Of a stretch of DNA of 64,000 bases, positions 1 through 64,000 are shown in pieces. The translations under genes and the position numbers were made by a program. Each line of letters begins with the position of its first letter. Positions within the stretch are counted from its first letter, which is position 1. The DNA is taken from assembly GCA_035308905.1 (NCBI GenBank), contig DATGFS010000038.1, forward strand, positions 1-64,000, in the 5' to 3' direction. The notes under the pieces were generated by a model. It was not told the origin of the DNA. It did no database searches and saw nothing but the letters and a program-made list of their open reading frames with translations. The DNA is from a bacterium (GTDB lineage Bacteria; Sysuimicrobiota; Sysuimicrobiia; Sysuimicrobiales; Segetimicrobiaceae).

Positions 1-146
1 GGATCCGTCGGGTGCCGCGCACCAGGCTCTGGTGAATCTGCATGGGGCCAGTATAGCCATGGCCCAGCGGTTGATAGCGCCGAGTCCGTCGCGACACCCT
101 TCAACGAGGGTCTTTCGGATCTATCTGAACCTGTACAGGCGCGGGG

Positions 147-1451
147 CTATCGCGCGGCCGCGCGCACCTCGCCGAGGGCCTCGCGCGCGGCGGCCACGGT
201 CCGACCGACGTGGTCGGCCGTGTGGGCCGTGGACACGAGCCAGCGGCCGCTCGGCAGCACGCGAACGCCGCGCCTGCGCATCGCCGCGGCGAACACCTCG
301 TACGCGGCGGCGCCCGCCGTCCGCGCGGTGGGCGCGTCCGCGATGCACGTCCGATCGGTGATCCACATTTGGAACACGGGCCCCGGGCCCTGCGTGAGCA
401 CCGGCACGCCGTGCTCGGCGCCCGCCTCCCGCAGGCCCGCCATGAGGGTCTGCGCGGTCGCGGTGAGGCCCGCGTACGGTGCGCCGCCGTCCGCGGCGAG
501 CGCGTCGAGCGTCGCCCGGGCCGCCGCCATCGCCGGCGGGTTTCCATTATATGTCCCGCCGTGCAGGGTACCGCCGCGAGACAGCACCGCCATCAGGTCG
601 CGCCGGCCGCCCACGACGCTCAGCGGGAATCCGTTCCCGACCGCCTTCCCAAAGACCGTGAGATCGGGTGTGACGCCGAGCAGAGACTGCGCGCCGCCGA
701 GCGCCACGCGGAAGCCCGTGATGACCTCGTCGAAGATCAGCACCGTCCCGTCGCGGGTGCACCACTCACGGATCGCCGCCAGCAAGCCGGGGGCGGGCGG
801 AATGACGCCGGTGTTGCACAGAATAGGCTCGAGGATCACCGCGGCGATCTGGCCGCGGTACCGCGCCGCGGCGTCACGAACCGCGGCGACGTCGTTCCAC
901 GGCAGCACGAGCAGCTCCCGAACCGCCGACGGCGGCTGCCCCGCGCTGCCGGGGCGCGCCGGGGCGATCGGCTCGTCGGTGTCCGAGCGGTCAGCGACGT
1001 GAATCGCGTCGAACCAGCCGTGATAGTGGCCGTCGAAGCGCACGACCGGCCAGCGGCCGGTCGCGGCGCGGGCGATCCGCAGCGCCGCGTGCGCCGCCTC
1101 GGATCCCGAAGACGTGCAGCGGATGACCTCCACCGAGGCCACCGCCCCGCTGATCCGCTCGGCGACCTCCGCTTCGAGCGGATGCTGCCCGGCGAACACC
1201 AGCCCCTCGCGCACGGCGCCGGCGATCGCCTCCGTCACGCGCGGATCGGCATGGCCGAGAATCACCGCGCCCATGCCGAGGACGTAGTCGATGTGCCAGC
1301 GTCCGTCGGCGTCCTGGACTTCGGCCCCCCGGCCCCGCGTCACAACGAAGGGCGCGGGGCGCTCGGCGAGCCGAATGTTGCTGTTGACGCCACCGGCGAG
1401 GTGGCGCCGGGCCCGTGTCATGTACTCTTCCGACCGGTCGGGCCGCTCCAT
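147..1451 (-). CDS. Glutamate-1-semialdehyde aminomutase-like class III aminotransferase
   Basis: A fold-type I PLP enzyme of about 434 residues. The N-terminal GGVNSNIR near residues 20-27, the SSGSEA phosphate-binding region near 114-119, Asp241 in FDEVITGF and Lys269 in FGKAVGNG (the expected Schiff-base lysine) place it in the class III aminotransferase/HemL group. True HemL normally reads GGVNSPVR and sits with haem genes, so a catabolic amine or amino-acid transaminase is more likely; the substrate is unknown. I chose the ATG at 1451 because GGAAGGAG lies about 6 bases upstream. A longer reading to 1640 would run into the divergent oxidoreductase. The two genes diverge across 82 bases. 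Bases 1-146, beyond its stop, show nothing recognisable. Confidence 0.85.
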   Translation of the reverse strand: MERPDRSEEYMTRARRHLAGGVNSNIRLAERPAPFVVTRGRGAEVQDADGRWHIDYVLGMGAVILGHADPRVTEAIAGAVREGLVFAGQHPLEAEVAERISGAVASVEVIRCTSSGSEAAHAALRIARAATGRWPVVRFDGHYHGWFDAIHVADRSDTDEPIAPARPGSAGQPPSAVRELLVLPWNDVAAVRDAAARYRGQIAAVILEPILCNTGVIPPAPGLLAAIREWCTRDGTVLIFDEVITGFRVALGGAQSLLGVTPDLTVFGKAVGNGFPLSVVGGRRDLMAVLSRGGTLHGGTYNGNPPAMAAARATLDALAADGGAPYAGLTATAQTLMAGLREAGAEHGVPVLTQGPGPVFQMWITDRTCIADAPTARTAGAAAYEVFAAAMRRRGVRVLPSGRWLVSTAHTADHVGRTVAAAREALGEVRAAAR

Positions 1452-1533
1452 ACGGCGCTCCTTCCATCCGGCGGCGCCCGGCGCCTGCGTTCGCGCGGAG
1501 GACTGCCCCGGTCGCGCCCCGTATGTCAGCCGC

Positions 1534-2559
1534 ATGACACCCTCACGGCTCGGCGTGGGCATCCACGGCGCGGGAAACGTGAGCACCCAGTACATCGAGG
1601 CGTTCACGCGCAACCCCCACACCGAGATCCGGATGATCACGAGCCGGACGGCGGATCAGGCCCGGCGCCGGGCGGCGCAGTACGGCTTGGCGTGCGACGC
1701 CGGCGACCGGCTCGACGCGCTGCTCGAGCGCGACGACGTGCACATCGTCGCGATCTGCACGCCGAATCACCTCCACGCGGAGGAGGCGATCCGCGCGGCC
1801 CGCGCCGGCAAGCACCTCGTCGTGGAGAAGCCGATCGCGCTCACGCTGCCGGAGCTGCGCGCGCTGGTGAGCAAGGTCGAGGAACACCGCGTCAAGGCCA
1901 CGGTGGGCTTCGTACTGCGGTGGAACCCCCTCGTCCGGATGGCGCGCCGGCTCGTGCACGACCGCGCGCTTGGCGACCTCATGCTCGTCGAGGCGGACTA
2001 CATTCACCGCGTCGACCCCGCGCGGCCCGGCTGGGAGTGGAAGGGCCGCGCGGCGACGAGCGGCGGCACGCTCATGATGGGCGGCTGCCACGCGGTCGAC
2101 GTGCTGCGGTTCTGCGCCGGCGAGATCGAGAGCGTCTCCGCCTACGCGACGCAGGTCGCCCGCCGGGACTTCGACTACCCGCCGACGATCACGGCGTCCC
2201 TCCGCTTCGCCAACGGGGCCGTCGGCAAGGTCAGCGTGACGTTCGAGGCGTTCAGCCCGTACCTGTTCAACCTCAGCCTCTACGGCAGCCGCGGCACCCT
2301 CCGGAACAACCGCCTGTTCGCGGCCGCCCTCGACGGACAGACCGATTACGTGACGATTCCGACCGTGCTGCCCGACAGTGCCGACGTGGCCCACCATCCG
2401 TTCCAGGCGGAGGTGGACGACCTCGTGGCCGCGATCCTGGAGGACCGGCCGCCGCTGGCCGCGCTCGCGGACGCCGCCCGCAGCCACGAAGTCTGCCTCG
2501 CGATCGACCGCGCCTGGACGGAGGAGCGCCGGGTCGCGCTGCCGCTGCCGCCGGAGTAG
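1534..2559 (+). CDS. Gfo/Idh/MocA family oxidoreductase
   Basis: NAD(P)-dependent oxidoreductase of 341 residues, the usual family length. The N-terminal Rossmann fold has GIHGAGNVS at residues 9-17. The family EKP motif is at 98-100 (VVEKPIAL) and a GGxxMMGGCHAVD stretch near residue 180 matches the catalytic His-Asp region of the C-terminal domain. These enzymes oxidise or reduce sugars, inositols and related polyols; the substrate cannot be read here. The ATG at 1534 is chosen because the Rossmann glycines follow at once; upstream in-frame codons overlap the divergent aminotransferase leader. It ends 7 bases before the converging peptide-permease gene. Confidence 0.85.
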   Translation: MTPSRLGVGIHGAGNVSTQYIEAFTRNPHTEIRMITSRTADQARRRAAQYGLACDAGDRLDALLERDDVHIVAICTPNHLHAEEAIRAARAGKHLVVEKPIALTLPELRALVSKVEEHRVKATVGFVLRWNPLVRMARRLVHDRALGDLMLVEADYIHRVDPARPGWEWKGRAATSGGTLMMGGCHAVDVLRFCAGEIESVSAYATQVARRDFDYPPTITASLRFANGAVGKVSVTFEAFSPYLFNLSLYGSRGTLRNNRLFAAALDGQTDYVTIPTVLPDSADVAHHPFQAEVDDLVAAILEDRPPLAALADAARSHEVCLAIDRAWTEERRVALPLPPE

Positions 2560-2566
2560 ACGCGAC

Positions 2567-3409
2567 TTAGCGGTTGTGGCGGCGGGGATCGAGGAGATCC
2601 CGAAGCCCGTCGCCGACGAGGTTCAGCGAGAACACCAGCACGAAGATGGCCGTCCCGGGAAAGAACGCGTACCACGGCGCCTGGAACAGGAAGTTGCGCG
2701 CGCTCGCCAGCATGACGCCCCACTCCGGGGTCGGCGGCTGCGCGCCGAGCCCCAGGAAGCTGAACGACGCCTCGTACAGCACCGCGTACGCGAACCCCAG
2801 CGAGACCAGCACCACCAGCGGCCCGATCAGGTTCGGCAGCAGCGTCCGCACGATGATGTAGGGCACCGGCGCGCCGATCGCGTGGGCCGCCACCACGTAC
2901 TCGCGCTCCCGCTCCGCGATGATCGCCGACCGGGCCACCCGCGCGAAGTTCGGCAGCGACGCGATCGCAATGGCGAGCACCACGCTCGGCTCGCCTGGGC
3001 GGAGCACGGCGACGATCGCGATGCCGAGCAGCAGCACCGGAAACGAGAAGAGCACGTCGATGACCCGGCCGGCCAGGCTGTCGTAGGCGCCGCCGAAGTA
3101 GCCCGTCGTGAGGCCGAGGGCGCTGCCGGCGACTGCCGCGAGCAGCACCGAGACGCTGCTGGCGAGGAGGGTCAGCCGGGCTCCGAAGAGCAGCCGGCTG
3201 AGGACGTCCCGGCCGAACTCGTCCGTGCCGAGCGGGTGCGCGGCCGACGGCGCCGCGAGTGTCGTCTCCATGTGCTGCGCGTCCGGCGGGTATCCGGCGA
3301 GGAGGCCGGCGCCGAGCGCCGCGAGGCACAGTGCGACCACCGCGCCGAGGCCGAACGTCAGACTCCAGCGCTTCGTGAGCCAGCGCAGGGCCCGGGCGGG
3401 CTGCCTCAC
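2567..3409 (-). CDS. Dipeptide/oligopeptide ABC transporter permease, DppC type
   Basis: Second membrane subunit of a peptide-family importer, 280 residues with about six transmembrane segments. Typical DppC features are HPLGTDEFGRDVLSR after the first transmembrane helix, the EAA-type cytoplasmic loop (REREYVVAAHAIGA) and a C-terminal SFLGLGAQPPTPEWG region ending in VGDGLRDLLDPR. The start is a GTG at 3409 that overlaps the dppB stop as GTGA, so translation is probably coupled. The much longer upstream reading to 3889 is antisense-like and rejected. The ATPase subunits (DppD/F) are not in this window, so the complex must borrow or encode them elsewhere. Confidence 0.92.
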   Translation of the reverse strand: MRQPARALRWLTKRWSLTFGLGAVVALCLAALGAGLLAGYPPDAQHMETTLAAPSAAHPLGTDEFGRDVLSRLLFGARLTLLASSVSVLLAAVAGSALGLTTGYFGGAYDSLAGRVIDVLFSFPVLLLGIAIVAVLRPGEPSVVLAIAIASLPNFARVARSAIIAEREREYVVAAHAIGAPVPYIIVRTLLPNLIGPLVVLVSLGFAYAVLYEASFSFLGLGAQPPTPEWGVMLASARNFLFQAPWYAFFPGTAIFVLVFSLNLVGDGLRDLLDPRRHNR

Positions 3410-4368
3410 TGCGAGAGGGTCGCCCGGCCCAGGCGCACGCGCGGGTCGAGCACCGGGTAGAGCAGGTCCACGATCAGGTTGACCAGTACGAACGCCGTGG
3501 CGATCAGCAGGATGATCCCCGTGGCCACCTGGTAGTCCCGGTTGAGGATCGCGTTCAGCACGAGGCGCCCGATGCCCGGCAGCGCGAAGACCGATTCGGT
3601 GATCACGGTGCCGCCGAGCAGGTAGCCCATCTGCACCCCGAGGACGGTCACGAACGGGATCAGGGCGTTGCGCATCGCGTGGCGCACCAGGACGACCGGC
3701 TCGGTCAACCCCTTCGCCCGCGCGGTGCGGGTGAAGTCCGCCCCGAGCACCTCGAGCATGCTGGCGCGGAGATACCGCATGAACTGCGTCGAGGCGAAGG
3801 TGCCGAGCGCGATCGCCGGGAGGATCATACTGCGGAGGTTCGGGACGAGGCCGCTCGCGAGCGGGGTGAAGCCGCCCGCGGGCAGCCATCGGAGATACAC
3901 GCTGAACACATAGATCAGCATGATGCCGAGCCAGAACCCGGGGATGGACAGCCCGCCGAAGCCCACCGCGGTCGCGGTCAGATCAAACCAGGAGCCGGGC
4001 CGCACCGCCGACACGATGCCGGCCGGCACGGCGATCGCGACCGCGACGAGAAGCGCCAGCACGGCGAGCTCCACCGTCACGGTGGACGCCCGCGCGACCA
4101 GCTGCAGCACGGTCAGATGGCTGAAGTACGACTCGCCGAGGTTGCCGCGGAGCGCGTTCGCCGCCCACAGCGCGTACCGGACGTAGATCGGCCGATCGAG
4201 TCCCCACTGGTGGCGCAAACCGGCCACGACGTCCGGCGTCGCGTCGGTCCCCGCCATGATCTGGGCGGGATCGCCCGGGATGAAGTACGTGACCAGGAAC
4301 ACGAGCACGCTGACGCCGACGAGCGTGGGAACGACGCTCAGCGATCGCCACAGCAGATACTTGGCCAC
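3406..4368 (-). CDS. Dipeptide/oligopeptide ABC transporter permease, DppB type
   Basis: First membrane subunit of the peptide importer, 320 residues. It begins with the family pattern of a short cytoplasmic tail, a hydrophobic helix (residues about 9-29) and the periplasmic PGDP motif at about 31-34. A long periplasmic loop and five further helices follow. The EAA loop (DFTRTARAKGLTE) lies in the last third, and the protein ends in a conserved DLLYPVLDPRVRLG tail. It lies directly downstream of the binding-protein gene (42-base gap) and overlaps dppC by 4 bases, giving an SBP-B-C operon. Confidence 0.93.
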   Translation of the reverse strand: MAKYLLWRSLSVVPTLVGVSVLVFLVTYFIPGDPAQIMAGTDATPDVVAGLRHQWGLDRPIYVRYALWAANALRGNLGESYFSHLTVLQLVARASTVTVELAVLALLVAVAIAVPAGIVSAVRPGSWFDLTATAVGFGGLSIPGFWLGIMLIYVFSVYLRWLPAGGFTPLASGLVPNLRSMILPAIALGTFASTQFMRYLRASMLEVLGADFTRTARAKGLTEPVVLVRHAMRNALIPFVTVLGVQMGYLLGGTVITESVFALPGIGRLVLNAILNRDYQVATGIILLIATAFVLVNLIVDLLYPVLDPRVRLGRATLSQ

Positions 4369-4410
4369 CTCGCGGGACGCCGCGGCCGGAAGGTCAGCCC
4401 GCTCGGCGCG

Positions 4411-6012
4411 TCACCGGGCGAGCCACACGTCGGCGAAGCTCTGCTGGAACGCCGCGTGCGGCACGAACCCTTTGACCGCCGCCACCGCGGCGTGCGCCGT
4501 CGAACGGTGGCAGAAGATCGCCCCCGGCAGGTGGTCCAGCCACATCTCCTGGACGCTGTAGTAGGCGACCTTGCGGGCCGGACGGGCGAACGTCGTCGCG
4601 CCGCGATGCAACTCGGCCACGTAGCCGGGAATGGCGTCCGGCGTGAGTCCGTTGTAGTTCGCCGGCACCGGCGGGAAGAAGAGGCCCGCCGAATAGGTCA
4701 ACGCCGGATCGGCGGACCCGCGCGGCGGATAGTCCACCGCGGCGAAGTAGTCGTGCGACTGGTTGAGCCGCGCCGCCCACTGGCCGATGTCCACTTCCTC
4801 GATGGCCGGCCGGTAGCCGAGCGACGCGAACGTGGCCTGGACCATCGTCGACAGCTGCGTGAACTCCGGGTACCCCGACGGCGTGAGCAGGCTGAAGTTG
4901 AGTCCCTGCCCCTTCGGGTAGCCGGCCTTTTCCAGCAGGCGCCCCGCCTGGTCGGGATTGTACGTGTACTTGTGCTCCGTGCGGGGGTCGAACGCCCAGT
5001 GCGACGGGGTAAACGGGCTGTTGTCGACGCGCCCCTGCCCGGCCAGGAAGTTCTTGATGAACGCGTCGCGGTCGAGCGCATACGCCACCGCCTGCCGCGC
5101 CTCGAGCCGGTTGAACGGCGGCTTGCGGGCGTTGAGATACATCACGAACATCTGGTCAACCGGCGGCACGACGGTCACCGCGACCCGCCGGTCCGCGCGC
5201 AGCCGCGGAACCTCCAGCAGGCTGAAGTCGTACACCATGTCCACGTCGCCGGCGAGCAGCTGCGAGATCCGCGTCTGCAGCTCGGTCACCGGCTTGAGCA
5301 CGATCCGGTCCACGTGGCCGGCGCCGGCCTCGTTCCAATAGCTCGGGGCGCGCTGCAGCGTCACGTGGTCGTTGGGCACCCACTCGACGAAGCGGTACGG
5401 CCCCGACCCGACCGGAGTCTTCCGCGCCAGATCCGTGCCCTGGCTGCGCGGCACGATGTCCACGTACGCAAACGCCGGGATCACTTGGTTTTCGACGGTA
5501 TCGGTCTTGATCTTGAGGTGCGTCGGATCGAGCACCTGCACGTCCTGGATCGGCGCGATGAATCCCCGCAGCCACGACCCGGTCTTGGGGTCGCGGATGC
5601 TGTCCAGCGTGAACTTGACGTCCGCGGCCGTCAGCGTCTCGCCGTTGTGGAACTTCACGCCGCTCGGCAGGGTCACGACGAGGCCGGTGTTCCCGTCCGT
5701 CCATTCGAACGATTTCGCCAGCTTGGGCTTGAACTCGAGCGTGGCGGGGTCCTGGTACGAGAGCTGGTCGTAGACGTTGGTTTTGATGACCTTCCAGACG
5801 TTGAGCGTGCCGGTCCACGGATGCAGCGTGTTGATGTCCACCGATTGGCTGATCGTGAGGGTGCCGCCGTTTTTGGGCGCGGGGGCCGCCGCCAGCGCCC
5901 GGCTGAGGCCGGCCCACCCGGCGACATTGCCCGCCGCAATCCCCGCGGCCGCCCCGGCCGCCGTCCGTCCCGTGCGGCGAAGTAATTCGCGGCGTGTCAG
6001 CGACCGGGTCAT
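4411..6012 (-). CDS. ABC transporter substrate-binding protein, peptide family 5, Tat-exported
   Basis: Extracellular solute-binding protein of about 533 residues, the size of DppA/OppA/NikA proteins. The N-terminus carries a twin-arginine export signal (LTRRELLRRTG, then an alanine/glycine-rich hydrophobic stretch ending near ALAAAPAP), so it is probably exported folded. The mature part opens with GGTLTISQSVDINTLHPW and contains the VxFHNGETLTAADVKFTLD segment typical of SBP family 5. The ATG at 6012 has GGAGG 9 bases upstream; an ATG at 6018 is too close to that site. It is the first gene of the SBP-dppB-dppC operon. The ligand may be a peptide, but other ligands (nickel, opines, sugars) are known in the family. 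Confidence 0.9.
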   Translation of the reverse strand: MTRSLTRRELLRRTGRTAAGAAAGIAAGNVAGWAGLSRALAAAPAPKNGGTLTISQSVDINTLHPWTGTLNVWKVIKTNVYDQLSYQDPATLEFKPKLAKSFEWTDGNTGLVVTLPSGVKFHNGETLTAADVKFTLDSIRDPKTGSWLRGFIAPIQDVQVLDPTHLKIKTDTVENQVIPAFAYVDIVPRSQGTDLARKTPVGSGPYRFVEWVPNDHVTLQRAPSYWNEAGAGHVDRIVLKPVTELQTRISQLLAGDVDMVYDFSLLEVPRLRADRRVAVTVVPPVDQMFVMYLNARKPPFNRLEARQAVAYALDRDAFIKNFLAGQGRVDNSPFTPSHWAFDPRTEHKYTYNPDQAGRLLEKAGYPKGQGLNFSLLTPSGYPEFTQLSTMVQATFASLGYRPAIEEVDIGQWAARLNQSHDYFAAVDYPPRGSADPALTYSAGLFFPPVPANYNGLTPDAIPGYVAELHRGATTFARPARKVAYYSVQEMWLDHLPGAIFCHRSTAHAAVAAVKGFVPHAAFQQSFADVWLAR

Positions 6013-6129
6013 AGGCATCCCCCTCCGGCTCAACGCAGATGGCTGGCGTGCACAGGTTCGCGCCTCACCTGCACGGTCCTGCGGCGCGGCGGATCGGCAT
6101 CGCGCGACCCGCGTGGACGGCTCCCGTCG

Positions 6130-6699
6130 CTACGGGCGATTGTCCGCGGGCGTGTCGAGCCTGCGCAGTACCAGAAACACGACGAGGTCCCACGCGTTGC
6201 GCACGCCGATCACGAGGAGCAGAACGCTGGCCGCGGCCAGCGCGTTGAGCGCCTGCCCCCGCGGCGGTCCGCCCGCGGCCGCCCTCAGCAGTCCGATGCC
6301 GGCGTCGAGGTACAGCACGTATCCCACGGAGGGCATGAGCGAGTACCAGAACAGGTCGCTCCGGTCGATGGTCCTTACCCGGTATCGCTCGCGAACGAAC
6401 GACAGGTTGCGCGCGATGTGCCCGAGGCTGCCGAGGCCGGTGAGCGCCAGCAGTCCGCCCAACACGCCCTCGCTCAGCGTGGGCACGAAGACGATGACCG
6501 CGGTCACCAGCACGTACACGAAGTGGATGAACGTCGGGCTCAGGAACGCGTTGAAACTCGCGGTGAGAATCGGCCGTTCCTCGGGCAGCCACCGGCTCGA
6601 CCCGAGGGAGATCGCGATAAACATCAGGCCGACCAGCGTGGCCGACGCGCCGCCGAGCAGCATGTAAAAGTTCTGCCAGGGCTGTAGCTGCGCGATCAT
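6130..6699 (-). CDS. Hypothetical four-helix membrane protein
   Basis: 189-residue protein that I do not recognise by name. It is strongly hydrophobic, with likely transmembrane segments near residues 12-31, 55-75, 79-96 and 155-178, plus a weaker one near 125-140. It starts MIAQLQPWQNFYMLLGGASATLVGL, and small inner-membrane proteins opening with a similar tryptophan/phenylalanine helix are common hypotheticals in soil bacteria. Its ATG at 6699 overlaps the stop of the upstream FGGY kinase as ATGA, so the two are translationally coupled. The pairing may be only positional; no catalytic motif is visible. Confidence 0.75.
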   Translation of the reverse strand: MIAQLQPWQNFYMLLGGASATLVGLMFIAISLGSSRWLPEERPILTASFNAFLSPTFIHFVYVLVTAVIVFVPTLSEGVLGGLLALTGLGSLGHIARNLSFVRERYRVRTIDRSDLFWYSLMPSVGYVLYLDAGIGLLRAAAGGPPRGQALNALAAASVLLLVIGVRNAWDLVVFLVLRRLDTPADNRP

Positions 6700-8216
6700 G
6701 TCTGCGTCCCCTCCCCGGCCTGCAGCGGCTCAAGCGCCCGCTCCAGGCGGACATGGCGCGCCCGCGCCCGTTCGTAGACGGCGTGGCGGGATGCGTCCGC
6801 CCGAACCTCCGGTCCCCGGGGCACCGGCATCTCCTCGATCCGGACCGCGCCCAGCGACTCGAGCGCGAGCAGCGCGGCGCCGCGGCTGCTGCCTTCATCC
6901 TCCGCGGACCGGATCATGTCGCGCCCGAAGACGTCGGCGAAGATCTGCAGCCACGCCGGAAGATGGGAGAACGCGCCGCCGCTGGCGACGATCTCACGGA
7001 TCTCCGGGACCACCGTGCGTAGGGCGTCCCACACGAGCGCGAGCCGGTACGCCACCGACTCGAGCCCCGCCTGCAGCAGGTCGATCGGCCGCGTCGACGC
7101 CGTGAGGCCGAAGACCGCGCCGCGCGATGCGGCCGGCCAGAACGGACTGCGCTCGCCGGAAAGAAACGGCAGGACGGCGAGGCCGTGGGCGTCCGGCGCC
7201 CGCTCGCGCAGCGCGGCGTCGAGGCCGGCCGGATCGCCGAGCGCCAGCGTGTCGAGCAGCCACCGGTACAGGGCGCCGCCGTTGGTCACGGCTCCGCCGG
7301 TAAGCACCCGCCGCCGGTCGGCGCGGTACACCCACAGCGCCCGCGGCACGTCCGGCACCTCGCCGGACCACATCGCCCTGATCGCGCCGGACGTCCCGAG
7401 GCTCAAGGCCGCCCGGGCGCGGGCCACACAGCCGGTGCCGATGTTGGCGAGCGCGCCGTCCCCCGCCGCGGGGAGCCAGGGAATCTTGGCGAGGGCCGGC
7501 CAGCGTTCCGCGTAGTCGGCGCGCAGGCCGCTGAACGGCGCGTCGAGATCGACAAGCGGGGACAACCGCTCCGGCGACAGCCCGAGGGCGCCGAGGACTT
7601 CGCCGTCCCATTCGCAGCGGCGGAGATCCAGCATCCCGGTCCCCGACGCCATCGAGATGCTGCAGGCGGCGCGCCCGAAGAGATGCAGGGTTAGGTATTC
7701 GCCGATGCCCATCCACGTGCGCGCCGTGCCGAACACGTCGGGGCGGCTCGTCCGAAGCCACAGCAGGCGCGCCGGGAGGTAGCTGGTGTGGAAGACGCAG
7801 CCGGTGCGCCGCCGCACCGGCTCTTCGTCGAGCCGCTCTCGAAGGAGGCCGACCGCGCCGCGGCTGCGCCCGTCGGCCCACGAGTAAAGTGGCGTGACGG
7901 GGCGGCCGGAAGCGTCGACCCCGAGCACACTGTGCCAGAACGTGGAGATGCCGGCGGCGCGGATTTCGGGCGCGATCGGCCCCGCGGCGGCGAGCGTCTG
8001 GTCCACCGCCGCGCACGCCCCGGCCACCAGCGCGTCGGCGTCGGCTTCGACCCCGCCGTCCGGCGTGTACCGCCATTCCGTCGGCGCGCGCCCTTCGGTA
8101 CCGGCGACCTCACGGCCGAGGCGGTCGTACACGATGGAGCGAAGCGACCCGCTTCCGAGGTCGAGGGCGAGCACGAGCGGACGCTCCGCGTCACGCGGAC
8201 CGGCAACGATGGGCAC
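6696..8216 (-). CDS. FGGY-family carbohydrate kinase, gluconokinase-like
   Basis: Sugar kinase of about 506 residues, the normal FGGY length. The N-terminal phosphate-binding segment reads LALDLGSGSLRSIVYD. The following GISTFWHSVLGVD and TPLYSWADGRS stretches are characteristic of FGGY gluconate/xylulose kinases. The C-terminal ATP region is present (IREIVASGGAFSHLPAWLQ then GAALLAL). The reaction would be ATP-dependent phosphorylation of a sugar acid or ketose; gluconate is the best guess from the WHS and WAD signatures. I place the start at the GTG at 8216, the only in-frame start just before the first beta strand. It has no Shine-Dalgarno sequence, so the start is uncertain. Confidence 0.82.
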   Translation of the reverse strand: MPIVAGPRDAERPLVLALDLGSGSLRSIVYDRLGREVAGTEGRAPTEWRYTPDGGVEADADALVAGACAAVDQTLAAAGPIAPEIRAAGISTFWHSVLGVDASGRPVTPLYSWADGRSRGAVGLLRERLDEEPVRRRTGCVFHTSYLPARLLWLRTSRPDVFGTARTWMGIGEYLTLHLFGRAACSISMASGTGMLDLRRCEWDGEVLGALGLSPERLSPLVDLDAPFSGLRADYAERWPALAKIPWLPAAGDGALANIGTGCVARARAALSLGTSGAIRAMWSGEVPDVPRALWVYRADRRRVLTGGAVTNGGALYRWLLDTLALGDPAGLDAALRERAPDAHGLAVLPFLSGERSPFWPAASRGAVFGLTASTRPIDLLQAGLESVAYRLALVWDALRTVVPEIREIVASGGAFSHLPAWLQIFADVFGRDMIRSAEDEGSSRGAALLALESLGAVRIEEMPVPRGPEVRADASRHAVYERARARHVRLERALEPLQAGEGTQT

Positions 8217-8254
8217 GGAAGGAGGTTTGCGCCCTCCGGGCCAACACCTTTTGT

Positions 8255-8470
8255 GTGTCTCCGCATTCGTCCGATCACAAAGGCGATCATCAAGGGCACG
8301 GCCACAAGACCGGCGGCGTGCACGCACTCCTGCGCCTTCCCGATCACGGCGAGCGGTTCGAGGAGGAGTGGGCCGTGACGCAGCGCCGCATCGAACACGT
8401 CGCCGCCGCGCCGGTCCCCCGCGAGACCGAGCCGGCGGGCGCCCCGCGCTTCGTTCGCGGCGATGCCTGA
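8255..8470 (+). CDS. Small AtzG-like (DUF4089-type) protein, possible amidase partner
   Basis: A 71-codon reading frame from a GTG at 8255 overlaps the amidase start by 8 bases. Its C-terminal half (helix-like ERFEEEWAVTQRRIEHVAAA followed by ETEPAGAPRF) resembles the end of the AtzG/DUF4089 family, short proteins that co-occur and complex with AtzE-type amidases and usually end in an ETEPAPVF-like motif. The His-rich first 20 residues do not look like the family and may be untranslated; the GTG at 8318 is an alternative start. Seen: the overlap and the C-terminal motif. Inferred: a subunit that stabilises or assists the neighbouring amidase. Confidence 0.45.
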   Translation: MSPHSSDHKGDHQGHGHKTGGVHALLRLPDHGERFEEEWAVTQRRIEHVAAAPVPRETEPAGAPRFVRGDA

Positions 8471-9836
8471 GCCCTGGGAACTGTCCCTCAGTGACGCCGC
8501 CGCCGCGATCGCGGCGGGGCGTCTGTCGCCGCTCGAACTGATCGACAGCACCCTCGACCGACTCGAGCGCGTCGAGCCCCGCGTGCAGGCGTGGGCCCGC
8601 GTCCGCGCGGACGACGCACGCGCCGCGGCCAAGAAGATGACCGATCGGCCAGGGTCCGGAACGTCCGGTCCGCTCCGCGGCATTCCCGTCGGCGTCAAAG
8701 ACATCTTCTACACCGAGGGCGTGGAGACGTCGTGCGGCTCGAAGATCATGGCCGGCTTCGTGCCCTCCTACGACGCGACGAGCGTCGCCCGCCTGCGCCA
8801 GGCCGGCGCGGTGATCCTCGGAAAGACGCACACGACCGAGTTCGCGTCCTTCGATCCCTCGCCGGCGCGCAACCCGTGGGCGCTCGACCACACGCCGGGC
8901 GGGTCGAGCAGCGGTTCCGGCGCCGCACTCGCCGCGCGGATGTGCCACGGCGCGCTCGGAAGCCAGACCTCGGGCTCGATCTGCCGGCCGGCCGCGTTCT
9001 GCGGGGTCGTCGGCCTCAAGCCGACGTTCGGACGGGTGAGCCGCCACGGCGTGCACCCGCTGGCGTGGACGCTGGACCACCCGGGACCGATGGCCCGCAC
9101 GGTGCGCGACGTCGCGATGCTGTTCGATGCGGTGGCGGGACCGGATCCCTATGATCCGAGCACCGTACCGGCGCCGCCGGTGTCCGGCGCGGCCGCCGCC
9201 CTCGACGACCTCCGTGGACGCGACGCCGCGGCGCGGGGACTGCGCGTCGGGGTTCCCGACCGCTACTTCACCGACGGCCTGGACCCGGAGGGGGCGGCCG
9301 CCTATCGCGAGGCGCTGCGCGCCCTCGGCGATCTCGGGTGCCGGGTGGAAAACGTGCGGCTCCCCGAGCTCTTTGAAGCGGCGATGGACGCGCACGAGAT
9401 CATCCACAACGTCGAAGCCGCGGCCGTCCACGCGGACACGTACCGCGCGCGTCCCGGCGACTACGGCCACAAGCTCCGGGCGATCATCGAAACGGGGTTT
9501 CACGTGCCGGCGCCGGCGTACGTGCGGGCGCAGCAGATCCGCACGCTGCTGATCGAGACGATACGCGAGGTGTTGCGGGACGTGGACGTGCTGGCGACGC
9601 CGTCGGCGCCCGGTCCGGCGCCGGCAGGCCTCGCGAGCACCGGGTCGCCTGTCTACAATCGCCCGTTCAGCTTCCTCGGCTTCCCGAGCATCACGGTGCC
9701 CTGCGGGTACACGAAGAGCGGGCTGCCGCTCGGACTGCAGTTCGGCGGCCGCCCGTTCGACGAGATCACGCTGCTGCGCCTCGCCGCCGCCTACGAGGCC
9801 GCGACGTCGTGGGGGTCGCGCGCGCCGGCCCTCTAA
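8463..9836 (+). CDS. Amidase signature family enzyme (AtzE/GatA-like)
   Basis: Amide hydrolase of 457 residues with the Ser-cisSer-Lys triad. Lys79 lies in IPVGVKDIF, the cis-serine is among residues 148-150 in PGGSSSGSG, and the nucleophilic serine is Ser172 in QTSGSICRPA. The glycine/serine-rich stretch at about 147-153 is the amidase signature. It could hydrolyse a small amide such as a carbamoyl or biuret-type compound, or an amino-acid amide. The lack of GatB/GatC neighbours argues against tRNA amidotransferase. The ATG at 8463 overlaps the small AtzG-like frame, which supports an AtzE-like assignment. Confidence 0.88.
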   Translation: MPEPWELSLSDAAAAIAAGRLSPLELIDSTLDRLERVEPRVQAWARVRADDARAAAKKMTDRPGSGTSGPLRGIPVGVKDIFYTEGVETSCGSKIMAGFVPSYDATSVARLRQAGAVILGKTHTTEFASFDPSPARNPWALDHTPGGSSSGSGAALAARMCHGALGSQTSGSICRPAAFCGVVGLKPTFGRVSRHGVHPLAWTLDHPGPMARTVRDVAMLFDAVAGPDPYDPSTVPAPPVSGAAAALDDLRGRDAAARGLRVGVPDRYFTDGLDPEGAAAYREALRALGDLGCRVENVRLPELFEAAMDAHEIIHNVEAAAVHADTYRARPGDYGHKLRAIIETGFHVPAPAYVRAQQIRTLLIETIREVLRDVDVLATPSAPGPAPAGLASTGSPVYNRPFSFLGFPSITVPCGYTKSGLPLGLQFGGRPFDEITLLRLAAAYEAATSWGSRAPAL

Positions 9837-9854
9837 GCCTTCCTCGATGACGGC

Positions 9855-10349
9855 CTAGCGTCCGCCGCCGGCCTGCTGCCAGATCCGAAACAGCACGACC
9901 AGCGTCGCGACCATATCGGCCAGGTCGATCGCCGGACTTTTGATGAGACGCGCGATCATCATGCCGGCCACGACGACGATCGCAGAGTACAGCACCTTGG
10001 TCACAAAGACGGCCCACCGTTCGAGCTCGCCGCCGGGACCGCGTCCCGCGGCCGATGAATCGGGCCATATCGGCCGGCCCGTGCCCGGCATTCCGGGGCC
10101 GAGTCCCCCATCACTCCCCCTCGGCGCCATCCGGGCGCGGGCCTGGTCATATGCCCGCCGGATGTCCGGATCGCCGAGCACCGAATAGGCCTCGTTGATT
10201 AGTTTCGCGCGCTCCTCGTCGCCGCCGAGATCCGGGTGACCGCCCATCTCCCCCATCAGCGTGCGGTAGGCCTTGCGGACCATTTCCACGGAGGCACGGG
10301 GGTGCACCTGAAGGATTTCGTAGTAGTCGACTTCCGGCCGGAACCGCAT
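9855..10349 (-). CDS. Membrane-anchored J-domain protein
   Basis: 164 residues with an N-terminal J domain (about 7-68) that carries the Hsp70-stimulating HPD tripeptide at residues 38-40. The family helix III/IV pattern AKLINEAYSVLGDPDIRRAYD follows. A glycine/proline linker (about 74-106) leads to two hydrophobic segments at about 112-133 and 139-157, so the J domain probably faces the cytoplasm from a membrane anchor and recruits DnaK there. It lacks the zinc-finger and C-terminal substrate domains of DnaJ. The ATG at 10349 has no clear Shine-Dalgarno and lies 9 bases after a TACAAT element, so the mRNA may be nearly leaderless. Confidence 0.85.
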   Translation of the reverse strand: MRFRPEVDYYEILQVHPRASVEMVRKAYRTLMGEMGGHPDLGGDEERAKLINEAYSVLGDPDIRRAYDQARARMAPRGSDGGLGPGMPGTGRPIWPDSSAAGRGPGGELERWAVFVTKVLYSAIVVVAGMMIARLIKSPAIDLADMVATLVVLFRIWQQAGGGR

Positions 10350-10358
10350 CGGGCTCTC

Positions 10359-10364
10359 ATTGTA
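10359..10364 (-). promoter_or_regulatory. Candidate -10 element (TACAAT) of the J-domain gene
   Basis: On the minus strand TACAAT ends 9 bases before the ATG at 10349. A transcript starting about 7 bases after it would have a leader of only 2-3 bases, which fits the missing ribosome-binding site. No convincing -35 hexamer is visible at 17 bases, so this is a weak call. Confidence 0.35.
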
Positions 10365-10483
10365 ACATCTGCGCGCGGAGGCTCAGGGTGTCGCGTACGC
10401 GGCAGGAGTTTCCTGTAACATCACGAACGGCGTCCGCAGACCCCACAACACGTCCCCCGGGGTTCGTAGAAGGGAGGCCGAAG

Positions 10484-10624
10484 ATGCTCAGACTGCTCAC
10501 GGCCCTGATCGCGGTTGCCGCGGTGGCAATCGCGGCGACGGCCGCGTTCGCGTGCAACGACCAAGTCTACACGCCGCCGCAGCCCCAGGTGCAGACACCG
10601 CCCGACGGAGGCAGCGGCTCGTAG
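10484..10624 (+). CDS. 46-residue exported hypothetical peptide
   Basis: A short frame with GGGAGG 6-7 bases before its ATG. The product begins with a classic signal peptide (MLRLL, an alanine/valine-rich hydrophobic core to about residue 23, then AFACN). The remaining 20 or so residues are polar and rich in proline, glutamine and glycine (TPPQPQVQTPPDGG). The cysteine at residue 24 follows AFA and could be a lipobox-like site, though the consensus LxxC is not met. No homologue comes to mind and no function is proposed. The gene sits between the J-domain gene (divergent) and the epimerase. Confidence 0.6.
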   Translation: MLRLLTALIAVAAVAIAATAAFACNDQVYTPPQPQVQTPPDGGSGS

Positions 10625-10656
10625 CTCACTAGCCCACCGAGCGAGAATGACTACGG

Positions 10657-10678
10657 CGGCCGGGGAGTTCCCCGGCCG
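10657..10678 (+). terminator. GC-rich hairpin after the small exported-peptide gene
   Basis: Two 10-base arms, CGGCCGGGGA and TCCCCGGCCG, are perfect reverse complements with a 2-base centre (realistic loop 4). The hairpin lies 33 bases after the stop of the 46-residue gene. No U tract follows, so it is either an intrinsic terminator of reduced strength or an mRNA-stabilising hairpin before the epimerase gene. Confidence 0.4.
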
Positions 10679-10719
10679 TCGTGCCGTCTGAACCCGATAT
10701 GCAGGCAGGGGAGCGCGCC

Positions 10720-11673
10720 GTGGCCACATCCGAGGCTGTCGTCCTGGGCGCAACGGGGGGAGCGGGAAGCGCCGTCGTGCGCGAACTGGCATCGCGGGGA
10801 CTGCTCGTACGCGCGGTGAGCCGCAGCGGCGCCGGCCCCTCGCTGCCCGGCGTGACGCCCGTGAAGGGCGATGCCACGAATCCCACAAGCCTCCGGGACG
10901 TGTGCCGCGGAGCCCGTGTAGTGTACCACTGTGTCAACGTACCCTACCCGCAATGGACCTCGCACCTCATCCCCATCGCCGAGGCGATCATCGCCGCCGC
11001 CACGTCCGCCGGGGCCAAACTCGTCGTCATGGACAATCTCTACATGTACGGCCGTCCCGACGCACCGATGACCGAGACCACGCCGCGAAATGCCCGCGGC
11101 AAGAAGGGCCGTCTTCGCATCCGGCTCGAGCACCTGCTGTTGGACGCTCATCGCGCCGGAACGGTGCGGGTCGCGATAGGGCGCGCGTCGGATTTCTACG
11201 GCCCGCAGGCCAACAGCGCCGCCACGATGCTGGTGATCCGGCCGGCAGTCTCGGGACACAGGGCGTCGTGGGTGGGCAGCCTGGATGCCCCCCACACGTT
11301 TGGTTACCTGCCGGATGTCGCGTGGGGACTGGTGACGTTGGCCGACCACGACGAGGCCTTCGGCGAAATCTGGCACCTGCCGGCCGCCGAACCCCTGACG
11401 GGGCGGGAGTTCGCCGCACTCGTTTTCGAGACACTCGGCGCGCCGCCGCGGATCGGCCTCATCCCGAAGCCGCTGATGCTGCTCGGCGGTCTTTTCTCAC
11501 CCATGATTCGCGAGAGCCGCGAGGTGCTCTACCAGTTCGAATATCCCTTCGTCATGGACGCGGGCAAGTTCTCGCACGCGTTCGGCAGCCGGATCACGTC
11601 GCACCGCGCGGCGGTTCGGCACACGCTCGACGCGCTGCGCCAAACTACGCCTTCGACCGCGCGCCTCAGCTGA
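10720..11673 (+). CDS. NAD-dependent epimerase/dehydratase family protein (extended SDR)
   Basis: About 317 residues. The N-terminal nucleotide-binding fold has VVLGATGGAGSAVV at about residues 6-19. A DNLYMYG segment in the middle is typical of a branch of NAD-dependent epimerase-like proteins that act as sugar or lipid oxidoreductases of unassigned substrate. The classic YxxxK pair is not obvious; Tyr in LYMYG may take its place. I prefer the GTG at 10720, which has GGGGAG 6 bases upstream, over the ATG at 10699. It converges on the acyl-CoA synthetase, with 20 bases between stops. Confidence 0.78.
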   Translation: MATSEAVVLGATGGAGSAVVRELASRGLLVRAVSRSGAGPSLPGVTPVKGDATNPTSLRDVCRGARVVYHCVNVPYPQWTSHLIPIAEAIIAAATSAGAKLVVMDNLYMYGRPDAPMTETTPRNARGKKGRLRIRLEHLLLDAHRAGTVRVAIGRASDFYGPQANSAATMLVIRPAVSGHRASWVGSLDAPHTFGYLPDVAWGLVTLADHDEAFGEIWHLPAAEPLTGREFAALVFETLGAPPRIGLIPKPLMLLGGLFSPMIRESREVLYQFEYPFVMDAGKFSHAFGSRITSHRAAVRHTLDALRQTTPSTARLS

Positions 11674-11693
11674 CCGGCCGCACTTCCAAGTCT

Positions 11694-13265
11694 TTACTGC
11701 CGCGCGATCCCGGCGTGCGTCCCCCGTAGCACGAACTTCTGAATCTTACCGGTCGCCGTCCTCGGCAGATCGTCGACAAAGTGGAACCCTTTCGGCACCT
11801 TGAAATGCGCGAGCACCCCGCGGGCGAACTCCCGGAGGTCCGATTCGCCGGCCGCCTCACCGGCTTTGCGGACGACGAACGCGTGCGGCGCTTCGCCCCA
11901 CTGCTCGTCGGGCAGGCCGACCACGGCCACCTCCTGCACCGCCGGATGCCGGAGCAGCGCCGCCTCGACCTCCACGGATGAGATGTTCTCGCCGCCGCTG
12001 ATGATGATGTCCTTGATCCGGTCCCGAATCTCGACGTACCCGTCGGGGTGCACGACCGCCGCGTCGCCAGTGTGGAACCAGCCGCCGGCGAACGCCCGCG
12101 CCGTGGCCTCAGGATCGTTGAAATAGCCCTTCATCACAACGTTGCCGCGCACGACGATCTCGCCGACCGTCTGCCCGTCGTGCGGCACCTCGCCGCCCGA
12201 GGCGTCGACGACCCGCAGCTCGCCGGACGAGAACAACTCCACGCCCTGCCGCGCCTTGACGGCCGCGCGCGCCTCCGCGGAGAGGGCGGCGTGCTCGGGA
12301 CGCGGCTCGCAGATCGTGATGAACGGCGACGTTTCGGTGAGCCCGTAAACGTGAACGATCTCCCAACCGAGATCGCCTTCGATCCGGCCGATCGTGGCCG
12401 CCGCCGGCGGCGCGCCCGCCGTCAGCACCCGGAGGCCGGACGGAACGTCCCGCCGGAGGGACTCGGGCGCGTTCGCCAGCCGGATCAGCACCGTGGGCGC
12501 GGCGCACATCATCGTCGCGCGCTCCTCGCGGCACAACGCGAAGACCTGGTCCGGTTCGACCCGGCGCAGGCAGAGATGCGTGCCGCCGACCGCCGTGACG
12601 ATCCACACGAACGTCCAGCCGTTGCAGTGGAACATCGGCAGCGTCCAGAGGTAGCGCTCGGCCGGCGTCATGTGGATGTGGGCCAGCGTGCCGAGGACGT
12701 TCATGTAGACGTTGCGGTGGGTCATCATGACGCCTTTCGGCCGGGCCGTGGTGCCGCTCGTGTAGTTGATGGTGAGCAGATCGTTCTCCGCGATCTCCGG
12801 CCGCTCGTACTCGCCGGACGACTGCTCGAGCAGGTCGTCGTAGTCCAGCCATCCCTCGCGCCCGCCGTCGAGCGCGACGAACTGCCGGACGTTCCCGAGG
12901 GACGCGCGGATCCCGTCGATCGCGTCGAGATGCTCGGCCGCCGCGGCGACGACGCGGGCGCCGCTGTGATTGATGATGTACTCGAAGTCACCGGGAGCGA
13001 GCCGGTAGTTGATCGGCACCAGCACCGCGCCGATCTGCGGCACCGCGTAGAACGCCTCGAGCAGCCCGGAGATGTTCGGCGCGACGTAGGCGACGCGGTC
13101 TCCCGGCCCCACGCCGAAACCCTGCAGCCGGGCGGACCAGCGGTCGCACCGCCGGAAGAACTCCTCGTAGGTGAGCCGGCGGCCGCCGTCGACCACCGCC
13201 TCGCGCTCCGGATAGAGGGCCCGCGCCCGGCGGGCGAATTCGAGCGGGGTGAGCGGCAGTTCCAT
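11694..13265 (-). CDS. AMP-dependent acyl-CoA synthetase (medium/long-chain type)
   Basis: Adenylate-forming ligase of 523 residues. The P-loop-like signature TINYTSGTTARPKGVMMTHR, the YGLTETSP motif and GWFHTGDAAVV are all present. The C-terminal subdomain has the hinge RIKDIIISGGENIS and the acylation lysine in RTATGKIQKFVL. It would convert a fatty or other carboxylic acid to its CoA thioester via the acyl-adenylate. The ATG at 13265 has GGGAGGG 6 bases upstream. It is the last gene of a minus-strand run behind a 2-oxoacid dehydrogenase, which suggests shared use of branched or short-chain acyl groups; that link is inference. Confidence 0.9.
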   Translation of the reverse strand: MELPLTPLEFARRARALYPEREAVVDGGRRLTYEEFFRRCDRWSARLQGFGVGPGDRVAYVAPNISGLLEAFYAVPQIGAVLVPINYRLAPGDFEYIINHSGARVVAAAAEHLDAIDGIRASLGNVRQFVALDGGREGWLDYDDLLEQSSGEYERPEIAENDLLTINYTSGTTARPKGVMMTHRNVYMNVLGTLAHIHMTPAERYLWTLPMFHCNGWTFVWIVTAVGGTHLCLRRVEPDQVFALCREERATMMCAAPTVLIRLANAPESLRRDVPSGLRVLTAGAPPAAATIGRIEGDLGWEIVHVYGLTETSPFITICEPRPEHAALSAEARAAVKARQGVELFSSGELRVVDASGGEVPHDGQTVGEIVVRGNVVMKGYFNDPEATARAFAGGWFHTGDAAVVHPDGYVEIRDRIKDIIISGGENISSVEVEAALLRHPAVQEVAVVGLPDEQWGEAPHAFVVRKAGEAAGESDLREFARGVLAHFKVPKGFHFVDDLPRTATGKIQKFVLRGTHAGIARQ

Positions 13266-13294
13266 CGAGTCCCTCCCGGCGCGCGGCGCCCCGG

Positions 13295-14494
13295 CTACGG
13301 CAGCAGGAGCAGGTACGGGTGCTCGAGCACGTGCTTCACGCGCTGCAGGAACTGCGCCGCGGGCGCGCCGTCCACCACCCGGTGGTCGAATGTCAGCGAC
13401 AGCGCCATCACGGGACGCACCTCGACGCGGTCGCCCACTGCGACCGGACGGCGGTGCACGCGGCCGGCGCCGAGAATCGCCGCTTCCGGCGGATTGAGGA
13501 TCGGCGTGAAGGCGTCGACGTCGTACATGCCGAGGTTGGTGACGGTGAACGTGCCGCCTTCCATCTCCGCGGGCGCAAGCCGGAACGTCCGCGCGCGCTC
13601 GGACAGGTCGCGCAGCGCGGCGGAGATCTCCGCGAGAGCGGTGCGGTCGGTGTGACGGATCACGGGAACCACGAGGCCCTCGTCGAGGGCCACGGCCACC
13701 CCGACGTGGATATCCGGCAGCTGCCGCGCACCGCCGTCGGCCCACCGCGCGTTCAGGCGCGGATGATCGCGCAGCGCGATCGCCGCCGCGCGGACGATCA
13801 GGTCGGTGTAGGTCGGCCGCACGCCGCCGCGCCGCTCGAGTTCGGCGCCGACCTCGTCGCGAAGCCTCGCCGCCTCGACCATGTCCGCTTCGGTGGTGAG
13901 CGTCAGCTGCGCCGTGCTCTGCAGGCTCTCGGTCATGCGCCGCGCGATGACCGCGCGCAGCCGCGCAGAAACGGCCGCCGGAACCGCGGAGACGGAGCGC
14001 GCGGGCGCGGCCGCGGCGGTCCCTCGGGTTTCCGCCTCGACCACCCGCTGTACGTCGCGCTCGATGATGCGGCCGTCGGGTCCGCTGCCCCGAAGCGCCC
14101 GCGGGTCGATGCCGTGCGACGCGGCCAGCACGCGCGCCCGCGGAGAGATCCGCACGCGTCCGTCGCGCGGCGTGACCGTGCCGGCGGCCGCGCCGGCCGA
14201 AGCCGCCGTCGCGGCCGGTGCCGCTGCCGGCGGCGCGGCCGCGGCACCCCGTTCCCCGGGTTCGCCGATCAGGGCAATGGGCGTGGCCACCGGGGCAGTC
14301 GTACCTTCGGGGACGAGGATGCGGAGCAGCACGCCGGAGGCGGGCGCTTCCACTTCGATCGTAGCCTTGTCGGTCAACACCTCGAAGAGCGGCTCGCCCT
14401 TGGCGACGCGGCTCCCCTCGGGCTTGATCCAACGCACGATCGTGCCCTCCTCCTGGGTCAGGCCCAGTTTCGGGAGCACAACCTCCGTCGCCAT
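13295..14494 (-). CDS. 2-oxoacid dehydrogenase E2 component (dihydrolipoamide acyltransferase)
   Basis: 399 residues. The N-terminal lipoyl domain (about 3-78) carries the lipoylated lysine at residue 43 in VLTDKATIEVEAP. An alanine-rich hinge, a peripheral-subunit-binding domain (ISPRARVLAASHGIDPRALRGSG, about 125-160) and the catalytic acyltransferase domain follow. The active-site motif near the C-terminus reads FDHRVVDGAP, the usual DHRVVDG. It transfers the acyl group from E1 to CoA. The ATG at 14494 is preferred over a GTG 12 bases upstream because the lipoyl domain starts at once. Gene order E1alpha-E1beta-E2 is that of branched-chain 2-oxoacid, acetoin or pyruvate complexes of Gram-positives. 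Confidence 0.9.
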   Translation of the reverse strand: MATEVVLPKLGLTQEEGTIVRWIKPEGSRVAKGEPLFEVLTDKATIEVEAPASGVLLRILVPEGTTAPVATPIALIGEPGERGAAAAPPAAAPAATAASAGAAAGTVTPRDGRVRISPRARVLAASHGIDPRALRGSGPDGRIIERDVQRVVEAETRGTAAAAPARSVSAVPAAVSARLRAVIARRMTESLQSTAQLTLTTEADMVEAARLRDEVGAELERRGGVRPTYTDLIVRAAAIALRDHPRLNARWADGGARQLPDIHVGVAVALDEGLVVPVIRHTDRTALAEISAALRDLSERARTFRLAPAEMEGGTFTVTNLGMYDVDAFTPILNPPEAAILGAGRVHRRPVAVGDRVEVRPVMALSLTFDHRVVDGAPAAQFLQRVKHVLEHPYLLLLP

Positions 14495-14534
14495 CAGACG
14501 CCCCACCCCGGCGCGGACAGGTGCCCGGCCGGCA

Positions 14535-15542
14535 TCACGCCATCAACTCGCGCGCCGCGGCGACGATGGTGTCAACCTGCGGGAGCGCAGCCATCTCCAG
14601 CGTCGCGGCGTACGGAACCGGGACGTTCGCGGCGCACAGCCGCACGGGCGGGGCGTCCAGCGCGTCGAAAGCCTGCGCGACAACCTGCGCGATGATCTCG
14701 GCGCCGATGCCGCAGCGTTCGTAGGCCTCGTGCGAGACGATGAGCCGGCCGGTCTTGCGGACGGACGCGACGATCGTCTCCAGATCGAACGGCACCAGCG
14801 TGCGCGGATCGATGACCTCGAGCTCGATGCCCTCCGCCGCCAGCTGCTCGGCCGCCTGCAGCGCCTTGTGCACCATCGTGTGGATGCCGACGACCGTAAC
14901 GTGCCGGCCTTCCCGCTTCCGGTCCGCGACGCCGAGCGGCACCGTATGCTCGCCGGCAGGGACGGGGCCCTTCGTGTTATAGAGCATCTTGTGCTCGAGA
15001 AACACGACCGGGTTGTCGTCCCGGATCGCGGAGACGAGCAGGCCCTTGGCGTCCGCGGGCGTGCTCGGCGTGACGACCTTGAGGCCCGGGATGTGGCAGA
15101 ACCACGCTTCCAACGACTGGGAGTGCTGCGCGGCGTTGCCGCGGCCGGCCCCTTCCTGCGCGCGGAAGACGGCCGGCACGCGGGCCTTGCCGCCGAACAT
15201 GTAGCGGATCTTCGCCGCCTGGTTGACGACCGGCTCCATCGCCAGCGTCATGAAGTCGGCGTACATGAACTCCGCGACCGGCCGCGCCCCGGCCATGGCC
15301 GCGCCGACCGCGAGCGCGGCGATCGCCTCCTCGGAGATCGGCGTGTCGCGCACCCGCTCGGCGCCGAACTCCTCGACGAGCCCTTTCGTCACCCCGAATA
15401 CCCCGCCGCCGCCCCAGACCGCGACGTCCTCGCCCATCACGAAGACCCGGGCGTCCCGGCGCATCTCCTCGCGCAGCGCCTCGTTGAGCGCCTCCGCGTA
15501 GGTCAGGACCCGCGTCCCGGCGTGCGTCTCGACCGCGCTCAT
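14535..15542 (-). CDS. 2-oxoacid dehydrogenase E1 component, beta subunit
   Basis: 335 residues, the usual length for a PdhB/BkdB/AcoB subunit. Recognisable stretches are VFVMGEDVAVWGG near the N-terminus, DTPISEEAIAALAVGAAMAG, a middle segment with YMFGGKARVPAVFRAQ and the C-terminal transketolase domain with VIDPRTLVPFD. It pairs with E1alpha to decarboxylate a 2-oxoacid with thiamine diphosphate. The ATG at 15542 overlaps the E1alpha stop as ATGA. In NAQHSQSLEAWF the QHSQ motif matches the family. Substrate class (pyruvate, acetoin, branched-chain) is not decided by the sequence alone. Confidence 0.92.
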   Translation of the reverse strand: MSAVETHAGTRVLTYAEALNEALREEMRRDARVFVMGEDVAVWGGGGVFGVTKGLVEEFGAERVRDTPISEEAIAALAVGAAMAGARPVAEFMYADFMTLAMEPVVNQAAKIRYMFGGKARVPAVFRAQEGAGRGNAAQHSQSLEAWFCHIPGLKVVTPSTPADAKGLLVSAIRDDNPVVFLEHKMLYNTKGPVPAGEHTVPLGVADRKREGRHVTVVGIHTMVHKALQAAEQLAAEGIELEVIDPRTLVPFDLETIVASVRKTGRLIVSHEAYERCGIGAEIIAQVVAQAFDALDAPPVRLCAANVPVPYAATLEMAALPQVDTIVAAARELMA

Positions 15543-16522
15543 GCGTACACGTCCTCGGCGAGCGTGCTCGGATCCGGCTCCGGGCTCGCCTTCGCGAACG
15601 CGACGGCGTCGTCGATCTCCCGCTCGACCTCCGCGCGCAGTCCGTCGGCCTCGGCCGCGGTGAGCACCCGCCGTTCGAGGAGCGCAGCGCGGAGCCGCTC
15701 GATCGGGTCCTTGGCGCGCCAAGTTTCGACTTCGGCCTTGTCCCGGTAGTTGAGCGGATCGCCGACGTGGTGGCCGAGGTACCGGTAGGTCACGCAGACC
15801 ACGATGGACGGGCCGCCGCCCGCGCGCGCCCGCGCCACCGCTCCGCCCACCGTCTTGTAGACGGCGAGGGCGTCCATGCCGTCGCAGGAGAGGCCCGGAA
15901 AGCCGTACGACCCCGCGCGCACGGACGGATCGGGCACCGACGTGAAGCGGTCGGCGCGCGCCGACATCGCGTACTGGTTGTTCTCGCAGACGTAGACGAC
16001 CGGCAGCCCCCAGATCGCCGCCATGTTGGCGGCTTCGTGGAAAATGCCCTGATTCAGGGCGCCGTCGCCGAAGAAGCAGACCGCGACCTCGTTGCGCCCG
16101 GCCAGCTTCGTCGCCAGCGCCGCGCCGGTCGCCAGGCCCATCCCGCCGCCGACGATGCCGTTCGCGCCGAGGATGCCGGCCTCGACGTCGGCGATGTGCA
16201 TCGAGCCGCCCTTGCCCTTGCAGTAGCCCGCGGCGCGGCCGAGCAGCTCCGCCATCATGAGCCGCGGGTCCCCGCCCTTGGCGAGGCAGTGGCCGTGGCC
16301 GCGGTGCGTGCTCGTGATCCGGTCGGCCGGCCGCAGCGCCGCGCAGGTCCCGACCGCGACCGCCTCCATCCCGATGTACGGGTGCGTGGTGCCGCGCATC
16401 ACGCCCTCGCGGTACAGCTCGAGCGCGCGCTGCTCGAACTGGCGGATGCGCAGCATCATGCGCAGCATGTCGACGAGCTGCGCGGAGCTGAGGTCGGGAG
16501 GCGAGCTGACGGCCGCACTCAT
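15539..16522 (-). CDS. 2-oxoacid dehydrogenase E1 component, alpha subunit
   Basis: 327 residues. The thiamine-diphosphate-binding motif runs from FFGDGALNQG to CENNQYAMS. RGHGHCLAKGGD and GYCKGKGGSMHI are hallmark segments of the pyruvate/acetoin-type alpha subunit. The length and the KGGSMHI motif fit acetoin or pyruvate dehydrogenases better than the longer branched-chain E1alpha. The ATG at 16522 overlaps the stop of the Lrp/AsnC-domain gene as ATGA, so all three may be coupled. No E3 (dihydrolipoamide dehydrogenase) gene lies in the window, so E3 must be shared from elsewhere. Confidence 0.92.
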   Translation of the reverse strand: MSAAVSSPPDLSSAQLVDMLRMMLRIRQFEQRALELYREGVMRGTTHPYIGMEAVAVGTCAALRPADRITSTHRGHGHCLAKGGDPRLMMAELLGRAAGYCKGKGGSMHIADVEAGILGANGIVGGGMGLATGAALATKLAGRNEVAVCFFGDGALNQGIFHEAANMAAIWGLPVVYVCENNQYAMSARADRFTSVPDPSVRAGSYGFPGLSCDGMDALAVYKTVGGAVARARAGGGPSIVVCVTYRYLGHHVGDPLNYRDKAEVETWRAKDPIERLRAALLERRVLTAAEADGLRAEVEREIDDAVAFAKASPEPDPSTLAEDVYA

Positions 16523-16809
16523 TCCGGCTTCTCCTCCAGCCCGAGCGAGAACGGCCGCTCGAGCAGCGACTGCGGGAACGCGCGGAACGCGAGGTGGGTG
16601 TTGGTGCGGACGATGCCCGGCACGTCGGTCATCCGGCTCGTCACGCAGTCCGCGAGCTCCTCGTAATTGTGCAGCTTGAGGACCGCGATGATGTCCCACT
16701 CGCCGGTAACCGAGTAGACTTCTTCCACCCCGGGGATCTCGGCCAGCCGGCGCGCGACGTCGGCAATCCGCCGGCGCTCCGCCTGGATCATCACGAACGC
16801 GGTAAACAT
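16519..16809 (-). CDS. Stand-alone Lrp/AsnC ligand-binding domain protein
   Basis: 96 residues that consist only of the RAM/AsnC effector domain: an alpha-beta fold beginning MFTAFVMIQAE and containing the VYSVTGEWDIIAVLKL strand pair seen in Lrp C-terminal domains. The DNA-binding helix-turn-helix is absent. Such proteins bind amino acids or related effectors and may modulate a full-length Lrp partner or the enzyme made next to it. It is the first gene of the E1alpha-E1beta-E2-ligase operon, with a 4-base overlap to E1alpha, so it may sense the substrate or product of the dehydrogenase. That role is inference. Confidence 0.85.
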   Translation of the reverse strand: MFTAFVMIQAERRRIADVARRLAEIPGVEEVYSVTGEWDIIAVLKLHNYEELADCVTSRMTDVPGIVRTNTHLAFRAFPQSLLERPFSLGLEEKPE

Positions 16810-16836
16810 CGATGCGCTCCTCTCACGCCGCCGCGG

Positions 16837-18174
16837 TCACGCCGCGACGGCGGACCGGTAGGCGAGGTCGAGATACACGGCGGTCTGCAGCACGAGATCG
16901 CGGATCGCGACGGCCTCGTTGGGGCCGTGCGCGTGGTGGCGTCCCGGATCGCTGTCGGGATGGCCCGGCGCGAACCCGTACGCCGGCACCCCGGTCTCGC
17001 GGACGAACCGCGAATCGGTGAAGCCGCCGCTGAGGCTCGCCACAACCTCGGCCGGGCGCCCGAGCGCCCGGTGCAGCACGTCCGTCAGCATCGCGAGCAG
17101 CGGCTCGCCGGCCGGCGAGGTGTTGGCCACCGCGGTCTGGTCGACGCGCACGTCGGCCTCGCCCAAGAGGCGCCGCACCTGCGCCTCCACGTACGACGGC
17201 CCCTGGTGGGGGAGCGCCCGCACGTCGCACGTGAGGCGGCAGACGTCCGGCACGCTGTTCGACTTCACGCCGCCGGCGATCAGCGTCGGGGTGACGAGCA
17301 TCCGCGAGACCTGGCGCAGGTGGTCGGCCAGCCGCGGGCTCGTCGCGTTGAGGCGTGCGATCACCGCGTCCACGTTCGACGGGATCACGGGCCCGGTCAG
17401 GCGGCTCACCGCCGTGAAGATGGGACCGCTCGTATCGCGCTCCGGCTCGTACGCGCGCAGGCGCTCGAGCGCGGCCGCGACCTTGTAGAACGCGTTGTCT
17501 CCCTGCCACGGCCGGGCGGCATGGGCGCCGCGCCCGTGGAAGGCGGCGCCGATCTCGAACCGCCCCTTCTCCCCGACGCCCAGCACGCACCAGTCACGCC
17601 CGTCGACCGGGATGAAGAAGCCTCCGCCTTCGTTCAGGCACAGCCCGCCGCGCACCCACTCGGCGCGCTCGCGCGCCACCCAGCCCATCCCGTACGCGCC
17701 GCCGGCCTCCTCGTCCGCCACGCAGACGAAGTTGACCCCGTGGGCGAGCGCGGCGCCGGACCGCTTGAGGAGAATGAGGGCCATCGTCTGCGCCGCCACG
17801 GTGCCCTTCATGTCCGCCGCCCCGCGGCCCAGCAGGTGGCCGTCCTCGACGTCGCCCTCGAACGGCGGATGGGTCCACTGCTGGGCGTCGCCGGCCGGGA
17901 CGACGTCCGTGTGAGAGGCCAGGACGAGCGCCGTCCGCCCGCTGCGGCCGCTCATGCGCGCGACGAGGTTGCCGCGCTCGGGCACGCGCCCGTCGATCTC
18001 GGACTCGATCCCGGCCGCGCGCAATACGCGCGCGAGGTGCGTCGCGGCCTCGGTCTCGTTCCCGGTCGGCATGACGCCGGTGTTGGTCGTGTCGATGCGG
18101 ACGAGGTCGCGGGCGAGCCCGGCGAGCTCGTCCTGGTGCTCTTCGGCGAGGCGTCGGCAGTCCGGCGTAGGCAT
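16837..18174 (-). CDS. M20 family metallopeptidase (ArgE/DapE/ACY1 type)
   Basis: 445 residues, a zinc-dependent amidohydrolase. The metal-site motifs are LASHTDVVP (His ligand), GRGAADMKGT (bridging Asp) and CVADEEAGG (catalytic and ligand Glu), in the order expected for M20. A dimerisation domain lies in the middle and a late EAVAIRDLV region follows. It would cleave an N-acyl amino acid, succinyl-diaminopimelate-like substrate or dipeptide; the family does not allow a finer call. The start at 18174 has only a weak upstream purine stretch. It follows the pst-phoU operon on the same strand but a large GC hairpin separates them. Confidence 0.88.
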   Translation of the reverse strand: MPTPDCRRLAEEHQDELAGLARDLVRIDTTNTGVMPTGNETEAATHLARVLRAAGIESEIDGRVPERGNLVARMSGRSGRTALVLASHTDVVPAGDAQQWTHPPFEGDVEDGHLLGRGAADMKGTVAAQTMALILLKRSGAALAHGVNFVCVADEEAGGAYGMGWVARERAEWVRGGLCLNEGGGFFIPVDGRDWCVLGVGEKGRFEIGAAFHGRGAHAARPWQGDNAFYKVAAALERLRAYEPERDTSGPIFTAVSRLTGPVIPSNVDAVIARLNATSPRLADHLRQVSRMLVTPTLIAGGVKSNSVPDVCRLTCDVRALPHQGPSYVEAQVRRLLGEADVRVDQTAVANTSPAGEPLLAMLTDVLHRALGRPAEVVASLSGGFTDSRFVRETGVPAYGFAPGHPDSDPGRHHAHGPNEAVAIRDLVLQTAVYLDLAYRSAVAA

Positions 18175-18216
18175 GGGACAATCTCGTTCCCGGCGGCCCG
18201 GAGGGCTTCCTTCCGC

Positions 18217-18258
18217 GCCGCCGGCCCGGCCGGCGGCCCCCCGCCGGCCGCCGGCGGC
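18217..18258 (-). terminator. Large GC-only hairpin downstream of phoU
   Basis: A 20-base arm at 18217-18236 and an 18-base arm at 18241-18258 are reverse complements apart from a 2-base bulge, with a CCCC loop. It starts 8 bases past the phoU stop and lies before the M20 peptidase gene. No U tract follows on the minus strand, so it may terminate, pause or protect the 3' end of the pst-phoU message. Confidence 0.45.
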
Positions 18259-18266
18259 GATACCGC

Positions 18267-18932
18267 CTAGAGGTTCAATTCCTTCAGCGTGCCCGTGACC
18301 ATGTAGATCACGCGCTCGGCGATGTTCGTGGCGTGGTCGCCCATCCGCTCGAGCGCCTGGGCGGAGAAGAGCAGATGCGTGGCGCGCTGGATGTTGTGGG
18401 GATCCTCAATCATGTACGTCAGCAGCTCGCGAAATACCTGACCGTAGAGATGGTCCACCTCGTCGTCGGCGGCCGCCATCTGCTGCGCGAGGTTGACGTC
18501 GCGCTGCACAAAGGCGTCCAGGCCGGTGCGGAGCATCTGCTGCACCATTTCGGCCATCCGCGGAATGTCGATGAGGGGCTTGAGCAGCGGTTGATCGGCC
18601 ATCCGCTTGGTCGCCCGCGCAATGTCCTCCGCGTGGTCGCCGATGCGCTCGAGGTCCATCGTCATCGCCCATACCGCGGCGATGGTGCGGAGATCTTTGG
18701 CCATCGGCTGCTGGGTGGCCATCAGCATGAGGCAGCGCTCTTCCAGCTCGAGGTGCAGCGCGTCGATGGCGTTGTCGGCGGCGATGACGGCCTCCGCGCC
18801 CTCGACGCTGCGGGAGCGGAGCGCTTCGACCGACCGGCGCACCGCTTCTTCGACGAGCGCGCCCATGCGGAGCAGATCGTCCCGGAGGCCCGCCAGTTCC
18901 CGGTCGAACGCCTCCCGCGTCTGGACGGTCAT
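18267..18932 (-). CDS. phoU: Phosphate signalling protein PhoU
   Basis: 221 residues forming two repeated three-helix bundles. The pattern ExxxxxxM(D)LExIGDHAxxIA appears in the first bundle (TMDLERIGDHAEDIA) and again in the second (ALERMGDHATNIAE); these acidic clusters bind metal ions. PhoU acts at the inner membrane between the PstSCAB importer and the PhoR kinase, repressing the Pho response when phosphate is plentiful. It follows pstB by one base and is the last gene of the pst operon. Confidence 0.95.
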   Translation of the reverse strand: MTVQTREAFDRELAGLRDDLLRMGALVEEAVRRSVEALRSRSVEGAEAVIAADNAIDALHLELEERCLMLMATQQPMAKDLRTIAAVWAMTMDLERIGDHAEDIARATKRMADQPLLKPLIDIPRMAEMVQQMLRTGLDAFVQRDVNLAQQMAAADDEVDHLYGQVFRELLTYMIEDPHNIQRATHLLFSAQALERMGDHATNIAERVIYMVTGTLKELNL

Positions 18933-18933
18933 C

Positions 18934-19755
18934 TCACCCGAACCTGCCGGTGATGTAGTCTTCCGTCTGCCGTTCCTTGGGCCGCGTGAACAGCTCCGCG
19001 GTGGGGCCGTATTCGATCAGGCTGCCGGCCAGCATGAACGCGGTGCTGTCGGACACCCGCGCGGCCTGCTGCATGTTGTGCGTGACGATGACGATCGTCA
19101 GCGTCTCGCGCAGCGTCTTGGCCAGCTCCTCGATCTTCAGCGTCGACGCCGGGTCGAGCGCCGACGCCGGCTCGTCCATCAGCAGGACTTCGGGCTGCAC
19201 CGCGAGCGCCCTGGCGATGCACAGCCGCTGCTGCTGGCCGCCGGATAGGCTCGTCCCGGGCCGGGCCAGCACATCCTTGACCTCGTCCCACAGCGCGGCC
19301 TGGCCCAGACTGCGTTCGGCCACCTCATCCAGGACCCGGCGGTCGCGAATCCCGTTCAGCCGCAGTCCCACCACGACGTTGTCGTAAATCGACATCGTCG
19401 GGAATGGGTTGGCCCGCTGGAACACCATGCCGACGCGGCGCCGCACCTCGACCGGATCCACCGACGGCGCATAGATGTCCTCGCCGTCGAGCAGCACGCG
19501 GCCCTCCCTGCGGGCGCCGGGGACGACCTCGTGCATCCGGTTGAGACAGCGCAGGAACGTCGACTTGCCGCAGCCGGACGGGCCGATGATGGCGGTGATC
19601 CGGTTCGCGGCAATGTCGAGCGACAGCCCCTTCACGGCGTGCGTGCGCCCGAAGTAGGCATGGAGGTCTTCAACGACGAGTTGCGACGGAACGCCGGTCT
19701 CGATGGCCTCCCCCTTCGCGAGTGCGGAGGCTATCGCGTGGTCCCACAACATCAT
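18934..19755 (-). CDS. pstB: Phosphate ABC transporter ATP-binding protein PstB
   Basis: About 273 residues. Walker A is GPSGCGKST, the signature is LSGGQQQR, Walker B is [12 protein letters not shown], and the switch histidine is in [15 protein letters not shown]. The [19 protein letters not shown] stretch after Walker A and the [20 protein letters not shown] segment are specific to PstB among ABC ATPases. It powers high-affinity phosphate uptake with PstA/PstC. ATGATG at 19755/19752 both have AAGGAAG upstream; I take the first. It lies 83 bases after pstA, a gap that holds only the pstA stop and a short leader. Confidence 0.95.
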
Positions 19756-19838
19756 GCTGGGAGCTTCCTTCGCGATGACTTCGGACCCCCCGATGGTCCT
19801 ACCTCCCGCCGGTCGACCGCCGCCCGGCCGCCATGAAA

Positions 19839-20699
19839 TTAACGCCCCACCGTGAACCGCTGCCGGCCCGCCGCCCGCGCGGCTATATTCAACAACAGCG
19901 TGATCGCCATCAACACCAGCGCCGCCGCCCACGCCTGGCGATGCCAATCGTCGTACGGCGCGATCGAGTAGGTGAACAGCTGCACGGTGAGCGACGAGAT
20001 CGGCTGATCGAGCCCCGCCTGCCAGAACTGGTTGTTGAAGGCGGTGAACAAGAGGGGCGCCGTCTCACCGCCGATGCGCGCCACGGCCAGCATGATGCCG
20101 GTGATCACGCCCGCCGTCGCGGTGCGAAGGACGATTCGGAGGCTTGTGATCCACCAGCGGATGCCGAGGGCGAGCGACGCCTCGCGCAGCGACGACGGCA
20201 CGAGCCGGACCATCTCCTCGGTGGTCCGCACCACCAGTGGGATCATCATGACGCCGAGCGCGAGCCCCCCGGCCAGCGCCGAAAAGCGGTGCATCGGGAC
20301 AACGACCAGCGCGTAGACGAAGACCCCGACGACGATGCTCGGAAGGCCGTTGAGGACATCCGCGGTAAACCGTATCCACCAGCCCAGCCGGCCGTCGCCG
20401 GCCTCCGCGAGAAAGAGCCCGCCGAGGATGCCGACCGGCACGCCGACGCCGGATGCGAGCCCGATCAGCGTGAGCGTGCCCAGGATCGCGTTCGCCATGC
20501 CGCCTCCGGGCTCGCCCACCGGCGCCGGCAGGTGGGTGAAGAACGCCCAGTTGAGCGCCGGCGCGCCCTGGACGACGACGTAGCCGAGCAGGCTCGCCAG
20601 CGGGGCGATCGCGACGAGAATCGCGGCAAGACAGACCCACCCCATGACGCGGTCCGTCAGCCGCCGGCGCGCGCCCGCGCGGGAGCCCGGCGCGATCAC
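19839..20699 (-). CDS. pstA: Phosphate ABC transporter permease PstA
   Basis: 286 residues, six transmembrane helices. Family segments are [18 protein letters not shown], the loop [19 protein letters not shown], and the EAA-like [28 protein letters not shown], all close to the PstA consensus. It forms the membrane channel with PstC. The GTG at 20699 overlaps the pstC stop as GTGA; the longer in-frame reading to 21233 is not coding. Confidence 0.94.
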
Positions 20700-21673
20700 C
20701 GGACCACCCGCGTATGGGACGTCACGCGCGCCACGAGCCACCTCGCCAGCGCATTCACGATCAGCGACACCGCGAAAAGCACGAGCGCCATCTCGATGAG
20801 GGCGGACAGGTACAGGTCGCTGGTCGCCTCCGAGAATTCGTTGGCCAGCACCGCTGCGATCGTATAGGCGGGCTGGAACAGGGACGTTGGAATCTGCGGG
20901 CGGTTGCCGATCACCATTGTGACGGCGATCGTCTCGCCGAGCGCGCGGCCGAGGCCCAGGATGACGGCGCCGATGATCCCGACCCGGCCGTACGGCACGA
21001 CCGCGCGGCTGATGACCTCCCAGCGGGTCGCGCCGAGCGCATACATCGCCTCGCGCTGCTCCGGCGGCACGGCGCGCAGGACGTCGCGCGACACCGACGA
21101 CACGATCGGGATGATCATGATCGCGAGGATGATGCCGGCCGCGAGCAGGCCGATGCCGTACTGCGGGCCGCTGAACAGGGGGAGCCAGCCCAAGACCGCC
21201 GCGAGCGCCGGCTCGACGGCCGCGCGTACCCACGGCGCCAGCACGAAAATACCCCAGAGGCCGAGGATGACGCTCGGGATCGCGGCCAGGAGCTCGATGA
21301 CGAACGACAGCGCGACCGACATCTGCGCGGGGGCGATCTCGACGAGATAGACCGCGACGCCGAGACTGATCGGCACCGCGATGAGCAGCGCCAGCGTCGA
21401 CGAAGCCACCGTGCCGAAGACGAACGGCAGGGCCCCGAAGACATTGTGCACAGGATCCCAGCGCGACGTCCAGAGAAACGCCGGGCCGAACCGCCGGATC
21501 GACGGCATCGCCGCGCCGATGAGCACGCAGGCGATCGCGGCGACCAGCACGATCACGGCCACGCCGAACACCGTGAGCAGGACGCGAAAGCCGACGTCGC
21601 CGCCGCGGCCGCCCCGCGATCGAGGCACGGCCGGGAGAGGCGCGCCTCTCCCGGCCGGCAGGGCATAGGACAT
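20696..21673 (-). CDS. pstC: Phosphate ABC transporter permease PstC
   Basis: 325 residues with six predicted helices. The first runs at about 28-52, and the FLWTSRWDPVHNVFGALPFVFGT segment after it is diagnostic of PstC. ELLAAIPSVILGLWGIFVLAPW and the EAA loop (REAMYALGATRWEVI) follow. It partners PstA. The start is the ATG at 21673, 7 bases after the pstS stop. Confidence 0.95.
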   Translation of the reverse strand: MSYALPAGRGAPLPAVPRSRGGRGGDVGFRVLLTVFGVAVIVLVAAIACVLIGAAMPSIRRFGPAFLWTSRWDPVHNVFGALPFVFGTVASSTLALLIAVPISLGVAVYLVEIAPAQMSVALSFVIELLAAIPSVILGLWGIFVLAPWVRAAVEPALAAVLGWLPLFSGPQYGIGLLAAGIILAIMIIPIVSSVSRDVLRAVPPEQREAMYALGATRWEVISRAVVPYGRVGIIGAVILGLGRALGETIAVTMVIGNRPQIPTSLFQPAYTIAAVLANEFSEATSDLYLSALIEMALVLFAVSLIVNALARWLVARVTSHTRVVR

Positions 21674-21680
21674 GGATGAC

Positions 21681-22769
21681 TTACTGCGCGACGAGCAGCG
21701 CCTTGCCCTGGTACGTGACTTGCTTCACCAGCCCTTCGTCGATCTTGACCACGGCCGGCGGCGCCTGCGCGTACAAGAGCTGCGCGGCATCCTTTTCTCC
21801 GTCGTGGATGGCCCACCACAGAAAGTCGACGAGCGCGCGGCCTCTCACCGCGTCCTGCTGTTCTTGCGGAACCAGCAGATAGGTGAACCCGGCGATCGGA
21901 TAGTTCATCGCCCCGGGCGCGTACGCGATCGAGACGCGCACGTCACGCGTCTTCACCATCTGCTCGGCGCCGCCCGCCGCGGCCAGCACGGTCGCGGCGA
22001 GCGACGGCGCCACCCAGTGCCCGTCGCGGTTCTTCACCACGGCGTACGTGAGGTTGTTCTGCTTGACGTAGGCGAGCTCGACGTAGCCGATGGCGCCGGG
22101 CGTCTGCTTGACCGCGCCGGCGACTCCCTCGTTTCCCTTCCCGCCGATGCCAACCGGCCACTCGACCGACGTGGCGTGACCGACCTTGTTGGACCACTCC
22201 GGGCTGACCAGCGACAGGAACGACGTGAAGTGAAACGTGGTGCCGCTGCCGTCGGACCGGTGCACGACCGTGATCGGCAGGTTCGGCAGCTTCATGCCCG
22301 GATTGTCGGCCGTGAGCTTCGGATCGTTCCACTTGGTGATGGTGCCCAGATACAGCGCGGCGATGTTCTGCGACGACAGGCGCAGCCCCGTGCCGACGTT
22401 CGGGATGTTGTAGCTCATCGCGATCGCGCCGGCGACCGTGGGAATCAAGACGATCGGCCGGCCCATCGCTTTGAGCTGGTCGTCGGACAGCGGCGCATCG
22501 GACGCGCCGAAATCGACCGTGCGGTTCTTGACCTGCTGGATGCCGCCGCCGCTGCCGATGGACTGATAGTTGATCCGCACGTCGGGATGAGCGCGATTGT
22601 ATTCGGCGAACCACCGCGAGTAGAGCGGGAACGGAAACGTGGCGCCCGCCCCGTTCAACGTGACGATGCCGGCGCCCTTCGCCGGCTGCACGGCCGGACT
22701 CATCCCCACGAGCAGGGCGCAGATGGCCGCGGCCGCGAGCAAAGAACGCCAATGTGGCGTTGTCCTCAT
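21681..22769 (-). CDS. pstS: Phosphate ABC transporter substrate-binding protein PstS
   Basis: About 362 residues with a Sec signal peptide (hydrophobic core near residues 8-22, cleavage near AKGAG). The mature protein opens with the PstS hallmark LNGAGATFPFPLYSRWFAEY. It also has the phosphate-contacting regions IGSGGGIQQVKNRTVDFGASDAPLS and HRSDGSGTTFHFTSFLS. It captures phosphate outside the membrane for PstCAB. The ATG at 22769 has GGGGGA about 6 bases upstream and is preferred to the ATG at 22796. It is first in the operon, and an 11-bp-periodic Pho-box-like repeat lies upstream. Confidence 0.95.
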   Translation of the reverse strand: MRTTPHWRSLLAAAAICALLVGMSPAVQPAKGAGIVTLNGAGATFPFPLYSRWFAEYNRAHPDVRINYQSIGSGGGIQQVKNRTVDFGASDAPLSDDQLKAMGRPIVLIPTVAGAIAMSYNIPNVGTGLRLSSQNIAALYLGTITKWNDPKLTADNPGMKLPNLPITVVHRSDGSGTTFHFTSFLSLVSPEWSNKVGHATSVEWPVGIGGKGNEGVAGAVKQTPGAIGYVELAYVKQNNLTYAVVKNRDGHWVAPSLAATVLAAAGGAEQMVKTRDVRVSIAYAPGAMNYPIAGFTYLLVPQEQQDAVRGRALVDFLWWAIHDGEKDAAQLLYAQAPPAVVKIDEGLVKQVTYQGKALLVAQ

Positions 22770-22823
22770 CGAGTCCCCCTTGTGAATCTGTCTCATCCGT
22801 TCAAGGGTAGATTAGCGGGCGTG

Positions 22824-22873
22824 TATTAATCCTCCGGCCGGCGCGGATTAAGAGATTATTAAGGCGCCGTTAA
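22824..22873 (-). promoter_or_regulatory. Pho-box-like repeats upstream of pstS
   Basis: Read on the minus strand, TTAACG, TTAATA and TTAATC occur in a row, each separated by exactly 5 bases (22846-22873), giving an 11-bp period. A fourth copy, TTAATA at 22824-22829, lies exactly two periods (22 bp) further toward pstS. This matches the spacing and sequence of PhoP-type boxes (TTnAyA-N5 repeats), one helical turn apart. Being A/T-rich it stands out in the 70% GC background. It is 55-104 bases upstream of the pstS ATG and also 50 bases from the divergent aquaporin start, so PhoB/PhoP may control both directions. Confidence 0.75.
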
Positions 22874-22922
22874 CGATGTGCGAGCAGGGACAATCGCCGG
22901 CCGCTGACAACTCCTTGAGAGA

Positions 22923-23680
22923 ATGTCTTCGCACGGGACCGCGTCCACGCTCCCGCGGCGCGCGCTGGCCGAATTCATCGGCACCGCGTTGCTCGTCGCG
23001 GCCGTGATCGGATCGGGCATCGCCGCGGCGCGACTCAGCCCCCACGATGCGGGCCTGCAGTTGTTCGAGAACGCCGCGGCCACCGCCGCCGCCCTCACCG
23101 CGATCATTCTGGCGGTGGGTCCGGTCTCGGGCGCCCACCTGAACCCCGCGTAACCCTGGCCGATTGGCGCTTGGGCGGGATCAGCGGATACGATGGAGTC
23201 TTCTACGGGCTCGCGCAAATCGGCGGCGGCGTCTCGGGCGCTGTCGCCGCCAATATGATGTTCGCGCTGCCGGCCGTCGAAATCTCATCCACGGCGCGGT
23301 GGGGAGCCCATCTCTGGTTCAGCGAGGTGGTGGCGACGTTCGGTCTGCTGCTGGTGATCTTCGGAGGCGCGCGCTCGGGCCGAGGCGCGTTCGTTCCCGT
23401 CGGTGTCGGCGCCTACATCGGCGGCGCGTATTGGTTCACGTCATCGACGAGTTTCGCCAACCCCGCGGTGACGGTCGCCCGCACGCTCTCCAACACGTTC
23501 GCGGGCATCGCCCCCGGTTCTGCGGGGCCGTTCCTGGCGGCCCAGGTTGTCGGGGCGCTGCTGGCGGTCGCCGTCGTCCGGCTGCTCTACCCTACGATCG
23601 CCGAGGTCGCCGCGAGCGTCGTGGTGCCGCACACGGGATCCACCGGGCATCCGGAGAATAGTGGCGGCCGCTCAGGGTAG
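22923..23680 (+). pseudogene. MIP/aquaporin-family channel of an arsenic locus, broken by a 1-base frameshift
   Basis: Residues 1-76 (22923-23150) give the first half of an aquaporin and end at the first NPA motif (GAHLNPA) with an immediate TAA. The next frame, from base 23150, continues without a break as VTLADWRLGGISGYDG and carries helices 3-6 and the second NPA (SFANPAVTVA) to the stop at 23680. Inserting one G at the junction restores a full protein of about 252 residues. Channels of this type next to arsC (AqpS-like) pass arsenite or methylarsenicals. The break is either a real mutation, a base-call error, or, less likely, a -1 frameshift site; no classical slippery heptamer is visible. 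Confidence 0.82.
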
Positions 23681-23695
23681 GGGGAGCGCGCGCTG

Positions 23696-24082
23696 ATGGC
23701 CCGTGTGCTCTTCGTCTGCCTCCACAACGCGGGCCGCTCTCAGATGAGCCGCGCCTTCTTCGAGCAGATCGCGCAGGGCACCCACGAAGCGCGCTCGGCC
23801 GGCACGTCGCCGGCGGAACGGGTCCATCCTGAAGTCGTCGACGCGATGCGGGAGGTCGGCATCGATTTGTCCGCGCGGACGCCGCGGCGGCTGACGGACG
23901 AGCTGGCGGGATGGGCCGACGTCGTCGTCACAATGGGCTGCGGCGACCAGTGCCCGTATATCCCGGGAAAACGATACATCGATTGGGATCTCCCGGATCC
24001 CAAGGGGATGCCGGCGGCCGACGTGCGCCGCGTGCGCGACGAGATCCGCCGGCGCGTGCGGGAATTGGCGCGAGACCTGTGA
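23696..24082 (+). CDS. arsC: Arsenate reductase, low-molecular-weight phosphatase type
   Basis: 128 residues. The anion-binding P-loop is CLHNAGRS with Cys8 and Arg14 (CX5R). Two further cysteines, Cys82 and Cys86 in MGCGDQC, are placed to relay the disulfide during reduction. The DWDLPDPKG segment is conserved in the family. It reduces arsenate to arsenite with thioredoxin or a low-molecular-weight thiol. The second and third cysteines are only 4 apart, unlike the 7-residue spacing of the Bacillus/Staphylococcus thioredoxin-linked enzymes, so the electron donor is open. GGGGGAG precedes the ATG at 23696; the gene lies 15 bases after the aquaporin frame and is likely co-transcribed. Confidence 0.92.
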   Translation: MARVLFVCLHNAGRSQMSRAFFEQIAQGTHEARSAGTSPAERVHPEVVDAMREVGIDLSARTPRRLTDELAGWADVVVTMGCGDQCPYIPGKRYIDWDLPDPKGMPAADVRRVRDEIRRRVRELARDL

Positions 24083-24094
24083 CCTCGGCGCCGG

Positions 24095-24120
24095 CGCGGG
24101 ACCGCGGGCCCCGGTCCGCG
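24095..24120. terminator. Short GC hairpin between convergent arsC and phoR
   Basis: GGACCG and CGGTCC pair across a 7-base loop and the stem can extend by three G-C pairs past a one-base bulge. It fills the 43-base gap between the converging stops and may work in both directions. There is no U tract on either side. Confidence 0.4.
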
Positions 24121-24125
24121 GCGGT

Positions 24126-25523
24126 TCATTCCTGGGCGCGCGGCAGCACCAGCGTGAAACGGGTGCCCTGCCCTTCCACGCTCTGCACCTCGACCTCGCC
24201 TCCGTGCGAGGTGGCGATGTGCTTGACGATACTGAGGCCCAGGCCGGTGCCGCCGAGCGCCCGCGACCGAGACCGGTCCACGCGATAAAATCGCTCAAAG
24301 ATCCGGGGAAGGTGTTCCGGCGAGATTCCAATCCCCGTGTCCGCCACGGAAATCGTGACGGTACTTTCCCGGCGCCCCGCCTCCACAATGACCGTTCCGC
24401 CGTCGAGCGTATACTTGATCGCGTTGTCCACGAGATTCGCGACCGCCTGTGTGATACGGGTGCGGTCGGCCCACGCCCGCGGCAGCCCGGGCGCGCCGTC
24501 GCCGCGCAGCGCGATCCGCCGGCGTTCCGCCATGGGCCTGAACTTTGTGATCACGTCGTCGACGACGTCGTCGAGGGCGACGGGCTCCATCTCCAGTTTG
24601 GCGCTGCCGCTCTCGATCGCCGACAGATCCAAGAGATCGTTGACGAGGAGGGTCAGGCGGTCGATCTCCGCGACGATCCGCTCGAAGAACCGGGGCCCGG
24701 CCTCACGATCCTGCGCCGCTCCTCCGGCCAGCGCTTCGGCGAGCGCCCGCACAGACGCGAGCGGCGTGCGCAGCTCGTGCGAGACATTCGCGACGAACTC
24801 ACGGCGCACAATGTCGGTGCGGCGCTGCTCGGTGACGTCCTGCGCGACGACGACCACGCCCAGGAACTCGCCCCGCGGCCCCCTCACCGGGTTCGCCTGA
24901 ACGCGCAGCAGCCGCCGCTCGGGATGGTGCAGCTCGATCTCGCGGGTGCAGGGCCGGCGCTCCCGCTCGGCCTGCCGGACGAGGGCGTCCAGCTCGAAAT
25001 GGCGGAACACCTCGATCAGGGGGTGCCCGATCACGAAGGGCGCCACGATGCCGAAGAACCGCTCCGCCGCGGGGTTCACCAGCGTCAGCGCGCCTCGGCC
25101 GTCGAGCACCAGCAGCGCGTCGCTCATGTGGGCCAGCACGGACTCGAGCGTGGACTTCCGGAACTCGAGGGCGGCGATGATATGGCTGGTTTCCAGGACC
25201 ATGGCGTTGAAGGCGGCGACGGCTTCGTGCACCTCGTAGAACGACGTGCCGCGCGGCGGCTCGTGCGCCGGACGAAGGCGGCCCTCGATGCCGGACCACG
25301 CCGCGGCGGCGAGATCGCGGAGCGGCCGGCTCAGCGCGGCGGCGAACCGTGCGGCGACGAGCGTCGCCGCGGCGGCGGCGACGAGCGCCGTGCCGAGCAG
25401 AGGAGTCAAGACGTCGGGGAAGTGCCGCGGCCATCCCGCGGCGGCGAACAACACCGCGGCGCTGAGCGCGACGAGTGCCGCGTAGAGGACCAGCGCCGCC
25501 ATCACCGCGCGGTGGAGGCGCAT
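24126..25523 (-). CDS. phoR: Phosphate-type sensor histidine kinase PhoR
   Basis: 465 residues. Two transmembrane helices (about 7-29 and 40-62) have almost no outside loop between them, followed by a HAMP-like linker and a PAS domain (about 120-235). The HisKA domain has the phospho-accepting His249 in FVANVSHELRTPL. The ATPase domain has NLVDNAIKYT, DTGIGIS and GGTGLGLSIVKHI. The missing extracellular domain fits PhoR proteins that sense through PstSCAB/PhoU rather than binding phosphate. It sits one base from the response-regulator gene, and the pst operon is two genes away. Confidence 0.92.
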   Translation of the reverse strand: MRLHRAVMAALVLYAALVALSAAVLFAAAGWPRHFPDVLTPLLGTALVAAAAATLVAARFAAALSRPLRDLAAAAWSGIEGRLRPAHEPPRGTSFYEVHEAVAAFNAMVLETSHIIAALEFRKSTLESVLAHMSDALLVLDGRGALTLVNPAAERFFGIVAPFVIGHPLIEVFRHFELDALVRQAERERRPCTREIELHHPERRLLRVQANPVRGPRGEFLGVVVVAQDVTEQRRTDIVRREFVANVSHELRTPLASVRALAEALAGGAAQDREAGPRFFERIVAEIDRLTLLVNDLLDLSAIESGSAKLEMEPVALDDVVDDVITKFRPMAERRRIALRGDGAPGLPRAWADRTRITQAVANLVDNAIKYTLDGGTVIVEAGRRESTVTISVADTGIGISPEHLPRIFERFYRVDRSRSRALGGTGLGLSIVKHIATSHGGEVEVQSVEGQGTRFTLVLPRAQE

Positions 25524-25524
25524 C

Positions 25525-26274
25525 TTACGTTCCGAGCTTGTAGCCTACACCCCGGACCGTTTCGATGGTGGTCTCCGAGCCGGCTTCCTGCAGCTTCTGC
25601 CGGAGCCACCGGACGTGGACGTCGACCGTCCGGTCGTCGCCGGTGAAATCGTAGCCCCACACGTGCTGCAGCAGCGCCGCCCGCGTGAGGACGCGTCCGG
25701 GATTGGCGAGGAACGCGCGCAGCAAATCGAATTGCCGAGGCGGCAGCGTCATCGCCTGCCCGCGAACCGTCACCTCGTGCCGCGCAACGTCCATCGCCAC
25801 CTCGCCGACGGACAGCAGCTCTTCGCGCTCGCGCACCCCGCGCGCGGCCGACTGGGCGCGTCGCAGCGCCGCGCGCACGCGCGCCAGCACCTCGCGAAGG
25901 CTGAACGGCTTCGTGATGTAGTCGTCGGCGCCGAGATCGAGGCCGACCACGCGATCCGGTTCGTCGCCGCGCGCAGTCAGCATGAGGATCGGCACCGTGG
26001 ACTCCTGGCGGAGCACACGGCAGATCTCGAAGCCGCTCATTCCCGGCAGCATGATGTCGAGCAGCACGAGGTCCGGCGCCACGCGGCGGGCCAGCTCAAG
26101 CGCCTCGCCGCCCTCGCCGGCCTCGAGGACGTCGTAGCCTTCTTTTTCCAACGCATAGCGGAGGGATTCCACGATCGCGCGCTCGTCGTCGACGAGAAGA
26201 ATTCTCGGCTTCTGACTCCGGCGGGAGCCTGCATCATCCGCCTTGCGCGCGTCGTGAGCGTCGTGCGTCAGCAT
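25525..26274 (-). CDS. phoB: OmpR/PhoB-family response regulator, probably PhoB/PhoP
   Basis: About 249 residues. Receiver domain: acidic pocket Asp29-Asp30, phospho-acceptor Asp73 in LLDIMLPGMSG, switch Thr in LMLTARG, and Lys in YITKPFSLRE. The winged-helix DNA-binding domain ends with VHVRWLRQKLQEAG and ETVRGVGYKL, the OmpR/PhoB pattern. It would be phosphorylated by the adjacent kinase and bind the 11-bp-periodic boxes found at pstS and next to its own gene. I take the ATG at 26274; the ATG at 26295 lacks any ribosome site and precedes the receiver by an atypically long tail. Confidence 0.9.
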   Translation of the reverse strand: MLTHDAHDARKADDAGSRRSQKPRILLVDDERAIVESLRYALEKEGYDVLEAGEGGEALELARRVAPDLVLLDIMLPGMSGFEICRVLRQESTVPILMLTARGDEPDRVVGLDLGADDYITKPFSLREVLARVRAALRRAQSAARGVREREELLSVGEVAMDVARHEVTVRGQAMTLPPRQFDLLRAFLANPGRVLTRAALLQHVWGYDFTGDDRTVDVHVRWLRQKLQEAGSETTIETVRGVGYKLGT

Positions 26275-26378
26275 CGCTTGACACGAGCATAACATGGAAC
26301 CGGGTCAGCGTCACGCAATCTCTGCCGCGCACGCGCCGCGAAAGTATCGGCGAAGTTTTTGGCGGCCTCGCGCGGATG

Positions 26379-26395
26379 TTAACCTGTCCTTAATC
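26379..26395 (+). promoter_or_regulatory. Two-repeat Pho-box-like site between phoB and the RNase H-like gene
   Basis: TTAACC, five bases, TTAATC: the same hexamer-N5-hexamer structure as upstream of pstS, on the plus strand. It lies 105 bases from the phoB start and 77 bases from the start of the divergent RNase H-like gene. It may give PhoB autoregulation, control of the divergent gene, or both. No other recognisable element stands out in the 197-base gap. Confidence 0.6.
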
Positions 26396-26471
26396 TTGGG
26401 ACGGTACGCTTCGGCAGGCGGCAGGCCGCCGGGGACCGGGAGGGGTACTCGGGCGGCGCCGGGGAGCGAAC

Positions 26472-27038
26472 GTGGACGCCCGTTCCGCCTCGACAGGACG
26501 AGGATCGCAGGACCCGACGGCCGCACCAAGGAGCGACCCCAGGCCGGCGGCCCATCCGCGACCCCTCGCTTTCCCAAGGGCGGGACGCCGGTTACAGCCC
26601 CGGCTCCTCCATGTCTACATCGCGACGGCGCCGCGACCCAACGCGGCGCCGTCGCTCGTTTTCATGGACGAGGCCGCCCGCGTGCTCGAGCGGATCCCGT
26701 TTGACCGGATTCCCCATGGCCCGGCTGTGCGCCCGTCCACCCACGCGTCGGCGCGGTCGCGGCTCACCTTTCGGGCGCTCGTCTACGCTTTGTGGAACGC
26801 CCGCCGCCTCGGCTTTCGCCGGATCGCGCTGCACAGCGACGATCCGGGCGCGGTCGCGCAGATGAACGGAGAACGGCGCGTCGATCCGGAAGCGGTGGGA
26901 TTGTACCTCGAGGCGCGCGCGCTGATGCATCTGTACAAGAGCGCGACGATCGACGTCGGAGAACTGCTGCCGTCGGTGCTCGAGCCGTGGGCGCCGTCAC
27001 CGGTCGCGGCCGGGTGCCCTACGCCTGTTTCGTCTTGA
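26472..27038 (+). CDS. Degenerate RNase H-like-fold protein
   Basis: 188-codon frame starting at a GTG with GGGGAG 5-6 bases upstream. From about residue 47 it follows the RNase HI pattern: a strand HVYIATAPRPNAAP, a helix RALVYALWNARRLGF, the strand RRIALHSDD at 117-124, then a helix with MNGERRVDPEAV and YLEARAL. Only the aspartate of HSDD remains of the catalytic residues. The first Asp (normally in VYxDG) is Ala, and the Glu (normally AExxAL) is lost. It is therefore probably not a nuclease as it stands. The first 45 residues are low-complexity and may not be translated. Its 3' end overlaps the convergent DUF47 gene by 20 bases. Confidence 0.5.
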   Translation: MDARSASTGRGSQDPTAAPRSDPRPAAHPRPLAFPRAGRRLQPRLLHVYIATAPRPNAAPSLVFMDEAARVLERIPFDRIPHGPAVRPSTHASARSRLTFRALVYALWNARRLGFRRIALHSDDPGAVAQMNGERRVDPEAVGLYLEARALMHLYKSATIDVGELLPSVLEPWAPSPVAAGCPTPVSS

Positions 27039-27636
27039 TCGTTTCGAGAACGTTCGCGACGTCCTCGGCCTGATCGGTCGCCTCTTCGAGCGTCTCGTAG
27101 ATTTCCTTCCACTTCATGATGTCGATGGCGTTAGCGGTGCTGGCAAACAGCGCCGCGACGGCGTCGCGCTGGACATGATCGGCGAGGTTCTCGAGGCGGT
27201 GGATCTCCCGCACCGGCCCGTCGAGCCTGTCGAGCCGTTGGAGGTTTCCGACCGCATCGACAATCGCCTGCGCCGCGTCGACGATGATGTGGGTCATCTC
27301 CTGTCCTTCGCGGGTCGGCCGGGGAATCCGATAGACCGCCATCCGGGCGGCGGCGGCCTCGATCCAGTCGATCACGTTGTCGAGCTGGCGCGCGAGCTCG
27401 TGGATGTCTTCCCGGTCGAACGGCGTGACGAACGTCCGATTCAGCCGGTCCATGATCTCGTGGGTGATCTCGTCGCCGCGGTCTTCGAGCTCTTTGATCG
27501 CCGCCGCGCGCGCCTCGACGTCGCGGTAGTCATCAAACAGGTCCCGCAGCAGCGTGGCGCTCTGCAGAATGTTCTCGGCGGCGCGGTTGAAGAGCACAAA
27601 GAAGCCTTCCTCGCGCGGGAACAGCCGGAGCACCAT
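27019..27636 (-). CDS. DUF47/TIGR00153 PhoU-like phosphate transport regulator
   Basis: 205 residues, all-helical. The helical core carries the metal-binding PhoU-type motifs KELEDRGDEITHEIMDRLNRTFVTPFDREDIHEL and, later, IHRLENLADHVQRDAV, characteristic of the DUF47 family. These proteins normally accompany a low-affinity PiT phosphate transporter and modulate it; no PiT gene is in the window. The ATG at 27636 has AAGGGA about 7 bases upstream. It lies 11 bases after glpD, so glycerol-3-phosphate oxidation and phosphate control may share a transcript. Confidence 0.88.
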   Translation of the reverse strand: MVLRLFPREEGFFVLFNRAAENILQSATLLRDLFDDYRDVEARAAAIKELEDRGDEITHEIMDRLNRTFVTPFDREDIHELARQLDNVIDWIEAAAARMAVYRIPRPTREGQEMTHIIVDAAQAIVDAVGNLQRLDRLDGPVREIHRLENLADHVQRDAVAALFASTANAIDIMKWKEIYETLEEATDQAEDVANVLETIKTKQA

Positions 27637-27647
27637 AGCGGTCCCTT

Positions 27648-29432
27648 CTACGGCGGCGCCGGGGTCTCCTGACCCGCGCCATCCCGGACGGCGCTGCCGA
27701 CGGGCGGCGATGATTTCATCCCGGCCGGCGGGGCGAGCGCGGAAACCGCGCGCCGGTAGGCGTCGTTCTGCGCGGCCTCGACGCCGGCCGGCCACCCCAG
27801 CGCGTCGGCCATGAGCGCCGCGACGGCCGGCGCCGCCGCGCGGCCCTGGTCCGGCAGCAGATGGCCGAGGCGCATGCGCCGGAGCAGGACGTCCTCCACG
27901 CACACCGCCATCTCTTCCCGCACCGCGAGCACGACCTCGGCCGCGACGTGTGGATGGCCGGCGGCGATCGGCGCCCGGAGCGCCGGGCGCTCCTCGATCA
28001 GTTCGAGCACGCGCGCGGCGCGCGCGCCGTAGGCCCGGAGCAAATGCCGCAGCGTCCGGTCGCCGACCCCGTCGCGGCGTGCGCGGGCCCGCACCGACGA
28101 GATGATCCCCGTGAACCCCTCCGCCCCGTCGAGCGCAAGATCCCGCGTCGGCGACGGCGTCCCCTCGGGACGCCCGAGAACGTGATTGATCGTATCCTCG
28201 GCCATGCGCCGGTACGTGGTGAGCTTGCCGCCGGCGATCGTGACCAATCCAGCCGGACCGGAATAGATTTCGTGACGGCGGGACAGCCGGGCCGTATCGC
28301 GGCCGGCCGCGGACGCCGCCAGCAGGGGGCGTAGACCGGCGTACACGCTCACGACGTCCGCCGTGGTGAGCCGGACGGTGAGAAATCGCGCCGCGTGCTC
28401 GAGGAGATACGACACGTCGGCCGGATCGGCCGTGGGATGCGACGCGGGACCGGTCCACTCGGTATCGGTAGTGCCGACGAGCGCAGCCCCCTGCCACGGC
28501 ACCACGAAGGCGACGCGCCCATCGTCCGTCTCGGGCAGCACAAGCGCGGCGCGGCCCAGCCGCAGCCGGTCCGCGCGCACCACCAGATGGGCGCCCTTGG
28601 CCCGCCGCAGGTGAAACCGCGGCGGGCCCGCGAGCGCCGCCACCTCTTCGGCCCATACCCCCGCCGCGTTGACCGTCGTGCGCGCGGACACCGTGACGGT
28701 CTCGCCGCTCGGCAGGTCGACGACCCGAGCCCCGGCGATGCGGCCGTCCCGTTGGACGAGTTCGACGGCGCGGGCGTAGTTGAGGGCCACCGCCCCGCGC
28801 GCCTGCGCCGCGCGCAGCACGGCGATGACGAGGCGCGCGTCGTCGGTCTCGGCGTCGTAGTACAGGTAGGCGCGGCGAAGACCGTCGAGACGCAGCGCGG
28901 GCAGCAGACTTCGCGCGGCGTCGTGCGACAGCGCCCGGTGGGGCCGGTTCGCCAGGCGGCCGGCGAGCCGGTCATATGCCCACAGGCCGGCCGACGCGCC
29001 GAGCGGCGCCAGGGCGCTCAACATCCGCGGCAGGCGGATGCCGAGCGGCCGGCGCGCGTCCGCGTAGAGCGGCAGGACAAACGGCAGCGAACGCACCAGA
29101 TGCGGCGCGTTGCGGAGCAGCCGCTCGCGCTCGGCGAGGTCCTCCCGGACCTGCCGGAGATCCCCGAGCGGCAGGTAGCGCAGACCGCCGTGCACCAGTT
29201 TCGTGGAGCGGCTGCTCGTCCCGCCGGCGAAATCGCCCTGCTCGACGAGCGCGACGGACAGTCCGCGCGCCGCCGCGTCGAGCGCGACGCCCGCGCCGGT
29301 AATCCCGCCCCCGATTACGAGCAGGTCGAACGGCCCCGCCCCGAGACGCCCGCGGCAGGCCCGCCGCACGGGGTCTCCCACGGCGTGATCCAGCGAACGA
29401 TCGGGCGGCGAGTTGTCCGGCGGGCTCAACAC
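27648..29432 (-). CDS. glpD: Aerobic glycerol-3-phosphate dehydrogenase
   Basis: FAD-dependent membrane-associated oxidase of about 594 residues that turns glycerol-3-phosphate into dihydroxyacetone phosphate and passes electrons to quinone. The FAD fold opens with LVIGGGITGAGVALDAAARG, followed by the GlpD hallmark GDFAGGTSSRSTKLVHGGLRYL. TVNAAGVWAEEV, a late GGKLTTYRRMAED and a helical C-terminal cap also match. The start is uncertain: no ATG is available and the GTG at 29432 (or 29441) has no clear ribosome site. A 1180-codon reading to 31190 runs antisense through the next genes and is not real beyond this. Confidence 0.9.
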   Translation of the reverse strand: MLSPPDNSPPDRSLDHAVGDPVRRACRGRLGAGPFDLLVIGGGITGAGVALDAAARGLSVALVEQGDFAGGTSSRSTKLVHGGLRYLPLGDLRQVREDLAERERLLRNAPHLVRSLPFVLPLYADARRPLGIRLPRMLSALAPLGASAGLWAYDRLAGRLANRPHRALSHDAARSLLPALRLDGLRRAYLYYDAETDDARLVIAVLRAAQARGAVALNYARAVELVQRDGRIAGARVVDLPSGETVTVSARTTVNAAGVWAEEVAALAGPPRFHLRRAKGAHLVVRADRLRLGRAALVLPETDDGRVAFVVPWQGAALVGTTDTEWTGPASHPTADPADVSYLLEHAARFLTVRLTTADVVSVYAGLRPLLAASAAGRDTARLSRRHEIYSGPAGLVTIAGGKLTTYRRMAEDTINHVLGRPEGTPSPTRDLALDGAEGFTGIISSVRARARRDGVGDRTLRHLLRAYGARAARVLELIEERPALRAPIAAGHPHVAAEVVLAVREEMAVCVEDVLLRRMRLGHLLPDQGRAAAPAVAALMADALGWPAGVEAAQNDAYRRAVSALAPPAGMKSSPPVGSAVRDGAGQETPAPP

Positions 29433-29567
29433 GGCCTGCACTTGGCGGCGCGGCACGGCGGGTCCTGTCGTCGTCGGCCGCCCGGCGCCGGAGTGCTCTC
29501 CGGCATGACCGTCTCGACGCGGCGCAGAAGTATGTGCCTCGCGGCCAACGTGTCCGGGGGTGGAGAG

Positions 29568-30935
29568 ATGAGCGATCTTGCGCGACTGGGGTCCGAAGGG
29601 GACCTCAACCTCTCGCCGCGGCGCGCGCGGTGGCAGGCCGAACACCTGGACGCCGAGACGCGCGCGCTGCTCGCGGAAGACGCGCGGTACTTTCTGCACC
29701 AAGCCCTCTCCACGCCGTGCCTCAACGCGCTGCGCGGCTGCGGCGGCGCGTCGATCGAAGACCTGCAGGGCCGCCGGTACCTCGACTTTCACGGCAACTA
29801 CGTGCACCAGGTCGGCTTCGCCAACCCCGCCGTCATCGAGGCGATCAAGGCGCAGCTCGACGAGCTGCCGTTCTGCACGCGCCGCTACACCAACCGGACG
29901 GCCGTGGCGCTGGCCCGCCGGCTCGCGGCGCTCGCGCCCGGGGATCTCAACAAGGTGCTCTTCTGTCCGGGCGGCACCGGCGCGGTCGGCATGGCGCTCA
30001 AGCTCGCCCGCGCGGCGACGGGCCGGCACAAAACGATCTCGATGTGGGAATCGTTTCACGGCGCCTCCCTCGACACGATCTCCATCGGCGGCGAGCGCAT
30101 CTTCCGTGAAGGCGCCGGGCCGCTGCTGCCCGGCGCCGAACACGTCCCGCCCCCCGATCCCTACCGCTGCGTGTGGGACTGCCACGCCCGCGGGGGCTGC
30201 GATCTCAAGTGCGCCGCGTACATCGAGTACGTGCTCGAGCGGGAAGGCGACGTCGCGGCGGTGGTCGCGGAGACGGTGCGCGCGACGCCCGTCGTGCCGC
30301 ACCCGGAGTTCTGGCGCACGGTCCGCCGGGCGTGCGACCGGCACGGCACGCTCCTGATCCTCGACGAGATCCCGACGGCGCTCGGCCGGACCGGCACGAT
30401 GTTCGCGTGCGAGCAGTTCGGCGTGGTGCCGGACATGCTCGTCATCGGCAAGGGCCTCGGCGGCGGAATCTTGCCGCTCGCGGCGCTGATCGCCCGGGAG
30501 GACCTCGACGTCGCCGCCGACCGGGCGCTCGGCCACTACACACACGAGAAGAATCCGGTCGCCTGCGCCGCCGGCCTGGCAACGCTCGATTATATTGAAG
30601 AGCACGGCCTGCTCGCGCGCTCGCGCGAGCTCGGCGGCTACCTGCTCGGCCGGCTCGAGGCGATGAAGGCCCGGCACCCGCTGATCGGCGACGTGCGGGG
30701 GATCGGGCTGCTCGCCGGCGTCGAGCTCGTCGCCGACCGCGCCTCGCGGACGCCCGCGGCGGACGCCGCCGACGCGGTCATGTACGCGGCGCTCGCACGG
30801 GGCCTCAGCTTCAAGCTTACGGGAGGCAACGTTATCCTGCTGGCGCCCCCGCTCACGGTAACCAAGGAGGAGTTGGACCGCGCGGTGGCAATCCTCGATG
30901 AGAGCCTCTCGGACGTAGAACGTCAACGACGCTGA
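29568..30935 (+). CDS. Class III PLP enzyme resembling (R)-1-hydroxy-2-aminoethylphosphonate ammonia-lyase
   Basis: 455 residues, fold-type I. The PLP lysine is Lys295 in VIGKGLGGGILP, with Asp266 in LILDEIPTALGRTG. The stretches LHQALSTPCLNALRG, LDELPFCTRRYTN and GHYTHEKNPVACAAGLAT are, to my memory, typical of proteins annotated as PbfA, which releases ammonia from hydroxylated aminoethylphosphonate to give phosphonoacetaldehyde. An ordinary aminotransferase remains possible. A cysteine cluster, Cys201, Cys205, Cys211 and Cys215, sits in an insert before the active-site domain. GGTGGAGAG precedes the ATG at 29568. The phosphonoacetate hydrolase 9 kb away supports a phosphonate role. Confidence 0.72.
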   Translation: MSDLARLGSEGDLNLSPRRARWQAEHLDAETRALLAEDARYFLHQALSTPCLNALRGCGGASIEDLQGRRYLDFHGNYVHQVGFANPAVIEAIKAQLDELPFCTRRYTNRTAVALARRLAALAPGDLNKVLFCPGGTGAVGMALKLARAATGRHKTISMWESFHGASLDTISIGGERIFREGAGPLLPGAEHVPPPDPYRCVWDCHARGGCDLKCAAYIEYVLEREGDVAAVVAETVRATPVVPHPEFWRTVRRACDRHGTLLILDEIPTALGRTGTMFACEQFGVVPDMLVIGKGLGGGILPLAALIAREDLDVAADRALGHYTHEKNPVACAAGLATLDYIEEHGLLARSRELGGYLLGRLEAMKARHPLIGDVRGIGLLAGVELVADRASRTPAADAADAVMYAALARGLSFKLTGGNVILLAPPLTVTKEELDRAVAILDESLSDVERQRR

Positions 30936-30948
30936 CGGAGGGTGCGCA

Positions 30949-31533
30949 ATGTCCGTGCATAATCCCCTGGATCTTCCCGCCGACCTGCCGGTGCCCGTGG
31001 ACGACGGTGCAACCGCCCATCTCACCGGGATGCGCCTGCCGTCGATCGCGCTCGTGTCCACGGCCGGCGGGGCGGTCGACCTGTCGGCGCTGGCCGGCCG
31101 GACGGTCGTGTACTGCTTCCCGCGCACGGGCCGGCCGGACCAGGCGGTGCCGGACGGGTGGGACCAGATCCCCGGCGCGCGCGGCTGCACCCCGCAGTCC
31201 TGCGCGTTCCGCGACCGCTACGCGGAGTTCGAAGCCCTCAAGACCCGCGTCTTCGGCCTCAGCACGCAGACCACCGACTACCAGCGCGAAGCCGTGACGC
31301 GCCTGCACCTGCCGTTTGCGCTGCTGAGTGATGCGGATTTCAAGCTCACGCGCGCGCTGCGGCTGCCGACGTTCGAGTTCGCCTGGAGCTTCGGCAATCA
31401 GCCCGCGGAACTGATCAAACGGCTCACGCTGGTAATCCGCGACGGCCGGATCGAGCACGTCTTCTATCCGGTGTTTCCGTCCAACATGGACGCCGAACGA
31501 ACCGCGGCGTGGCTCGCGCAGCATCCCGCGTAG
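30949..31533 (+). CDS. Peroxiredoxin (AhpC/TSA or Bcp-like)
   Basis: 194 residues with a thioredoxin fold. The active-site stretch is GARGCTPQSCAFRDRY, with the peroxidatic Cys in the position after GARG and a second Cys four residues on. LPFALLSDADFKLTRALRLPTFEF matches the second half of Bcp/Prx5-type proteins. It reduces hydroperoxides using a thiol donor. The ATG at 30949 follows GGAGGGTGCGCA. It lies 13 bases after the class III PLP gene and its 3' end overlaps the next gene's start, so the three probably form an operon. Confidence 0.85.
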   Translation: MSVHNPLDLPADLPVPVDDGATAHLTGMRLPSIALVSTAGGAVDLSALAGRTVVYCFPRTGRPDQAVPDGWDQIPGARGCTPQSCAFRDRYAEFEALKTRVFGLSTQTTDYQREAVTRLHLPFALLSDADFKLTRALRLPTFEFAWSFGNQPAELIKRLTLVIRDGRIEHVFYPVFPSNMDAERTAAWLAQHPA

Positions 31534-32474
31534 ATCCGGCGGCGGGCCCGGGAGCCGCGGCCGGGCCGCGGCATCCGTCCCAGACGCATCGCGAGACCCC
31601 GGGCCAGCACGCCCTCGGCCTCGCGCTGAACCTCGCCTCGGCCGTCGCCTACAGCACCTCCGGGTTCTGGACGCGCCTCATCCCGCTCGACACCTGGACG
31701 ATCCTGTTCTGGCGCGGCCTCTTCGCGGGGATCTTCATCGGCGGCGTTATCGTGTGGCGCTACGGGCGGCGCACCCTCGAGATCGTCCGCGGCATCGGCG
31801 CCCCCGGCATCGCCGCCGCCTGCCTCTCGACGTTCGCCACCATCATGTACATCAACGCCTTCCGCCTCACGTCGGTCGCGGACGTCATGATCATGAACGC
31901 GACCACGCCCTTTATCGCGGCGGTGGCCGGATGGCTGTTGTTCAAAGAATACGAGCGCTGGAGCACGCTCGTCGCGAGCGGCGTCGCCCTGTTGGGCACC
32001 GCGGTCATGGTCGGCGGGTCGGTGCGCGAAGGCCACCTCGCGGGCGACCTCCTGGCGTTCGGGATGGCGCTGTGCATGGCCGGGATGATGCTGTTGATCA
32101 GGCGGCACCGCGAGACGCCGATGATGCCCGCAGCCTGCCTCTCCGCGCTGCTGTGCCCCCTGTTCGTGTGGCCCCTGGCCCACCCGGCCGCCGCGACCGG
32201 CACGAACATGCTCTATCTCGTTCTCTTCGGGGTGACGCAGTTTGGGCTCGGCCTGCTGCTGCTCACGCTCGGCGCGCGCCTCATCTCCGCGACCGAGACG
32301 GCGCTCATCCAGGCCGTCGAAGTGCCGCTCGGACCGCTGTGGGTGTGGTTCGCGTTTCGCGAGGTGCCGCCGGTGCCGACCTGGATCGGGGGCGCGATCA
32401 TCATGGCCGCGGTGGCCGGCCACGTCTACAGCAGCCGGCGGCCTTCCGCCTCCGGGCCGGCACCCGCCGCGTAG
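31509..32474 (+). CDS. DMT-superfamily (EamA) permease
   Basis: 321 residues with about ten hydrophobic helices in two EamA repeats. The first begins LALNLASAVAYSTSGFWTRLIP; the repeat boundary carries the conserved SVADVMIMNATTPFIAAVAGWLLFKE, and the second half ends WVWFAFREVPPVPTWIGGAII. It is likely an inner-membrane exporter of a small metabolite. The only usable start is the GTG at 31509, 25 bases inside the peroxiredoxin gene, which gives a 38-residue cytoplasmic tail; this start is uncertain. It ends 24 bases before the converging livF. Confidence 0.82.
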   Translation: MARAASRVDPAAGPGAAAGPRHPSQTHRETPGQHALGLALNLASAVAYSTSGFWTRLIPLDTWTILFWRGLFAGIFIGGVIVWRYGRRTLEIVRGIGAPGIAAACLSTFATIMYINAFRLTSVADVMIMNATTPFIAAVAGWLLFKEYERWSTLVASGVALLGTAVMVGGSVREGHLAGDLLAFGMALCMAGMMLLIRRHRETPMMPAACLSALLCPLFVWPLAHPAAATGTNMLYLVLFGVTQFGLGLLLLTLGARLISATETALIQAVEVPLGPLWVWFAFREVPPVPTWIGGAIIMAAVAGHVYSSRRPSASGPAPAA

Positions 32475-32498
32475 GCGATCGCCGGCACAGCCTGCCGG

Positions 32499-33269
32499 CT
32501 AGGGGTGTCCGCTTTCGTACAGCCAGCGCGCGACGAGAGCCTCTGTGTCGCCGCCGAACGACTCGCGCGATCCCTCCGAGAGCACGGTCCCGGTCCGCAT
32601 CACGTAGACATAGTCCGCGATCTCGAGCGCCCGCTTGATGTTCTGGTCCACCAGGAGCACGGCCTTGCCCTGCGCGGCGAGCTCTTTGATGAAGCGGTAG
32701 ATCTGCGTCGCCACGCGCGGCTCGATGCCGGCGGTGGGCTCGTCGATGAGGAACACGGCCGGATCGTGCATGAGGCTGCGCGCGATCTCGAGCTGACGCT
32801 GCTGGCCGCCGCTCAGCGTGCCGGCCGGCTGGCGCCGCTTCTCGGCGAGGATGGCAAACTGCTCCAGGGCGCGCTCGACAAGCGCGTCGACGCGGGCGCG
32901 ATGCCGCTTGAGCCGCCACGCGCCCAGGCGCAGATTCCACTCGACGGTCAGGTGGGGGAAGATGCTCGGCCGCTGCGGCAGATAGGCGATGCCGTGGTCG
33001 CCCATCTGGTGGGGCGCGACACCCCGGATCGAGCGGCCGTCCAGGGTGACTTGGCCTTCCATGGGCGGCAGAAATCCGAACAACACTTTGAGCAGCGTCG
33101 ACTTCCCGGTGCCGTTTGGACCGAGGACGCACCGGACATGGCCGCGCGGCGCCTCGACCGACACGCCGCGCAGGATGTTGATCCCGGGCAGGTAGCCCGC
33201 CACGAGATCGCGCGCGGCGAGACAGTGTGCCGTGGCAGCGGCCGCCGGGACGGCCGGCCCGTTCGTCAT
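32499..33269 (-). CDS. Branched-chain amino acid-type ABC transporter ATPase, LivF
   Basis: 256 residues. Walker A GPNGTGKST, signature LSGGQQRQLEIARSL, Walker B VFLIDEPTAGIEP. The IAYLPQRPSIFPHLTVEWNL segment identifies the LivF branch. It energises the LivHM importer with LivG. Its ATG overlaps the livG stop as ATGA. The cargo of Liv-type systems ranges from branched-chain amino acids to amides, urea and other organic acids, so cargo is not assigned. Confidence 0.92.
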   Translation of the reverse strand: MTNGPAVPAAAATAHCLAARDLVAGYLPGINILRGVSVEAPRGHVRCVLGPNGTGKSTLLKVLFGFLPPMEGQVTLDGRSIRGVAPHQMGDHGIAYLPQRPSIFPHLTVEWNLRLGAWRLKRHRARVDALVERALEQFAILAEKRRQPAGTLSGGQQRQLEIARSLMHDPAVFLIDEPTAGIEPRVATQIYRFIKELAAQGKAVLLVDQNIKRALEIADYVYVMRTGTVLSEGSRESFGGDTEALVARWLYESGHP

Positions 33270-34039
33270 TCCAGTCCCGAGTACGCGGCTAGCACGGTCT
33301 GGTCCGCCCGTACGACGGCCGGGAGGCCGTCCGCGATCTTGCGCCCCCGAGCCATGACGACCAGCCGGCGCGCGATGCGAAGAATCGATTCCATGTCGTG
33401 ATCCACGACGACGAACGTCCGGCCGGACTGGTGGAGCTCCTGAATCCGCTTGATCAACTCATCCCGCAGGCGCGGATGGACGCCGGCGAACGGCTCGTCG
33501 AGGAACAGGACGGCGGGCTCCAGCATGAGCGCGCGCCCGAGCTCCAGGAGCTTCTGCTGGCCGCCGGAAAGGTTCTTCGCGTCGAGCCCTTCGAGGTGAA
33601 TGAGGTTGAGAAAGCTCAGGTACTTCCGTGCCTGCCGCACGGCGGAGTCCCGGGCGGACCCCGGCCGGGTCAGGCCCGGGACGAGCATGTTCTCGAGGAC
33701 GGTCATCCGGCCGAACAACTGCGTCAGCTGAAAGGTTCGCGCCACGCCGCGCGCGGCGAACTCGTGCGCCGGACGCGACGTCATGCGGTGGCCGCGCACC
33801 ACGACATGGCCGGACTCCGGACTCAGGTGCCCCGTCAGCACGTTGATGAGCGTCGTCTTGCCGGAGCCGTTGGGCCCGATTAGCCCGATCAGGTCGCCCG
33901 CCGCGACCGAGAAGTCGACGCCGTCGACCGCGGCGATGCCGCCGAAGTGCTTCGCGAGCCCGGCGCCCTCGATCAACACGCCGTTCGGCGACGCCTGCGC
34001 ATCCCGCAGGCCCGTTCCCGCGGAGGGGCCCGCCGTCAT
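33266..34039 (-). CDS. Branched-chain amino acid-type ABC transporter ATPase, LivG
   Basis: 257 residues. Walker A GPNGSGKTT, the LivG-specific FQLTQLFGRMTVLENMLVPG, signature LSGGQQKLLELGRALML, Walker B VLFLDEPFAGVHP, and HDMESILRIARR. The ATG at 34039 overlaps the livM stop as ATGA. The first 22 residues are extra to the family core. Confidence 0.92.
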   Translation of the reverse strand: MTAGPSAGTGLRDAQASPNGVLIEGAGLAKHFGGIAAVDGVDFSVAAGDLIGLIGPNGSGKTTLINVLTGHLSPESGHVVVRGHRMTSRPAHEFAARGVARTFQLTQLFGRMTVLENMLVPGLTRPGSARDSAVRQARKYLSFLNLIHLEGLDAKNLSGGQQKLLELGRALMLEPAVLFLDEPFAGVHPRLRDELIKRIQELHQSGRTFVVVDHDMESILRIARRLVVMARGRKIADGLPAVVRADQTVLAAYSGLE

Positions 34040-35022
34040 TCGCCGGACCCGCCCTGTCCGACTTCGCCGACCACGGACTCCGCGGCGGCCACGGGCCGCC
34101 GGACCTCGCCGAGGCGCATGAACTGCTGCCACAGCGGGGTCAAGAGACCGTTCCTGGCAAAGCGCATTGTCAGGAGCAGTACGATGCCGAAGATCTCCAG
34201 CCGCCAGATCCCGAACCGCCGCAGATACTCCTCGAGGAACTCCACGCCGATGGCCCCGCCGACGGCCGTCGGAATGCGCTCCATGCCTCCGATGACGGCC
34301 ATCACGACGATGAGGGCCATCCGATCGAGATCCCCCAGGTCCGGGGTCAGCACGGGGATGTAGTGCGCGAAGAAGGTGCCGGCCAGTCCGGCAAACGCGC
34401 TCGCGACCGCGAAGACCAGAATGCGGAAACGCGCGACCGCCACGCCCGACGCCGCCGCGGCCTGTTCGTCCTCGCGGATCGCTCTGAGAAACAACCCCCA
34501 GCGCGAGTGCACCAGGAGCCCCATGAGGGCGAGCGACCCGGCAAGCAGGCCGAAGACCGTGTAGAAGTACGGCAGCCTCGACGCCGTGTTGAACAGCGGC
34601 ACGGTGTGCAGGCCGGTCATGCCGCGCGTGACCTGGTCCTCGGTCGACACCGTGATCCGGACGATCTCCGAGAACGCGAGCGTAAAGATCGCGAGATACG
34701 GGCCGGTGAGCCGGAGGCAGACCGCGCCGATGCCCGCCCCGACGAGGCCGCAGAGGACCACGCCCGTCGCCATCCCGAGCGGCACCGGAATCCCCGACCA
34801 CTGCACCAGGAGGGCCGACGAATAGGCGCCCACCGATGCGAACGCCACGTGGCCGAGCGAGAACAAGCCGGCGTAGCCTGCCAACAGCGACCAGCTCGCC
34901 GTCAAGATCGCGTAGAACATGGCGATGATGAGGATGTGCATCCAGTAGGAGTTGAGGAGATGGCCGTAGCCGAGCAGCAGCGCCCCGGCGGCAAAAAGCA
35001 GAACGGCGGGCAGGCCGCGCAC
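34036..35022 (-). CDS. Branched-chain amino acid-type ABC transporter permease, LivM
   Basis: 328 residues with eight to nine helices. The segments LLAGYAGLFSLGHVAFASVGAYSSALL and LRLTGPYLAIFTLAFSEIVRI are characteristic, as is the EAA loop around IREDEQAAAASGVAVARFR. It pairs with LivH. I favour the GTG at 35022, 5 bases after the livH stop; a TTG at 35055 would overlap livH by 29 bases. The last 30 residues form a charged, glycine-rich tail. Confidence 0.9.
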   Translation of the reverse strand: MRGLPAVLLFAAGALLLGYGHLLNSYWMHILIIAMFYAILTASWSLLAGYAGLFSLGHVAFASVGAYSSALLVQWSGIPVPLGMATGVVLCGLVGAGIGAVCLRLTGPYLAIFTLAFSEIVRITVSTEDQVTRGMTGLHTVPLFNTASRLPYFYTVFGLLAGSLALMGLLVHSRWGLFLRAIREDEQAAAASGVAVARFRILVFAVASAFAGLAGTFFAHYIPVLTPDLGDLDRMALIVVMAVIGGMERIPTAVGGAIGVEFLEEYLRRFGIWRLEIFGIVLLLTMRFARNGLLTPLWQQFMRLGEVRRPVAAAESVVGEVGQGGSGE

Positions 35023-35026
35023 CGGC

Positions 35027-35926
35027 CTAGTCCATGCGGAGGTGGCGCCGGCCAAAGAACCCCGTCGGCCGGAACATCAGCACCACCATCAGCACGAACA
35101 CGGAGAACGCGTTGGAGTACGACAGCGCGCGCGTGACGTCGGGCAGGAACGCCGTAAACAGCGCCTGGGCTTCGCCGAGCGTGATGCCGGCGAGCACGCT
35201 GCCGGCGACCGACCCCATGCCGCCGAGGATCACGATCACGTACGACTGGACGTTGGGCAGGACGCCCATGTCCGGCGACAGCGAGAAGATGGGGCCGATC
35301 AGCGCCCCCGCGGCGGCGGCGAGCGCCGCGCCGACCGCGTACGCCAGCGTGTTGAACCGGTGCGGGTTGATGCCGACGATCGAGGCCGAGTCGCGCGACT
35401 GGCTGACCGCGTCAAGGGCCTGCCCCCAGATCGTACCGTTCATGAAGTAGAGGAGCGCGAAGATCAGCAGCAGGCCGACGACGCCGGCGACCAGCCGGTC
35501 ATTCGTCACGACGAGGGCGCCGATCCGGTGAACACCGGCCACAAACGACGGCGGCCGGAGGGGGAACACGCCGAAGGCGATGATCGCCGCGTTGCGCAGG
35601 AAGAACGCCAGGCCGAACGTGACGAGGATGCCGTACTCGTCCTTGCGCTCCGTTCGCTCGCTGTACAACGGGGTCAGCAGCAGCCGCTCCAGCACGACGC
35701 CCAGGGTGAAGATGGCCGCCATCGCGATGAACATGGCGGCGAACGGCGGGACGCCCGCCAGGGTGATCGCGTAGTACGCCGTATAGCCGCCCAGCATGTA
35801 GAGATCGCCGTGTGCGAAGTTGACGATCTTCAGGATGGAAAAGATCAGCGTAACGCCGACGGCCACCAGCGCGTAGATGATGCCGATGACGAGACCGTTG
35901 GTAGCCTGGATCAGAAAATAATCCAT
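35027..35926 (-). CDS. Branched-chain amino acid-type ABC transporter permease, LivH
   Basis: 299 residues with about eight helices. It begins with the family pattern NGLVIGIIYALVAVGVTLIFSILKIVNFAHGDLYMLGGY. The later VSQSRDSASIVGINPHRFNTLAYAVGAALAAAAGAL loop and VIVILGGMGSVAGSVLAG are also diagnostic. It forms the membrane channel with LivM. It is the first gene after the SBP and terminator-like hairpin. Confidence 0.93.
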   Translation of the reverse strand: MDYFLIQATNGLVIGIIYALVAVGVTLIFSILKIVNFAHGDLYMLGGYTAYYAITLAGVPPFAAMFIAMAAIFTLGVVLERLLLTPLYSERTERKDEYGILVTFGLAFFLRNAAIIAFGVFPLRPPSFVAGVHRIGALVVTNDRLVAGVVGLLLIFALLYFMNGTIWGQALDAVSQSRDSASIVGINPHRFNTLAYAVGAALAAAAGALIGPIFSLSPDMGVLPNVQSYVIVILGGMGSVAGSVLAGITLGEAQALFTAFLPDVTRALSYSNAFSVFVLMVVLMFRPTGFFGRRHLRMD

Positions 35927-35952
35927 CGGTCGGCCGCGAAGACGCCGGGGTC

Positions 35953-36023
35953 AAAAAACGGAGGAAGGCGCGTCGCGGCGCACGCCGCAGGCCCAGCGGT
36001 ACACTGCGACGGCCTTCCCCCGA
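35953..36023 (-). terminator. Terminator-like stem with T6 between livK and livHMGF
   Basis: On the minus strand GGGGGAAGGC (ending near 36011) pairs with GCCTTCCTCC (35959-35970), with an inner GTCGC/GCGAC pairing, and TTTTTT follows at 35953-35958. It lies 30 bases after livK and 27 bases before livH. Placed between a binding-protein gene and its permeases it would end most transcripts after livK or shield its 3' end, raising binding protein over membrane subunits. Confidence 0.6.
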
Positions 36024-36052
36024 ACGGTCTCGCTATCCCGCCGCGCGCCGCA

Positions 36053-37300
36053 TCACTGCGCCGGCTTCTTGTAGGTGTACGGCACGGTCGCGAGGCTCCG
36101 CGGCCAGATCACCGGGGCGTCCTCGGGCTTCTGTCCGACCTTGTCGTACTGAAGCAGGTAGAGCGGCGCGTCGACGTACTGGTGATAGGCCCAGTCCGGG
36201 CTGTGGCTGGTCGAGAACGCGTAGGCGCCGCGCGTGCCGCTCCACTTCGACGTCTCGAGCGCGTGGATAATCGCCTTGGGATCGGTGCTGCCGGCGCGCT
36301 TGATCGCATCGACCACGATGTACGCCGCATCATAGCTCTCCATGGATTGCGGCGTGGTCCCGGACTTGAAGCGGGCTTCGAACGCGGCCACGAACGCCTT
36401 GGTCTTGGCGTTCCACTTGGCCTTCGGCAGGCCGGGGTTCTCGGTGATCAGGCCGACGCCGGCCTCCCTTACGTTCTTCCAGAAGGCCTCGGTGGTCGCC
36501 GGGCCGCCGGAGTTGTATGTGCCGGTGTGCGCGCTCGGGGCGAGCCCGAGGCTCTTCGCCTGGTTCACCACCGCGAACGCGCCCGCGTCCTCGCTGATCG
36601 CGACGGCGAGAAAATCATAAGGCGGATTGTGCGCCAGGATGCGCTGCAGCTGTGCCGTGAACTCCGTCTGGTTAAGGTCCGCACCGACGACATCGTAGTG
36701 GATCCCGTGCTTCTTGAAATTCTCGACCAGCACGTCGCGGTGGCCCTCGCCGCCGTCCGTCTTCTCGTACAGCAAGAGGACGTTCTTGAACCCCGCGGCG
36801 GCGATCCAGTCGCCGTAGCGGTTCGCGATGATCGCCTGGCACGGCGCGACCCGGAAGACCTCGGGGTAGCCCTTGGCCGTGATCTTGTTGGCCCAGACGT
36901 CGACCGCGACGATCGGCGTGCCGGTCTTGTGCGCGACCTCCATCTCGGCAAGGAACACACCGCTGTGGAACTCGCCGAAGATGGCGGCGACGTGCTCCTG
37001 CGCCGTCAGCCGCTCGGCGCCCGCGGTGCCCTCTTCCGGCTTCCCGCGAGTGTCGGCCTCAACGATCTTGATCGGCCGGCCGAGTACTCCACCGGCCTTG
37101 TTGATCTCGTCTTGGGCCATCAGCGCCGCGTCCAACATCAGCTTGCCGTCCTCGTAGCCTCCGGGCGGCGACAGCGGTCCGACTTCCCCGATCTTGATCG
37201 GCTCAGCCGCGCTCCAGCTCATCTGGATCGGCACGAGCAAGAGTCCTGCCAGTGCCAGCACGGCGAGACCGGTAAACGCCCCACGTCTCGAGATCCTCAT
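36053..37300 (-). CDS. Liv-type ABC transporter substrate-binding protein
   Basis: 415 residues, periplasmic-binding fold type I (LivJ/LivK/AmiC). An N-terminal signal (MRISRRGAF then hydrophobic core to about residue 28) precedes a mature protein with IKIGEVGPLSPPGGYEDG, AQDEINKAGGVLGRPIKIVEADTRG and the VAAIFGEFHSG ligand-pocket region. It has an arginine pair after MRIS that is Tat-like but weak. The ATG at 37300 has a GGGGGG run 8-9 bases upstream. The neighbouring aminotransferase and phnA suggest the cargo may be an amino compound or aminophosphonate, not necessarily a branched-chain amino acid; that is inference. Confidence 0.88.
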   Translation of the reverse strand: MRISRRGAFTGLAVLALAGLLLVPIQMSWSAAEPIKIGEVGPLSPPGGYEDGKLMLDAALMAQDEINKAGGVLGRPIKIVEADTRGKPEEGTAGAERLTAQEHVAAIFGEFHSGVFLAEMEVAHKTGTPIVAVDVWANKITAKGYPEVFRVAPCQAIIANRYGDWIAAAGFKNVLLLYEKTDGGEGHRDVLVENFKKHGIHYDVVGADLNQTEFTAQLQRILAHNPPYDFLAVAISEDAGAFAVVNQAKSLGLAPSAHTGTYNSGGPATTEAFWKNVREAGVGLITENPGLPKAKWNAKTKAFVAAFEARFKSGTTPQSMESYDAAYIVVDAIKRAGSTDPKAIIHALETSKWSGTRGAYAFSTSHSPDWAYHQYVDAPLYLLQYDKVGQKPEDAPVIWPRSLATVPYTYKKPAQ

Positions 37301-37391
37301 TACGTCGTGCCCCCCTTCGTCTCGGATGTCCTGTCGGTGATGCCCGCTGTCATCTCCCGGGTTCGTTCGGACCGCTCCCGCGGCACCCCCC

Positions 37392-38735
37392 TTATGCACC
37401 GATGTCCGTCAGCGCGCCGTCGATCGCCTGCACGCCGGCTTCGATTTCCTCTTCGGAGACCACCAGCGGCGGCGCCGCGAGGAACACGTTGTAGCGGCCC
37501 ATGATATTGGCGCCGCGCTTGCGGGCCGCGGCCACGAGCGACTTCATCGGGCTGGGCCCCGCGCCGCGCTTGGCGAACGGCTCGAGCGGCTCCTTGGAGG
37601 CGCGGTCCTTGACCAGCTCGAGCCCCCAGAACAGGCCCAGGCCGCGCACGTCGCCGACCTTCGGGTGCCGCTCCGCCATCTTGCGCAGCTTCGGACCGAG
37701 TACTTCGCCCATCCGGCGCGCCCGCTCCACCAAGCGCTCCTCTTCGAACACCTCGAGGTTGGCGATGCCGGCCGCGCACGCGAGCGGGTGGCCCGAGTAG
37801 GTCAGGCCGGCCCACAGCACATGGTCGTCGAAGTGGCGCGAGACCTTTTCGTTCACCAGCACGCCGCCGAGCGGCACGTACCCGGAGGTGACGCCCTTCG
37901 CGAACGAGATCATGTCCGGCAGCGCGTGCCAGTGCTCGCACGCGAACCACTCGCCGGTCCGGCCGAATCCCGTCATCACCTCGTCGAAAATCAGCGCGAT
38001 GCCGTAGCGGTCGCAGATCTCCCGCACGCCTTTGAGGTAGCCCTCCGGGTAGATCACGAGACCGCTGCCGCCGATCATCGCCTCGATCAAGATCGCGGCA
38101 AAGCTGTCCGGCCCTTCGTACATCAGCACCGTCTCGAGGTGTTCGAGCGCCGCGGCCGTCTCGCGCTCCGCCGGCACCGCAAACGGGCTCCGGTAGGGGT
38201 AGGGCGTGAGGAAGCGCGTCACGCCGGGGATGCCCGGCTCGACCGGCCACCGCCGCGGGTCGCCGCTCAGCGTGATGGCGCCGTAGGTCGCGCCGTGATA
38301 GCCGCGGTAGGAGACGAGCACCTTCTGGCGCCCGGTGTACATCCGCGCCATCTTGACGGCGTTCTCGTTGGCGTCGGCGCCGCCGTTCGTGAAGAAGACC
38401 TTGGGATACGCCTGGTTGGGGGCGATGCGCGACAGCTTCTCGGCGAGGCGTGCGCGCGGCTCCGTCGAGAAGCTGGGATTGACGAACGTGAGACGCTCGG
38501 CCTGCCGCTGGATGCCCGCGATGATCTTGGGGTGACTGTGCCCCGCGTTGACGTTGATCAGGCCGGAGCAGAAGTCGAGGATCCGCTCGCCGTCCGCGGT
38601 GTAGAGATAGCACCCCTTCGCGTGGTCGATGGCAAGAGGTCCCGGCCCGCTCTGCGCCTCCCACGGGATCAAGACGTGCTCTCTGGTCAGCTGTGCGGTT
38701 GCCTGCGTCGCAGGCGTAGTCTTGGTGACCGCCAT
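37392..38735 (-). CDS. Class III aminotransferase (omega-amino acid/taurine:pyruvate type)
   Basis: 447 residues, PLP fold-type I. Asp251 in LIFDEVMTGFGRTG contacts the pyridine nitrogen and Lys280 in SFAKGVTSGYVPLGG is the Schiff-base lysine. Family segments FTNGGADANENAVKMAR and YRGYHGATYGAITLSGD are present. The GGADANE pattern and length place it with omega-amino-acid/taurine-type transaminases that act on amines distant from a carboxylate. It lies between the Liv importer and phnA, so an aminophosphonate such as 2-aminoethylphosphonate is a reasonable candidate substrate (inference). GGGGGAG precedes the ATG at 38735, and Pho-box-like repeats lie about 105-132 bases upstream. Confidence 0.85.
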   Translation of the reverse strand: MAVTKTTPATQATAQLTREHVLIPWEAQSGPGPLAIDHAKGCYLYTADGERILDFCSGLINVNAGHSHPKIIAGIQRQAERLTFVNPSFSTEPRARLAEKLSRIAPNQAYPKVFFTNGGADANENAVKMARMYTGRQKVLVSYRGYHGATYGAITLSGDPRRWPVEPGIPGVTRFLTPYPYRSPFAVPAERETAAALEHLETVLMYEGPDSFAAILIEAMIGGSGLVIYPEGYLKGVREICDRYGIALIFDEVMTGFGRTGEWFACEHWHALPDMISFAKGVTSGYVPLGGVLVNEKVSRHFDDHVLWAGLTYSGHPLACAAGIANLEVFEEERLVERARRMGEVLGPKLRKMAERHPKVGDVRGLGLFWGLELVKDRASKEPLEPFAKRGAGPSPMKSLVAAARKRGANIMGRYNVFLAAPPLVVSEEEIEAGVQAIDGALTDIGA

Positions 38736-38839
38736 GAACTCCCCCCCCCGGGCCGGCCGGAACACGATCGGTCGTCCGATGCGATTGGTCCCCTTTCACC
38801 GCCGCCCGGCGGCCTCCCTGCGGCGGAGGATGATGGTCC

Positions 38840-38867
38840 GGTAACGGACGCGTTAACGTCCCGTGAA
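38840..38867 (-). promoter_or_regulatory. Pho-box-like triple repeat upstream of the class III aminotransferase
   Basis: On the minus strand TTCACG, TTAACG and GTTACC follow one another with 5-base spacers. The first two fit the TTnAyr core seen at pstS; the third is a poor match. It lies 105 bases upstream of the aminotransferase ATG and 20 bases past the phnA stop, in a 151-base gap with no other signal. If real it would place the aminotransferase and perhaps the Liv operon under phosphate control. Confidence 0.45.
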
Positions 38868-38886
38868 AATTCGCGCCGGGCGAACG

Positions 38887-40125
38887 TCAGTGCGTGCCGT
38901 TCAGGACGTACTCGAAGACGTCGAAGTTGCGCAGCGACGCGCGCGCCCGATCCGCATACTCGGCAGACAGGCGCCGCGAGACGAAGAACGGGACCGGCTG
39001 TTCGGCGAGGCTTCCGTGCGAGCGGAGGCGCTCCCCCGCCAGCTGCGAGAGGTCGTGATCGACGGCGCGCGCGCCGATCGCGCGGCCCCGCTCGCCGATG
39101 ACCGCGACGTCGCCCTCGCGATCGAAGGGCAGCTCGAACCTCGCGCAGGCCTCCTCACGAACGAGCGCCAGGCCCACTCCCGGCAGCGACCGCACGTGGC
39201 GCAGCACCGCGTCGCGATCCACGCCGGGCCGCATGAGATGCACGCGCACGAAGCCGCCGAGAGCGCCGTGATGGCGTACGAACGGGTCGGTGATCGGACA
39301 GATGACGCGCGTCGCGCCCTCGCCGAACGTCTCGTCCAGACGGTCGCCGAGGTACAGCACGTTGGGCCGTCCGTCCGGCAGCGCCATGTCGGTCATGCCG
39401 TGATCGGCAACGACCCCCACCGTGGCGTCCAGGGCGGCCAGCACGCCGAGCCGCTCGTCGACCGCGCGCATGAACGCGTTGGCCTCCGGCGTGCCCGGCG
39501 CGTACTTATGCTGGACGAAATCCGACAGCGACAGGTACATGAGGTCCGGCCGGCGCGCCCGCAGCAGCGCGATGCCGGCGTCCAGCACGAACAGGGAGAG
39601 ATCCGCGCTGTACGGGTCCGGCTCCGGCCGGCCGACGAGATCGAGCACCCCGGCGATGCCGTGCTCGGCCTCGGTGGCCGCGGCGGCGTGCTCCGCGGAA
39701 AACGCGATGCCGCGAAGATCCTTGCCGAGCGCCTTGCGGAGCTTGTCCTTGGCGGTCACCGCGATGACCCCGGCGCCGGCCTGGGAGAAGCACGCCAGAA
39801 TCGTCGGGGCGCGCAGCGGCGTCGCGTCCGTCATCATGATCTCGCGGCCGGTGTCACGGTCGAGGTAGTAGTTGCCGGACACGCCGTGGACGGCCGGCGG
39901 CGCCCCGCACACGATCGACACGTTGTTGGGGTTGGTGAACGACGGCATCGCCGCGGCCGCGATCGCCGAGAAGCCGTCCCGCGCCATCCGGTCGAGGAAC
40001 GGAATCACCCCGGCGGCGCGCGCCGCCTCGATGTACGACGGGTCGCAGCCGTCGAAGCAGACGACGACCGCCGGCCGCGCCGGCCAAGACAGCACGCGTC
40101 CGTTGACCTGCACCGGCGTCTTCAC
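38887..40125 (-). CDS. phnA: Phosphonoacetate hydrolase
   Basis: 412 residues, alkaline phosphatase superfamily. It hydrolyses the C-P bond of phosphonoacetate to acetate and phosphate. The metal and nucleophile set is complete: Asp25 (CFDGCDPSYI), nucleophile Thr64 (PSFTNPNNVS), Asp202 and His206 (LSDFVQHKYAPG), Asp241-His242 (VADHGMTDM) and His370 (RSHGSLAEQPVPF). GNYYLDRDTGREIMMTD and ITDPFVRHHGALG are specific to phosphonoacetate hydrolase against other phosphodiesterases. The GTG at 40125 overlaps the upstream PLP-enzyme stop as GTGA and has GGAGG 10 bases before it. The 1226-codon reading to 42567 is antisense to the next genes. Confidence 0.9.
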   Translation of the reverse strand: MKTPVQVNGRVLSWPARPAVVVCFDGCDPSYIEAARAAGVIPFLDRMARDGFSAIAAAAMPSFTNPNNVSIVCGAPPAVHGVSGNYYLDRDTGREIMMTDATPLRAPTILACFSQAGAGVIAVTAKDKLRKALGKDLRGIAFSAEHAAAATEAEHGIAGVLDLVGRPEPDPYSADLSLFVLDAGIALLRARRPDLMYLSLSDFVQHKYAPGTPEANAFMRAVDERLGVLAALDATVGVVADHGMTDMALPDGRPNVLYLGDRLDETFGEGATRVICPITDPFVRHHGALGGFVRVHLMRPGVDRDAVLRHVRSLPGVGLALVREEACARFELPFDREGDVAVIGERGRAIGARAVDHDLSQLAGERLRSHGSLAEQPVPFFVSRRLSAEYADRARASLRNFDVFEYVLNGTH

Positions 40126-41096
40126 CGCCGCTCGGCCTCCGGCCGCCTGTCCCCCCTCGCGGGGGAAAAGACGTCCGTGCTCAGATAGCGGAGGCCCGAA
40201 TCCACGATGATCGTCGCGACGACGGCGCCCGGGCCGAGCCGCTCCGCGACGCGCAGCGCGGCGACGACGTTGGCGCCCGTGGACGTGCCGGCGAAGATCG
40301 CCTCCTCCCGGGCGAGGCGCCTCGCCATCGCCTTCGCGTCGCCGGTGCTCACCGTCAGCACCTCGTTCACCTCGTCGGGTTTCCACAACGGCGGGATGAA
40401 CCCGATGCCGATCCCTTCGATCTTGTGCGAGCCGGACGGCCGGCCCGACAGAACCGCCGACTCCGCGGGCTCCACCGCGACCACCAGAAGGTCCCGGTTG
40501 TGCCGCCGCAGCGCGGCCGCGGCGCCGTGAATCGAATGCGCCGTGCCGACCGCATGGACGAGCGCGTCCACGCGGCCGCCCGCCTGCCCCCAGAGCTCCT
40601 CGCCGAGCGGATGATAGCCGGCTTCGCCGTCGCGGTTGTTGAGCTGGTCCACCGACCAGTGCCCCGGACGCCGGCTGATCGTCCCGGCCGTCGCGATCAT
40701 GGTCTTGATGAGCGCGGCGTTGATGGCGCCGCGCTCGCTCGGCACATCGGTGAGCTCGGCCCCGTACGCCAGCATCGTGAACCGCTTCTCGTCCGCGAAC
40801 GCGTCCGAGAACACGAAATGGCTCTTGAACCCGAGCGCGGCGCAGACGAAGGCCAGCGAGACGCCCGTCGTCCCGGCAGTGTACTCGACCACAGTCCCGC
40901 CGGGCGGCAGGCGCCCGTCCGCGGCCGCGCGCTCGACCACCGCGCGCGCCATCCGGTCCTTCATGCTGCCGGTCGGATTCGCGGACTCGACCTTCGCGAC
41001 AACGCGCGCCGCCCGGGCGGGCACCACGCGGCGCAACTCCACGAGCGGTGTGTTGCCGATCGCATCGAGCACGCGGTTTCCACGGGCGGTCTCCAT
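40122..41096 (-). CDS. Cysteine synthase-like PLP enzyme (fold-type II) with an altered PLP loop
   Basis: 324 residues. The Schiff-base lysine is Lys46 in NPTGSMKDRMA. The phosphate-binding tail GTAHSIHGAAAAL is a variant of the usual GTGGT loop. The substrate-carboxylate/PLP loop reads TAGTTG (73-78) where true cysteine synthases have TSGNTG: Thr76 replaces the Asn that contacts PLP O3'. This suggests a different beta-replacement or elimination reaction. Its GTGA junction with phnA shows the two are made together, so a phosphono-amino acid or related compound is a candidate substrate (inference). The ATG at 41096 has no strong ribosome site; a TTG at 41111 is possible. Confidence 0.83.
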   Translation of the reverse strand: METARGNRVLDAIGNTPLVELRRVVPARAARVVAKVESANPTGSMKDRMARAVVERAAADGRLPPGGTVVEYTAGTTGVSLAFVCAALGFKSHFVFSDAFADEKRFTMLAYGAELTDVPSERGAINAALIKTMIATAGTISRRPGHWSVDQLNNRDGEAGYHPLGEELWGQAGGRVDALVHAVGTAHSIHGAAAALRRHNRDLLVVAVEPAESAVLSGRPSGSHKIEGIGIGFIPPLWKPDEVNEVLTVSTGDAKAMARRLAREEAIFAGTSTGANVVAALRVAERLGPGAVVATIIVDSGLRYLSTDVFSPARGDRRPEAERR

Positions 41097-41253
41097 GCGC
41101 CAGTAGTTCAAGGCGCGTCCGCGCCTTCCATCTAAGACGCGCGGCGCCGCCGGGCCCGTCCCGCCACGGGCGTTGACTCCATGACGGCCGGCCGCCTGTG
41201 GCCGGCCCGGCGCGTGGAGGGTTCGCGCGCGCGGCGCGGAAGAGGACGCTCCC

Positions 41254-42636
41254 ATGAGCGGCACCGTGCGCGGCCTCTTGACGCTCGACGAGCTCCGATC
41301 GCTCGTCGCGTCCGGCGAGATCGACACCGTCATCGCCGCGATGGTCGACATGCAGGGCCGGTTGATGGGCAAGCGCGTCACCGGGCGGTTCTTCCTCGAC
41401 CAGGTGGCGGAGAGCGGCGCCCACGCCTGCAGCTACCTCCTCGGCGTGGACGTCGAGATGGAGCCCCTGCCCGGCTACCGGCTCACGAGCTGGGACAGCG
41501 GCTATCACGACCTCCACATGCGGCCCGACTTCGGCACGCTCAGGCGGATCCCGTGGCTCGAGGGCACGGCGCTCGTCCTGTGCGACCTCGCGCACGACGA
41601 CGGCGCGCCTATCGAGGAGTCGCCGCGACAGATCCTTCGCCGGCAGGTCGCACGCGCGCACGAGCGCGGGTATTCGGCGATGGTCGCGTCGGAGCTCGAG
41701 TTCTACATCTTTCGGGAATCCTACGCGAGCGCGCAGCGCAAGCAGTTCGTGAACCTGGAGCCGTACGGCCGGTACATCGAAGACTATCACATCCAGCAGG
41801 GCACCAACGAAGAGTGGCTCATCCGCCAGATCCGGAACGGGCTCGACGCCGCGGGCGTGCCGGTCGAGTTCAGCAAAGGCGAATGGGGTCCGGGGCAGCA
41901 CGAGCTGAACCTCCGGTACGCGGCGCCGGTGGAGATGGCGGACCGGCACACGGTGTTCAAGCACGGCACGAAGGAGATCGCCGCGCTCAACGACGTGGCG
42001 ATCACGTTCATGGCCAAGTGGCGGGCCGACCTCGCCGGCTCCTCGTGCCACCTCCACGCCAGCCTGTGGGACCGCGACGGGCGCCGCAACCTCTTCTGGG
42101 AGGAGGGGGCGCGGCCGCTCGGCATGTCGCCGCTGTTCCGGCACTTCCTCGGCGGGCTCCTCGCCGGGGCGCGTGAGCTGGCGTACTTCTTCGCACCCTA
42201 CATCAACTCGTACAAGCGATACATGGCCGGGACGTTCGCGCCGGTCGCGGCGGTCTGGAGCCACGACAACCGGACCTGCGGCTTCCGTGTCGTGGGCCGC
42301 GGGGACGGCCTCCGCGTCGAGAACCGCATTCCCGGCGCCGACGCGAATCCGTACCTCATGTTCGCGGCGACGCTCGCGGCCGGCCTGTGGGGCATCGAAC
42401 GTCGCATCGAGCCGCCCGAGATGTTCGAAGGCGACGCCTACCGCGCGCCCGATCTGCCGCGCATCCCCCGCACGCTCCGCGACGCGACGGCCGCGCTCGA
42501 GCGAAGCGAAATCGCGCGGGAAGCGTTCGGCGATCGCGTCGTCGACCACTACCTGCACACCGCGCACCTCGAGCAGGAGGCCTATGACCGCGCCGTGACC
42601 ACCTGGGAGCTCGCCCGCAACTTCGAGCGGACCTGA
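41254..42636 (+). CDS. Glutamine synthetase family protein (gamma-glutamyl-amine ligase-like)
   Basis: 460 residues, two-domain GS fold. The catalytic stretch has ASELEFYIFRE (Glu metal ligands), GEWGPGQHELNL and SCHLHASLW (the NxxGxHxH-like His region), with NRTCGFRVVG and RVENRIPGADANPYL. Compared with GlnA the adenylylation and ammonia-site motifs are shifted, as in PuuA/GlnA3/GlnT enzymes that glutamylate amines or polyamines. It could also be a variant glutamine synthetase; the two are not separable by eye. The ATG at 41254 is the first gene of a plus-strand operon (GS-like, SDR, N-acetyltransferase) diverging from the cysteine-synthase-like gene. Confidence 0.87.
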   Translation: MSGTVRGLLTLDELRSLVASGEIDTVIAAMVDMQGRLMGKRVTGRFFLDQVAESGAHACSYLLGVDVEMEPLPGYRLTSWDSGYHDLHMRPDFGTLRRIPWLEGTALVLCDLAHDDGAPIEESPRQILRRQVARAHERGYSAMVASELEFYIFRESYASAQRKQFVNLEPYGRYIEDYHIQQGTNEEWLIRQIRNGLDAAGVPVEFSKGEWGPGQHELNLRYAAPVEMADRHTVFKHGTKEIAALNDVAITFMAKWRADLAGSSCHLHASLWDRDGRRNLFWEEGARPLGMSPLFRHFLGGLLAGARELAYFFAPYINSYKRYMAGTFAPVAAVWSHDNRTCGFRVVGRGDGLRVENRIPGADANPYLMFAATLAAGLWGIERRIEPPEMFEGDAYRAPDLPRIPRTLRDATAALERSEIAREAFGDRVVDHYLHTAHLEQEAYDRAVTTWELARNFERT

Positions 42637-43403
42637 TGCGCCTCGACGGCAAGGTCGCCCTGATCACCGGCGCCGGCAGCGGCATGGGCCGGCTCGCGGC
42701 GCAGGTGTTTTCGCGCGAGGGCGCCCGTGTCGTCCTCGCAGACGTCTCGCAGGACGCGGGGGAAGCGGCCGCATCAGAGGTCGCGCGCGCCGGCGGCGAG
42801 GCCGTGTTCGTGCCGGCCGACGTCGCGCGGGAGCGGGACGTGCAGACGCTGGTCCGCCGGGGCGTCGAAGCCTTCGGGCGCCTCGACGTGCTGTATAACA
42901 ACGCCGGCATCTTTCCGGCCGACGACGGCTCCGTGGTGGACGTCGCCGAAGAGGTTTGGGACCGCGTGATGGCGGTCAACCTCAAGGGCATCTACCTCTG
43001 CTGCAAGCACGCGATCCCGGAGCTGCTGCGCGCCGGGGGCGGCTCGATCGTCAATGTCGCGTCGTTCGTCGCGCTCGTGGGCTGCACCGTGCCGCAGGAC
43101 GCCTACACGGCCAGCAAGGGCGGCGTGATCGCCCTCACCAAGTCGCTCGCCGTGCAGTTCGGCCCGAAGCACATCCGGACCAACGCGATCGCCCCCGGGC
43201 CCATCGAGACGCCGCTGCTCATGTCGTGGCTGCTCACCAACCCCGCCGAAAAGAAGAAGCGTCTCGACCGGATTCCGGCCGGCCGGTTCGGGCGGCCCGA
43301 GGATATCGTCAACATGGCGCTCTATCTGGCGTCGGATGAGGCGGCCTGGGTCAACGGCGCCGTGATGGTCGTCGACGGCGGCATCACGTCCAACTACTTC
43401 TAA
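42636..43403 (+). CDS. Short-chain dehydrogenase/reductase
   Basis: 255 residues, classical SDR. The cofactor motif TGAGSGMG is at 11-18 and NNAG at 88-91. The triad is Ser143, Tyr157 and Lys161 (DAYTASKGG). Asp36 after the second strand (VVLADVS) suggests NAD(H) rather than NADP(H). It ends with VNGAVMVVDGGITSNYF, like 3-oxoacyl-ACP reductase/alcohol dehydrogenase types. Its ATG overlaps the GS-like stop by one base (TGATG). Confidence 0.9.
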   Translation: MRLDGKVALITGAGSGMGRLAAQVFSREGARVVLADVSQDAGEAAASEVARAGGEAVFVPADVARERDVQTLVRRGVEAFGRLDVLYNNAGIFPADDGSVVDVAEEVWDRVMAVNLKGIYLCCKHAIPELLRAGGGSIVNVASFVALVGCTVPQDAYTASKGGVIALTKSLAVQFGPKHIRTNAIAPGPIETPLLMSWLLTNPAEKKKRLDRIPAGRFGRPEDIVNMALYLASDEAAWVNGAVMVVDGGITSNYF

Positions 43404-43405
43404 CC

Positions 43406-43900
43406 ATGCTGCGGACACGCGCCGCCGTCCCGGACGACGCCGAGGCGATCGCGCGCATCTATAATGAAGGCATCGAAGACCGCGTCGCCACCTTCGAGAC
43501 CCGGCCGCGGAGCGCCGAAGATGTGGGCGGCTGGTTCGACGGGGTGCATCCCATCGTCGTCGCCGAGGACGGCGGCCGGGTGCTGGCGTTCGCGTCCACA
43601 TCGACCTACCGGCCGCGGGACTGCTACGCCGGGATCGCGGAGTTCTCGGTCTACGTCGCGCGGGAGGCCCGGGGCCGCGGCGCCGGGCGCGCCGCGATGG
43701 AGGCGCTGATCGCGGCGTCCGAGCGGGCGGGGTTCTGGAAGCTTGTCTCCCGGGTGTTCCCGCAGAACACGGCCAGCCTGCGGCTGCTCAAATCGTTGGG
43801 CTTTCGCGAGGTCGGGTACTACGAGAAGCACGCCAAGCTCGATGGCGCCTGGCTCGACGTGGTGATCGTGGAGAGGCTGCTGCCGGCGAACGTCCGCTGA
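43406..43900 (+). CDS. GNAT N-acetyltransferase of the phosphinothricin/arsinothricin (ArsN1) type
   Basis: 164 residues. The start RAAVPDDAEAIARIYNEGIEDRVATFETRPR and the acetyl-CoA-binding EFSVYVAREARGRGAGRAAMEALI are what I recall for ArsN1/PAT enzymes, which acetylate the amino group of phosphinothricin or arsinothricin. WKLVSRVFPQNTASLRLLKSLGFREVGYYEKHAKLDGAWLDVVIVER closes the fold. It lies 2 bases after the SDR and third in an operon headed by a GS-family gene; GS is the known target of both inhibitors. Methionine-sulfoximine acetyltransferase activity is an alternative. Confidence 0.8.
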   Translation: MLRTRAAVPDDAEAIARIYNEGIEDRVATFETRPRSAEDVGGWFDGVHPIVVAEDGGRVLAFASTSTYRPRDCYAGIAEFSVYVAREARGRGAGRAAMEALIAASERAGFWKLVSRVFPQNTASLRLLKSLGFREVGYYEKHAKLDGAWLDVVIVERLLPANVR

Positions 43901-43928
43901 GGGCGAGGCGCCGCCGAAGGGGGACCCG

Positions 43929-44837
43929 ATGCCCGGTTGGACCACCTATCCCGAAGAATCACCGCCCGCGAAGGTCGCCTCACTCGCCGAGCAGATCGAG
44001 CGCGACGGCGGTCACGTGCTGGCCGCGTATCGCGAACCGGTCGGGGAACACTGGCAGATCTTCTGCCTCCTGCCGACAGACAAGGTCGACGCGACGCCCT
44101 ACCAGCGCGACCTGTCCCCGACCCACGTCAAGCGTCTTCAGGCCGTCGTGAAGAAGCTGGACCGCGCCGTCGATCCGATCGTCGTGATGTCGCCGGAGCC
44201 CGGCACGTATTGGACGCCGAACGGCAACCACCGCCGCGAGGTGATGCGCAAGCTCAAGGCGGACATGATCCCGGCCATCGTCATCCCGGAGGCGGACGTC
44301 GCCTTCCAGATCCTCGCGCTCAACACGGAGAAGGCCCATAATCTAAAAGACAAGTCGCTCGAGGTCATCCGCATGTACCGCGGCCTCGTCGAGGCGCAGC
44401 CCTCGCGGGGCGAGGAGGACTACGCGTTCGAGTTCGAGGCGGCGTACTATATCACGCTCGGCCTCCTGTACGAGAAGAACAAGCGATTTGCCGGCGGAGC
44501 GTTCGCGCCGATCCTCCGGCGCGTCGACGGTTTTTTGAAGGGCTCGTTTCCCAAGACGCTGCCGCAGCGCGAGGAGCGCGCGTCGCTGGTGATGCAGGCC
44601 GACGAAGCGCTGGCCGGCGTGGTGGAGCGGCTGAAGAAGCGCGGCCTCCGCCACCCCTACGTGAAAAACTTCGTCCTGGCCCGGACCACCCCGCTCACGC
44701 GCGCGCGGAAGACCCTGCCCGGGTTCGATCAGACGTTCAAGAAGCTCGCCGCGAACATCGAAGCGTTCGACATCTCCAAAGTCCGCTACGAGGACATCCA
44801 GCGCGCCGCGATCATGGCGGTGCCGGCCGCGACCTAG
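43929..44837 (+). CDS. ParB-like nuclease-fold protein outside a par locus
   Basis: 302 residues. The ParB N-terminal pattern appears at about 48-115: PTDKVDATPYQRDLSPTHVKRLQAVV, a strand PIVVM, then GNHRREVMRKLKADMIPAIV, matching the GxHRxxA motif (here GNHRREV). A helical half of unknown type follows with no clear helix-turn-helix. No ParA/Soj or parS-like repeats are nearby, so a role in chromosome partition is unlikely. Such free-standing proteins may bind CTP or act as regulators; I cannot say which. It follows the acetyltransferase by 28 bases with GGGGGACCCG before its ATG. Confidence 0.7.
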   Translation: MPGWTTYPEESPPAKVASLAEQIERDGGHVLAAYREPVGEHWQIFCLLPTDKVDATPYQRDLSPTHVKRLQAVVKKLDRAVDPIVVMSPEPGTYWTPNGNHRREVMRKLKADMIPAIVIPEADVAFQILALNTEKAHNLKDKSLEVIRMYRGLVEAQPSRGEEDYAFEFEAAYYITLGLLYEKNKRFAGGAFAPILRRVDGFLKGSFPKTLPQREERASLVMQADEALAGVVERLKKRGLRHPYVKNFVLARTTPLTRARKTLPGFDQTFKKLAANIEAFDISKVRYEDIQRAAIMAVPAAT

Positions 44838-44869
44838 TCCTCCGCGCCGGACACGGCGGTCCCCCCGGG

Positions 44870-46474
44870 CTACTTGAGCCCGTACGCAACGAGCGCGTGC
44901 GCGGCGCCGACGTAGACACGGCCGTCGAACACCGACGGCGTGACGAACCGGTGCGTGGCGCCGGGCCCGTCTCCGTTCGCCGACGTGTAGAGCGGCGCGC
45001 CGCTGCGGGCGTCGAAGGCGTGCAGCGAGCCGGTCCCGGTATCGATCACCCACACGATGCCGTTCGCGTCCGAGCCCGTCACGGCCGGCGCGCCGGGGTC
45101 TTGCATGGCGGGGCTGCACCACGCGACGTCGAGCGTGGAGGCGTGGGACTGCGCGGACACGCCGAGCCGCAGCGCGACGACGCCGCCCATATTCTTGCAC
45201 GGCGCCGGCTGCGCGCCGCGGCCCGTTCCCGGCAGGTAGATGAACCGCCCGGCCGTCCCGCCGTCCCAGTAGGCGCCGGCGGAAAAGATCCGCGCGTTGC
45301 CGGACCGGCAGTCGCCGAAGACGCACCGGCTGTAGACGCCCTCGCCGCCGACCCCGTCGCCCTTGGCGACGCCGCCGAGGTTGTCGCGGTTGATCAGGTA
45401 GGCGACGCCCTGCTTCCCGGCGGCGAGCACGAGATGCGGCGTGGCGGTCCCCGGCTGATCCGGCAGCACGATCGGCGTCAGCGACCCGAGGTCGATGTCG
45501 CCGTTGTTGAGGGGCACGTAGTTGCTCGGCATGAAGTAATCGCGGGTCGAGCCGGAAAAACGCAGGGACGGCGACGTCTCGAGCCGCAGCACGGCCTCGC
45601 CGAAATCGATCCGCCCGCCGGAGTCGCTGTTGCCGGTCCCGGCGTACAGGCGCTCGCCGTCGGAGGAGATCCCGCCGGTCGCCCAGATCCCGCCCATGCG
45701 GCTCGTCGGGGTCGCGTAGCCTTCCTGGCGGCCGGGCGACCCGACCGGAACCGCCGCCACCCAGCCGTGATAGTCGCCGCAGTCGCCCCAATAGCCCCCA
45801 AAGGGAATGTAGACGGTGCCGCGCAGGAACGTGAGCGCGCCTCGCTGCTGCTGCGGCCGGGCGTCGAAGGTGAGGCCGTTGGACGCCGGGGGATCGATCG
45901 TCACCGGCCAGCCGGTGCGCACGGCACCCGTGTCGAGGCTGAGCGCGGCGATCCGGTAGGACCGCGTGCGCCCGCCGTCCGGCGTGGTCTGGGCCACCGC
46001 GAACAGCGCGCCGGACGCGCGGTCGGCGACCGGCGTGCCCGTAATCCCGACCGGGTCGATGTTGCCGCACGGCAGGCTCGATCGCGGCACGGGCGTGCCG
46101 AGCGAGACGGGACCCCACACGCGCGCGCCGCTCTCCGCGTCGAACGCGTAGACGGCGTCGTGCTCGGTCGCGACGTACACGACCGTCCGCGCCTGCCCGC
46201 GCACGGTGACCCCCGGCACCACGAGCGGCGACGCGTAGACGTCGCCGTCCACGGACTCGCTCCACAGGCGGCGCAGCGAGCGCGACCGGACCGCCTCGGG
46301 CGTCAGCAGGTGCTCGCCGGGATCCCATCCCGTGCGCGCGAGATCGTAGTGGAAGGTCTGGATGCCGGCCGGCCCGGCCGGAGCCGCAGGCACGGGCCCC
46401 CCGCCTGCTCCGAGGACAAGCGCGGCCGCCAACGGGACGAGGAACCACAGACCGGATCGTGAACGCTTAACCAT
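44870..46474 (-). CDS. Exported PQQ-type beta-propeller protein
   Basis: 534 residues. A signal peptide (KRSRSGLWFLVPLAAALVLGAGGG) is followed by repeats such as VVYVATEHDAVYAFDAESGARVW and IVWVIDTGTGSLHAFDARSGAPLYTS, which are PQQ-repeat blades. Cysteines in CGNIDPVGITG, GDCGDYHGW and CVFGDCRSG are paired in a way that suggests outside disulfides. Metal or PQQ ligands of true quinoprotein dehydrogenases are not obvious, so it may be a binding or scaffold propeller. The ATG at 46474 follows a GGGGGT stretch by about 8 bases. Confidence 0.78.
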   Translation of the reverse strand: MVKRSRSGLWFLVPLAAALVLGAGGGPVPAAPAGPAGIQTFHYDLARTGWDPGEHLLTPEAVRSRSLRRLWSESVDGDVYASPLVVPGVTVRGQARTVVYVATEHDAVYAFDAESGARVWGPVSLGTPVPRSSLPCGNIDPVGITGTPVADRASGALFAVAQTTPDGGRTRSYRIAALSLDTGAVRTGWPVTIDPPASNGLTFDARPQQQRGALTFLRGTVYIPFGGYWGDCGDYHGWVAAVPVGSPGRQEGYATPTSRMGGIWATGGISSDGERLYAGTGNSDSGGRIDFGEAVLRLETSPSLRFSGSTRDYFMPSNYVPLNNGDIDLGSLTPIVLPDQPGTATPHLVLAAGKQGVAYLINRDNLGGVAKGDGVGGEGVYSRCVFGDCRSGNARIFSAGAYWDGGTAGRFIYLPGTGRGAQPAPCKNMGGVVALRLGVSAQSHASTLDVAWCSPAMQDPGAPAVTGSDANGIVWVIDTGTGSLHAFDARSGAPLYTSANGDGPGATHRFVTPSVFDGRVYVGAAHALVAYGLK

Positions 46475-46573
46475 CACACGTACCCCCGGTGTTGCTTCGC
46501 GGCGGCCGCTCTGGTTACATGGTGGCTGACCGGCGACGTCAGCCGGCGGTGCGGCCGGGGAAAAACGACAGGT

Positions 46574-47530
46574 ATGGCGAGAGCGATGCGCATGCCGAGC
46601 CGGTTTCGAGCCCTGTACGAGCCCGCCAATGCTCCCGCCGCGCGGCGGGCCGGCCTCACGTTTGTGCGCGCCGTGCGGCGGTTCATCCGGCACGGCGATT
46701 TGTTCCCTGCCGCCGCGATCAGTTTTTACGCCATCTTCTCACTGCTGCCGCTGGCCATCCTGCTGCTGGTGAGCCTGCAGCTCATCTTTAACGTGCCCGC
46801 CGCCGCGATCAGCAAAAACATGGGCCGGCTCTTCGGCGGACTTACCGACACGGACATCCTGCTGCGGACGATCCGCGACGCCTACTCGCAGCACGCGCGT
46901 CTCGGATGGCTGGGAGCCGTGGCCCTGGTCGCGGCGGCCGCCGGCGTCTTCAGCGCGGTACAGGTCGCCCTGAACCGCGTCTGGGAAGTCCCGGGCCGGC
47001 ACTTTCACCTGCAGTTCCTGCTCGGCATCGTGATGATGGCCACGTCGCTGCTGGTCTTTCTCGGCATGCTGATCCTCATCGTCAATACGATGCGATTTCT
47101 TCGGTTCAGCGAGGTCGGCGCGCTCCTCGGCCACCCCCGCCTGCCGCGCACCGGTCCGTTGAGCGGCCTGTCCATCACGACCGCGGTCGCCCAGTTCATG
47201 GTCTTCTGGGTCGGCTACCGGATGCTCCCGAACGTTCGCATCCGCTGGGGCGATGCCTGGCTCGGCGCGCTCGTCGGCGCCACCCTGTGGCACATCATCG
47301 CGATCGGGCTCGGTTGGTACCTCGCGGTGTTTTCGGACTACTCGACGCTGTACCACCAGGTCGAAGCGATCATGGTCCTGATCATTTGGGTGTACGCGCT
47401 GGCCTGCTGCTTCCTGTTCGGCGCGGAGTTCGTGGCGGAGTGGACGCCGTACCCGCACGTGATTCGCGAGGTGGAAGAACCCCACGCGGTCCCGTCGATA
47501 GCCGAGCGGCTGGCCGCCGGCGGCAGCTGA
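46574..47530 (+). CDS. YihY/BrkB family membrane protein
   Basis: 318 residues with six helices; the ASAISFYAIFS-like start (here PAAAISFYAIFSLLPLAILLL) and GALVGATLWHIIAIGLGWYLAVFSDYSTLYHQVEAIMVLIIWVY are family-specific. The function of the family is unsettled; formerly called RNase BN, it is now thought of as an inner-membrane transporter or envelope protein. The ATG at 46574 is in frame with a second ATG at 46589. Confidence 0.9.
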   Translation: MARAMRMPSRFRALYEPANAPAARRAGLTFVRAVRRFIRHGDLFPAAAISFYAIFSLLPLAILLLVSLQLIFNVPAAAISKNMGRLFGGLTDTDILLRTIRDAYSQHARLGWLGAVALVAAAAGVFSAVQVALNRVWEVPGRHFHLQFLLGIVMMATSLLVFLGMLILIVNTMRFLRFSEVGALLGHPRLPRTGPLSGLSITTAVAQFMVFWVGYRMLPNVRIRWGDAWLGALVGATLWHIIAIGLGWYLAVFSDYSTLYHQVEAIMVLIIWVYALACCFLFGAEFVAEWTPYPHVIREVEEPHAVPSIAERLAAGGS

Positions 47531-47572
47531 CGGGGACGCGGCGGCCCGCCCCTGCGGGCTCCATAAGCATTC

Positions 47573-47602
47573 GGCGAGGGGCCTCGTTGAAGGCCCCTCG
47601 CC
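47573..47602. terminator. Perfect 12-bp hairpin between convergent yihY-like gene and ilvE
   Basis: GGCGAGGGGCCT and AGGCCCCTCGCC pair fully around the loop CGTTGA. It sits midway between the convergent stops at 47530 and 47627 and reads the same on both strands, so it can serve both genes. There is no U tract. Confidence 0.7.
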
Positions 47603-47626
47603 GTCATTCGCCCTCTTGCCGCGGGT

Positions 47627-48580
47627 TCAAGCCCGCGCGGTGACGGGCTTGTAGACCGGCGTGAGCCAGTGCCGGTACTCCGGCACCCGGCCTTCCGCGA
47701 CGGAGAAGTAGACTTCTTGGAGCTTGCGGGTCAGCGGCCCCGGCCGGCCCGACCCGATCGGGTAGTGGTCAATGGAGTTGACCGGGGTGACTTCCGCGCC
47801 GCTGCCGCAGAAGAACGCCTCGTCCGCGATGTAGAGCTCGGTGCGGTCGACCTCGCGCTCCTCGACCGGTATCCGCAGCACGTCGCGCGCGAGCTCGAGC
47901 ACGGTGGTGCGCGTGATCGATTCGAGGATGTTCGCCGTGATCGGCGGCGTGACGAGCCGTCCGCCGCGGATCATCATGAAGCACGCGCCCGGCCCCTCGG
48001 ACACTTTGCCGCGCTCGTTCAGCATCACCGGCGACCCGTTGTAGCCGTTGAGGCGCGACTCCGTATAGGCGAAGCGTGAGTTGTGGTAGTTCGCGCCCGC
48101 CTTCACCCGCGGCGGAACGGAGTTGTCCGAGATCCGCGTCCAGCTGCTCACGCACGAATCGACGCCCTCCGTGATGCCCTTGGAGTGCGGCGCGAGCCGC
48201 GGCACGATGAAGCCGCCGGTCGGCTCCTTGCCGGCCTGCGCCGAGCTGGCGTGCTCCTCCTCGCCCACGTACAGCGTCAGGCGGAACCAGACGATCCCCT
48301 GGAACTTGTTGGCGCGGAGGACATCGATCTCGGCCTGGGTCAGCTCGTCGGCCGACCACGGAATCGGCATGCGCATGATCTTCGCGGAGTTCCACAGCCG
48401 GGCCATGTGATCGGCGTTGCGAAAGATGTAGAGCTCGCGCTCGCCGTCGTTCCAGTAGCCGCGGACGCCCTCGAAGATGTTGGCGCCGCGCAGCACCGTG
48501 GCAGTCGACACGTGGACCTTCGCATCCTCCCAAGGCACGATCTTACCGTCGAACCACACGAACTCCGCCCGGTCAGCCAT
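47627..48580 (-). CDS. ilvE: Branched-chain amino acid aminotransferase (fold-type IV)
   Basis: 317 residues. It opens FVWFDGKIVPWEDAKVHVSTATVLRGANIFEGVRGYW, the BCAT pattern. The PLP lysine is in RVKAGANYHNSRFA and the phosphate-binding region is TRTTVLELARDVL, with EAFFCGSGAEVTPVNSID near the end. It interconverts branched-chain amino acids and 2-oxoacids. GGAGGCGGGATATCA precedes the ATG at 48580 and a TATAGT element lies 37 bases upstream. Confidence 0.93.
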   Translation of the reverse strand: MADRAEFVWFDGKIVPWEDAKVHVSTATVLRGANIFEGVRGYWNDGERELYIFRNADHMARLWNSAKIMRMPIPWSADELTQAEIDVLRANKFQGIVWFRLTLYVGEEEHASSAQAGKEPTGGFIVPRLAPHSKGITEGVDSCVSSWTRISDNSVPPRVKAGANYHNSRFAYTESRLNGYNGSPVMLNERGKVSEGPGACFMMIRGGRLVTPPITANILESITRTTVLELARDVLRIPVEEREVDRTELYIADEAFFCGSGAEVTPVNSIDHYPIGSGRPGPLTRKLQEVYFSVAEGRVPEYRHWLTPVYKPVTARA

Positions 48581-48616
48581 TGATATCCCGCCTCCACCTG
48601 GTCCTGTGATTGTTTC

Positions 48617-48622
48617 ACTATA
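48617..48622 (-). promoter_or_regulatory. -10 element (TATAGT) upstream of ilvE
   Basis: TATAGT on the minus strand, 36 bases from the ATG at 48580, in a 48-base gap. No -35 hexamer can be read because the region upstream is the GC-rich end of ligD. Moderate support only. Confidence 0.4.
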
Positions 48623-48628
48623 CCGCTT

Positions 48629-51463
48629 TTACCGGCCGCGCGCAGGGGCTCCGCCGCCGCCGCCGAGGCGCAGTTCCTGCGCCGCGTCGAGGAGCCCGGC
48701 CCACAGATCGCCGGTGCGCGCGAGCCGGTCGAACACCGTCTCGATCGTCCACCACAGGGGGTCGAACCCGGCCTCGAGCTCCTCCCACGTCACCGGCACG
48801 CTGACCGCCGCCTCGTGGATCGGCCGCAGGCTGTAGACGCCGGCGATCGTCTTGCCGCGCGCGTTTTGATTGTAGTCGAGGAAGACTTTGCCGACCCGCT
48901 GGTCCACCGCCCACGCGGTCGTGAGCTCGGCGGGATGCTGCGCCGCCAGCCACTCGACCAGCGTCTTGGCGAACGCGTGCGTCTGCGCGTACGTATACCG
49001 CCGCCGGATCGGCACGAAGACGTGCAGGCCGGTCTTGCCCGACGTTTTGACGAAGGCGCGCAGCCCCAGCCCGTCGAGCGCGCCGCGCACCCACAGCGCC
49101 GCGCGGCGCGCCGCCGCGAAGCCGGGACGGCTGTAATCGGGATCCTTCTCGCCGTGCCGCACCACCGGCTTCTGGCCCTCCGGAAAGATGAACGGGTCGA
49201 TGTCGAATACGACGAAGTCGGGATAGTTGAGCGCGCTCGACTCAATCGCGGCTTCCGATCCGCCGAACGCCGCGGCCGGGGTCCGGAGGCCGCGCCCGGC
49301 CCGTCCCCCCGCGGGAACGATCGGTGTCACGCGGGAGAACCACGCGTGCATCTCGATGCAGCCCATCTGAGTCAGCCACAAAAGAACCGTCTCGTCCGCG
49401 CCGACGATCACCCGGATGTCGCGATCCCCCTGGTCGGACCAGACGCGTTCCGTTCGGACGAACGGCGGGGCGTCGGGCACGTCCTTCTGGAAGAAGTCGT
49501 CGCCGTCGATCCCGTCCGGCCACCGGCGCAGCGTGAGCGGCCGGTCGGCGAGGTGCTGGATGATGTACGGGGCGATGCGGCGGTAGTACTCGATCACGTC
49601 GCCCTTGGTGTATCCGGTGCCGGGAAAGTAGACTTTGTCGAGATTGGTGAACGCCAGGCCGGGCGGCGCGGACGGCGGCCGCGGCGACGGGACCGGGGCG
49701 GATCCCGGGGACCGCGCCGGGGCCCGCCGCGCGGAGGTGCGGCGGACGCCGACGGTGTCGCGTGCGCCTTCGGCGCCGGGGGATGCTCCCGCGTCGCGAA
49801 TTCTCCCCGCGGGGGTGGCGGCCGCCGCCGCCGGACGTTCGAGGCGCACGTCCCCGGCCGCGACGTCGTCCCGCAGGCGCAGGAAAATCGGGAACCGCAG
49901 CAGGCCGTCCGGCGTCCACTCGCCGTATTCGACCTCGACGACGACCTCGGGGCGCAGCCACGTGATCGGGCCCGGCACCTGCGGCCGCTTGGCGAAGGGG
50001 CAGGTCTTTGTCTCGAGCGGCGCGAGCACCCGGCGGAAGCGCGCCAGATCGGCCTCGCTGAAGCCGCCGCCGGTCTGACCGATGTGCACGAGCGCGCCCG
50101 TGCCGTCGTACTGCCCCAGCACCAGCGCGCCGAACGACGTCGACCGCGCGCCGCGTCCGCGCGTCAGGCCGCCGACCACGGCCTCGAGCGTACGGCGGAT
50201 CTTGACCTTGACCCAGTCGGCGCCGCGGACGCCCGGCCGGTAGGGGCTCGACGCCCTTTTTGCGACGATCCCTTCGAAGCCGTGCTCGCGCGCCGCCTCG
50301 AACAGCGCGGTGCCGCGCGCGTCGAGCACGTCGGCTTTGATGAGGCCGGCCGGAAGCGTGAGCGCGTCGAGGGCGGCCCGCCGCTCGGCGAACGGGCGCT
50401 GCCGCAAATCCCGTCCGTCGAAGTACAGGCAGTCGAACACCGCGTAGGCAACGTGCACCTCGCCGGCCGCCGGGCGCTCCCCCGATGCCGCGTTGAGGTG
50501 CAGCCGCTGCTGCAGCCGGTGAAAGCTCGGCCGGCCGTCGTCGTCGGGCGCGAAGATCTCGCCGTCGAGCACCGCGCTTTCCACGTCGAGCCCGGCGAGC
50601 GCGTCGACGATCTCGGGAAACTGCGCGTTGAGCCGGCGGAGGCTGCGCCCGTAGACGACGATATCCTGAGAGGGGCCCTCGCGGCGAATGAAGGCCAGCG
50701 CGCGCACCCCGTCCCATTTGACCTCGAACGACCACCCGGCGCGATCGAACGGCTGTTTCGCGGACTCGGCCAGCATCGGCTTGAACGGCTTCGGAAAGGG
50801 ATCGGCGGCCGGCTTCGCGCGGCCCTTCGTGCCGCCGCCTGAGCGCGGGGCCACGCTCCGGGCGCCCGGCGGCCCCGACGTCCACCGCGCCCCCCGGTCG
50901 CCGGCGATTTCCTCGATCGTACGTCCGCTGGCCACCGACCGCCGCCCCGCCGCGACGAACCCCGGCTCGGTGTATTGATCTTTGCCCTTGAACAGCAGCC
51001 AGTCGCGCCCGTTGTTGCGTTTCGTGCGGACGAAGTGAAACTCGCCGCGGAGGCGCTCGCCGTCGACATCGAGCGTCATCTTGCCCGCCTCGAACGCCGC
51101 CACGGGATCGCCTTCGCGGCACGAATACGTTCCCCGGTCCCACAGCAGGACGGTCCCGGCGCCGTAGTTGCCCGGCGGGATGACGCCTTCGAACTCGCCG
51201 TATTCTATAGGATGATCCTCGACGAGGACCGCGAGCCGCTTGTCGGCCGGATCGAGAGAGGGTCCCTTCGGCACCGCCCACGAGCGCAGCACTCCCGCCA
51301 TCTCGAGCCGCAGATCCCAGTGCAGGCGTGTGGCGTGGTGCTCCTGCACGACGAAGCGCGGCCGGGCCTCACGGGGCGGCGGCGTGGGGCCCGAGCCGGA
51401 ACGTCCGCTCGGCTCGGGCGTCTGATCGAAGCGCCGCTTCCGGCGATACGTCTCGAGGGTCAT
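48629..51463 (-). CDS. ligD: Multidomain ATP-dependent DNA ligase LigD (PE-LIG-POL)
   Basis: 944 residues for bacterial non-homologous end joining. The 3'-phosphoesterase domain (about 30-160) keeps His42, His48, Asp50, Arg52 and His84, the active-site set known from Pseudomonas LigD. The ligase domain (about 225-540) has the adenylated Lys249 in FEVKWDGVR and later WVKVKIRR. A linker rich in Arg/Ala/Pro leads to the primase-polymerase domain (about 650 to the end) with FTNLDKVYFPGTGYTKG and the metal Asp pair in VVFDIDPF. No Ku gene is in the window. The ATG at 51463 overlaps the DUF72 stop as ATGA. Confidence 0.93.
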   Translation of the reverse strand: MTLETYRRKRRFDQTPEPSGRSGSGPTPPPREARPRFVVQEHHATRLHWDLRLEMAGVLRSWAVPKGPSLDPADKRLAVLVEDHPIEYGEFEGVIPPGNYGAGTVLLWDRGTYSCREGDPVAAFEAGKMTLDVDGERLRGEFHFVRTKRNNGRDWLLFKGKDQYTEPGFVAAGRRSVASGRTIEEIAGDRGARWTSGPPGARSVAPRSGGGTKGRAKPAADPFPKPFKPMLAESAKQPFDRAGWSFEVKWDGVRALAFIRREGPSQDIVVYGRSLRRLNAQFPEIVDALAGLDVESAVLDGEIFAPDDDGRPSFHRLQQRLHLNAASGERPAAGEVHVAYAVFDCLYFDGRDLRQRPFAERRAALDALTLPAGLIKADVLDARGTALFEAAREHGFEGIVAKRASSPYRPGVRGADWVKVKIRRTLEAVVGGLTRGRGARSTSFGALVLGQYDGTGALVHIGQTGGGFSEADLARFRRVLAPLETKTCPFAKRPQVPGPITWLRPEVVVEVEYGEWTPDGLLRFPIFLRLRDDVAAGDVRLERPAAAAATPAGRIRDAGASPGAEGARDTVGVRRTSARRAPARSPGSAPVPSPRPPSAPPGLAFTNLDKVYFPGTGYTKGDVIEYYRRIAPYIIQHLADRPLTLRRWPDGIDGDDFFQKDVPDAPPFVRTERVWSDQGDRDIRVIVGADETVLLWLTQMGCIEMHAWFSRVTPIVPAGGRAGRGLRTPAAAFGGSEAAIESSALNYPDFVVFDIDPFIFPEGQKPVVRHGEKDPDYSRPGFAAARRAALWVRGALDGLGLRAFVKTSGKTGLHVFVPIRRRYTYAQTHAFAKTLVEWLAAQHPAELTTAWAVDQRVGKVFLDYNQNARGKTIAGVYSLRPIHEAAVSVPVTWEELEAGFDPLWWTIETVFDRLARTGDLWAGLLDAAQELRLGGGGGAPARGR

Positions 51464-52200
51464 CCGGCGGCCGAGACGAGGGCCATCAGCCGTTCGGCGT
51501 ACGCGACGGCTTCCGGGCCCGTGTCGTGGGTGAAGTAGCAAAAGACCGGCGTCAGCGCAGGCACGCCCGCCAGGTGTTCCGCCCACGCGGCCAACTGCTC
51601 GTCGGTGTACCGGAGCCGGTGCAACCGGTAGTATCCCCAGGGCGCGGTGTGCACGAGGGGATCGGTCGAGTCGTCGTCCTCGGCAATGCAGAGCGCGGCC
51701 CGGTACGTCCGCAGGGTGTCGTAAACCGCGTCGTCGCGCCAGGTCTCGTGGCGGAACTCGAGCGCGACGTACGGCAGCGGCGGGAGGCCGGCGAGGAACT
51801 GCTGCAGCAGGGGCAGATCGCGCTTGAAGGTCGGCGGGAACTGAAACAGCACCGGCCCGAGGCGCGGGCCGAGCACGGTGACGCGCTCGTACAGCCAGCG
51901 CACGTTCTCATCGACGTCGCGGAGGCGTTTCATGTGCGTGATGCTGCGGTGCGCCTTGATCGTAAACCGGAACGACTCGGGCGTCTGGTTTTTCCACGTC
52001 TCGAACGTCTCCGCGGCCGGCATGCGGTAGAACGAGGCGTTGATCTCGACGGTCGGCAGCCGCGTCGCGTAGAACGACAGGAAGCGTTCGGCCGGCAGGT
52101 CCGCGGGATAGAACCCGCCCTTCCACTCCTTGAATCCGAATCCCGAGGTACCGGCCGCCACCCGGGCCGGCGTTCCCGGCGGCGCGGCCATCGCGGTCAT
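51460..52200 (-). CDS. DUF72 family TIM-barrel protein
   Basis: 246 residues. The start VAAGTSGFGFKEWKGGFYP, then TVEINASFYRMP, FTIKAHRSITHMKRL and VLFQFPPTF, and the GYYRLHRL strand are the DUF72 (YecE-like) hallmarks. The fold is a TIM barrel of unknown reaction. It is made with LigD (4-base overlap) and often turns up beside ligase or repair genes, so a DNA-damage role is possible but unproven. The ATG at 52200 overlaps the ABC permease stop; a second ATG at 52191 is available. Confidence 0.88.
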   Translation of the reverse strand: MTAMAAPPGTPARVAAGTSGFGFKEWKGGFYPADLPAERFLSFYATRLPTVEINASFYRMPAAETFETWKNQTPESFRFTIKAHRSITHMKRLRDVDENVRWLYERVTVLGPRLGPVLFQFPPTFKRDLPLLQQFLAGLPPLPYVALEFRHETWRDDAVYDTLRTYRAALCIAEDDDSTDPLVHTAPWGYYRLHRLRYTDEQLAAWAEHLAGVPALTPVFCYFTHDTGPEAVAYAERLMALVSAAG

Positions 52201-53033
52201 CCCTCCGTGCGCATCAAGAGGCCGAGTTCCCGCGCGATCCACATCACGCGGGCGAAGACCGCGGCGGCGATGCCGAACAGCACGGCGTTCAGGCCCAGCG
52301 CCCCAGCGACATCGCCCCAAGGCACGGGATGTCCGCTCAGCACCGTCCGCATGCCTTCGAACGCGTACGTGGTCGGCAGCAACCATGCGACGCGCTGCAG
52401 CGCCGCAGGCAGGATCGAGACCGGATAGAACACCGCGGAGAAGGGCTGGAAGAGAAACGCTACGGCCCACGCGAGCACCTCGGCGCCCTGACCGTACCGG
52501 AGAATGAGCGCGGTTGTGATGATTCCCATTCCCCACGCCGACAAAATGAGGTTGGCGGCAAATGGCAGGAGGCCGAGCGCGTGCGGAAAGATGTTGAAAG
52601 TGTAGAGCGCCCACGCGATCGCCGACATCAATACGCTGATCACGGCGACCTTCATCACGCCGAGCACCATCGTCGCGCCAAGGAACTCGGCGGTGCTCAC
52701 CGGGCTGACGAACACGTTCACGAGGTTGCGCGTCCAGATGTCCTCGAGGAACGAGACCGAGATCGCCTGCTGCACGCGAAAAAAGATGTCCCACAGGATC
52801 AACGCGCCGAGCAGGTACGCGATCGCGAGGGCCCCGCCGCCGCGCAGGCGGGCCACGTAAACGCTGAGGAAACCCCACATAAGCAGATCGAGCACCGGCC
52901 AGTACACGATCTCCAGAGACCGGATCGCGCTGCGCCGGTACAGGTACAGCTGCCGCAGCAGCAGACCCGACATGCGCGACACGCTGAAACCGGACACGCG
53001 AGGGGTCCCGCGGGCCGCCGCAACGGCGCTCAC
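52197..53033 (-). CDS. ABC-2 type exporter permease
   Basis: 278 residues with six helices in the ABC-2 pattern. LEIVYWPVLDLLMWGFLSVYV, the amphipathic segment SFLEDIWTRNLVNVFVSPVSTAEFLGA and QPFSAVFYPVSILPAALQRVAWLLPTTYAFEG match NodJ/YadH-type permeases. It would pair with the ATPase encoded just upstream. The GTG at 53033 overlaps that gene as GTGA. The exported substrate (drug, lipid or polysaccharide) is unknown. Confidence 0.87.
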   Translation of the reverse strand: MSAVAAARGTPRVSGFSVSRMSGLLLRQLYLYRRSAIRSLEIVYWPVLDLLMWGFLSVYVARLRGGGALAIAYLLGALILWDIFFRVQQAISVSFLEDIWTRNLVNVFVSPVSTAEFLGATMVLGVMKVAVISVLMSAIAWALYTFNIFPHALGLLPFAANLILSAWGMGIITTALILRYGQGAEVLAWAVAFLFQPFSAVFYPVSILPAALQRVAWLLPTTYAFEGMRTVLSGHPVPWGDVAGALGLNAVLFGIAAAVFARVMWIARELGLLMRTEG

Positions 53034-53755
53034 ACCGGGCGCTCCTCGCGCGCGAGATCGAGGAACATCTGCTCGAGCGTCTCCTCGTCGAACCGGCGCA
53101 GCACCTCGCCGGGCGGCCCGTCTGCGATGATGCGCCCGCGGTGGAGAAAGAGAATCCGGTCGCTGAGACGCTCGACCTCCTGCATGTTGTGAGACGTGTA
53201 GAAGATCGTCATGCCCCGCTCGGCGCGGATCGTCCGCAGCGCCTGGCGTACGCGGTCGGCGCCGTCCGGATCGAGACTGGCGGTCGGCTCGTCGAGGAAG
53301 AGCACCTCGGGATCGTTGAGCAGGGCTTTGACGAGCCCGAACCTGGTCCCCTCACCGGACGACAATTGCCCGGTGCGCCTCCGCCACATGCCGGGCAGAC
53401 CCATGCGGTCGAGCAGCCGCTCCATCTCCGCACGCGGCTTGTGCACGCCGTACAGCCGCGCGAACACAGCCAGGTTCTCGCCGACGGTGAGATTGCCCGG
53501 CAGCGAGACGTACGGCGACGTGAAGTTGACGCGGGCGAGAATCGCCTGACGCGCCGCGGGCATCGGCAGCCCCAGGATCTCGACGTGCCCGCGCGTCGGC
53601 CGCAGGAGGCCGAGCAGCATCCCGATCGTCGTCGTCTTCCCGGCGCCGTTCGGGCCGAGGAACCCGACGATCGTCCCCGCTTGCACGCCGAACGAGACAT
53701 CGTCGACGACCACGGCGTCGCCGAAACGCTTGGTAAGGTGGCTGGCGACGATCAC
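53030..53755 (-). CDS. ABC-2 type exporter ATPase
   Basis: 241 residues. Walker A GPNGAGKTT, a variant signature LSSGEGTRFGLVKAL, Walker B VLFLDEPTASLDP, and the switch His in YTSHNMQEVERLSD. I set the start at the GTG at 53755 (giving IVASHLTKRFG, the normal beginning) rather than the GTG at 53770. A TATAAT at 53762-53767 would lie inside the coding region of the longer form and would put the transcript start near 53755. It heads the ATPase-permease-DUF72-ligD operon. Confidence 0.87.
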   Translation of the reverse strand: MIVASHLTKRFGDAVVVDDVSFGVQAGTIVGFLGPNGAGKTTTIGMLLGLLRPTRGHVEILGLPMPAARQAILARVNFTSPYVSLPGNLTVGENLAVFARLYGVHKPRAEMERLLDRMGLPGMWRRRTGQLSSGEGTRFGLVKALLNDPEVLFLDEPTASLDPDGADRVRQALRTIRAERGMTIFYTSHNMQEVERLSDRILFLHRGRIIADGPPGEVLRRFDEETLEQMFLDLAREERPV

Positions 53756-53761
53756 GGCTGC

Positions 53762-53767
53762 ATTATA
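53762..53767 (-). promoter_or_regulatory. -10 element (TATAAT) directly before the ABC exporter start
   Basis: TATAAT on the minus strand ends 6 bases before the GTG at 53755, the normal -10 to +1 distance, so the message may be leaderless. The -35 region is poor. The same bases read TATACA on the plus strand, 12 bases before the divergent EamA start. Confidence 0.5.
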
Positions 53768-53781
53768 CACTGGAGTCGACC

Positions 53782-54699
53782 GTGACCGCCCCCCAGCGCA
53801 TCCTCCGCCGCGGCCAGTTCTACGCGATCGCCGCGATTGCCATCTGGAGCACCAATTTCGTCATCGGCCGGGAGCTGCGCGACGTGCTCACGCCGGGCAC
53901 GATCGCCGCCTTTCGGTCGCTCGTCGCCGGCGTGCCGATGGGCATCTGGATTCTGGCCACCCACGAGTGGCCGCACGAGGGCCGGCGCGTGCTCGGCCCG
54001 ATGGTGGGCCTCGGGCTGCTCGGCATCGTCGCGAGCCAGTACATGACGTATCTCGCGCTGCATTGGAGTCTCGCGACCAACGTGATCATCCTGAACGCCG
54101 CGAGCCCGCTCGTGACGGCGACGATCGCGGTCCTCGTCGGCGCCGCGCCGTTCTCGCCGGGGCTGTTCCGCGGGCTCCTCATCTCGGTAGCCGGCGGATT
54201 CCTGGTCACGGCGTTCGGCGCCAGCCACGGGGCGCGGCTGGAAGCCGACCCCGGCGCCCTGCTGATCATCGCGACGATGGTGACCTGGGGCTTTTACAAT
54301 CTAGGGGTGCAGCGGTTGAGCCTGACGCTGTCGCCGCTCGTCGTCACCTCGGGCGCAATGCTGACGGGGTTCCCGTTCCTGCTCGCCGTCGTGGCGATCG
54401 AGCATCCGCCGCACCTATGGGCGGCGATCGGCGCGCACCTGCCAATTTTGGTGTATCTCGCGATCGGGCCGTCGGCGATCGCCTACGCCTGCTGGAGCGC
54501 CGCGGTGCGTGACCTCGGCGCGGACTACGCGATGTTGTTCAACAACCTGCTGCCCGTATTCGGGATGGTCCTCGGCAGCCTCGTGCTGCACGAGCGGATC
54601 GCGCTCGTGCAGCTGGCCTCGTCCGCCCTGATCATCGCCGGCATCCTGGTGGCGTTCCGCTCGCTTACGAGCAGCACGCCGGCGGGCAGCACGAGCTGA
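53782..54699 (+). CDS. EamA-family DMT permease
   Basis: 305 residues with ten helices. First repeat: AIAAIAIWSTNFVIGRELRD, VASQYMTYLALHWSLATNVIILNAASPLVTATIAVL. Second repeat begins IATMVTWGFYNLGVQRLS and ends LFNNLLPVFGMVLGSLVLHERIALVQ. It probably exports an amino acid or small metabolite. The GTG at 53782 has GGAG 6 bases upstream. It diverges from the ABC exporter with only a few tens of bases for both promoters. Confidence 0.88.
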   Translation: MTAPQRILRRGQFYAIAAIAIWSTNFVIGRELRDVLTPGTIAAFRSLVAGVPMGIWILATHEWPHEGRRVLGPMVGLGLLGIVASQYMTYLALHWSLATNVIILNAASPLVTATIAVLVGAAPFSPGLFRGLLISVAGGFLVTAFGASHGARLEADPGALLIIATMVTWGFYNLGVQRLSLTLSPLVVTSGAMLTGFPFLLAVVAIEHPPHLWAAIGAHLPILVYLAIGPSAIAYACWSAAVRDLGADYAMLFNNLLPVFGMVLGSLVLHERIALVQLASSALIIAGILVAFRSLTSSTPAGSTS

Positions 54700-54732
54700 C
54701 CGCCGGCGTGCCCCCGCCGGCACCCGTGAAAT

Positions 54733-55563
54733 CTACGCCGGCTTGCGGGCCCGGACGAACGCGCTCATGAACTTCCGGTCGACCAGCGGCGCCACCGCCT
54801 CCACGTCGATCCCGTGCCCGGAGAGAAACTCCCGGGCGTCGTCCACGTCGTAGACGCGCGTGGGCTCGAGGGCGACGCCTTCGAAGCCCGCCTTGGCCAG
54901 CCTTGCCGCGTAGTCGGATTCTTCGAGCGCGCCGGCCACGCATCCGATCCAGAGCTCCATGTTGCGCCGGATCGCCTCCGGGACTTCACCGCGCACCACG
55001 ACGTCGGAGACGGCGAACCGGCCGCCCGGCCGGAGCACCCGGAAGGCCTCCGCGAAGACGCGGTCCTTGTCGCCGGAGAGATTGATGACGCAGTTCGAGA
55101 TGATGACGTCGACGGAGTTGTCCGGCAGCGGGATCTGTTCGATTTCGCCCTTCAGGAACTCCACGTTCGCGAGGCCCGCCTTGCGCTGATTCTCCCGGGC
55201 GAGCGCGAGCATCTCGTCGGTCATGTCGAGCCCGTAGGCCTTGCCGGAGGGACCGACGCGCTTGGCCGACAGCAGCACGTCAATGCCGCCGCCGGAGCCG
55301 AGATCCAGGACCGTTTCGCCGGGGCGCAGATCCGCGAGCGCCGTCGGGTTGCCGCAGCCCAGGGACGCCGCGACGGCCTCTCTCGGCAGGTCCGCGACGT
55401 CCTGGCCGGCATACAGGTTGGACGTGATCACGTCGCCGCCGCCGTCGTCCGTGCCGCAGCCGCAGGCGCTCCCGCAGCAACCGGCCTCGCCCGCCGAGGC
55501 GCGCCGCGCCGCGTTCGCGTACTTCTCGCGCACCACCAGTTTGATGTCCGCCGTCTCCGCCAT
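54733..55563 (-). CDS. arsM: Arsenite S-adenosylmethionine methyltransferase
   Basis: 276 residues. The SAM-binding motif is [16 protein letters not shown] at 85-100. The arsenite-binding cysteines are Cys70 (SLGCGNP), Cys158 (NCVINLS) and Cys208 (WIGCVAGA), matching the conserved set in ArsM. The N-terminal cluster Cys29, Cys30, Cys34 and Cys36 (GCCGSACGC) is common in bacterial ArsM. It methylates As(III) to methylated, often volatile, arsenicals. The ATG at 55563 follows GGTGGGGAG. The arsR gene is 59 bases upstream on the same strand. Confidence 0.94.
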
Positions 55564-55622
55564 CTCCCCACCACCTCGTCCCAATGACATCGATGCCGCG
55601 CGACGGCCGGCCGCCGGGCGCG

Positions 55623-55994
55623 TTACCGCCGGCTCGGCGACCGTCCCACCCAGGCGATCTCTTTCGGATCGACCGCGCCGCTCCGCGTGCAGCATTCCGC
55701 GTACAAGAATCCCAGCAGCGCCCGAAGCGTCTCGGCTCCCGCGGCGTACCGGAGGAACGTCCCCTCCCGCCGCACGGTCACGAGACCTTCGTGACGGAGC
55801 TTTTCGAGATGATGCGACAGCGTGGACGCCGGAATGTCGAGTTCGGCCTGGATCTCGCCGGCGACGAGGCCGTCCGGATGCGCGGAGAGCAGCAGGCGCA
55901 GGATCCGCAGCCGCGGCTCCGTCCCGATCGCGGCGAACATGTCCGCGTACCGGGCGACGTCCTCGGTTCCGTCCCGCGCCGTCGACTCGCTCAC
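55623..55994 (-). CDS. arsR: ArsR-family arsenic-responsive repressor
   Basis: 123 residues, winged helix-turn-helix ([30 protein letters not shown], about 42-72). The pair Cys101-Cys102 near the C-terminus ([11 protein letters not shown]) is where AfArsR-type repressors bind As(III); the canonical CVC of the recognition-helix type is absent, and the third Cys of AfArsR is not seen. It would repress arsM and itself until arsenite binds. It lies upstream of arsM in the same direction. Confidence 0.9.
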
Positions 55995-56039
55995 CGTCCG
56001 CCCACCCCGTCCGAAGTCCGCGTAATTTCCGTATTTCGA

Positions 56040-56111
56040 ATACTATAGAAACATGATCCGGCTGTCAAGTGCAGACCTGCAATTGACATTTCATGATCCG
56101 ATGAAGTATCT
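56040..56111. promoter_or_regulatory. Divergent promoters with a shared palindrome between arsR and a second ArsR-type gene
   Basis: Minus strand: TTGACA (56063-56068), 17 bases, TAGTAT (56040-56045) for arsR. Plus strand: TTGACA (56083-56088), 17 bases, GTATCT (56106-56111) for the regulator at 56142. The two -35 boxes end a 26-bp palindrome (56063-56088) with half-sites TGTCAA-n-TGCAG and CTGCA-n-TTGACA around a 2-base centre. ATGATCCG also repeats directly at 56053 and 56093, 40 bp apart. A repressor on the palindrome would block both promoters at once. Confidence 0.7.
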
Positions 56112-56141
56112 GTGATGTAGGCTCTACCGCGGAGGTGCGTG

Positions 56142-56834
56142 ATGCCGTATTCTTCCGACCCCGACGTGGCAGAAATCGCGTCGCTCCTCGGCGACCCGGC
56201 GCGCGCCGCCATGATGTACGCGCTGCTGGACGGCGGCGCGCTGTCCGCCACGGAACTGGCCCGGCGGGCGTCCGTGTCCGCCTCCTCGGCGAGCATGCAT
56301 CTCCGGAAGCTCGTGGGCGGGGGGCTGCTGGCCGTGGAGCGCTCAGGCCGCCACCGTTATCACCGGCTCGCCAACCGCGACGTCGCGCACGCCCTCGAGG
56401 CCCTCGGCGCCGTCGCCAAACCGCCCGCGGTCGTGGCGTTGACGCAGGCCACCACCTTGGAGGCGCTGCGCGCGGCCCGCACCTGCTACGACCACCTCGC
56501 GGGCCGGCTCGGCGTCCAGATCACGGACTCCCTGGTCGAGCGCCGTGTGATCGTCGGTACGGGTCGCGAGTACCGTCTCGGGCGGTCCGCTCCCCGGTTT
56601 CTGGCGCGGCTCGGCATCGAGATCGCCGAGGTTCGGAAGCAGCGGCGGGCGTTTGCCCGTCAGTGTGCCGACTGGACCGAACGGCGCGCCCACGTGGCCG
56701 GCGCCCTGGGGTCCGCGCTGCTCGCGCGCTTCGTCGAAAACGGCTGGATCGAGCCCATGAAAACAAGCCGCGCGGTACGGATCACCGCGGACGGACGCCG
56801 GGCGTTCTCGGCGCACTTCCGCGTGACAGTGTAG
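56142..56834 (+). CDS. ArsR/SmtB-type winged-helix regulator with a long C-terminal domain
   Basis: 230 residues, twice the usual ArsR length. The N-terminal domain (about 6-75) has GDPARAAMMYALLDGGALSATELARRASVSASSASMHLRKL, a winged helix of the SmtB class. A second part (about 105-230) has the TCYDHLAGRLGVQITDSLVERRVI pattern and a C-terminal winged-helix-like region seen in similar long regulators. The N-terminal CXC metal site of SmtB/ArsR is missing, so its ligand is unknown. GGAGGTG precedes the ATG at 56142. It faces arsR across the shared palindrome. Confidence 0.82.
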   Translation: MPYSSDPDVAEIASLLGDPARAAMMYALLDGGALSATELARRASVSASSASMHLRKLVGGGLLAVERSGRHRYHRLANRDVAHALEALGAVAKPPAVVALTQATTLEALRAARTCYDHLAGRLGVQITDSLVERRVIVGTGREYRLGRSAPRFLARLGIEIAEVRKQRRAFARQCADWTERRAHVAGALGSALLARFVENGWIEPMKTSRAVRITADGRRAFSAHFRVTV

Positions 56835-56870
56835 CGCACACCACCGGGCCGGTCCGCGCGGCCGCCGCGC

Positions 56871-57257
56871 TCACACCGCGATCGCGTCCGCCTCGATCTC
56901 GACCAGCATCGCCGGGTCGACGAGCCGGCTCACGACGACGAGCGTGCAGGCGGGCCGGATGTCGCGGAAGACCTCGCCGTGCGCGCGCCCCACCGCCTCC
57001 CAATCGCCGGCGTTGGTGATGAAGATCCGCGTCCGGACCACGTCCTCGAGGCGGCAATCGAGTCCGCGCAGAGCCGCGCCGATGTTCTTCAGCACCTGCA
57101 CGGCCTGCGCGTACGCGTCTCCAGGCCCCACGATCTTCCCGCTGGCATCCGTCGCCGTGGTGCCGGCCACGTGCACGGACTGCCCGACCCGCACGGCCCG
57201 CGAGTAGCCGACGATCGGCTCCCACGGCGTGCCCGACGAATAATTCCGGCGCTCCAC
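56871..57257 (-). CDS. RidA/YjgF family protein
   Basis: 128 residues, the typical trimeric small protein. [23 protein letters not shown] and [30 protein letters not shown] are family segments, with the conserved Arg in VVRTRIF that binds the carboxylate of imine intermediates. RidA proteins deaminate reactive enamines/imines made by PLP enzymes, fitting a region rich in aminotransferases. The GTG at 57257 has GGGAGGTG 5-7 bases upstream. Confidence 0.9.
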
Positions 57258-57290
57258 ATTCCACCTCCCAAGATACCGCCGCGGTGCGTT

Positions 57291-57812
57291 CTATCGCTCG
57301 AGCGGCGTCCGGACGAACGCGAGGAACGAATAATCCAGATTCTCCGCGCGGACGCCGCATTGGCGCAGCATCGCCATCACCTGCGCGCGGTGGTGCACCT
57401 CGTGCAGCACCATATGCAGCGCGATCTGTCCGGCCGTCGTGCGGGCGCGCATCGGCGGCCCCACGCGCGAGATGAACTCGACCGGGCGCGCGGGATCGCC
57501 GAGCGTTCTGATCGCCGCGGCGGTCCGGACGGTCTGCGCGTCCCACGCGCGCACGAACGGCTCGAGTTCGGGGAGCCGCTCCGGGGTAAACGGACTGTCG
57601 GTGAGCGGAAAGTCGCGCCCGGCCAGCCGCTCCACGTACGCCCACTCCGCGGCCGCCACGTGGAGCAGCGTCGCCCGGATCGAGCCGGGGCCGAATGGGA
57701 AGAACTGCGCGTACGCGCCGGGCCGCTCGGCCTCGAGGTTTCGCACCCATCCCAGCAGACGCCCGCGGGCGGCGGCAAGATACTCGAACACCCGCGGCAT
57801 GTCGAGCTCCAT
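57291..57812 (-). CDS. DinB family protein
   Basis: 173 residues, a four-helix bundle. The metal-binding histidines lie in ATLLHVAAAEWAYVERL (first His) and LHMVLHEVHHRAQVMAML (two His), the DinB/YfiT pattern. Likely a thiol- or metal-dependent transferase of the bacillithiol/mycothiol-related superfamily; substrate unknown. GGGAG lies about 8 bases before the ATG at 57812; an ATG at 57818 is too near. It follows RidA in reverse order 34 bases upstream, so both may be co-transcribed. Confidence 0.85.
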   Translation of the reverse strand: MELDMPRVFEYLAAARGRLLGWVRNLEAERPGAYAQFFPFGPGSIRATLLHVAAAEWAYVERLAGRDFPLTDSPFTPERLPELEPFVRAWDAQTVRTAAAIRTLGDPARPVEFISRVGPPMRARTTAGQIALHMVLHEVHHRAQVMAMLRQCGVRAENLDYSFLAFVRTPLER

Positions 57813-58016
57813 CGGCATCGCTCCCGGCAGTGATTTCTTCGATCATGCCACGCGCGGCCGGCGAACGCCACCCGGGCATGCGCGAGCGCGCCGGTCCGAG
57901 GCGGAGTAAACGGAGGAGCGGTTCCGCCCCTCCCCGAAGGCGAATATTCGGGCGCCGTCCGGCCGCCGCGCCTCGACACAGCACTCGCCGGACCCGCCGA
58001 GGAGGTCGTCCACGCG

Positions 58017-59132
58017 ATGGACCCGCGCCATATCGAACTGCTGATCCCCGGCCCGATCCCGGTCTCGGACCAGGTCCTGGAAGTCATGGGGCACCAGGTC
58101 GAGCAGCACTACGGTCCCGACTGGATGCCGCAGTACGAGCGGTTCGTCGCGCGGCTGCGCCGGGTGTTCGTGACCGCGGGGTCGGTCTATCCGATCCCCG
58201 CCTCCGGGAGCGGCGGCATCGACGCCGTCGTCGGCAGCCTCGCCGGTGCGGACGGCCGGATCGGCGTCGTCGCCAACGGCTTCTTCGGCAACCGCGTCGT
58301 CGAGATCGCCCGGTCCTACTCCAAGAACGTCGAGGTGCTCGAGGTGGCGTGGGACCGGCCGGCCGATCCCGACGACGTCCGCAAGTGGGTGCGGACGCAC
58401 AAGCTGCCGCTGATCGCCGTCGTGCACAGCGACACGTCGACCGGCGTGCTCAACCCGGTGCGCGAGATCGCCGCGGCCGTCCGGCCCGAGGGCGCCGCCG
58501 TCGCGGTGGACGCCGTGTCGTCGCTCGGCGGCGCGCCGGTCGAAACCGACGCCTGGGGACTCGCCGCGGTGTCCACCGCGTCGCAGAAGTGCCTCGAGAC
58601 CCCGCCGGGGCTCGCGCCGGTCGCGATCACCAAGGCCGGCTGGGAGGTCATCGACCGGCAGCCGGCCTCACACGGCTGGTACCTGAACCTCCGCACGTGG
58701 CGCCGCTTCGAGCGCGAGTGGGGCGCGCACCATCCGTATCCTGTGACCATCCCGAGCAACCTGATCCTGGCGCTCGACCGGGCGCTGCAGCTCATTCTGG
58801 ACGAAGGGCTCGAGAAACGGTTCGAGCGGCACCGCCGCGCCCAGGCGGCGCTCCGCGAGGGCCTCGAGCGCATCGGCTTCCGGCTGTTCGTCGACGCGCG
58901 GTGGGCCTCGCCGACGGTGACCGTCGCCTATCCGCCCGAGGGGGTCGACGCGACCGCGCTGATCCGCAACATGCACACGCGCGGCTTCGCGATCTCCGGC
59001 GGCCTGGAACAGCTCGCCGGGAAGGTCATCCGGATCGGGCACCTCGGCACGCAGGCGCATCCTGAATTGATGCGCCGCGCGGTGGACGCGCTGGAGGCGT
59101 CCCTGCGGGAAGGGGCGGCCGCGAAGCGCTAG
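58017..59132 (+). CDS. Class V aminotransferase (alanine-glyoxylate/serine-pyruvate or aminoethylphosphonate type)
   Basis: 371 residues, PLP fold-type I. It opens HIELLIPGPIPVSDQVLEVMGHQVEQHYGPDW, the PGP motif of this group. The PLP lysine is in STASQKCLETPPGLA (SQK). PIPASGSGGIDAVVGSL binds phosphate and VDAVSSLGGAPVE carries the Asp. The group includes alanine-glyoxylate, serine-pyruvate and 2-aminoethylphosphonate transaminases; the sequence favours the first two, and no phosphonatase is adjacent. GGAGGTCG lies 9-12 bases before the ATG at 58017. The 204-base gap to the DinB gene shows nothing else recognisable. Confidence 0.88.
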   Translation: MDPRHIELLIPGPIPVSDQVLEVMGHQVEQHYGPDWMPQYERFVARLRRVFVTAGSVYPIPASGSGGIDAVVGSLAGADGRIGVVANGFFGNRVVEIARSYSKNVEVLEVAWDRPADPDDVRKWVRTHKLPLIAVVHSDTSTGVLNPVREIAAAVRPEGAAVAVDAVSSLGGAPVETDAWGLAAVSTASQKCLETPPGLAPVAITKAGWEVIDRQPASHGWYLNLRTWRRFEREWGAHHPYPVTIPSNLILALDRALQLILDEGLEKRFERHRRAQAALREGLERIGFRLFVDARWASPTVTVAYPPEGVDATALIRNMHTRGFAISGGLEQLAGKVIRIGHLGTQAHPELMRRAVDALEASLREGAAAKR

Positions 59133-59154
59133 ACCGCCCGGGGGTGCCTAGCCC

Positions 59155-60033
59155 TCAGCTCGACGTGTCGCGCCGCGTCCAGGGCGCGAGACGGTGCTCG
59201 GACCACTTCACCAGCTCGGTCACGGCGACGCCGAACAGCGAGACGAAGATCGCGAGCGCCAGCACCTTGGCGGTCGCCAGCCGGTTGCCGAAGTTCACCA
59301 CCATGTAGCCCAGGCCCACGATCGCCAGGAACATCTCCGCGGTGATCATGCCGACGATCGCGTGCCCCAGCGCGAGGCGGATGCCCGCGACGATGAACGG
59401 GATCGAGCCGGGCAGGTACACGTCCCGGAACATCTCGAGCGGTCCGGCGAGAAACGCCCGCGCCGTCTCCGTGAACTCGTCGCGCATCGACCGCACGCCG
59501 GCGAACGTGTTGACGACCAGCGGGAAGTACGAGACGACGAAGATGTAGGCGATGCGCGCCTCGGTGCCGACCCCGAACCAGATGATGAACAGCGGGATCA
59601 GCATGATCTTGGGCGTGACGTACAGCGCGTCGAGGAACGGACCGATCGCGCGCTCGACCGGGCGCGACACCCCGGCGAGAAAGCCGAGCACGATGCCGGT
59701 CGGGATGGCCAGGCCCAGCCCGATCAGCAGCGACTGGATGCTCGTCGCGAACGCGCGCGCGAGGTTGTCGCGCGCGAAGAGGTCCCACAGCGCGCCGAAG
59801 GTCGCGGCCGGTCCGGGCAGCAGGATCGGCGGGTAGAAGCGCGACAGGATCTGCCAGACCGCGAGGAACACGAGGAGCGAGCCGGCGGTGGGCAGCCACG
59901 CCGCCGCGGGAATCAGCGGGCGGCCCCCCGGCCGGCGGATGCCCGACGCCCAGCGCGGACGGGCGGCTTCAATTTCATGGTGGCCGGCCGCTGGCCGGCC
60001 GGAAGCCGGCACCGCGCCGGGCTGGTCGCTCAC
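59155..60033 (-). CDS. ABC transporter permease, SsuC/TauC/nitrate type
   Basis: 292 residues with six helices. PTGIVLGFLAGVSRPVERAIGPFLDALYVTPKIMLIPLFIIWFGVGTEARIA and ETARAFLAGPLEMFRDVYLPGSIPFIVAGIRLALGHAIVGMITAEMFLA are diagnostic of the taurine/alkanesulfonate/nitrate family. The GTG at 60033 overlaps the ATPase stop as GTGA. The first 45 residues are polar. Confidence 0.9.
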   Translation of the reverse strand: MSDQPGAVPASGRPAAGHHEIEAARPRWASGIRRPGGRPLIPAAAWLPTAGSLLVFLAVWQILSRFYPPILLPGPAATFGALWDLFARDNLARAFATSIQSLLIGLGLAIPTGIVLGFLAGVSRPVERAIGPFLDALYVTPKIMLIPLFIIWFGVGTEARIAYIFVVSYFPLVVNTFAGVRSMRDEFTETARAFLAGPLEMFRDVYLPGSIPFIVAGIRLALGHAIVGMITAEMFLAIVGLGYMVVNFGNRLATAKVLALAIFVSLFGVAVTELVKWSEHRLAPWTRRDTSS

Positions 60034-60833
60034 GCCTCCGCCCCCATCACCAGCGCCTTGATCTCCGCGCGCAGCCGCGTGAACTCCGGCACCGCGTAGA
60101 TGTCGTGCGCCCAGCGCGGCTGCGGGAAGCGCGGCTCGATCTCGAGGGTCACCCGCCCGGGGCGCGGCGAGAACACCAGCACCCGGTCGCACAGGTACAG
60201 GGCCTCGTCGATGTTGTGCGTCACGAGCACCATCATTTTCGCCGCCTGCGACTGGATCTTCAACAGCTCCTCGCGCAGCCGCTCGGCGGTCTGGTAGTCG
60301 AGCGCCCCGAACGGCTCGTCCAGCAGGAGCAGCGCGGGGTCGATCGCGAGCGCGCGGGCCAGGCCGACCCGCTGCTGCATCCCGCCCGACAGCTGATGCG
60401 GGAAATAGCGCTCGAAGCCCGCGAGGCCGACCATCGCGACCAACCGCGCCGCCCGCTCCCGTCGCTCGGGGGCCGGCACGCGCTGCATCTGCAGACCGAA
60501 CTCCACGTTGCCGAGCACCGTGCGCCACGGGAACAGGTTGAACAACTGGAAGACGATGGCGATGTCCGGCCGCGGACGCGTGACCGCGGAGCCGTTGAGC
60601 GTGGCCGCGCCGGCGTCCGCGGTCTCGAGCCCGGCGAGAATCTTGAGGAGCGTCGTCTTGCCGCAGCCGCTCGGGCCGATGATGCCGACGATCTGCTCGG
60701 GCTGAACCGCGAAGCTGATCTCGTGCAGCACGCGCAGGTCCCGGCGGCCGGTTTCGCCGCCGTTCCGGCCGGCGCCGGCCGCGGGGGATCCGCGGAACGC
60801 CTTCGAAACCCGATCGACGCGCAGTCCGGGCAC
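60030..60833 (-). CDS. ABC transporter ATPase, SsuB/TauB/nitrate type
   Basis: 267 residues. Walker A GPSGCGKTT, IVFQLFNLFPWRTVLGNVEF, signature LSGGMQQRVGLARAL, Walker B LLLLDEPFGALDYQT and THNIDEALYLCDRVLVF. The last two are typical of the nitrate/sulfonate family. It starts at a GTG at 60833, 12 bases after the SBP stop. A 20-residue Gly/Ala insert before the first strand pair is unusual. Confidence 0.92.
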   Translation of the reverse strand: MPGLRVDRVSKAFRGSPAAGAGRNGGETGRRDLRVLHEISFAVQPEQIVGIIGPSGCGKTTLLKILAGLETADAGAATLNGSAVTRPRPDIAIVFQLFNLFPWRTVLGNVEFGLQMQRVPAPERRERAARLVAMVGLAGFERYFPHQLSGGMQQRVGLARALAIDPALLLLDEPFGALDYQTAERLREELLKIQSQAAKMMVLVTHNIDEALYLCDRVLVFSPRPGRVTLEIEPRFPQPRWAHDIYAVPEFTRLRAEIKALVMGAEA

Positions 60834-60845
60834 GGCGCGGACGGA

Positions 60846-61868
60846 CTACCGCCGTCCGATCTTCGCGAGCACGGCGTCCTGGATCTGGAACACCGCCACG
60901 TCGCCCGGCGCCGGGATCCGCGAGAGGTCGCCCGTCAGCCTGGCGATCTCGAACGTGGAGTTGAGCGCCGCGGGCGTAAGCCCGCCGTTGACCGGGAAGA
61001 TGTCGTCCTGGATGTAGCGGTCGTACGCCCACTCGACCACATCGCGCGGCAGCGGCTCCATGCCCGGCCACCGGGCGCGAAGGGCCTCGTCGATGAACGC
61101 GATCCTGTTGTGCGCCCACCGGTTGGCCTCGATCTGCGCCTGCACCGCGGCCAGCACGGCCTCGCGGTGCGTGTCGATGTACGGCTGACTCGCCATCCAC
61201 ACGGCGATGAGGAAGCCCGGCACCGCCTTGGCCACGGAGATGTTTTCGAGGACGTGGAAGCCGCCTTTCTTGATCAGTTCGTAGGCGTAATCGTAGCCGA
61301 GCCACGCGGCGTCGGCCCGCCCCGACTCCAGCGCCGCGGCGCGCGCGCCGGTCGCCCCGACGCGCGCCATCGTGACGCGGAGGCGTTCCGGGGTGAGGTT
61401 GCGGGTCTCCAACAGCCGGCGGAAGAGAATGTCCGTCGGGGAGCCCGGAGACGAGATGGCGACCGTCCGGCCGGACAGGTCGTTGATCGTCGCGATGCCC
61501 TGCCGGGCGACGAGGACCCAGTCCAGCGTGGCCCAGGCGACGGTGATCATGCGAACCGGCGCGCCCTGCTCGTTGGCGTGGGCCGCCGCCACGGGCGTCG
61601 CGATCGCGAAGTCGAGCGCGCGCCCGGCCATCGCCTGAATGATCGCGCCGTCGGACTGGAAATGCTGCCACTCGACCCGGTACCCGCGCCGGCTCAACAG
61701 GTCGCCGGCCATGAACTCCGGCAGGCTGGCGAGGCGCGGCGAAATCGCGCCGACGCGCAGGACGGCGGGCGCGGCCGCGGACACGCCGGGGCCGCGCGGA
61801 ACGAGCAGCGCCGTCAGCACGAGCGCGGCAGCGGCGGCGGCAATGGAGCGGCTCCGACCGAGCGACAT
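60846..61868 (-). CDS. ABC transporter substrate-binding protein, SsuA/NMT1 type
   Basis: 340 residues. A signal peptide (MSLGRSRSIAAAAAALVLTALLV then cleavage near VSAAA) is followed by a two-lobed SsuA/TauA/NMT1-like fold with LRVGAISPRLASLPEFMAGDLL, FAIATPVAAAHA and TVAISSPGSPTDILFRRLLE. Sulfonates, nitrate, taurine, aliphatic phosphonates and pyrimidines are all ligands in this family. GGGAGGGAAGCG precedes the ATG at 61868. SBP, ATPase and permease form one operon in the order SBP-B-C. Confidence 0.88.
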   Translation of the reverse strand: MSLGRSRSIAAAAAALVLTALLVPRGPGVSAAAPAVLRVGAISPRLASLPEFMAGDLLSRRGYRVEWQHFQSDGAIIQAMAGRALDFAIATPVAAAHANEQGAPVRMITVAWATLDWVLVARQGIATINDLSGRTVAISSPGSPTDILFRRLLETRNLTPERLRVTMARVGATGARAAALESGRADAAWLGYDYAYELIKKGGFHVLENISVAKAVPGFLIAVWMASQPYIDTHREAVLAAVQAQIEANRWAHNRIAFIDEALRARWPGMEPLPRDVVEWAYDRYIQDDIFPVNGGLTPAALNSTFEIARLTGDLSRIPAPGDVAVFQIQDAVLAKIGRR

Positions 61869-61959
61869 TCGCTTCCCTCCCGCAACGACCGCGCGAACGG
61901 CCACGCTGCGGTGGCCGACCCGCGGAACCCTATTTCGAGATACGCCCCGATCTCCTGCC

Positions 61960-63447
61960 CTACGGCCGGCGGAACACCTCCGGGGCCGGCGAGAATGCGA
62001 CCTCGTCGTCCAGGGGGAACATCGGCCGCCGGCAGATCCGGTGTCCGAGCGATCGGAGGTTCGCGCTCGTCGCGCCGGGCGCGTCGATGTTGAAGTCCTT
62101 CTCCGCCCATTCGTCGAACATGTGCGGCTCGCAGTGCGGCGACTTGACGACGACCAGGCTGTAGGCGCGGGGATCGCGGCCGTGCGCGAGAAACATCGCG
62201 CGGTCGAAGAGGCTGACGGACCGCGTCATCACCACGATCGTGATCGCGCCGGCGAGGAGCACCGCGGTCGGCCCCGCGTTCAGCTCGCCGCCGCTCGTCT
62301 CCAGGACCGCGCGGCCGGACGAGAGCATGTCGACCGTCGCCGCGACCTCGACCGGCGTGAAGCGCTTGTCGAGGACGCCGCCGAGCCGCACGCGGACGGT
62401 GCGCCCGACGCCGGCGCGGTGCGCTTCGGCGGCCGCGGCCGGATCGACGATCGGCACGAGCGCCGGCCGGTCGTACCCGCTCTTCAACAGCGCGGCCAGG
62501 ATCGCGTTGCTGTCGCCGGTCGCTCCCGACGAGGTCGCGTCGGCCGCGTCGGTAAAGATGACGGGACCCCGCATCTGCCCGGCCTGGGCGATGGCCCGGT
62601 CGAGCGCGATGAGCTTGCCCTGCATCCGGAACCGGTTGGGCCAGAACTCGCCGGCGAGGCGGGTCGCCTCGCCGGCCGCGAGCTCCGCGTCGCCGTCGGT
62701 GACGACGACCGCCTGGCTGCACAGCTCCGGCACGTCGGTGAAGGGGTTGCCGATCATCATCGCGGCCGCGAGGGCCCGGCCTTCCCGTTCGAGCCGCTGC
62801 GCTTCCCGGATCACGTCGCCGTAACAGCCCGACTTGGTGATCAGTTCGTCGCCCCGGACGAGCGCGGGCACCGTGACGCGGGCGATGACCGGCCGCGCGC
62901 GCTCGTCGAGAACGCGCAGCAGCAGCCGCGCGGCGCGGGCGCCGGTATCGGCGAAGTCGACGTGCGGGTAGGTGTGGTACACGGCGAGCCCGTCGATCTG
63001 CCGCAGCATCCGCGCGGTGAGGATGCCGTGGAGGTCGAGCGAGACGACGATCGGGATCTCCGGTCCGACGATGCCGCGCACCCGCTCGAGCAGGAACCCT
63101 TCCGGATCGAGCTCGCCGTCGGCGCCCATCGCGCCGTGCATCGAGACGTAGACCGCGTCCGCGCCCTTCGCGCGGGCGGCGGCCTCGGTCAGGAACTCGG
63201 TGGACAGCCGCTCCCACCCCGCGCGCGAGAGAAGGCCGGCGCTGCCGGCGCGGGCGCTGTAGGCCGGCACGACCTCGAGGTCGGGCCGTTCGGCGAAAAC
63301 CGCGAGCGCGCCGCCGACGGCGCTGTTGCGGCCGCGCTGGGCGAACAGCTCCTCTCCGCGCCGGACGGCGAAGTTGTCATACTCGCTCGGCAGCGGGTTG
63401 AAGGACGAGATCTCCTGCATGCACTCCGCGACGAGAATCCGCGGCAT
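61960..63447 (-). CDS. M81 family metallopeptidase (MlrC/microcystinase C-like)
   Basis: 495 residues. The zinc-site region has RILVAECMQEISSFNPLPS near the start, SMHGAMGADGELDPEG, and VSLDLHGILTARM, all M81 hallmarks, and a C-terminal MlrC domain. In cyanotoxin degraders MlrC opens linear peptides; most family members sit in amino-acid or peptide gene clusters and have unknown substrates. It lies 91 bases upstream of the SBP gene on the same strand. It starts at an ATG at 63447. Confidence 0.9.
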   Translation of the reverse strand: MPRILVAECMQEISSFNPLPSEYDNFAVRRGEELFAQRGRNSAVGGALAVFAERPDLEVVPAYSARAGSAGLLSRAGWERLSTEFLTEAAARAKGADAVYVSMHGAMGADGELDPEGFLLERVRGIVGPEIPIVVSLDLHGILTARMLRQIDGLAVYHTYPHVDFADTGARAARLLLRVLDERARPVIARVTVPALVRGDELITKSGCYGDVIREAQRLEREGRALAAAMMIGNPFTDVPELCSQAVVVTDGDAELAAGEATRLAGEFWPNRFRMQGKLIALDRAIAQAGQMRGPVIFTDAADATSSGATGDSNAILAALLKSGYDRPALVPIVDPAAAAEAHRAGVGRTVRVRLGGVLDKRFTPVEVAATVDMLSSGRAVLETSGGELNAGPTAVLLAGAITIVVMTRSVSLFDRAMFLAHGRDPRAYSLVVVKSPHCEPHMFDEWAEKDFNIDAPGATSANLRSLGHRICRRPMFPLDDEVAFSPAPEVFRRP

Positions 63448-63492
63448 CGGCGTGGCACCTCGCTCGGCGCCGGGCGTCCCCGGCGGTGCGCC

Positions 63493-64000
63493 TTACTTGA
63501 TGTGGTGCGGGTCCACGGCGTCCCGCAGGCCGTCGCCCACGTAGTTGATGGCGATCACCGTCAGGAAGATCATGAGCCCCGGATAGACGGCCGTCCACGG
63601 GGCGCTCGTCATCTGGTCCTGCGCGGCGTTCAGCATGTTGCCCCAGGTCGGCGTCGGCGGCTGGACCCCGAACCCGAGAAAGCTCAGCCCGGACTCCGTG
63701 ATGATGGAGCTCGCCACCCGCAGCGTCGCCGCGACGATGATCGGGCCGAGGCTGTTCGGCAGGACGTGGCGCGCGATGATCCGGCCGTTGCGGACTCCGA
63801 GTCCCCGCGCTGCTTCCACGAAGGTCGCCTCGCGCAGCGACAAAAACGTGGCGCGCACGAGCCGCGCCACCGGCATCCACGACGTCACGGCGATGACGAG
63901 CACGATCGGCAGCACGCTGCCCGCGCTGCCGCGCAGCAGCGGCAGCGCCAGGTTGCGCAGCACCAGCGCGAGCACGATCAGCACGAACAGCTGCGGGAAC
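63493..64000 (-). CDS. Dipeptide/oligopeptide ABC permease, DppC type (5' end beyond the window)
   Basis: The C-terminal 169 residues of a DppC-like permease. The EAA loop (REATFVEAARGLGVRNGRIIARHVLPNSLGPIIV) and the closing LSFLGFGVQPPTPTWGNMLNAA and INYVGDGLRDAVDPHH are clear. The frame stays open to the right edge, so the N-terminal helices and start lie outside. It is a second, distinct DppC besides the one at 2567. It ends 45 bases before the M81 gene begins. Confidence 0.9.
   Translation of the reverse strand, partial: FPQLFVLIVLALVLRNLALPLLRGSAGSVLPIVLVIAVTSWMPVARLVRATFLSLREATFVEAARGLGVRNGRIIARHVLPNSLGPIIVAATLRVASSIITESGLSFLGFGVQPPTPTWGNMLNAAQDQMTSAPWTAVYPGLMIFLTVIAINYVGDGLRDAVDPHHIK

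Follow-up and report, generated by a model that had tools for sequence, protein, structure and literature searches.

Pho boxes in other bacteria and the array upstream of pstS

The PhoP box of Bacillus subtilis consists of TT(A/C/T)A(C/T)A repeats. The Pho boxes known so far are built of direct repeats of 11 nt, bound head to tail (PMC4415409); in cyanobacteria, three or more CTTAACCT repeats are joined by 3-bp linkers, and the Pho box of Escherichia coli ends 10 bp before a -10 element of the form TAN3T/A (PMC1906773). In arsenic islands of other bacteria, arsenic genes and pst/pho genes lie side by side (PMC3834237). The CSP1-3 phylum comprises one class and one order (PMC11604079). In the window, that is, the whole 64,000-nt stretch of DNA analyzed here, the minus strand upstream of pstS carries TTAACG, TTAATA, and TTAATC, separated by gcgcc and atctc, and, after 16 further bases, TTAATA (Table 1). 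A sequence-only reading had described three hexamers with exact 5-base spacers, a fourth one 22 bp further on, and a divergent gap of 153 bases; the coordinates gave an 11-bp period for the first three, placed the fourth 22 bp from the third, and confirmed the gap (pstS start at 22769 to aquaporin ATG at 22923). The same reading had assigned the hexamers to the TTnAyA type. The TTnAy core and the 5-bp spacers were borne out, but only two of the four hexamers end in A, and the unit is therefore better written YTTAAY. The array thus resembles the B. subtilis PhoP box in its core, its spacers of about 5 bp, and its pst target, and differs from it in the sixth base; the host is no relative of Bacillus. 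It shares with the E. coli PhoB and Streptomyces PhoP boxes the 11-nt direct repeat unit, and its spacing to the -10 hexamer is about that of E. coli, whereas it lacks the CTGTCAT core of E. coli. The Streptomyces sequence GTTCACC resembles the TTCAC units found in other families of the phylum. In the cyanobacterial SphR box (Synechocystis) the regulator is SphR, whereas the array of this phylum has up to five positions, with TTCAC/TTGAC in other families.

Table 1. Coordinates of the features discussed (window positions unless a locus is named)
Feature	Coordinates	Strand	Basis or remark
Pho box repeat 1, TTAACG	22868..22873	-	Sequence; conserved across orthologous pstS promoters
Pho box repeat 2, TTAATA	22857..22862	-	11 bp from repeat 1; sequence and relatives
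Pho box repeat 3, TTAATC	22846..22851	-	11 bp from repeat 2; sequence and relatives
Pho box repeat, fifth register position, TTAATA	22824..22829	-	22 bp from repeat 3
-10-like hexamer TAATCT	22809..22814	-	59 bp from start of repeat 1; position conserved in relatives
Shine-Dalgarno AAGGGGGA, strong	22774..22781	-	For pstS start 22769; sequence
pstS, phosphate-binding protein, first operon gene	21681..22769	-	TIGR00975 367 bits, above cut-off; PF12849
pstC, pstA, pstB, phoU, co-oriented downstream of pstS	18267..21673	-	PhoU TIGR02135 235 bits
Aquaporin and arsC-like LMW phosphatase	22923..24082	+	Neighbors, probably not targets
phoR/pnpS-type histidine kinase	24126..25523	-	PF00512, PF02518, PAS
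phoB-type OmpR-family response regulator	25525..26283	-	PF00072 and PF00486; best NCBIfam model PhoB
Two-box site TTAAG-N6-TTAAC upstream of phoB	26378..26393	-	Possible weak autoregulatory site
Separate DUF47 protein	27022-27645	-	Precedes phoB-type gene in minus-strand order
DUF47-winged-helix fusion, examples	L209:9339-10289; L208:10045-10998; L241:2217-3167	-; -; +	16 further genomes

Register and rarity of the repeats

In an 11-bp register, the array occupies positions 1, 2, 3, and 5; position 4 (33 bp) has no recognizable box in this genome. The fifth-position TTAATA starts 15 bp ahead of the -10-like hexamer, a spacing that promoters from other families also show. A sigma70 -35/-10 scan of the gap gave no promoter on either strand, which is the expected result if the boxes replace the -35 element. 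The window has a G+C content of 70% and contains 11 TTAA sites; TTAA pairs at spacings of 5-24 bp are exclusively 11 or 22 bp apart, and all lie within the array except one 11-bp pair upstream of the PhoB-type regulator gene (26378-26393). When the 4.0-Mb genome was searched with the pattern TTAAY-N6-TTAAY-N6-TTAAY at up to one mismatch, there was a single match, and the reversed pattern gave 0 matches in the same genome. A dinucleotide model predicted 2e-5 exact triples per genome.

The sequence-only reading had proposed that a genome search with the hexamer matrix might find hits near phosphate genes, and this was the case: the unique triple stands before pstS, and of the four sites of the two-box pattern in the genome three stand before pstS, phoB, and a ugpB-like operon. 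The reversed control of the two-box pattern gave two matches; from these match counts, the triple is decisive and the pairs only suggestive. The fourth of these sites lies close to a copper-transport ATPase (L002, with an orthologous region in G024) and was rejected as a Pho target, as no phosphate gene follows it. The site upstream of phoB has a similar counterpart (TTAAG-N6-TTAAT) in G027 and none in G023, and it is out of register with the conserved phoB -10 hexamer TATGCT; it is a possible weak autoregulatory site. We also observed a conserved GCGTGACG ... TATGCT element (window 26303-26330, minus strand) in G000 (the genome of the window), G023, and G024; it precedes the start of phoB by approximately 20 bp and is likely to be phoB's own promoter, separate from the two-box site. 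A ugpB/ugpA-like ABC transporter operon at L202:4611-7878 (G000:C11) has the two-box site TTAATAGGGTTTTAAC approximately 85 bp before its first gene. UgpB and UgpA were the best models for the first two proteins of the operon, at scores below cut-off. In relatives, a similar pair was found in G024, 22-bp pairs in G025 and G026, and none in G023; because of this patchy conservation, the operon is only a possible second Pho target.

Conservation of the array in the phylum

The comparison set consisted of 43 genomes of the phylum, belonging to one order, and pstS upstream regions were obtained from 19 genomes. In these 19 regions, TTNAY pairs occurred 25 times at 11 bp, 15 times at 22 bp, and 7 times at 33 bp, and at most three times at any other spacing up to 40 bp, while their reverse strand had no TTNAY pairs at 11 bp. 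Shuffled regions gave a mean of 0.07 pairs at 11 bp and never more than three at any spacing. A TANNNT hexamer stood 59 ± 1 or 48 bp from the first box in 17 of the 18 array-bearing promoters, 48 bp being 59 minus one repeat unit. The sequence of the box drifts from TTAAY (g1, g3) to TTAAC (g4) and to TTCAC/TTGAC (f2, f4, f6) with the period unchanged, and G015 carries the full register TTTAC-TTCAC-TTGAC-TTGGC-TTCAC. The suggestion that the repeats upstream of pstS are Pho boxes was thus upheld by the orthologous pstS and pstC promoters, which keep the 11-bp array at a fixed distance from the -10 hexamer.

In the 12 genomes of the family, a triple search with the third unit relaxed to TTNAY gave 11 exact matches: seven before pstS, three before pstC, and the last in non-coding DNA. 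Allowing up to one mismatch raised the number to 21, compared with five for the reversed pattern. A still more relaxed triple, TTMAY with one mismatch, was discarded; it added six sites, none of them before phosphate genes, which look like chance matches. The exact triple in non-coding DNA (G032, C34:192396) sits in an 11-bp repeat without a phosphate gene nearby. This short minus-strand tandem repeat, TTAACACCCCA/TTCACGCCCCA, at L213:4401-4423 (G032:C34:192385-192423), is Pho-box-like and may be a minisatellite. In other phyla (Moorella, Desulfosporosinus, Deltaproteobacteria, Dehalococcoidia, and Binataceae), 11 bp was again the commonest TTNAY spacing before pstS relatives, with 25 pairs as against typically 2-10 at other spacings.

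TTAA is short and palindromic, and AT-rich repeats without function might in principle arise by chance. The expected number of exact triples per genome, together with the conservation of spacing, strand, and position across the phylum, leaves virtually no room for such an explanation, which the comparative data already refute.

The neighboring PhoB-type regulator

Both pstS and phoU pass curated models. In minus-strand order, the genes are DUF47, the phoB-type gene, the phoR/pnpS-type gene, an inverted arsC-like and aquaporin pair (plus strand), the array, pstS, pstC, pstA, pstB, and phoU. The regulator encoded at 25525-26283 contains a receiver and an OmpR winged helix (PF00072, PF00486). It reached 253.9 bits with the PhoB model TIGR02154, under the cut-off of 296.2, and this was still the best of all models; its best match among solved structures was mycobacterial RegX3, and its close solved relatives include MtrA and PhoP. 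For the kinase at 24126-25523, PnpS was the best model, followed by PhoR, both under cut-off. The array exceeds the minimum of two direct repeats at an 11-nt period, is of a kind that lies upstream of pst or other phosphate genes and is enriched there, and keeps a fixed distance and polarity relative to the -10 hexamer (17 of 18 promoters). Because these are all the sequence features by which we recognized a Pho box, activation of pstSCAB-phoU by the neighboring PhoB-type protein would be the best supported reading. We put the probability at about 0.88 that the array is the Pho box of the pstSCAB-phoU promoter, driven by this regulator under phosphate limitation, with the aquaporin-arsC pair probably not a target; the sequence comparisons strongly support the Pho-box reading for pstS itself.

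Of the genome's regulators, the one encoded at 25525-26283 is the most likely to bind the array. Direct repeats of 11 bp are also bound by other OmpR-family regulators, response-regulator matches number in the dozens in this genome, and the solved relatives closest to the neighbor take in MtrA besides RegX3 and PhoP; moreover, both the regulator and the kinase fall below curated cut-offs. It might therefore be supposed that some other OmpR-family response regulator of the genome binds the array. However, phoB-phoR stand beside pst in G000, G023, G028, G025, and G027, directly upstream of the array in the relatives G023 and G028, and PhoB is the best NCBIfam model for the neighbor, which makes binding by another regulator very unlikely. 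In G026, the phoB gene beside pst (L211:6072-6575, G026:C142) is apparently frameshift-broken in that assembly.

For the PhoB-type protein acting on pstS, we propose the following mechanism. Under phosphate limitation, the kinase would phosphorylate the regulator, whose subunits would line up head to tail along a single face of the DNA, each at one of the TTAAY units spaced 11 bp apart. The pstS-proximal unit, which ends approximately 10 bp before the -10 hexamer, would replace the -35 element and, when bound, would recruit RNA polymerase to pstS. In this scheme, we infer binding of the array, its phosphate dependence, and the activation of pstS from the arrangement of boxes and genes.

The aquaporin-arsC pair

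The sequence-only reading had suggested that one regulator drives both pstS and the aquaporin-arsC pair. Such a shared operator, with the same regulator activating both sides, would join phosphate starvation to arsenate defense. The array does lie inside the divergent 153-bp gap, and arsenic islands are on record from other bacteria in which arsenic genes are both co-located and co-regulated with pst/pho genes (PMC3834237; PMC4563254). Unlike those islands, this locus showed no aioBA, arsR, or arsB/acr3 beside the aquaporin-arsC pair, and the pair occurs at this place in the window's genome only. The array is kept where other genes stand upstream of it, namely phoR in G023 and G028 and methylglyoxal synthase in G024. 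The closest arsC relatives (78-82%) are found on other contigs; only the one in G026 has an aquaporin partner that is intact, and there was no box near the aquaporin-arsC relatives in G026 or the arsC relatives in G024 and G028. Box polarity and the distance to the -10 hexamer suit pstS alone, and no promoter-like match towards the aquaporin was found in the 153-bp gap. In addition, the aquaporin frame is broken near 23149; one base is absent in the region of the first NPA motif (23140-23155, plus strand) in comparison with the intact G026 gene (L203:1041-1796), so that the gene is broken in this assembly, and the G000 copy would be a pseudogene or an assembly error. The arsC-like protein carries the LMWPc Pfam domain and did not reach the cut-offs of the curated ArsC models (78.7 versus 157.6 bits and 75.9 versus 215 bits). 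Joint activation of the pair with pstS was thus not sustained, and we regard a shared operator as improbable. The homology between the pairs of G000 and G026 begins inside the aquaporin gene and not in the gap. In this lineage, the pair came to lie between phoR and the array by insertion, and it is unlikely to be a target; the pst-arsC neighborhood represents a local rearrangement and is not evidence for shared control.

Since repeat 1 ends at 22873 and only approximately 49 bp separate it from the aquaporin ATG at 22923, any promoter of the aquaporin-arsC pair would have to overlap the array. While controlling pstS, bound PhoB might therefore keep the pair repressed or insulated when phosphate is scarce, and at such a distance interference with the pair would be as likely as its activation. 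This geometry is the argument for repression; against it, no aquaporin promoter was identified in the gap, the comparison of relatives gave no support, and the pair may be poorly expressed or its aquaporin inactive. We consider repression or insulation unlikely.

In a separate observation, ArsC-type proteins of 14 genomes, mostly of other families (L146-L156, L158-L160), had an in-frame UGA at the catalytic cysteine (VLFV*xxNSARSQMAEG). Full-length tRNA-Sec matches were found across the phylum, and these proteins therefore look like selenocysteine arsenate reductases. The arsC-like copy of the window has a cysteine, not UGA, at the catalytic site.

A DUF47-winged-helix fusion upstream of the array

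In genus g4 and families f2, f4, and f6, what precedes the array and pstS is not phoB-phoR but the gene for a fusion protein of approximately 310 amino acids, with an N-terminal DUF47 domain (PhoU_div, PF01865), a C-terminal Trans_reg_C domain (PF00486), and no receiver. These domains were assigned with Pfam on g4 proteins, and proteins of the other lineages were matched over their full length. Where pstS was examined in these groups, the fusion gene mostly adjoins the array directly; in g4, it can be set apart from the array by one or two small genes. The full-length fusion was present in 19 of the 43 genomes, with the query genome included, at 61-77% identity over both domains. The genus of the window and its sister genus g3 have no fusion; there, DUF47 is a gene of its own, present in addition to phoB-phoR. 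Genus g2 combines both states, with phoB-phoR next to pst and the fusion at another locus. In a search of 50 genomes from outside the phylum, the fusion did not turn up. Among PhoU/PitR proteins, a recent survey considered single-domain PhoU_div proteins only (PMC13170248), and our literature search found no paper describing a DUF47-winged-helix fusion.

The winged helices of the fusion and of the window's PhoB have in common the recognition-helix pattern RT[LV]DxH[VI]xWLRxK. Their identity of 39-49% is no higher than that to other regulators, and for this reason we do not claim shared ancestry for them. Because the fusion replaces phoB-phoR before the array in most other pstS-bearing lineages, the same operator appears to serve regulators of two kinds. 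The fusion is a candidate one-component phosphate regulator, and its position suggests that it binds the array. We would give even odds to a model in which a single Pho-box operator serves two unrelated kinds of regulator, PhoR-PhoB in some lineages and, in others, a fusion whose DUF47 domain gates DNA binding and bypasses phosphorylation. This putative exchange of regulators is the most interesting thing met along the way, as an exchange on a fixed operator makes it testable how a PhoU-like domain could directly control transcription.

Significance of the Pho operator in this phylum

Read as the Pho box of pstSCAB-phoU, the array would be a switch of a known kind that occurs in a bacterial phylum still uncultured. 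This is, to our knowledge, the first sequence-level definition of a Pho operator for the ANGP1/CSP1-3-type phylum, which is probably Sysuimicrobiota. Its register of five positions with an 11-bp period, ending approximately 10 bp before TANNNT, may be used to predict phosphate-regulated genes in the phylum.

Follow-up and report, generated by a model that had tools for sequence, protein, structure and literature searches.

Among the closest described systems, the PhnWYA (PhnWAY) pathway of 2-aminoethylphosphonate uses one or more PLP enzymes upstream to give phosphonoacetaldehyde and ends with the cleavage of phosphonoacetate by PhnA, an enzyme described in the available part of the source as having a Thr nucleophile, Zn and two Lys residues (PMC10574752). 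In the PbfA-expanded AEP clusters studied by the Peracchi group, PbfA is added, and the portion of the account at hand reports pbfA-phnY-phnA in Proteobacteria only (PMC12366243). Other clusters carry phnA with neither phnW nor phnY in the stretch, namely that of Pseudomonas fluorescens 23F, to which the accessible text assigns a LysR gene and transporter genes (PMC10574752), and the phnA-phnDEC plasmid cluster of Rhizobium sp. 007, with a LysR gene and phosphonate-type transporter genes. The window analysed here, a stretch of 64,000 nucleotides from a member of Ca. Sysuimicrobiota (genome G000), very probably holds a gene set for extracting phosphorus from natural phosphonates, in which PhnA is the one bona fide C-P-cleaving enzyme. 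It shares with PhnWYA the final PhnA step and the upstream PLP enzymes, with the PbfA-expanded clusters a PbfA over the curated cut-off at the locus of PhnA, and with the P. fluorescens and Rhizobium clusters a phnA that stands without phnW or phnY; the Rhizobium sp. 007 PhnA is 68% identical to that of the window. Unlike the PhnWYA organisms, this genome has no PhnW over cut-off and no PhnY, and its operon encodes, in their stead, an aminotransferase of class III and taurine type as well as a Liv-type transporter. These two also take the place of the LysR and transporter genes of the Rhizobium cluster and, as far as the source describes it, of the P. fluorescens cluster, whereas the PbfA-expanded clusters differ from the window in their phylum and in having PhnY.

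The gene phnA (38887..40125, minus strand; 412 aa) was assigned as phosphonoacetate hydrolase by profile search (587.6 bits with TIGR02335, whose cut-off is 407.55) and by its match to the phosphonoacetate hydrolase in PDB entry 3szy (E 4.3e-124 across 407 residues). The protein retains D25, T64, N67, K126, K128, D202, H206, D241, H242 and H370, of which we take D25, D202, H206, D241, H242 and H370 to be the metal ligands. With a predicted Thr nucleophile at T64, the ligands for two metals and the Lys pair K126/K128 all in place, the model and the residues together predict phosphate release from phosphonoacetate. In the same operon, a class-III aminotransferase of the PRK06062/taurine:2-oxoglutarate type (37392..38735, minus strand; 447 aa; PRK06062, 587.1 vs 472) stands at the position expected for PhnW and is a plausible candidate aminophosphonate transaminase. 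The solved chain nearest to it, 6jix (395.5 bits, colinear, residues 12-444), is a taurine enzyme. Transporter genes follow, all on the minus strand: a periplasmic binding protein of the branched-chain-amino-acid/urea type (36053..37300; PF13458), a LivH-type permease (35027..35926; PF02653), a LivM-type permease (34036..35055; by position and synteny with relatives), a LivG-type ATPase (33266..34042; NF008449, 190 bits, below the cut-off of 362) and a LivF-type ATPase (32499..33269; PF00005 and synteny). Divergent from the phnA operon are a glutamine-synthetase-like (GS) gene, perhaps for a gamma-glutamyl-amine synthetase (41254..42636, plus strand; PF00120, below GlnA-type cut-offs), a short-chain dehydrogenase (SDR; 42636..43403, plus strand; PF13561) and a GNAT acetyltransferase of ArsN1 family A, the arsinothricin resistance type (43406..43900, plus strand; NF040503, 223.3 vs 170); the first is kept beside the block in relatives, and the second is also conserved there.

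PbfA is encoded beyond the transporter genes (29532..30935, plus strand; model match 29592-30914) and scores 698 against a cut-off of 525 with NF049939; it had been overlooked in the earlier note. Profile search also placed Pst, PhoBR and PhoU genes inside the window, including pstS for a phosphate-binding protein (21681..22796; TIGR00975, 366.9 vs 205) and pstC for a phosphate permease (20696..21673; TIGR02138, 308.7 vs 196.45), both on the minus strand. A PhoB-type response regulator (25525..26295, minus strand; TIGR02154, 253.8 vs 296.2) and a PhoR/PnpS-type sensor kinase (24126..25523, minus strand; PnpS 366.8 vs 400, PhoR 305.4 vs 334.2) both remain below cut-off, and in the relative G028 phoU-like, phoB and phoR genes also lie near PbfA. 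A search for E. coli-type Pho boxes gave one match against 1.82 expected, and neither these nor sigma-70 promoters were found above chance.

Of the known enzymes, PhnY (TIGR03250) and the phosphonatase PhnX (TIGR01422) are over cut-off in none of the 43 genomes, the best values in the window's genome being 393.7 vs 635.65 for PhnY and no match for PhnX, while PhnJ of C-P lyase is absent from this genome and present in one of the 43 (G025). For PhnW, the best score in the window's genome (164.7 vs 400.8) belongs to the gene at 58017-59132, which was rejected as PhnW and best fits the pyridoxamine-pyruvate transaminase type, also below cut-off. An aldehyde dehydrogenase 4.2 kb beyond the window end (C38:68234-69613), the source of the PhnY score above, was not accepted as a specific PhnY: it falls below cut-off, and TIGR03250 matches occur in 42 of 43 genomes, many at similar score. 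It best resembles lactaldehyde dehydrogenase (500.1 vs 650) and is a possible broad-range oxidase. We propose that the substrate would be imported by the Liv-type transporter, as its place in the operon suggests, and that PbfA, as assigned by its curated model, would convert (R)-1-hydroxy-2-aminoethylphosphonate to phosphonoacetaldehyde, a product to which the class-III aminotransferase would probably convert 2-aminoethylphosphonate. An aldehyde dehydrogenase encoded elsewhere would then yield phosphonoacetate, which PhnA is predicted to split into acetate and phosphate. The earlier note had given the order and coordinates of the CysK-like, phnA and aminotransferase genes, the complete metal and nucleophile residues of PhnA and the lack of PhnY in the window, all of which agree with our results, both lysines being kept in addition. 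Its interpretation, a route from aminophosphonate through phosphonoacetate to acetate and phosphate, is partly supported: for phnA, the phosphonate locus and a plausible aminotransferase it has support, for the CysK-like protein it has none.

The same aminotransferase/transporter block occurs with PbfA and without PhnA in Ca. Sysuimicrobiota relatives. Homologous blocks in G028, G029 and G032 contain the aminotransferase(s), the binding protein and Liv genes, with GS and SDR in G029 and G032, and in the slot of [CysK]-PhnA the relatives carry a LysR gene, genes for both subunits of a CoA-transferase, one for a protein resembling citryl-CoA lyase, an aldehyde dehydrogenase gene and another aminotransferase gene. 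In G001 and G004, which are relatives at a greater distance, the module of CoA-transferase, citryl-CoA-lyase-like, aldehyde dehydrogenase and LysR genes accompanies PbfA and PhnW (in G004, 498.2 vs 400.8 and 542.7 vs 296; a copy 73% identical to it in G001), together with 2-aminoethylphosphonate transporter genes over cut-off, PhnS2/T2/U2 in G001 and PhnS2/U2 in G004; wherever hits overlapped in this comparison of clusters, the best of them was kept. Since the module that occupies the slot in relatives accompanies PhnW and 2-aminoethylphosphonate transporter genes, the locus is read as phosphonate catabolism in which PhnA stands in place of an undescribed gene module. Both this module and the change of what the slot contains are observed. 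That aminophosphonates are broken down in the relatives through a CoA-dependent route not described before, PhnA being its non-orthologous replacement at phosphonoacetate in the window's genus, is a tentative and rather doubtful proposal. In such a route, PhnW or the class-III aminotransferases together with PbfA would supply phosphonoacetaldehyde, and the betaine-aldehyde-dehydrogenase-like enzyme would oxidize it to phosphonoacetate. As a guess, the two-subunit CoA-transferase might form phosphonoacetyl-CoA, and the citryl-CoA-lyase-like protein, which has NGPG for NVDG/NIDG in 5/5 cases and has thereby lost the catalytic Asp, might break the C-P bond, with an acetyl-CoA enolate as the remainder. 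A possible but doubtful substitute for PhnA is an alkaline-phosphatase-superfamily ORF in G032 and G028: it has no significant PhnA match (E 0.17), shows by eye no Lys-x-Lys at the PhnA place and did not turn up in the stretches of G001 and G004.

Upstream of phnA lies the gene of a CysK-like fold-type II PLP protein (40122..41096, minus strand; 324 aa), whose stop codon contains the GTG start of phnA (GTGA). The earlier note was right about this overlap, about TAGTTG in place of the TSGNTG substrate loop of cysteine synthase and in doubting O-acetylserine sulfhydrylase activity. Compared with cysteine synthase A/B and cystathionine beta-synthase, the protein is alike in fold family, length and Schiff-base lysine motif and differs by TAGTTG, by a phosphate loop of GTAHS where the cysteine synthase chain aligned with it has GTGGT, and by scores below all curated cut-offs (cysKM 273.2 vs 344.15, cysK 261.9 vs 350.95, cysM 218.5 vs 394.2). 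Its proposed role as a phosphonate enzyme did not survive a family survey, a tree, neighbour clustering and a co-occurrence search, in which support was limited to G000 and its congener G023. Action on a phosphono-amino acid, for instance by beta-elimination or beta-replacement, to feed PhnA is accordingly very unlikely, even though the GTGA overlap is kept in G023, the two copies are sisters with support 100/96 (tree of 85 rows, duplicate loci left out) and their host-like GC3 (0.92-0.94) speaks, as regards composition, against a very recent transfer. Against it, TAGTTG occurs in 36 of 80 public relatives (rows of at least 50% identity; two of the 83 rows are the window and one is G023, each with TAGTTG, and these three are excluded from this count), and phnA is in the examined flank of 0/80, among matches of at least 100 bits. 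No conserved partner was found in 35 chosen loci (32 of the 80, plus L115, L136 and L138), phnA is present in only 4 of the 50 genomes with such a gene that were searched, which correspond to 50 of these 80 loci, and the gene is absent at phnA in G024, G025, G026 and G027; where G024, G031 and G027 have a copy at another place, its GC3 is lower and its ORF start uncertain. The earlier note would have counted the absence of such pairing in every relative as a refutation; one of the two congeners (G023, not G024) does pair the gene with phnA, so the link is not dismissed outright, and the pairing was seen nowhere else. Chances are about even that the protein makes or cleaves amino acids, as a synthase or lyase with no part in phosphonate metabolism, sharing a message with phnA by accident of gene order, a reading compatible with the preferred one. 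The full-length PALP fold, with SMKDR and DQLNN motifs that presumably carry the Schiff-base lysine and a conserved Gln, favours it, and a third copy would not be needed for cysteine because the genome has two other CysK genes, which score 349.6 and 342.2 against a cut-off of 344.15, the second falling just short of it; the two altered binding loops, however, make the cysteine synthase reaction itself doubtful. The CysK-like protein is probably a bystander that comes from a PLP family which is widespread and stands alone; its gene would be co-transcribed and dispensable.

An unlikely reading, somewhat less so than the phosphono-amino-acid role, assigns the aminotransferase, GS and SDR, together with the Liv transporter, to the breakdown of omega-amines or ethanolamine, with PhnA a separate insertion for phosphonoacetate that is imported or made independently, as in P. 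fluorescens 23F. In G028, G029 and G032 the block has no PhnA that passes the TIGR02335 cut-off, the taurine enzyme is the nearest solved aminotransferase, and a phnA cluster with regulator and transporters is described in the available part of PMC10574752. In Thermomicrobium roseum GS and SDR adjoin an ethanolamine permease, so that some genes of the block may act on ordinary amines, which also counts against the preferred explanation. This reading is opposed by PbfA at the same operon end in G000, G023, G028 and G032 and by G001 and G004, in which the relatives' module lies alongside PhnW and genes for phosphonate transport. As a whole, the locus is best explained, with fair probability, as a phosphonate-utilisation locus adjoining the phosphate regulon, a reading supported because PbfA and pst/phoBR are in the window and PhnW and PhnS2/T2/U2 are in the homologous clusters of relatives. 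It is weakened by the co-occurrence of PbfA and PhnA in only 2 of 43 genomes, by G024, where PhnA and the aminotransferase are present and PbfA is absent, by the occurrence of the aminotransferase family in clusters without phosphonate genes, by a Liv-type transporter that belongs to none of the known phosphonate types, by the result that E. coli-type Pho boxes do not exceed chance, by the lack of a PhnY over cut-off in all 43 genomes and by the absence at the window locus of the relatives' aldehyde dehydrogenase.

With this locus, phosphonate catabolism that relies on PhnA and PbfA would reach into Ca. Sysuimicrobiota, a bacterial phylum that is uncultured; in the window's genus PhnA fills the slot held in relatives by the LysR, CoA-transferase A/B, citryl-CoA-lyase-like, aldehyde dehydrogenase and second aminotransferase genes. 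We rank higher the question raised by those relatives that have PhnW, PbfA and phosphonate-transporter clusters: because PhnX, PhnA, PhnY and PhnJ are all below cut-off in them, how they cleave the C-P bond becomes a directly testable question with named candidate genes.

A CysK-like gene (40122-41096), phnA (38887-40125) and an aminotransferase gene (37392-38735) lie in this order on the minus strand of the window, with the first two overlapping at GTGA, as the earlier note had described; the assembly comprises 4.0 Mb in 81 contigs. The identity of phnA is borne out by an equivalog-level match to phosphonoacetate hydrolase (587.6 bits against a cut-off of 407.55). In addition, the protein can be aligned along its length with the phosphonoacetate hydrolase chain 3szy and retains Thr64, Lys126/Lys128 and the residues that we take to be metal ligands. 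According to the literature, the enzyme relies on zinc, a nucleophilic Thr and two leaving-group lysines (PMC10574752). On a plasmid of Rhizobium sp. 007 (L174, 87433-106653), a PhnA 68% identical to that of the window is accompanied by LysR, a second alkaline-phosphatase-family gene, phnDEC and an amidase, and the substrate there is perhaps an amide of phosphonoacetate. In another genome of the phylum, G025, phnA resides in a C-P lyase region (L117, contig C59), and the same contig carries PhnM, PhnJ and 2-aminoethylphosphonate-type transporter genes. The window also encodes a HemL-like class-III aminotransferase (147-1640), a 36% relative of which (L117:3262-4620) is a phnA neighbour in G025 and G026.

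Membership of the CysK-like enzyme in the phosphonate pathway, the most novel claim of the earlier reading, is unsupported. The protein scores below every curated cysteine-synthase cut-off and presents TAGTTG, as well as GTAHS where an aligned cysteine synthase has the PLP-phosphate loop GTGGT, neither of which is peculiar to phnA. TAGTTG is found in 36 of 80 public relatives, which are distributed across many phyla, and TGGSTG in most others. None of the 80 has phnA beside the CysK-like gene in the flanking stretch examined (3.1-21.0 kb), and phnA occurs anywhere in the genome in 4/50 searched genomes with a CysK-like gene. Neighbour clustering of 35 loci yielded no conserved partner; the recurrent clusters are the CysK-like gene itself, similarly placed ORFs on it, an ABC ATPase family (10/35) and an SDR family (4/35). 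Within the genus, G023 shares the cysK-phnA-aminotransferase order and the GTGA overlap with the window's genome (G000), and their cysK-like copies are sisters (support 100/96). In G024, phnA and the aminotransferase gene adjoin the GS gene with no cysK at that site; its cysK-like copy is located on another contig and groups with those of other genera. We therefore conclude that the pairing is older than the G000/G023 split but does not extend beyond the genus, and we regard a function of the CysK-like protein in phosphonate metabolism as improbable. Titles and abstract openings of the open-access papers retrieved contained no description of phnA with a CysK-like partner.

A gene overlooked in the earlier note encodes PbfA (29532-30935; 698 bits against a cut-off of 525). 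It is convergent with the aminotransferase-transporter operon, and a redoxin and an EamA gene separate it from the operon's end. PbfA is reported to convert (R)-1-hydroxy-2-aminoethylphosphonate to phosphonoacetaldehyde (PMC8154272; PMC12366243). Between 18.3 and 28.7 kb, the window further carries pstS, pstC, phoU, a phoU-like gene of the DUF47 family and a gene pair of the phoR/phoB type; phoU-like, phoB and phoR genes likewise lie a few kb from pbfA in a relative, G028. A class-V aminotransferase at 58017-59132 reaches none of the cut-offs and is intermediate between the models for PhnW/AepZ and for pyridoxamine-pyruvate transaminase. Among 43 genomes from the phylum, PbfA exceeds its cut-off in nine, PhnA in six, PhnJ in one (G025), and PhnX and PhnY in none; PbfA and PhnA occur together only in G000 and G023, and PhnA, PhnX and PhnJ all stay below cut-off in seven of the nine PbfA genomes. 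Because 121 of 145 phnA genes in two alphaproteobacterial orders cluster with phnY, according to PMC12366243, phnA without phnY represents a minority but known state.

In G032, another member of the phylum, a matching block is present, with GS, SDR and acetyltransferase genes on one side, the aminotransferase (~70% identity), binding protein and Liv genes on the other, PbfA at the far end and no PhnA. Its slot between GS and aminotransferase holds a LysR, two CoA-transferase subunits, a citryl-CoA-lyase-like protein, an aldehyde dehydrogenase and a second aminotransferase; the closest model to this LysR is the aminoethylphosphonate-associated one (226.5, below its cut-off of 341.1). G028 and G029 present variants of this arrangement, without an aldehyde dehydrogenase in the stretch examined of G029. 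G001 and G004, of family f2, combine PhnW (over cut-off in G004, 73% identical in G001) with PhnS2/PhnT2/PhnU2 transporter genes (in G001, each of the three subunits exceeds its cut-off, as do PhnS2 and PhnU2, the two tested, in G004), followed by aldehyde dehydrogenase, citryl-CoA-lyase-like and CoA-transferase genes, with LysR and PbfA in the opposite direction. The module, with an NGPG citryl-CoA-lyase-like protein and usually a BADH-like aldehyde dehydrogenase, is conserved at five loci, accompanied by PhnW/PhnS2T2U2/PbfA or by class-III aminotransferases and Liv genes, and PhnX, PhnA, PhnY and PhnJ are below cut-off in these genomes. A 4-kb contig of G006 contains PbfA, LysR and part of a CoA-transferase gene, and a PbfA contig of G033 ends in a LivF fragment. 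In G028 (L224:6576-7658) and G032 (L195:3466-4554), the aminotransferase-Liv operon includes or ends with a gene for an alkaline-phosphatase-superfamily protein that shows no clear PhnA kinship. In the window, an ArsN1 family A acetyltransferase gene (arsinothricin resistance type; 43406-43900) directly follows the glutamine-synthetase-like and SDR genes. On a Thermomicrobium roseum plasmid (L199), such a pair adjoins an ethanolamine permease, which suggests that the GS-SDR pair may serve to gamma-glutamylate ethanolamine. GlnA4 is a gamma-glutamylethanolamide synthetase (PMC6529630).

Since the module travels both with PhnW and phosphonate-transporter genes and with the window-type block, the latter is most simply read as a phosphonate-catabolic unit. 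In it, the role of PhnW would fall to the class-III aminotransferases of taurine type, for which 6jix is the nearest solved structure. The citryl-CoA-lyase-like protein carries NGPG in all five cluster members, where citryl-CoA lyase 6hxp has NVDG and two plasmid relatives have NIDG; the Asp of NVDG/NIDG is a catalytic acid/base of the citryl-CoA lyase superfamily. As a hypothesis, a cleavage of phosphonoacetate through activation with CoA would make chemical sense. Caution is advised, because citryl-CoA-lyase-like genes also lie with a CoA-transferase gene, in one case also with an aldehyde dehydrogenase gene, on plasmids that have no phosphonate genes in the stretch examined. Phosphonoacetyl-CoA was found in a single open-access article, where an enzyme of flavophos biosynthesis is predicted to form it (PMC12871164); PbfA or PhnW with CoA-transferase and citryl-CoA-lyase-like genes was not described in titles or abstract openings of the papers retrieved.

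The genus of the window lacks the module in this slot and has [CysK]-PhnA there instead; the aldehyde dehydrogenase loci of G000 with which the G032 enzyme was compared revealed no orthologue of it (best 33-39% identity). As phosphonoacetate is the substrate of PhnA, it may be the intermediate common to PhnA and the module. The core of the earlier interpretation, phosphonate degradation through phosphonoacetate, stands without its CysK-like step. Of greater interest as a lead is the different module that occupies this slot in relatives.

Follow-up and report, generated by a model that had tools for sequence, protein, structure and literature searches.

One of the nearest described parallels to the locus analyzed here is found in P. 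putida KT2440, where the footprinted operators of ArsR1 and ArsR2 at Pars1 and Pars2 overlap the -10 element of a sigma-70 promoter (PMC7994332). These two ArsR-family regulators are described there as having similar operators, with the two arsR genes heading separate ars clusters. On the protein side, AfArsR (PDB 6j05) and SpArsR of Shewanella putrefaciens 200 both possess a C-terminal Cys-Cys pair. AfArsR has three C-terminal cysteines (95, 96, and 102), whereas SpArsR has the pair without the third, an arrangement linked to a selective response to MAs(III) in PMC11868830 and PMC13236881. JemC of Tn10 and other winged-helix ArsR regulators of approximately 230 residues are longer members of the family.

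The window, by which we mean the whole 64-kb stretch of DNA analyzed, is part of a 4.0 Mb genome (G000) and likewise carries a predicted ArsR operator over a sigma-70 promoter -10 element and two ArsR-family regulators with similar predicted operators. In contrast to the arrangement described for P. putida KT2440, the two regulator genes are divergent neighbors in the window, and the second, which we call R2, is of the JemC-like long type, unlike either member of the P. putida pair (PMC7994332). The 147-bp intergenic gap between arsR and R2 holds the stretch under study. We consider it probable that two adjacent, self-contained control units, with one operator for each regulator, explain this region. 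From its sequence, the locus looks like a fairly ordinary divergent pair of self-controlled genes accompanied by a curious lineage-specific palindrome.

The arsR-arsM genes and the divergent regulator R2

The arsR gene (55623 to 55994, minus strand) encodes a 123-residue AfArsR/SpArsR-like protein whose winged helix scored 66.6 bits against NF033788, above the family cutoff of 55, as expected of an AfArsR-type protein, and which matched the ArsR of PDB 6j05 with an E value of 1.1e-18. Downstream lies arsM (54733 to 55563, minus strand), encoding an arsenite methyltransferase (368.7 bits against NCBIfam PRK11873, cutoff 263); the profile query began at 55557, and the start ATG at 55563 was taken from the sequence. 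The only cysteines of ArsR are a C-terminal Cys-Cys pair (FLYAECC), and the same holds for all 11 family homologs (L036 to L046). The pair aligns with C95/C96 of AfArsR and the third cysteine of that protein is missing, so that ArsR has the cysteine set of SpArsR rather than that of AfArsR. By analogy, an ArsR with only the Cys-Cys pair suggests a methylarsenite sensor, which would fit its operon with arsM, the gene that follows here and that distinguishes the window from the AfArsR and SpArsR cases. The arsR-arsM pair was present in 12 of the 12 family genomes, and an operon with a probable methylarsenite-type sensor would thus be found in every sampled genome of this uncultured lineage.

R2 (56142 to 56834, plus strand) is a 230-residue ArsR-family regulator (HTH_20, 7.8e-11; NF033788, 58 bits, above the cutoff) whose gene is preceded by a ribosome-binding site, GGAGG, read from the sequence at 56131 to 56135 (plus strand). 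The protein joins an N-terminal ArsR helix-turn-helix to a C-terminal part with CYDH and CxDWxER, two stretches that define the JemC-like group by our own reading of the alignment. JemC of Tn10 is a full-length relative, with 37% identity over 97% of the length. Plasmid records with a relative of R2 numbered 894, in 810 of which at least 80% of R2 was covered, and the commonest plasmid form among the 40 evenly spread matches listed had 37% identity and usually lay beside tetR(B). The closest homologs (54-57% identity) were those of G001, G002, G004, and G009, none of which adjoins arsR.

Six residues of R2 (C115, H118, C175, D177, W178, and H184) did not vary in any of the 14 homologs aligned, and the two cysteines with nearby Asp and His make a thiol or metal sensor possible. 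The invariant stretches CYDHLAG and CxDWxERxxH resemble an internal duplication. Several plasmid relatives adjoin antibiotic-biosynthesis-monooxygenase, NIPSNAP, or hydrolase genes rather than arsR-arsM, and the neighbors of R2 relatives that we examined gave no pointer to arsenic as the ligand. The predicted structure of R2 had a mean pLDDT of 75 and a pTM of 0.49; a structure search with this model returned PDB matches to ArsR/SmtB-type proteins over approximately 80-97 columns, which left the C-terminal part unaccounted for. CdsR was considered as a relative and rejected, being a protein of 95 residues with a single HTH (PMC11009283) and not comparable with R2.

Predicted operators of arsR and R2

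The arsR promoter reads on the minus strand as TTGACA-N17-TAGTAT, with the -35 element at 56063 to 56068 and a -10 element at 56040 to 56045 that matches at four of six positions; a spacing of N15 gives an alternative, TATAGT, matching at five of six. Covering the -10 element is an inverted repeat, O1 (56032 to 56053, minus strand), which differs by one mismatch from TATTTC-N10-GAAATA and is the predicted ArsR operator. To obtain a comparison set we took 55 arsR homolog loci, from which six exact duplicates and the window locus were subtracted. The consensus was found with at most two mismatches upstream of 29 of the resulting 48, and the remaining 19 comprised weak homologs (39-45% identity), loci where the 130 bp of upstream DNA held no such site, and members of the family in which the arms vary. 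Six of the 11 other family genomes had the site at this threshold, with L036, L038, L039, L043, and L045 diverging more. A TTGACA-like hexamer (at least 5/6) preceded the site by 13-15 nt in 21 of the 29 site-bearing homologs, and the TTGACA of the window is aligned in two genomes of the same genus (G001 and G002). The first-pass annotation had named this hexamer, which is the left end of a palindrome discussed below, as the arsR -35 box, an assignment borne out by its conservation among homologs.

For a matrix we used 28 distinct sites matching the consensus and left the window out; the sites having been picked for that match, the strength of the matrix is partly by construction. O1 scored 30.4, within the training range of 29.3-44.9, and the next non-overlapping site in the 64 kb scored 3.0. 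Across the 4.0 Mb genome O1 was the best match, as the sole site with one mismatch, and eight others had two mismatches.

A separate motif, TTCA-N8-TGWA-N12-TANNNT, was found upstream of all four of the closest R2 homologs, where it ends in TAGAAT or TACAAT. The motif is founded on these four, and its -10 part, TANAAT at first, was loosened to TANNNT to accommodate the window, the counterpart there being TTCATGATCCGATGAA-N12-TAGGCT at 56090 to 56123. We take TTCATGATCCGATGAA (56090 to 56105, plus strand; TTCA-N8-TGAA) as the predicted R2 operator, O2, and TAGGCT (56118 to 56123, plus strand), whose position relative to O2 is conserved, as the candidate R2 -10 element, with three of six matches. 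The pattern occurred once in G000, at this locus, once in G001, and twice in each of G002, G004, and G009, with the R2 promoter included in all five genomes; the reversed pattern gave no match in the same five. It arose in 4 of 20,000 shuffles of the region. The extra matches in G002, G009, and G004 (L127, L132, and L133, respectively) are possible further targets of R2-like regulators.

Among seven more distant family homologs (group B, 38-43% identity), six had ATCA-N8-TGAT, and L118 was without an N8 motif. The upstream DNA of two further R2 homologs from 386 genomes was also examined. The TCA-N8-TGW spacing was present in 11 of 12 R2-like upstream regions, the window included, compared with 5 of 12 for the next spacing, in a count that left out the family homologs L124 and L125, both of which lack either motif. 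Outside these groups, TTC-N10-GAA stood upstream of 7 of 10 R2-like genes or operons, several times as part of a longer palindrome, and was missing from L139 (jemC), L141, and L143; the jemC stretch that was searched differs in this from the R2 region. The sequence comparisons establish that both motifs are conserved and where they lie, and the comparison of ArsR and R2 sites shows TTC-N10-GAA to be common to the two regulators, O1 and O2 each containing one. The 147-bp gap holds two of the six occurrences in the 64 kb, and two in a region of this kind appeared in 18 of 20,000 shuffles. For JemC-like long ArsR regulators we therefore predict an operator code of TTC-N10-GAA with the variants TTCA-N8-TGAA and ATCA-N8-TGAT, the relevance of which lies in the Tn10 member of the group being common on resistance plasmids.

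Three smaller observations concern these upstream regions. In L114-L117 the start codon of the R2 homolog follows TAGAAT or TACAAT by 6-7 nt, where the window R2 instead has GGAGG, and this short distance suggests leaderless transcripts for those homologs. On two Cronobacter plasmids (L140:1680 and L142:1677), TATTTCGCCCGCGGGCGAAGCA or a sequence differing from it by one base lies upstream of a monooxygenase-regulator operon and is a candidate operator for the Cronobacter R2-like gene. The window and L115 have TNGACATTTCA in common, which hints that the DNA upstream of R2 may descend from one ancestor in the two.

From these arrangements we infer protein-DNA binding, the ligand, and the direction of control as follows. 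ArsR dimers would bind O1 over the arsR -10 element and block arsR-arsM until released by the binding of an arsenical to the Cys-Cys pair. R2 would bind O2 in front of its own -10 element and repress itself; as the center of O2 lies approximately 64 bp ahead of the arsR start that we predict, R2 would not be expected to block arsR directly. The weak R2 -10 element, matching at three of six positions, counts against this two-operator arrangement.

ArsR might instead act at both sites, binding O1 and, more weakly, O2, so that arsenic would have gained control over R2 after the gene was inserted. Extended to 56087 to 56108, O2 fits the ArsR arms with two mismatches, which makes it one of the eight two-mismatch sites in 4.0 Mb, and it is 33 bp from O1, with which it has TTC-N10-GAA in common; in P. 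putida, ArsR1 and ArsR2 each act at the promoter of the other (PMC7994332). Scored with the complete ArsR matrix, however, O2 falls outside the top 12 of the 64 kb, its core is already accounted for by the motif of R2 itself, and its flanks, which fit at 4/6, by our reading do so equally in L114 and L115, where R2 homologs do not adjoin arsR. We consider such cross-control possible, if on balance unlikely. Were ArsR to bind O2 as well, the locus would offer a traceable case of a gene placed under the control of a neighbor after insertion.

The palindrome between the operators

Between O1 and O2 lies an imperfect palindrome of 26 bp with 12-2-12 geometry (56063 to 56088), TGTCAAGTGCAG-AC-CTGCAATTGACA, in which 11 of 12 pairs match and the outer ends are TTGACA hexamers. 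The first-pass annotation had correctly recognized it between two divergent ArsR-family genes, and had proposed that a repressor bound there would block the two -35 boxes together. A palindrome this good (12-nt arms, at most one mismatch, loop of 0-8) is seldom reached by chance, 6 of 3000 dinucleotide-shuffled versions of the 147-bp gap containing one, and the left end of the real one is formed by the arsR -35 element. The geometry is that described for SmtB/ArsR operators of metal-inducible operons (PMC6555750). Against these points, the palindrome fits the classical 12-2-12 consensus TANANTCAAATANNTATTTGANTNTA at 2 of 20 positions in register, which speaks against a classical SmtB/ArsR operator. 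The matrix speaks against an ArsR site, the best score in the region being -16.9 compared to 30.4 at 56032. No TTC-N10-GAA is found within the palindrome, both copies in the gap lying outside it, and its TCAA/TTGA separation is 14, not the 8 of the R2 motif, so that an R2 site, too, is unlikely.

The promoters argue in the same direction. The proposal called for N17 to a -10 element on both sides, which held for arsR (TAGTAT, 4/6) and failed on the plus strand, where N17 after the right-hand TTGACA leads to GTATCT, matching at one of six positions. The best plus-strand -10 candidates over N15-N19 reached three of six (AAGTAT at N15, and TATCTG at N18, 56107-56112, an alternative R2 -10 element). 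A promoter scan found no plus-strand promoter. The pair does not form a divergent sigma-70 set with a fitting -10 on both sides, the minus side giving 4/6 at N17 and the plus side at most 3/6.

Nor does the palindrome recur. At up to three mismatches there was no other copy in the 12 family genomes (G000 and 11 others), which argues against an operator present in multiple copies, and it was absent upstream of the arsR homologs and of the close R2 homologs. Titles and abstracts, among which few subscription papers were covered, described neither this palindrome nor any operator of the JemC-like regulators. Taken as the common target of one repressor, the palindrome thus fails to carry the motif of either regulator, and we think that it is probably not a shared operator; one regulator blocking both -35 boxes from it appears improbable. 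The guess of one shared operator is replaced by two sites, O1 and O2, that can be tested.

The first-pass annotation also placed direct repeats, ATGATCCG, around the palindrome at a distance of 40 bp and suggested that they were perhaps extra binding sites, either for cooperative looping or for the second regulator. A 9-nt repeat, CATGATCCG, does occur at 56052 to 56060 and 56092 to 56100 (both plus strand). The guess of a site for the second regulator was half right: of the two copies, the second falls within the predicted O2, and the first is at the edge of O1. Some 9-mer repeat appeared in 528 of 20,000 shuffles, which makes the direct repeat weak evidence. A composite switch, in which TTC-N10-GAA would be a shared code, ArsR would also control R2 through O2, and the palindrome would contribute to cooperative or looped regulation of the two promoters, seems to us improbable.

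What the two-operator explanation leaves unexplained is the inner symmetry of the palindrome (5/6 pairs), which 0.7% of shuffles reached with both TTGACA ends fixed. The inner TGCAG/CTGCA pairs are not needed by two -35 boxes, and ancestry extends only to the six leftmost bases, as would be expected if the palindrome were either the operator of a third regulator or a functionless scar of insertion, arising for example by template switching. For a third regulator, the single copy in the genome and the family means that no regulon is visible. This reading, to which we give somewhat less than even credence, concerns the palindrome alone and is compatible with the two-operator explanation. The whole 64 kb contains 18 such arms (loop of 0-4), most of them GC-rich, compared with 2-11 in four shuffles; the palindrome is thus notable for its intergenic place, not its strength.

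Descent of the arsR flank

In the two genomes of the same genus, G001 and G002, the genes from DinB to LigD stand in the same order, and direct comparison establishes that R2 is missing from this locus in both. There ridA, which in the window lies beyond R2 (56871 to 57257, minus strand; Pfam Ribonuc_L-PSP, 4.5e-28), adjoins arsR, and its stop codon TGA falls inside the TTGACA -35 element of arsR (L103 and L104). The window DNA upstream of the arsR -35 element is therefore new relative to both genomes, and, of the palindrome, this comparison leaves only the six leftmost bases as ancestral. With R2 absent from both relatives and the ridA stop within the -35 element, it is most likely that R2 was inserted here and that the palindrome formed at the junction. 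We infer insertion in the window lineage over loss in both relatives, the alternative, as the simplest reading. None of the 11 other family genomes had a second case of R2 beside arsR-arsM.

Under the two-operator explanation, the palindrome would lie between the operators, outside the transcripts from either predicted start, and, apart from its left end, the arsR -35 element, would have come with the insertion of R2 between ridA and arsR or arisen after it. In G009 and G007 (L106 and L110) a different gene, reading as an Nramp-type transporter, is divergent to arsR at the position of R2, which indicates that the flank of arsR changes often.
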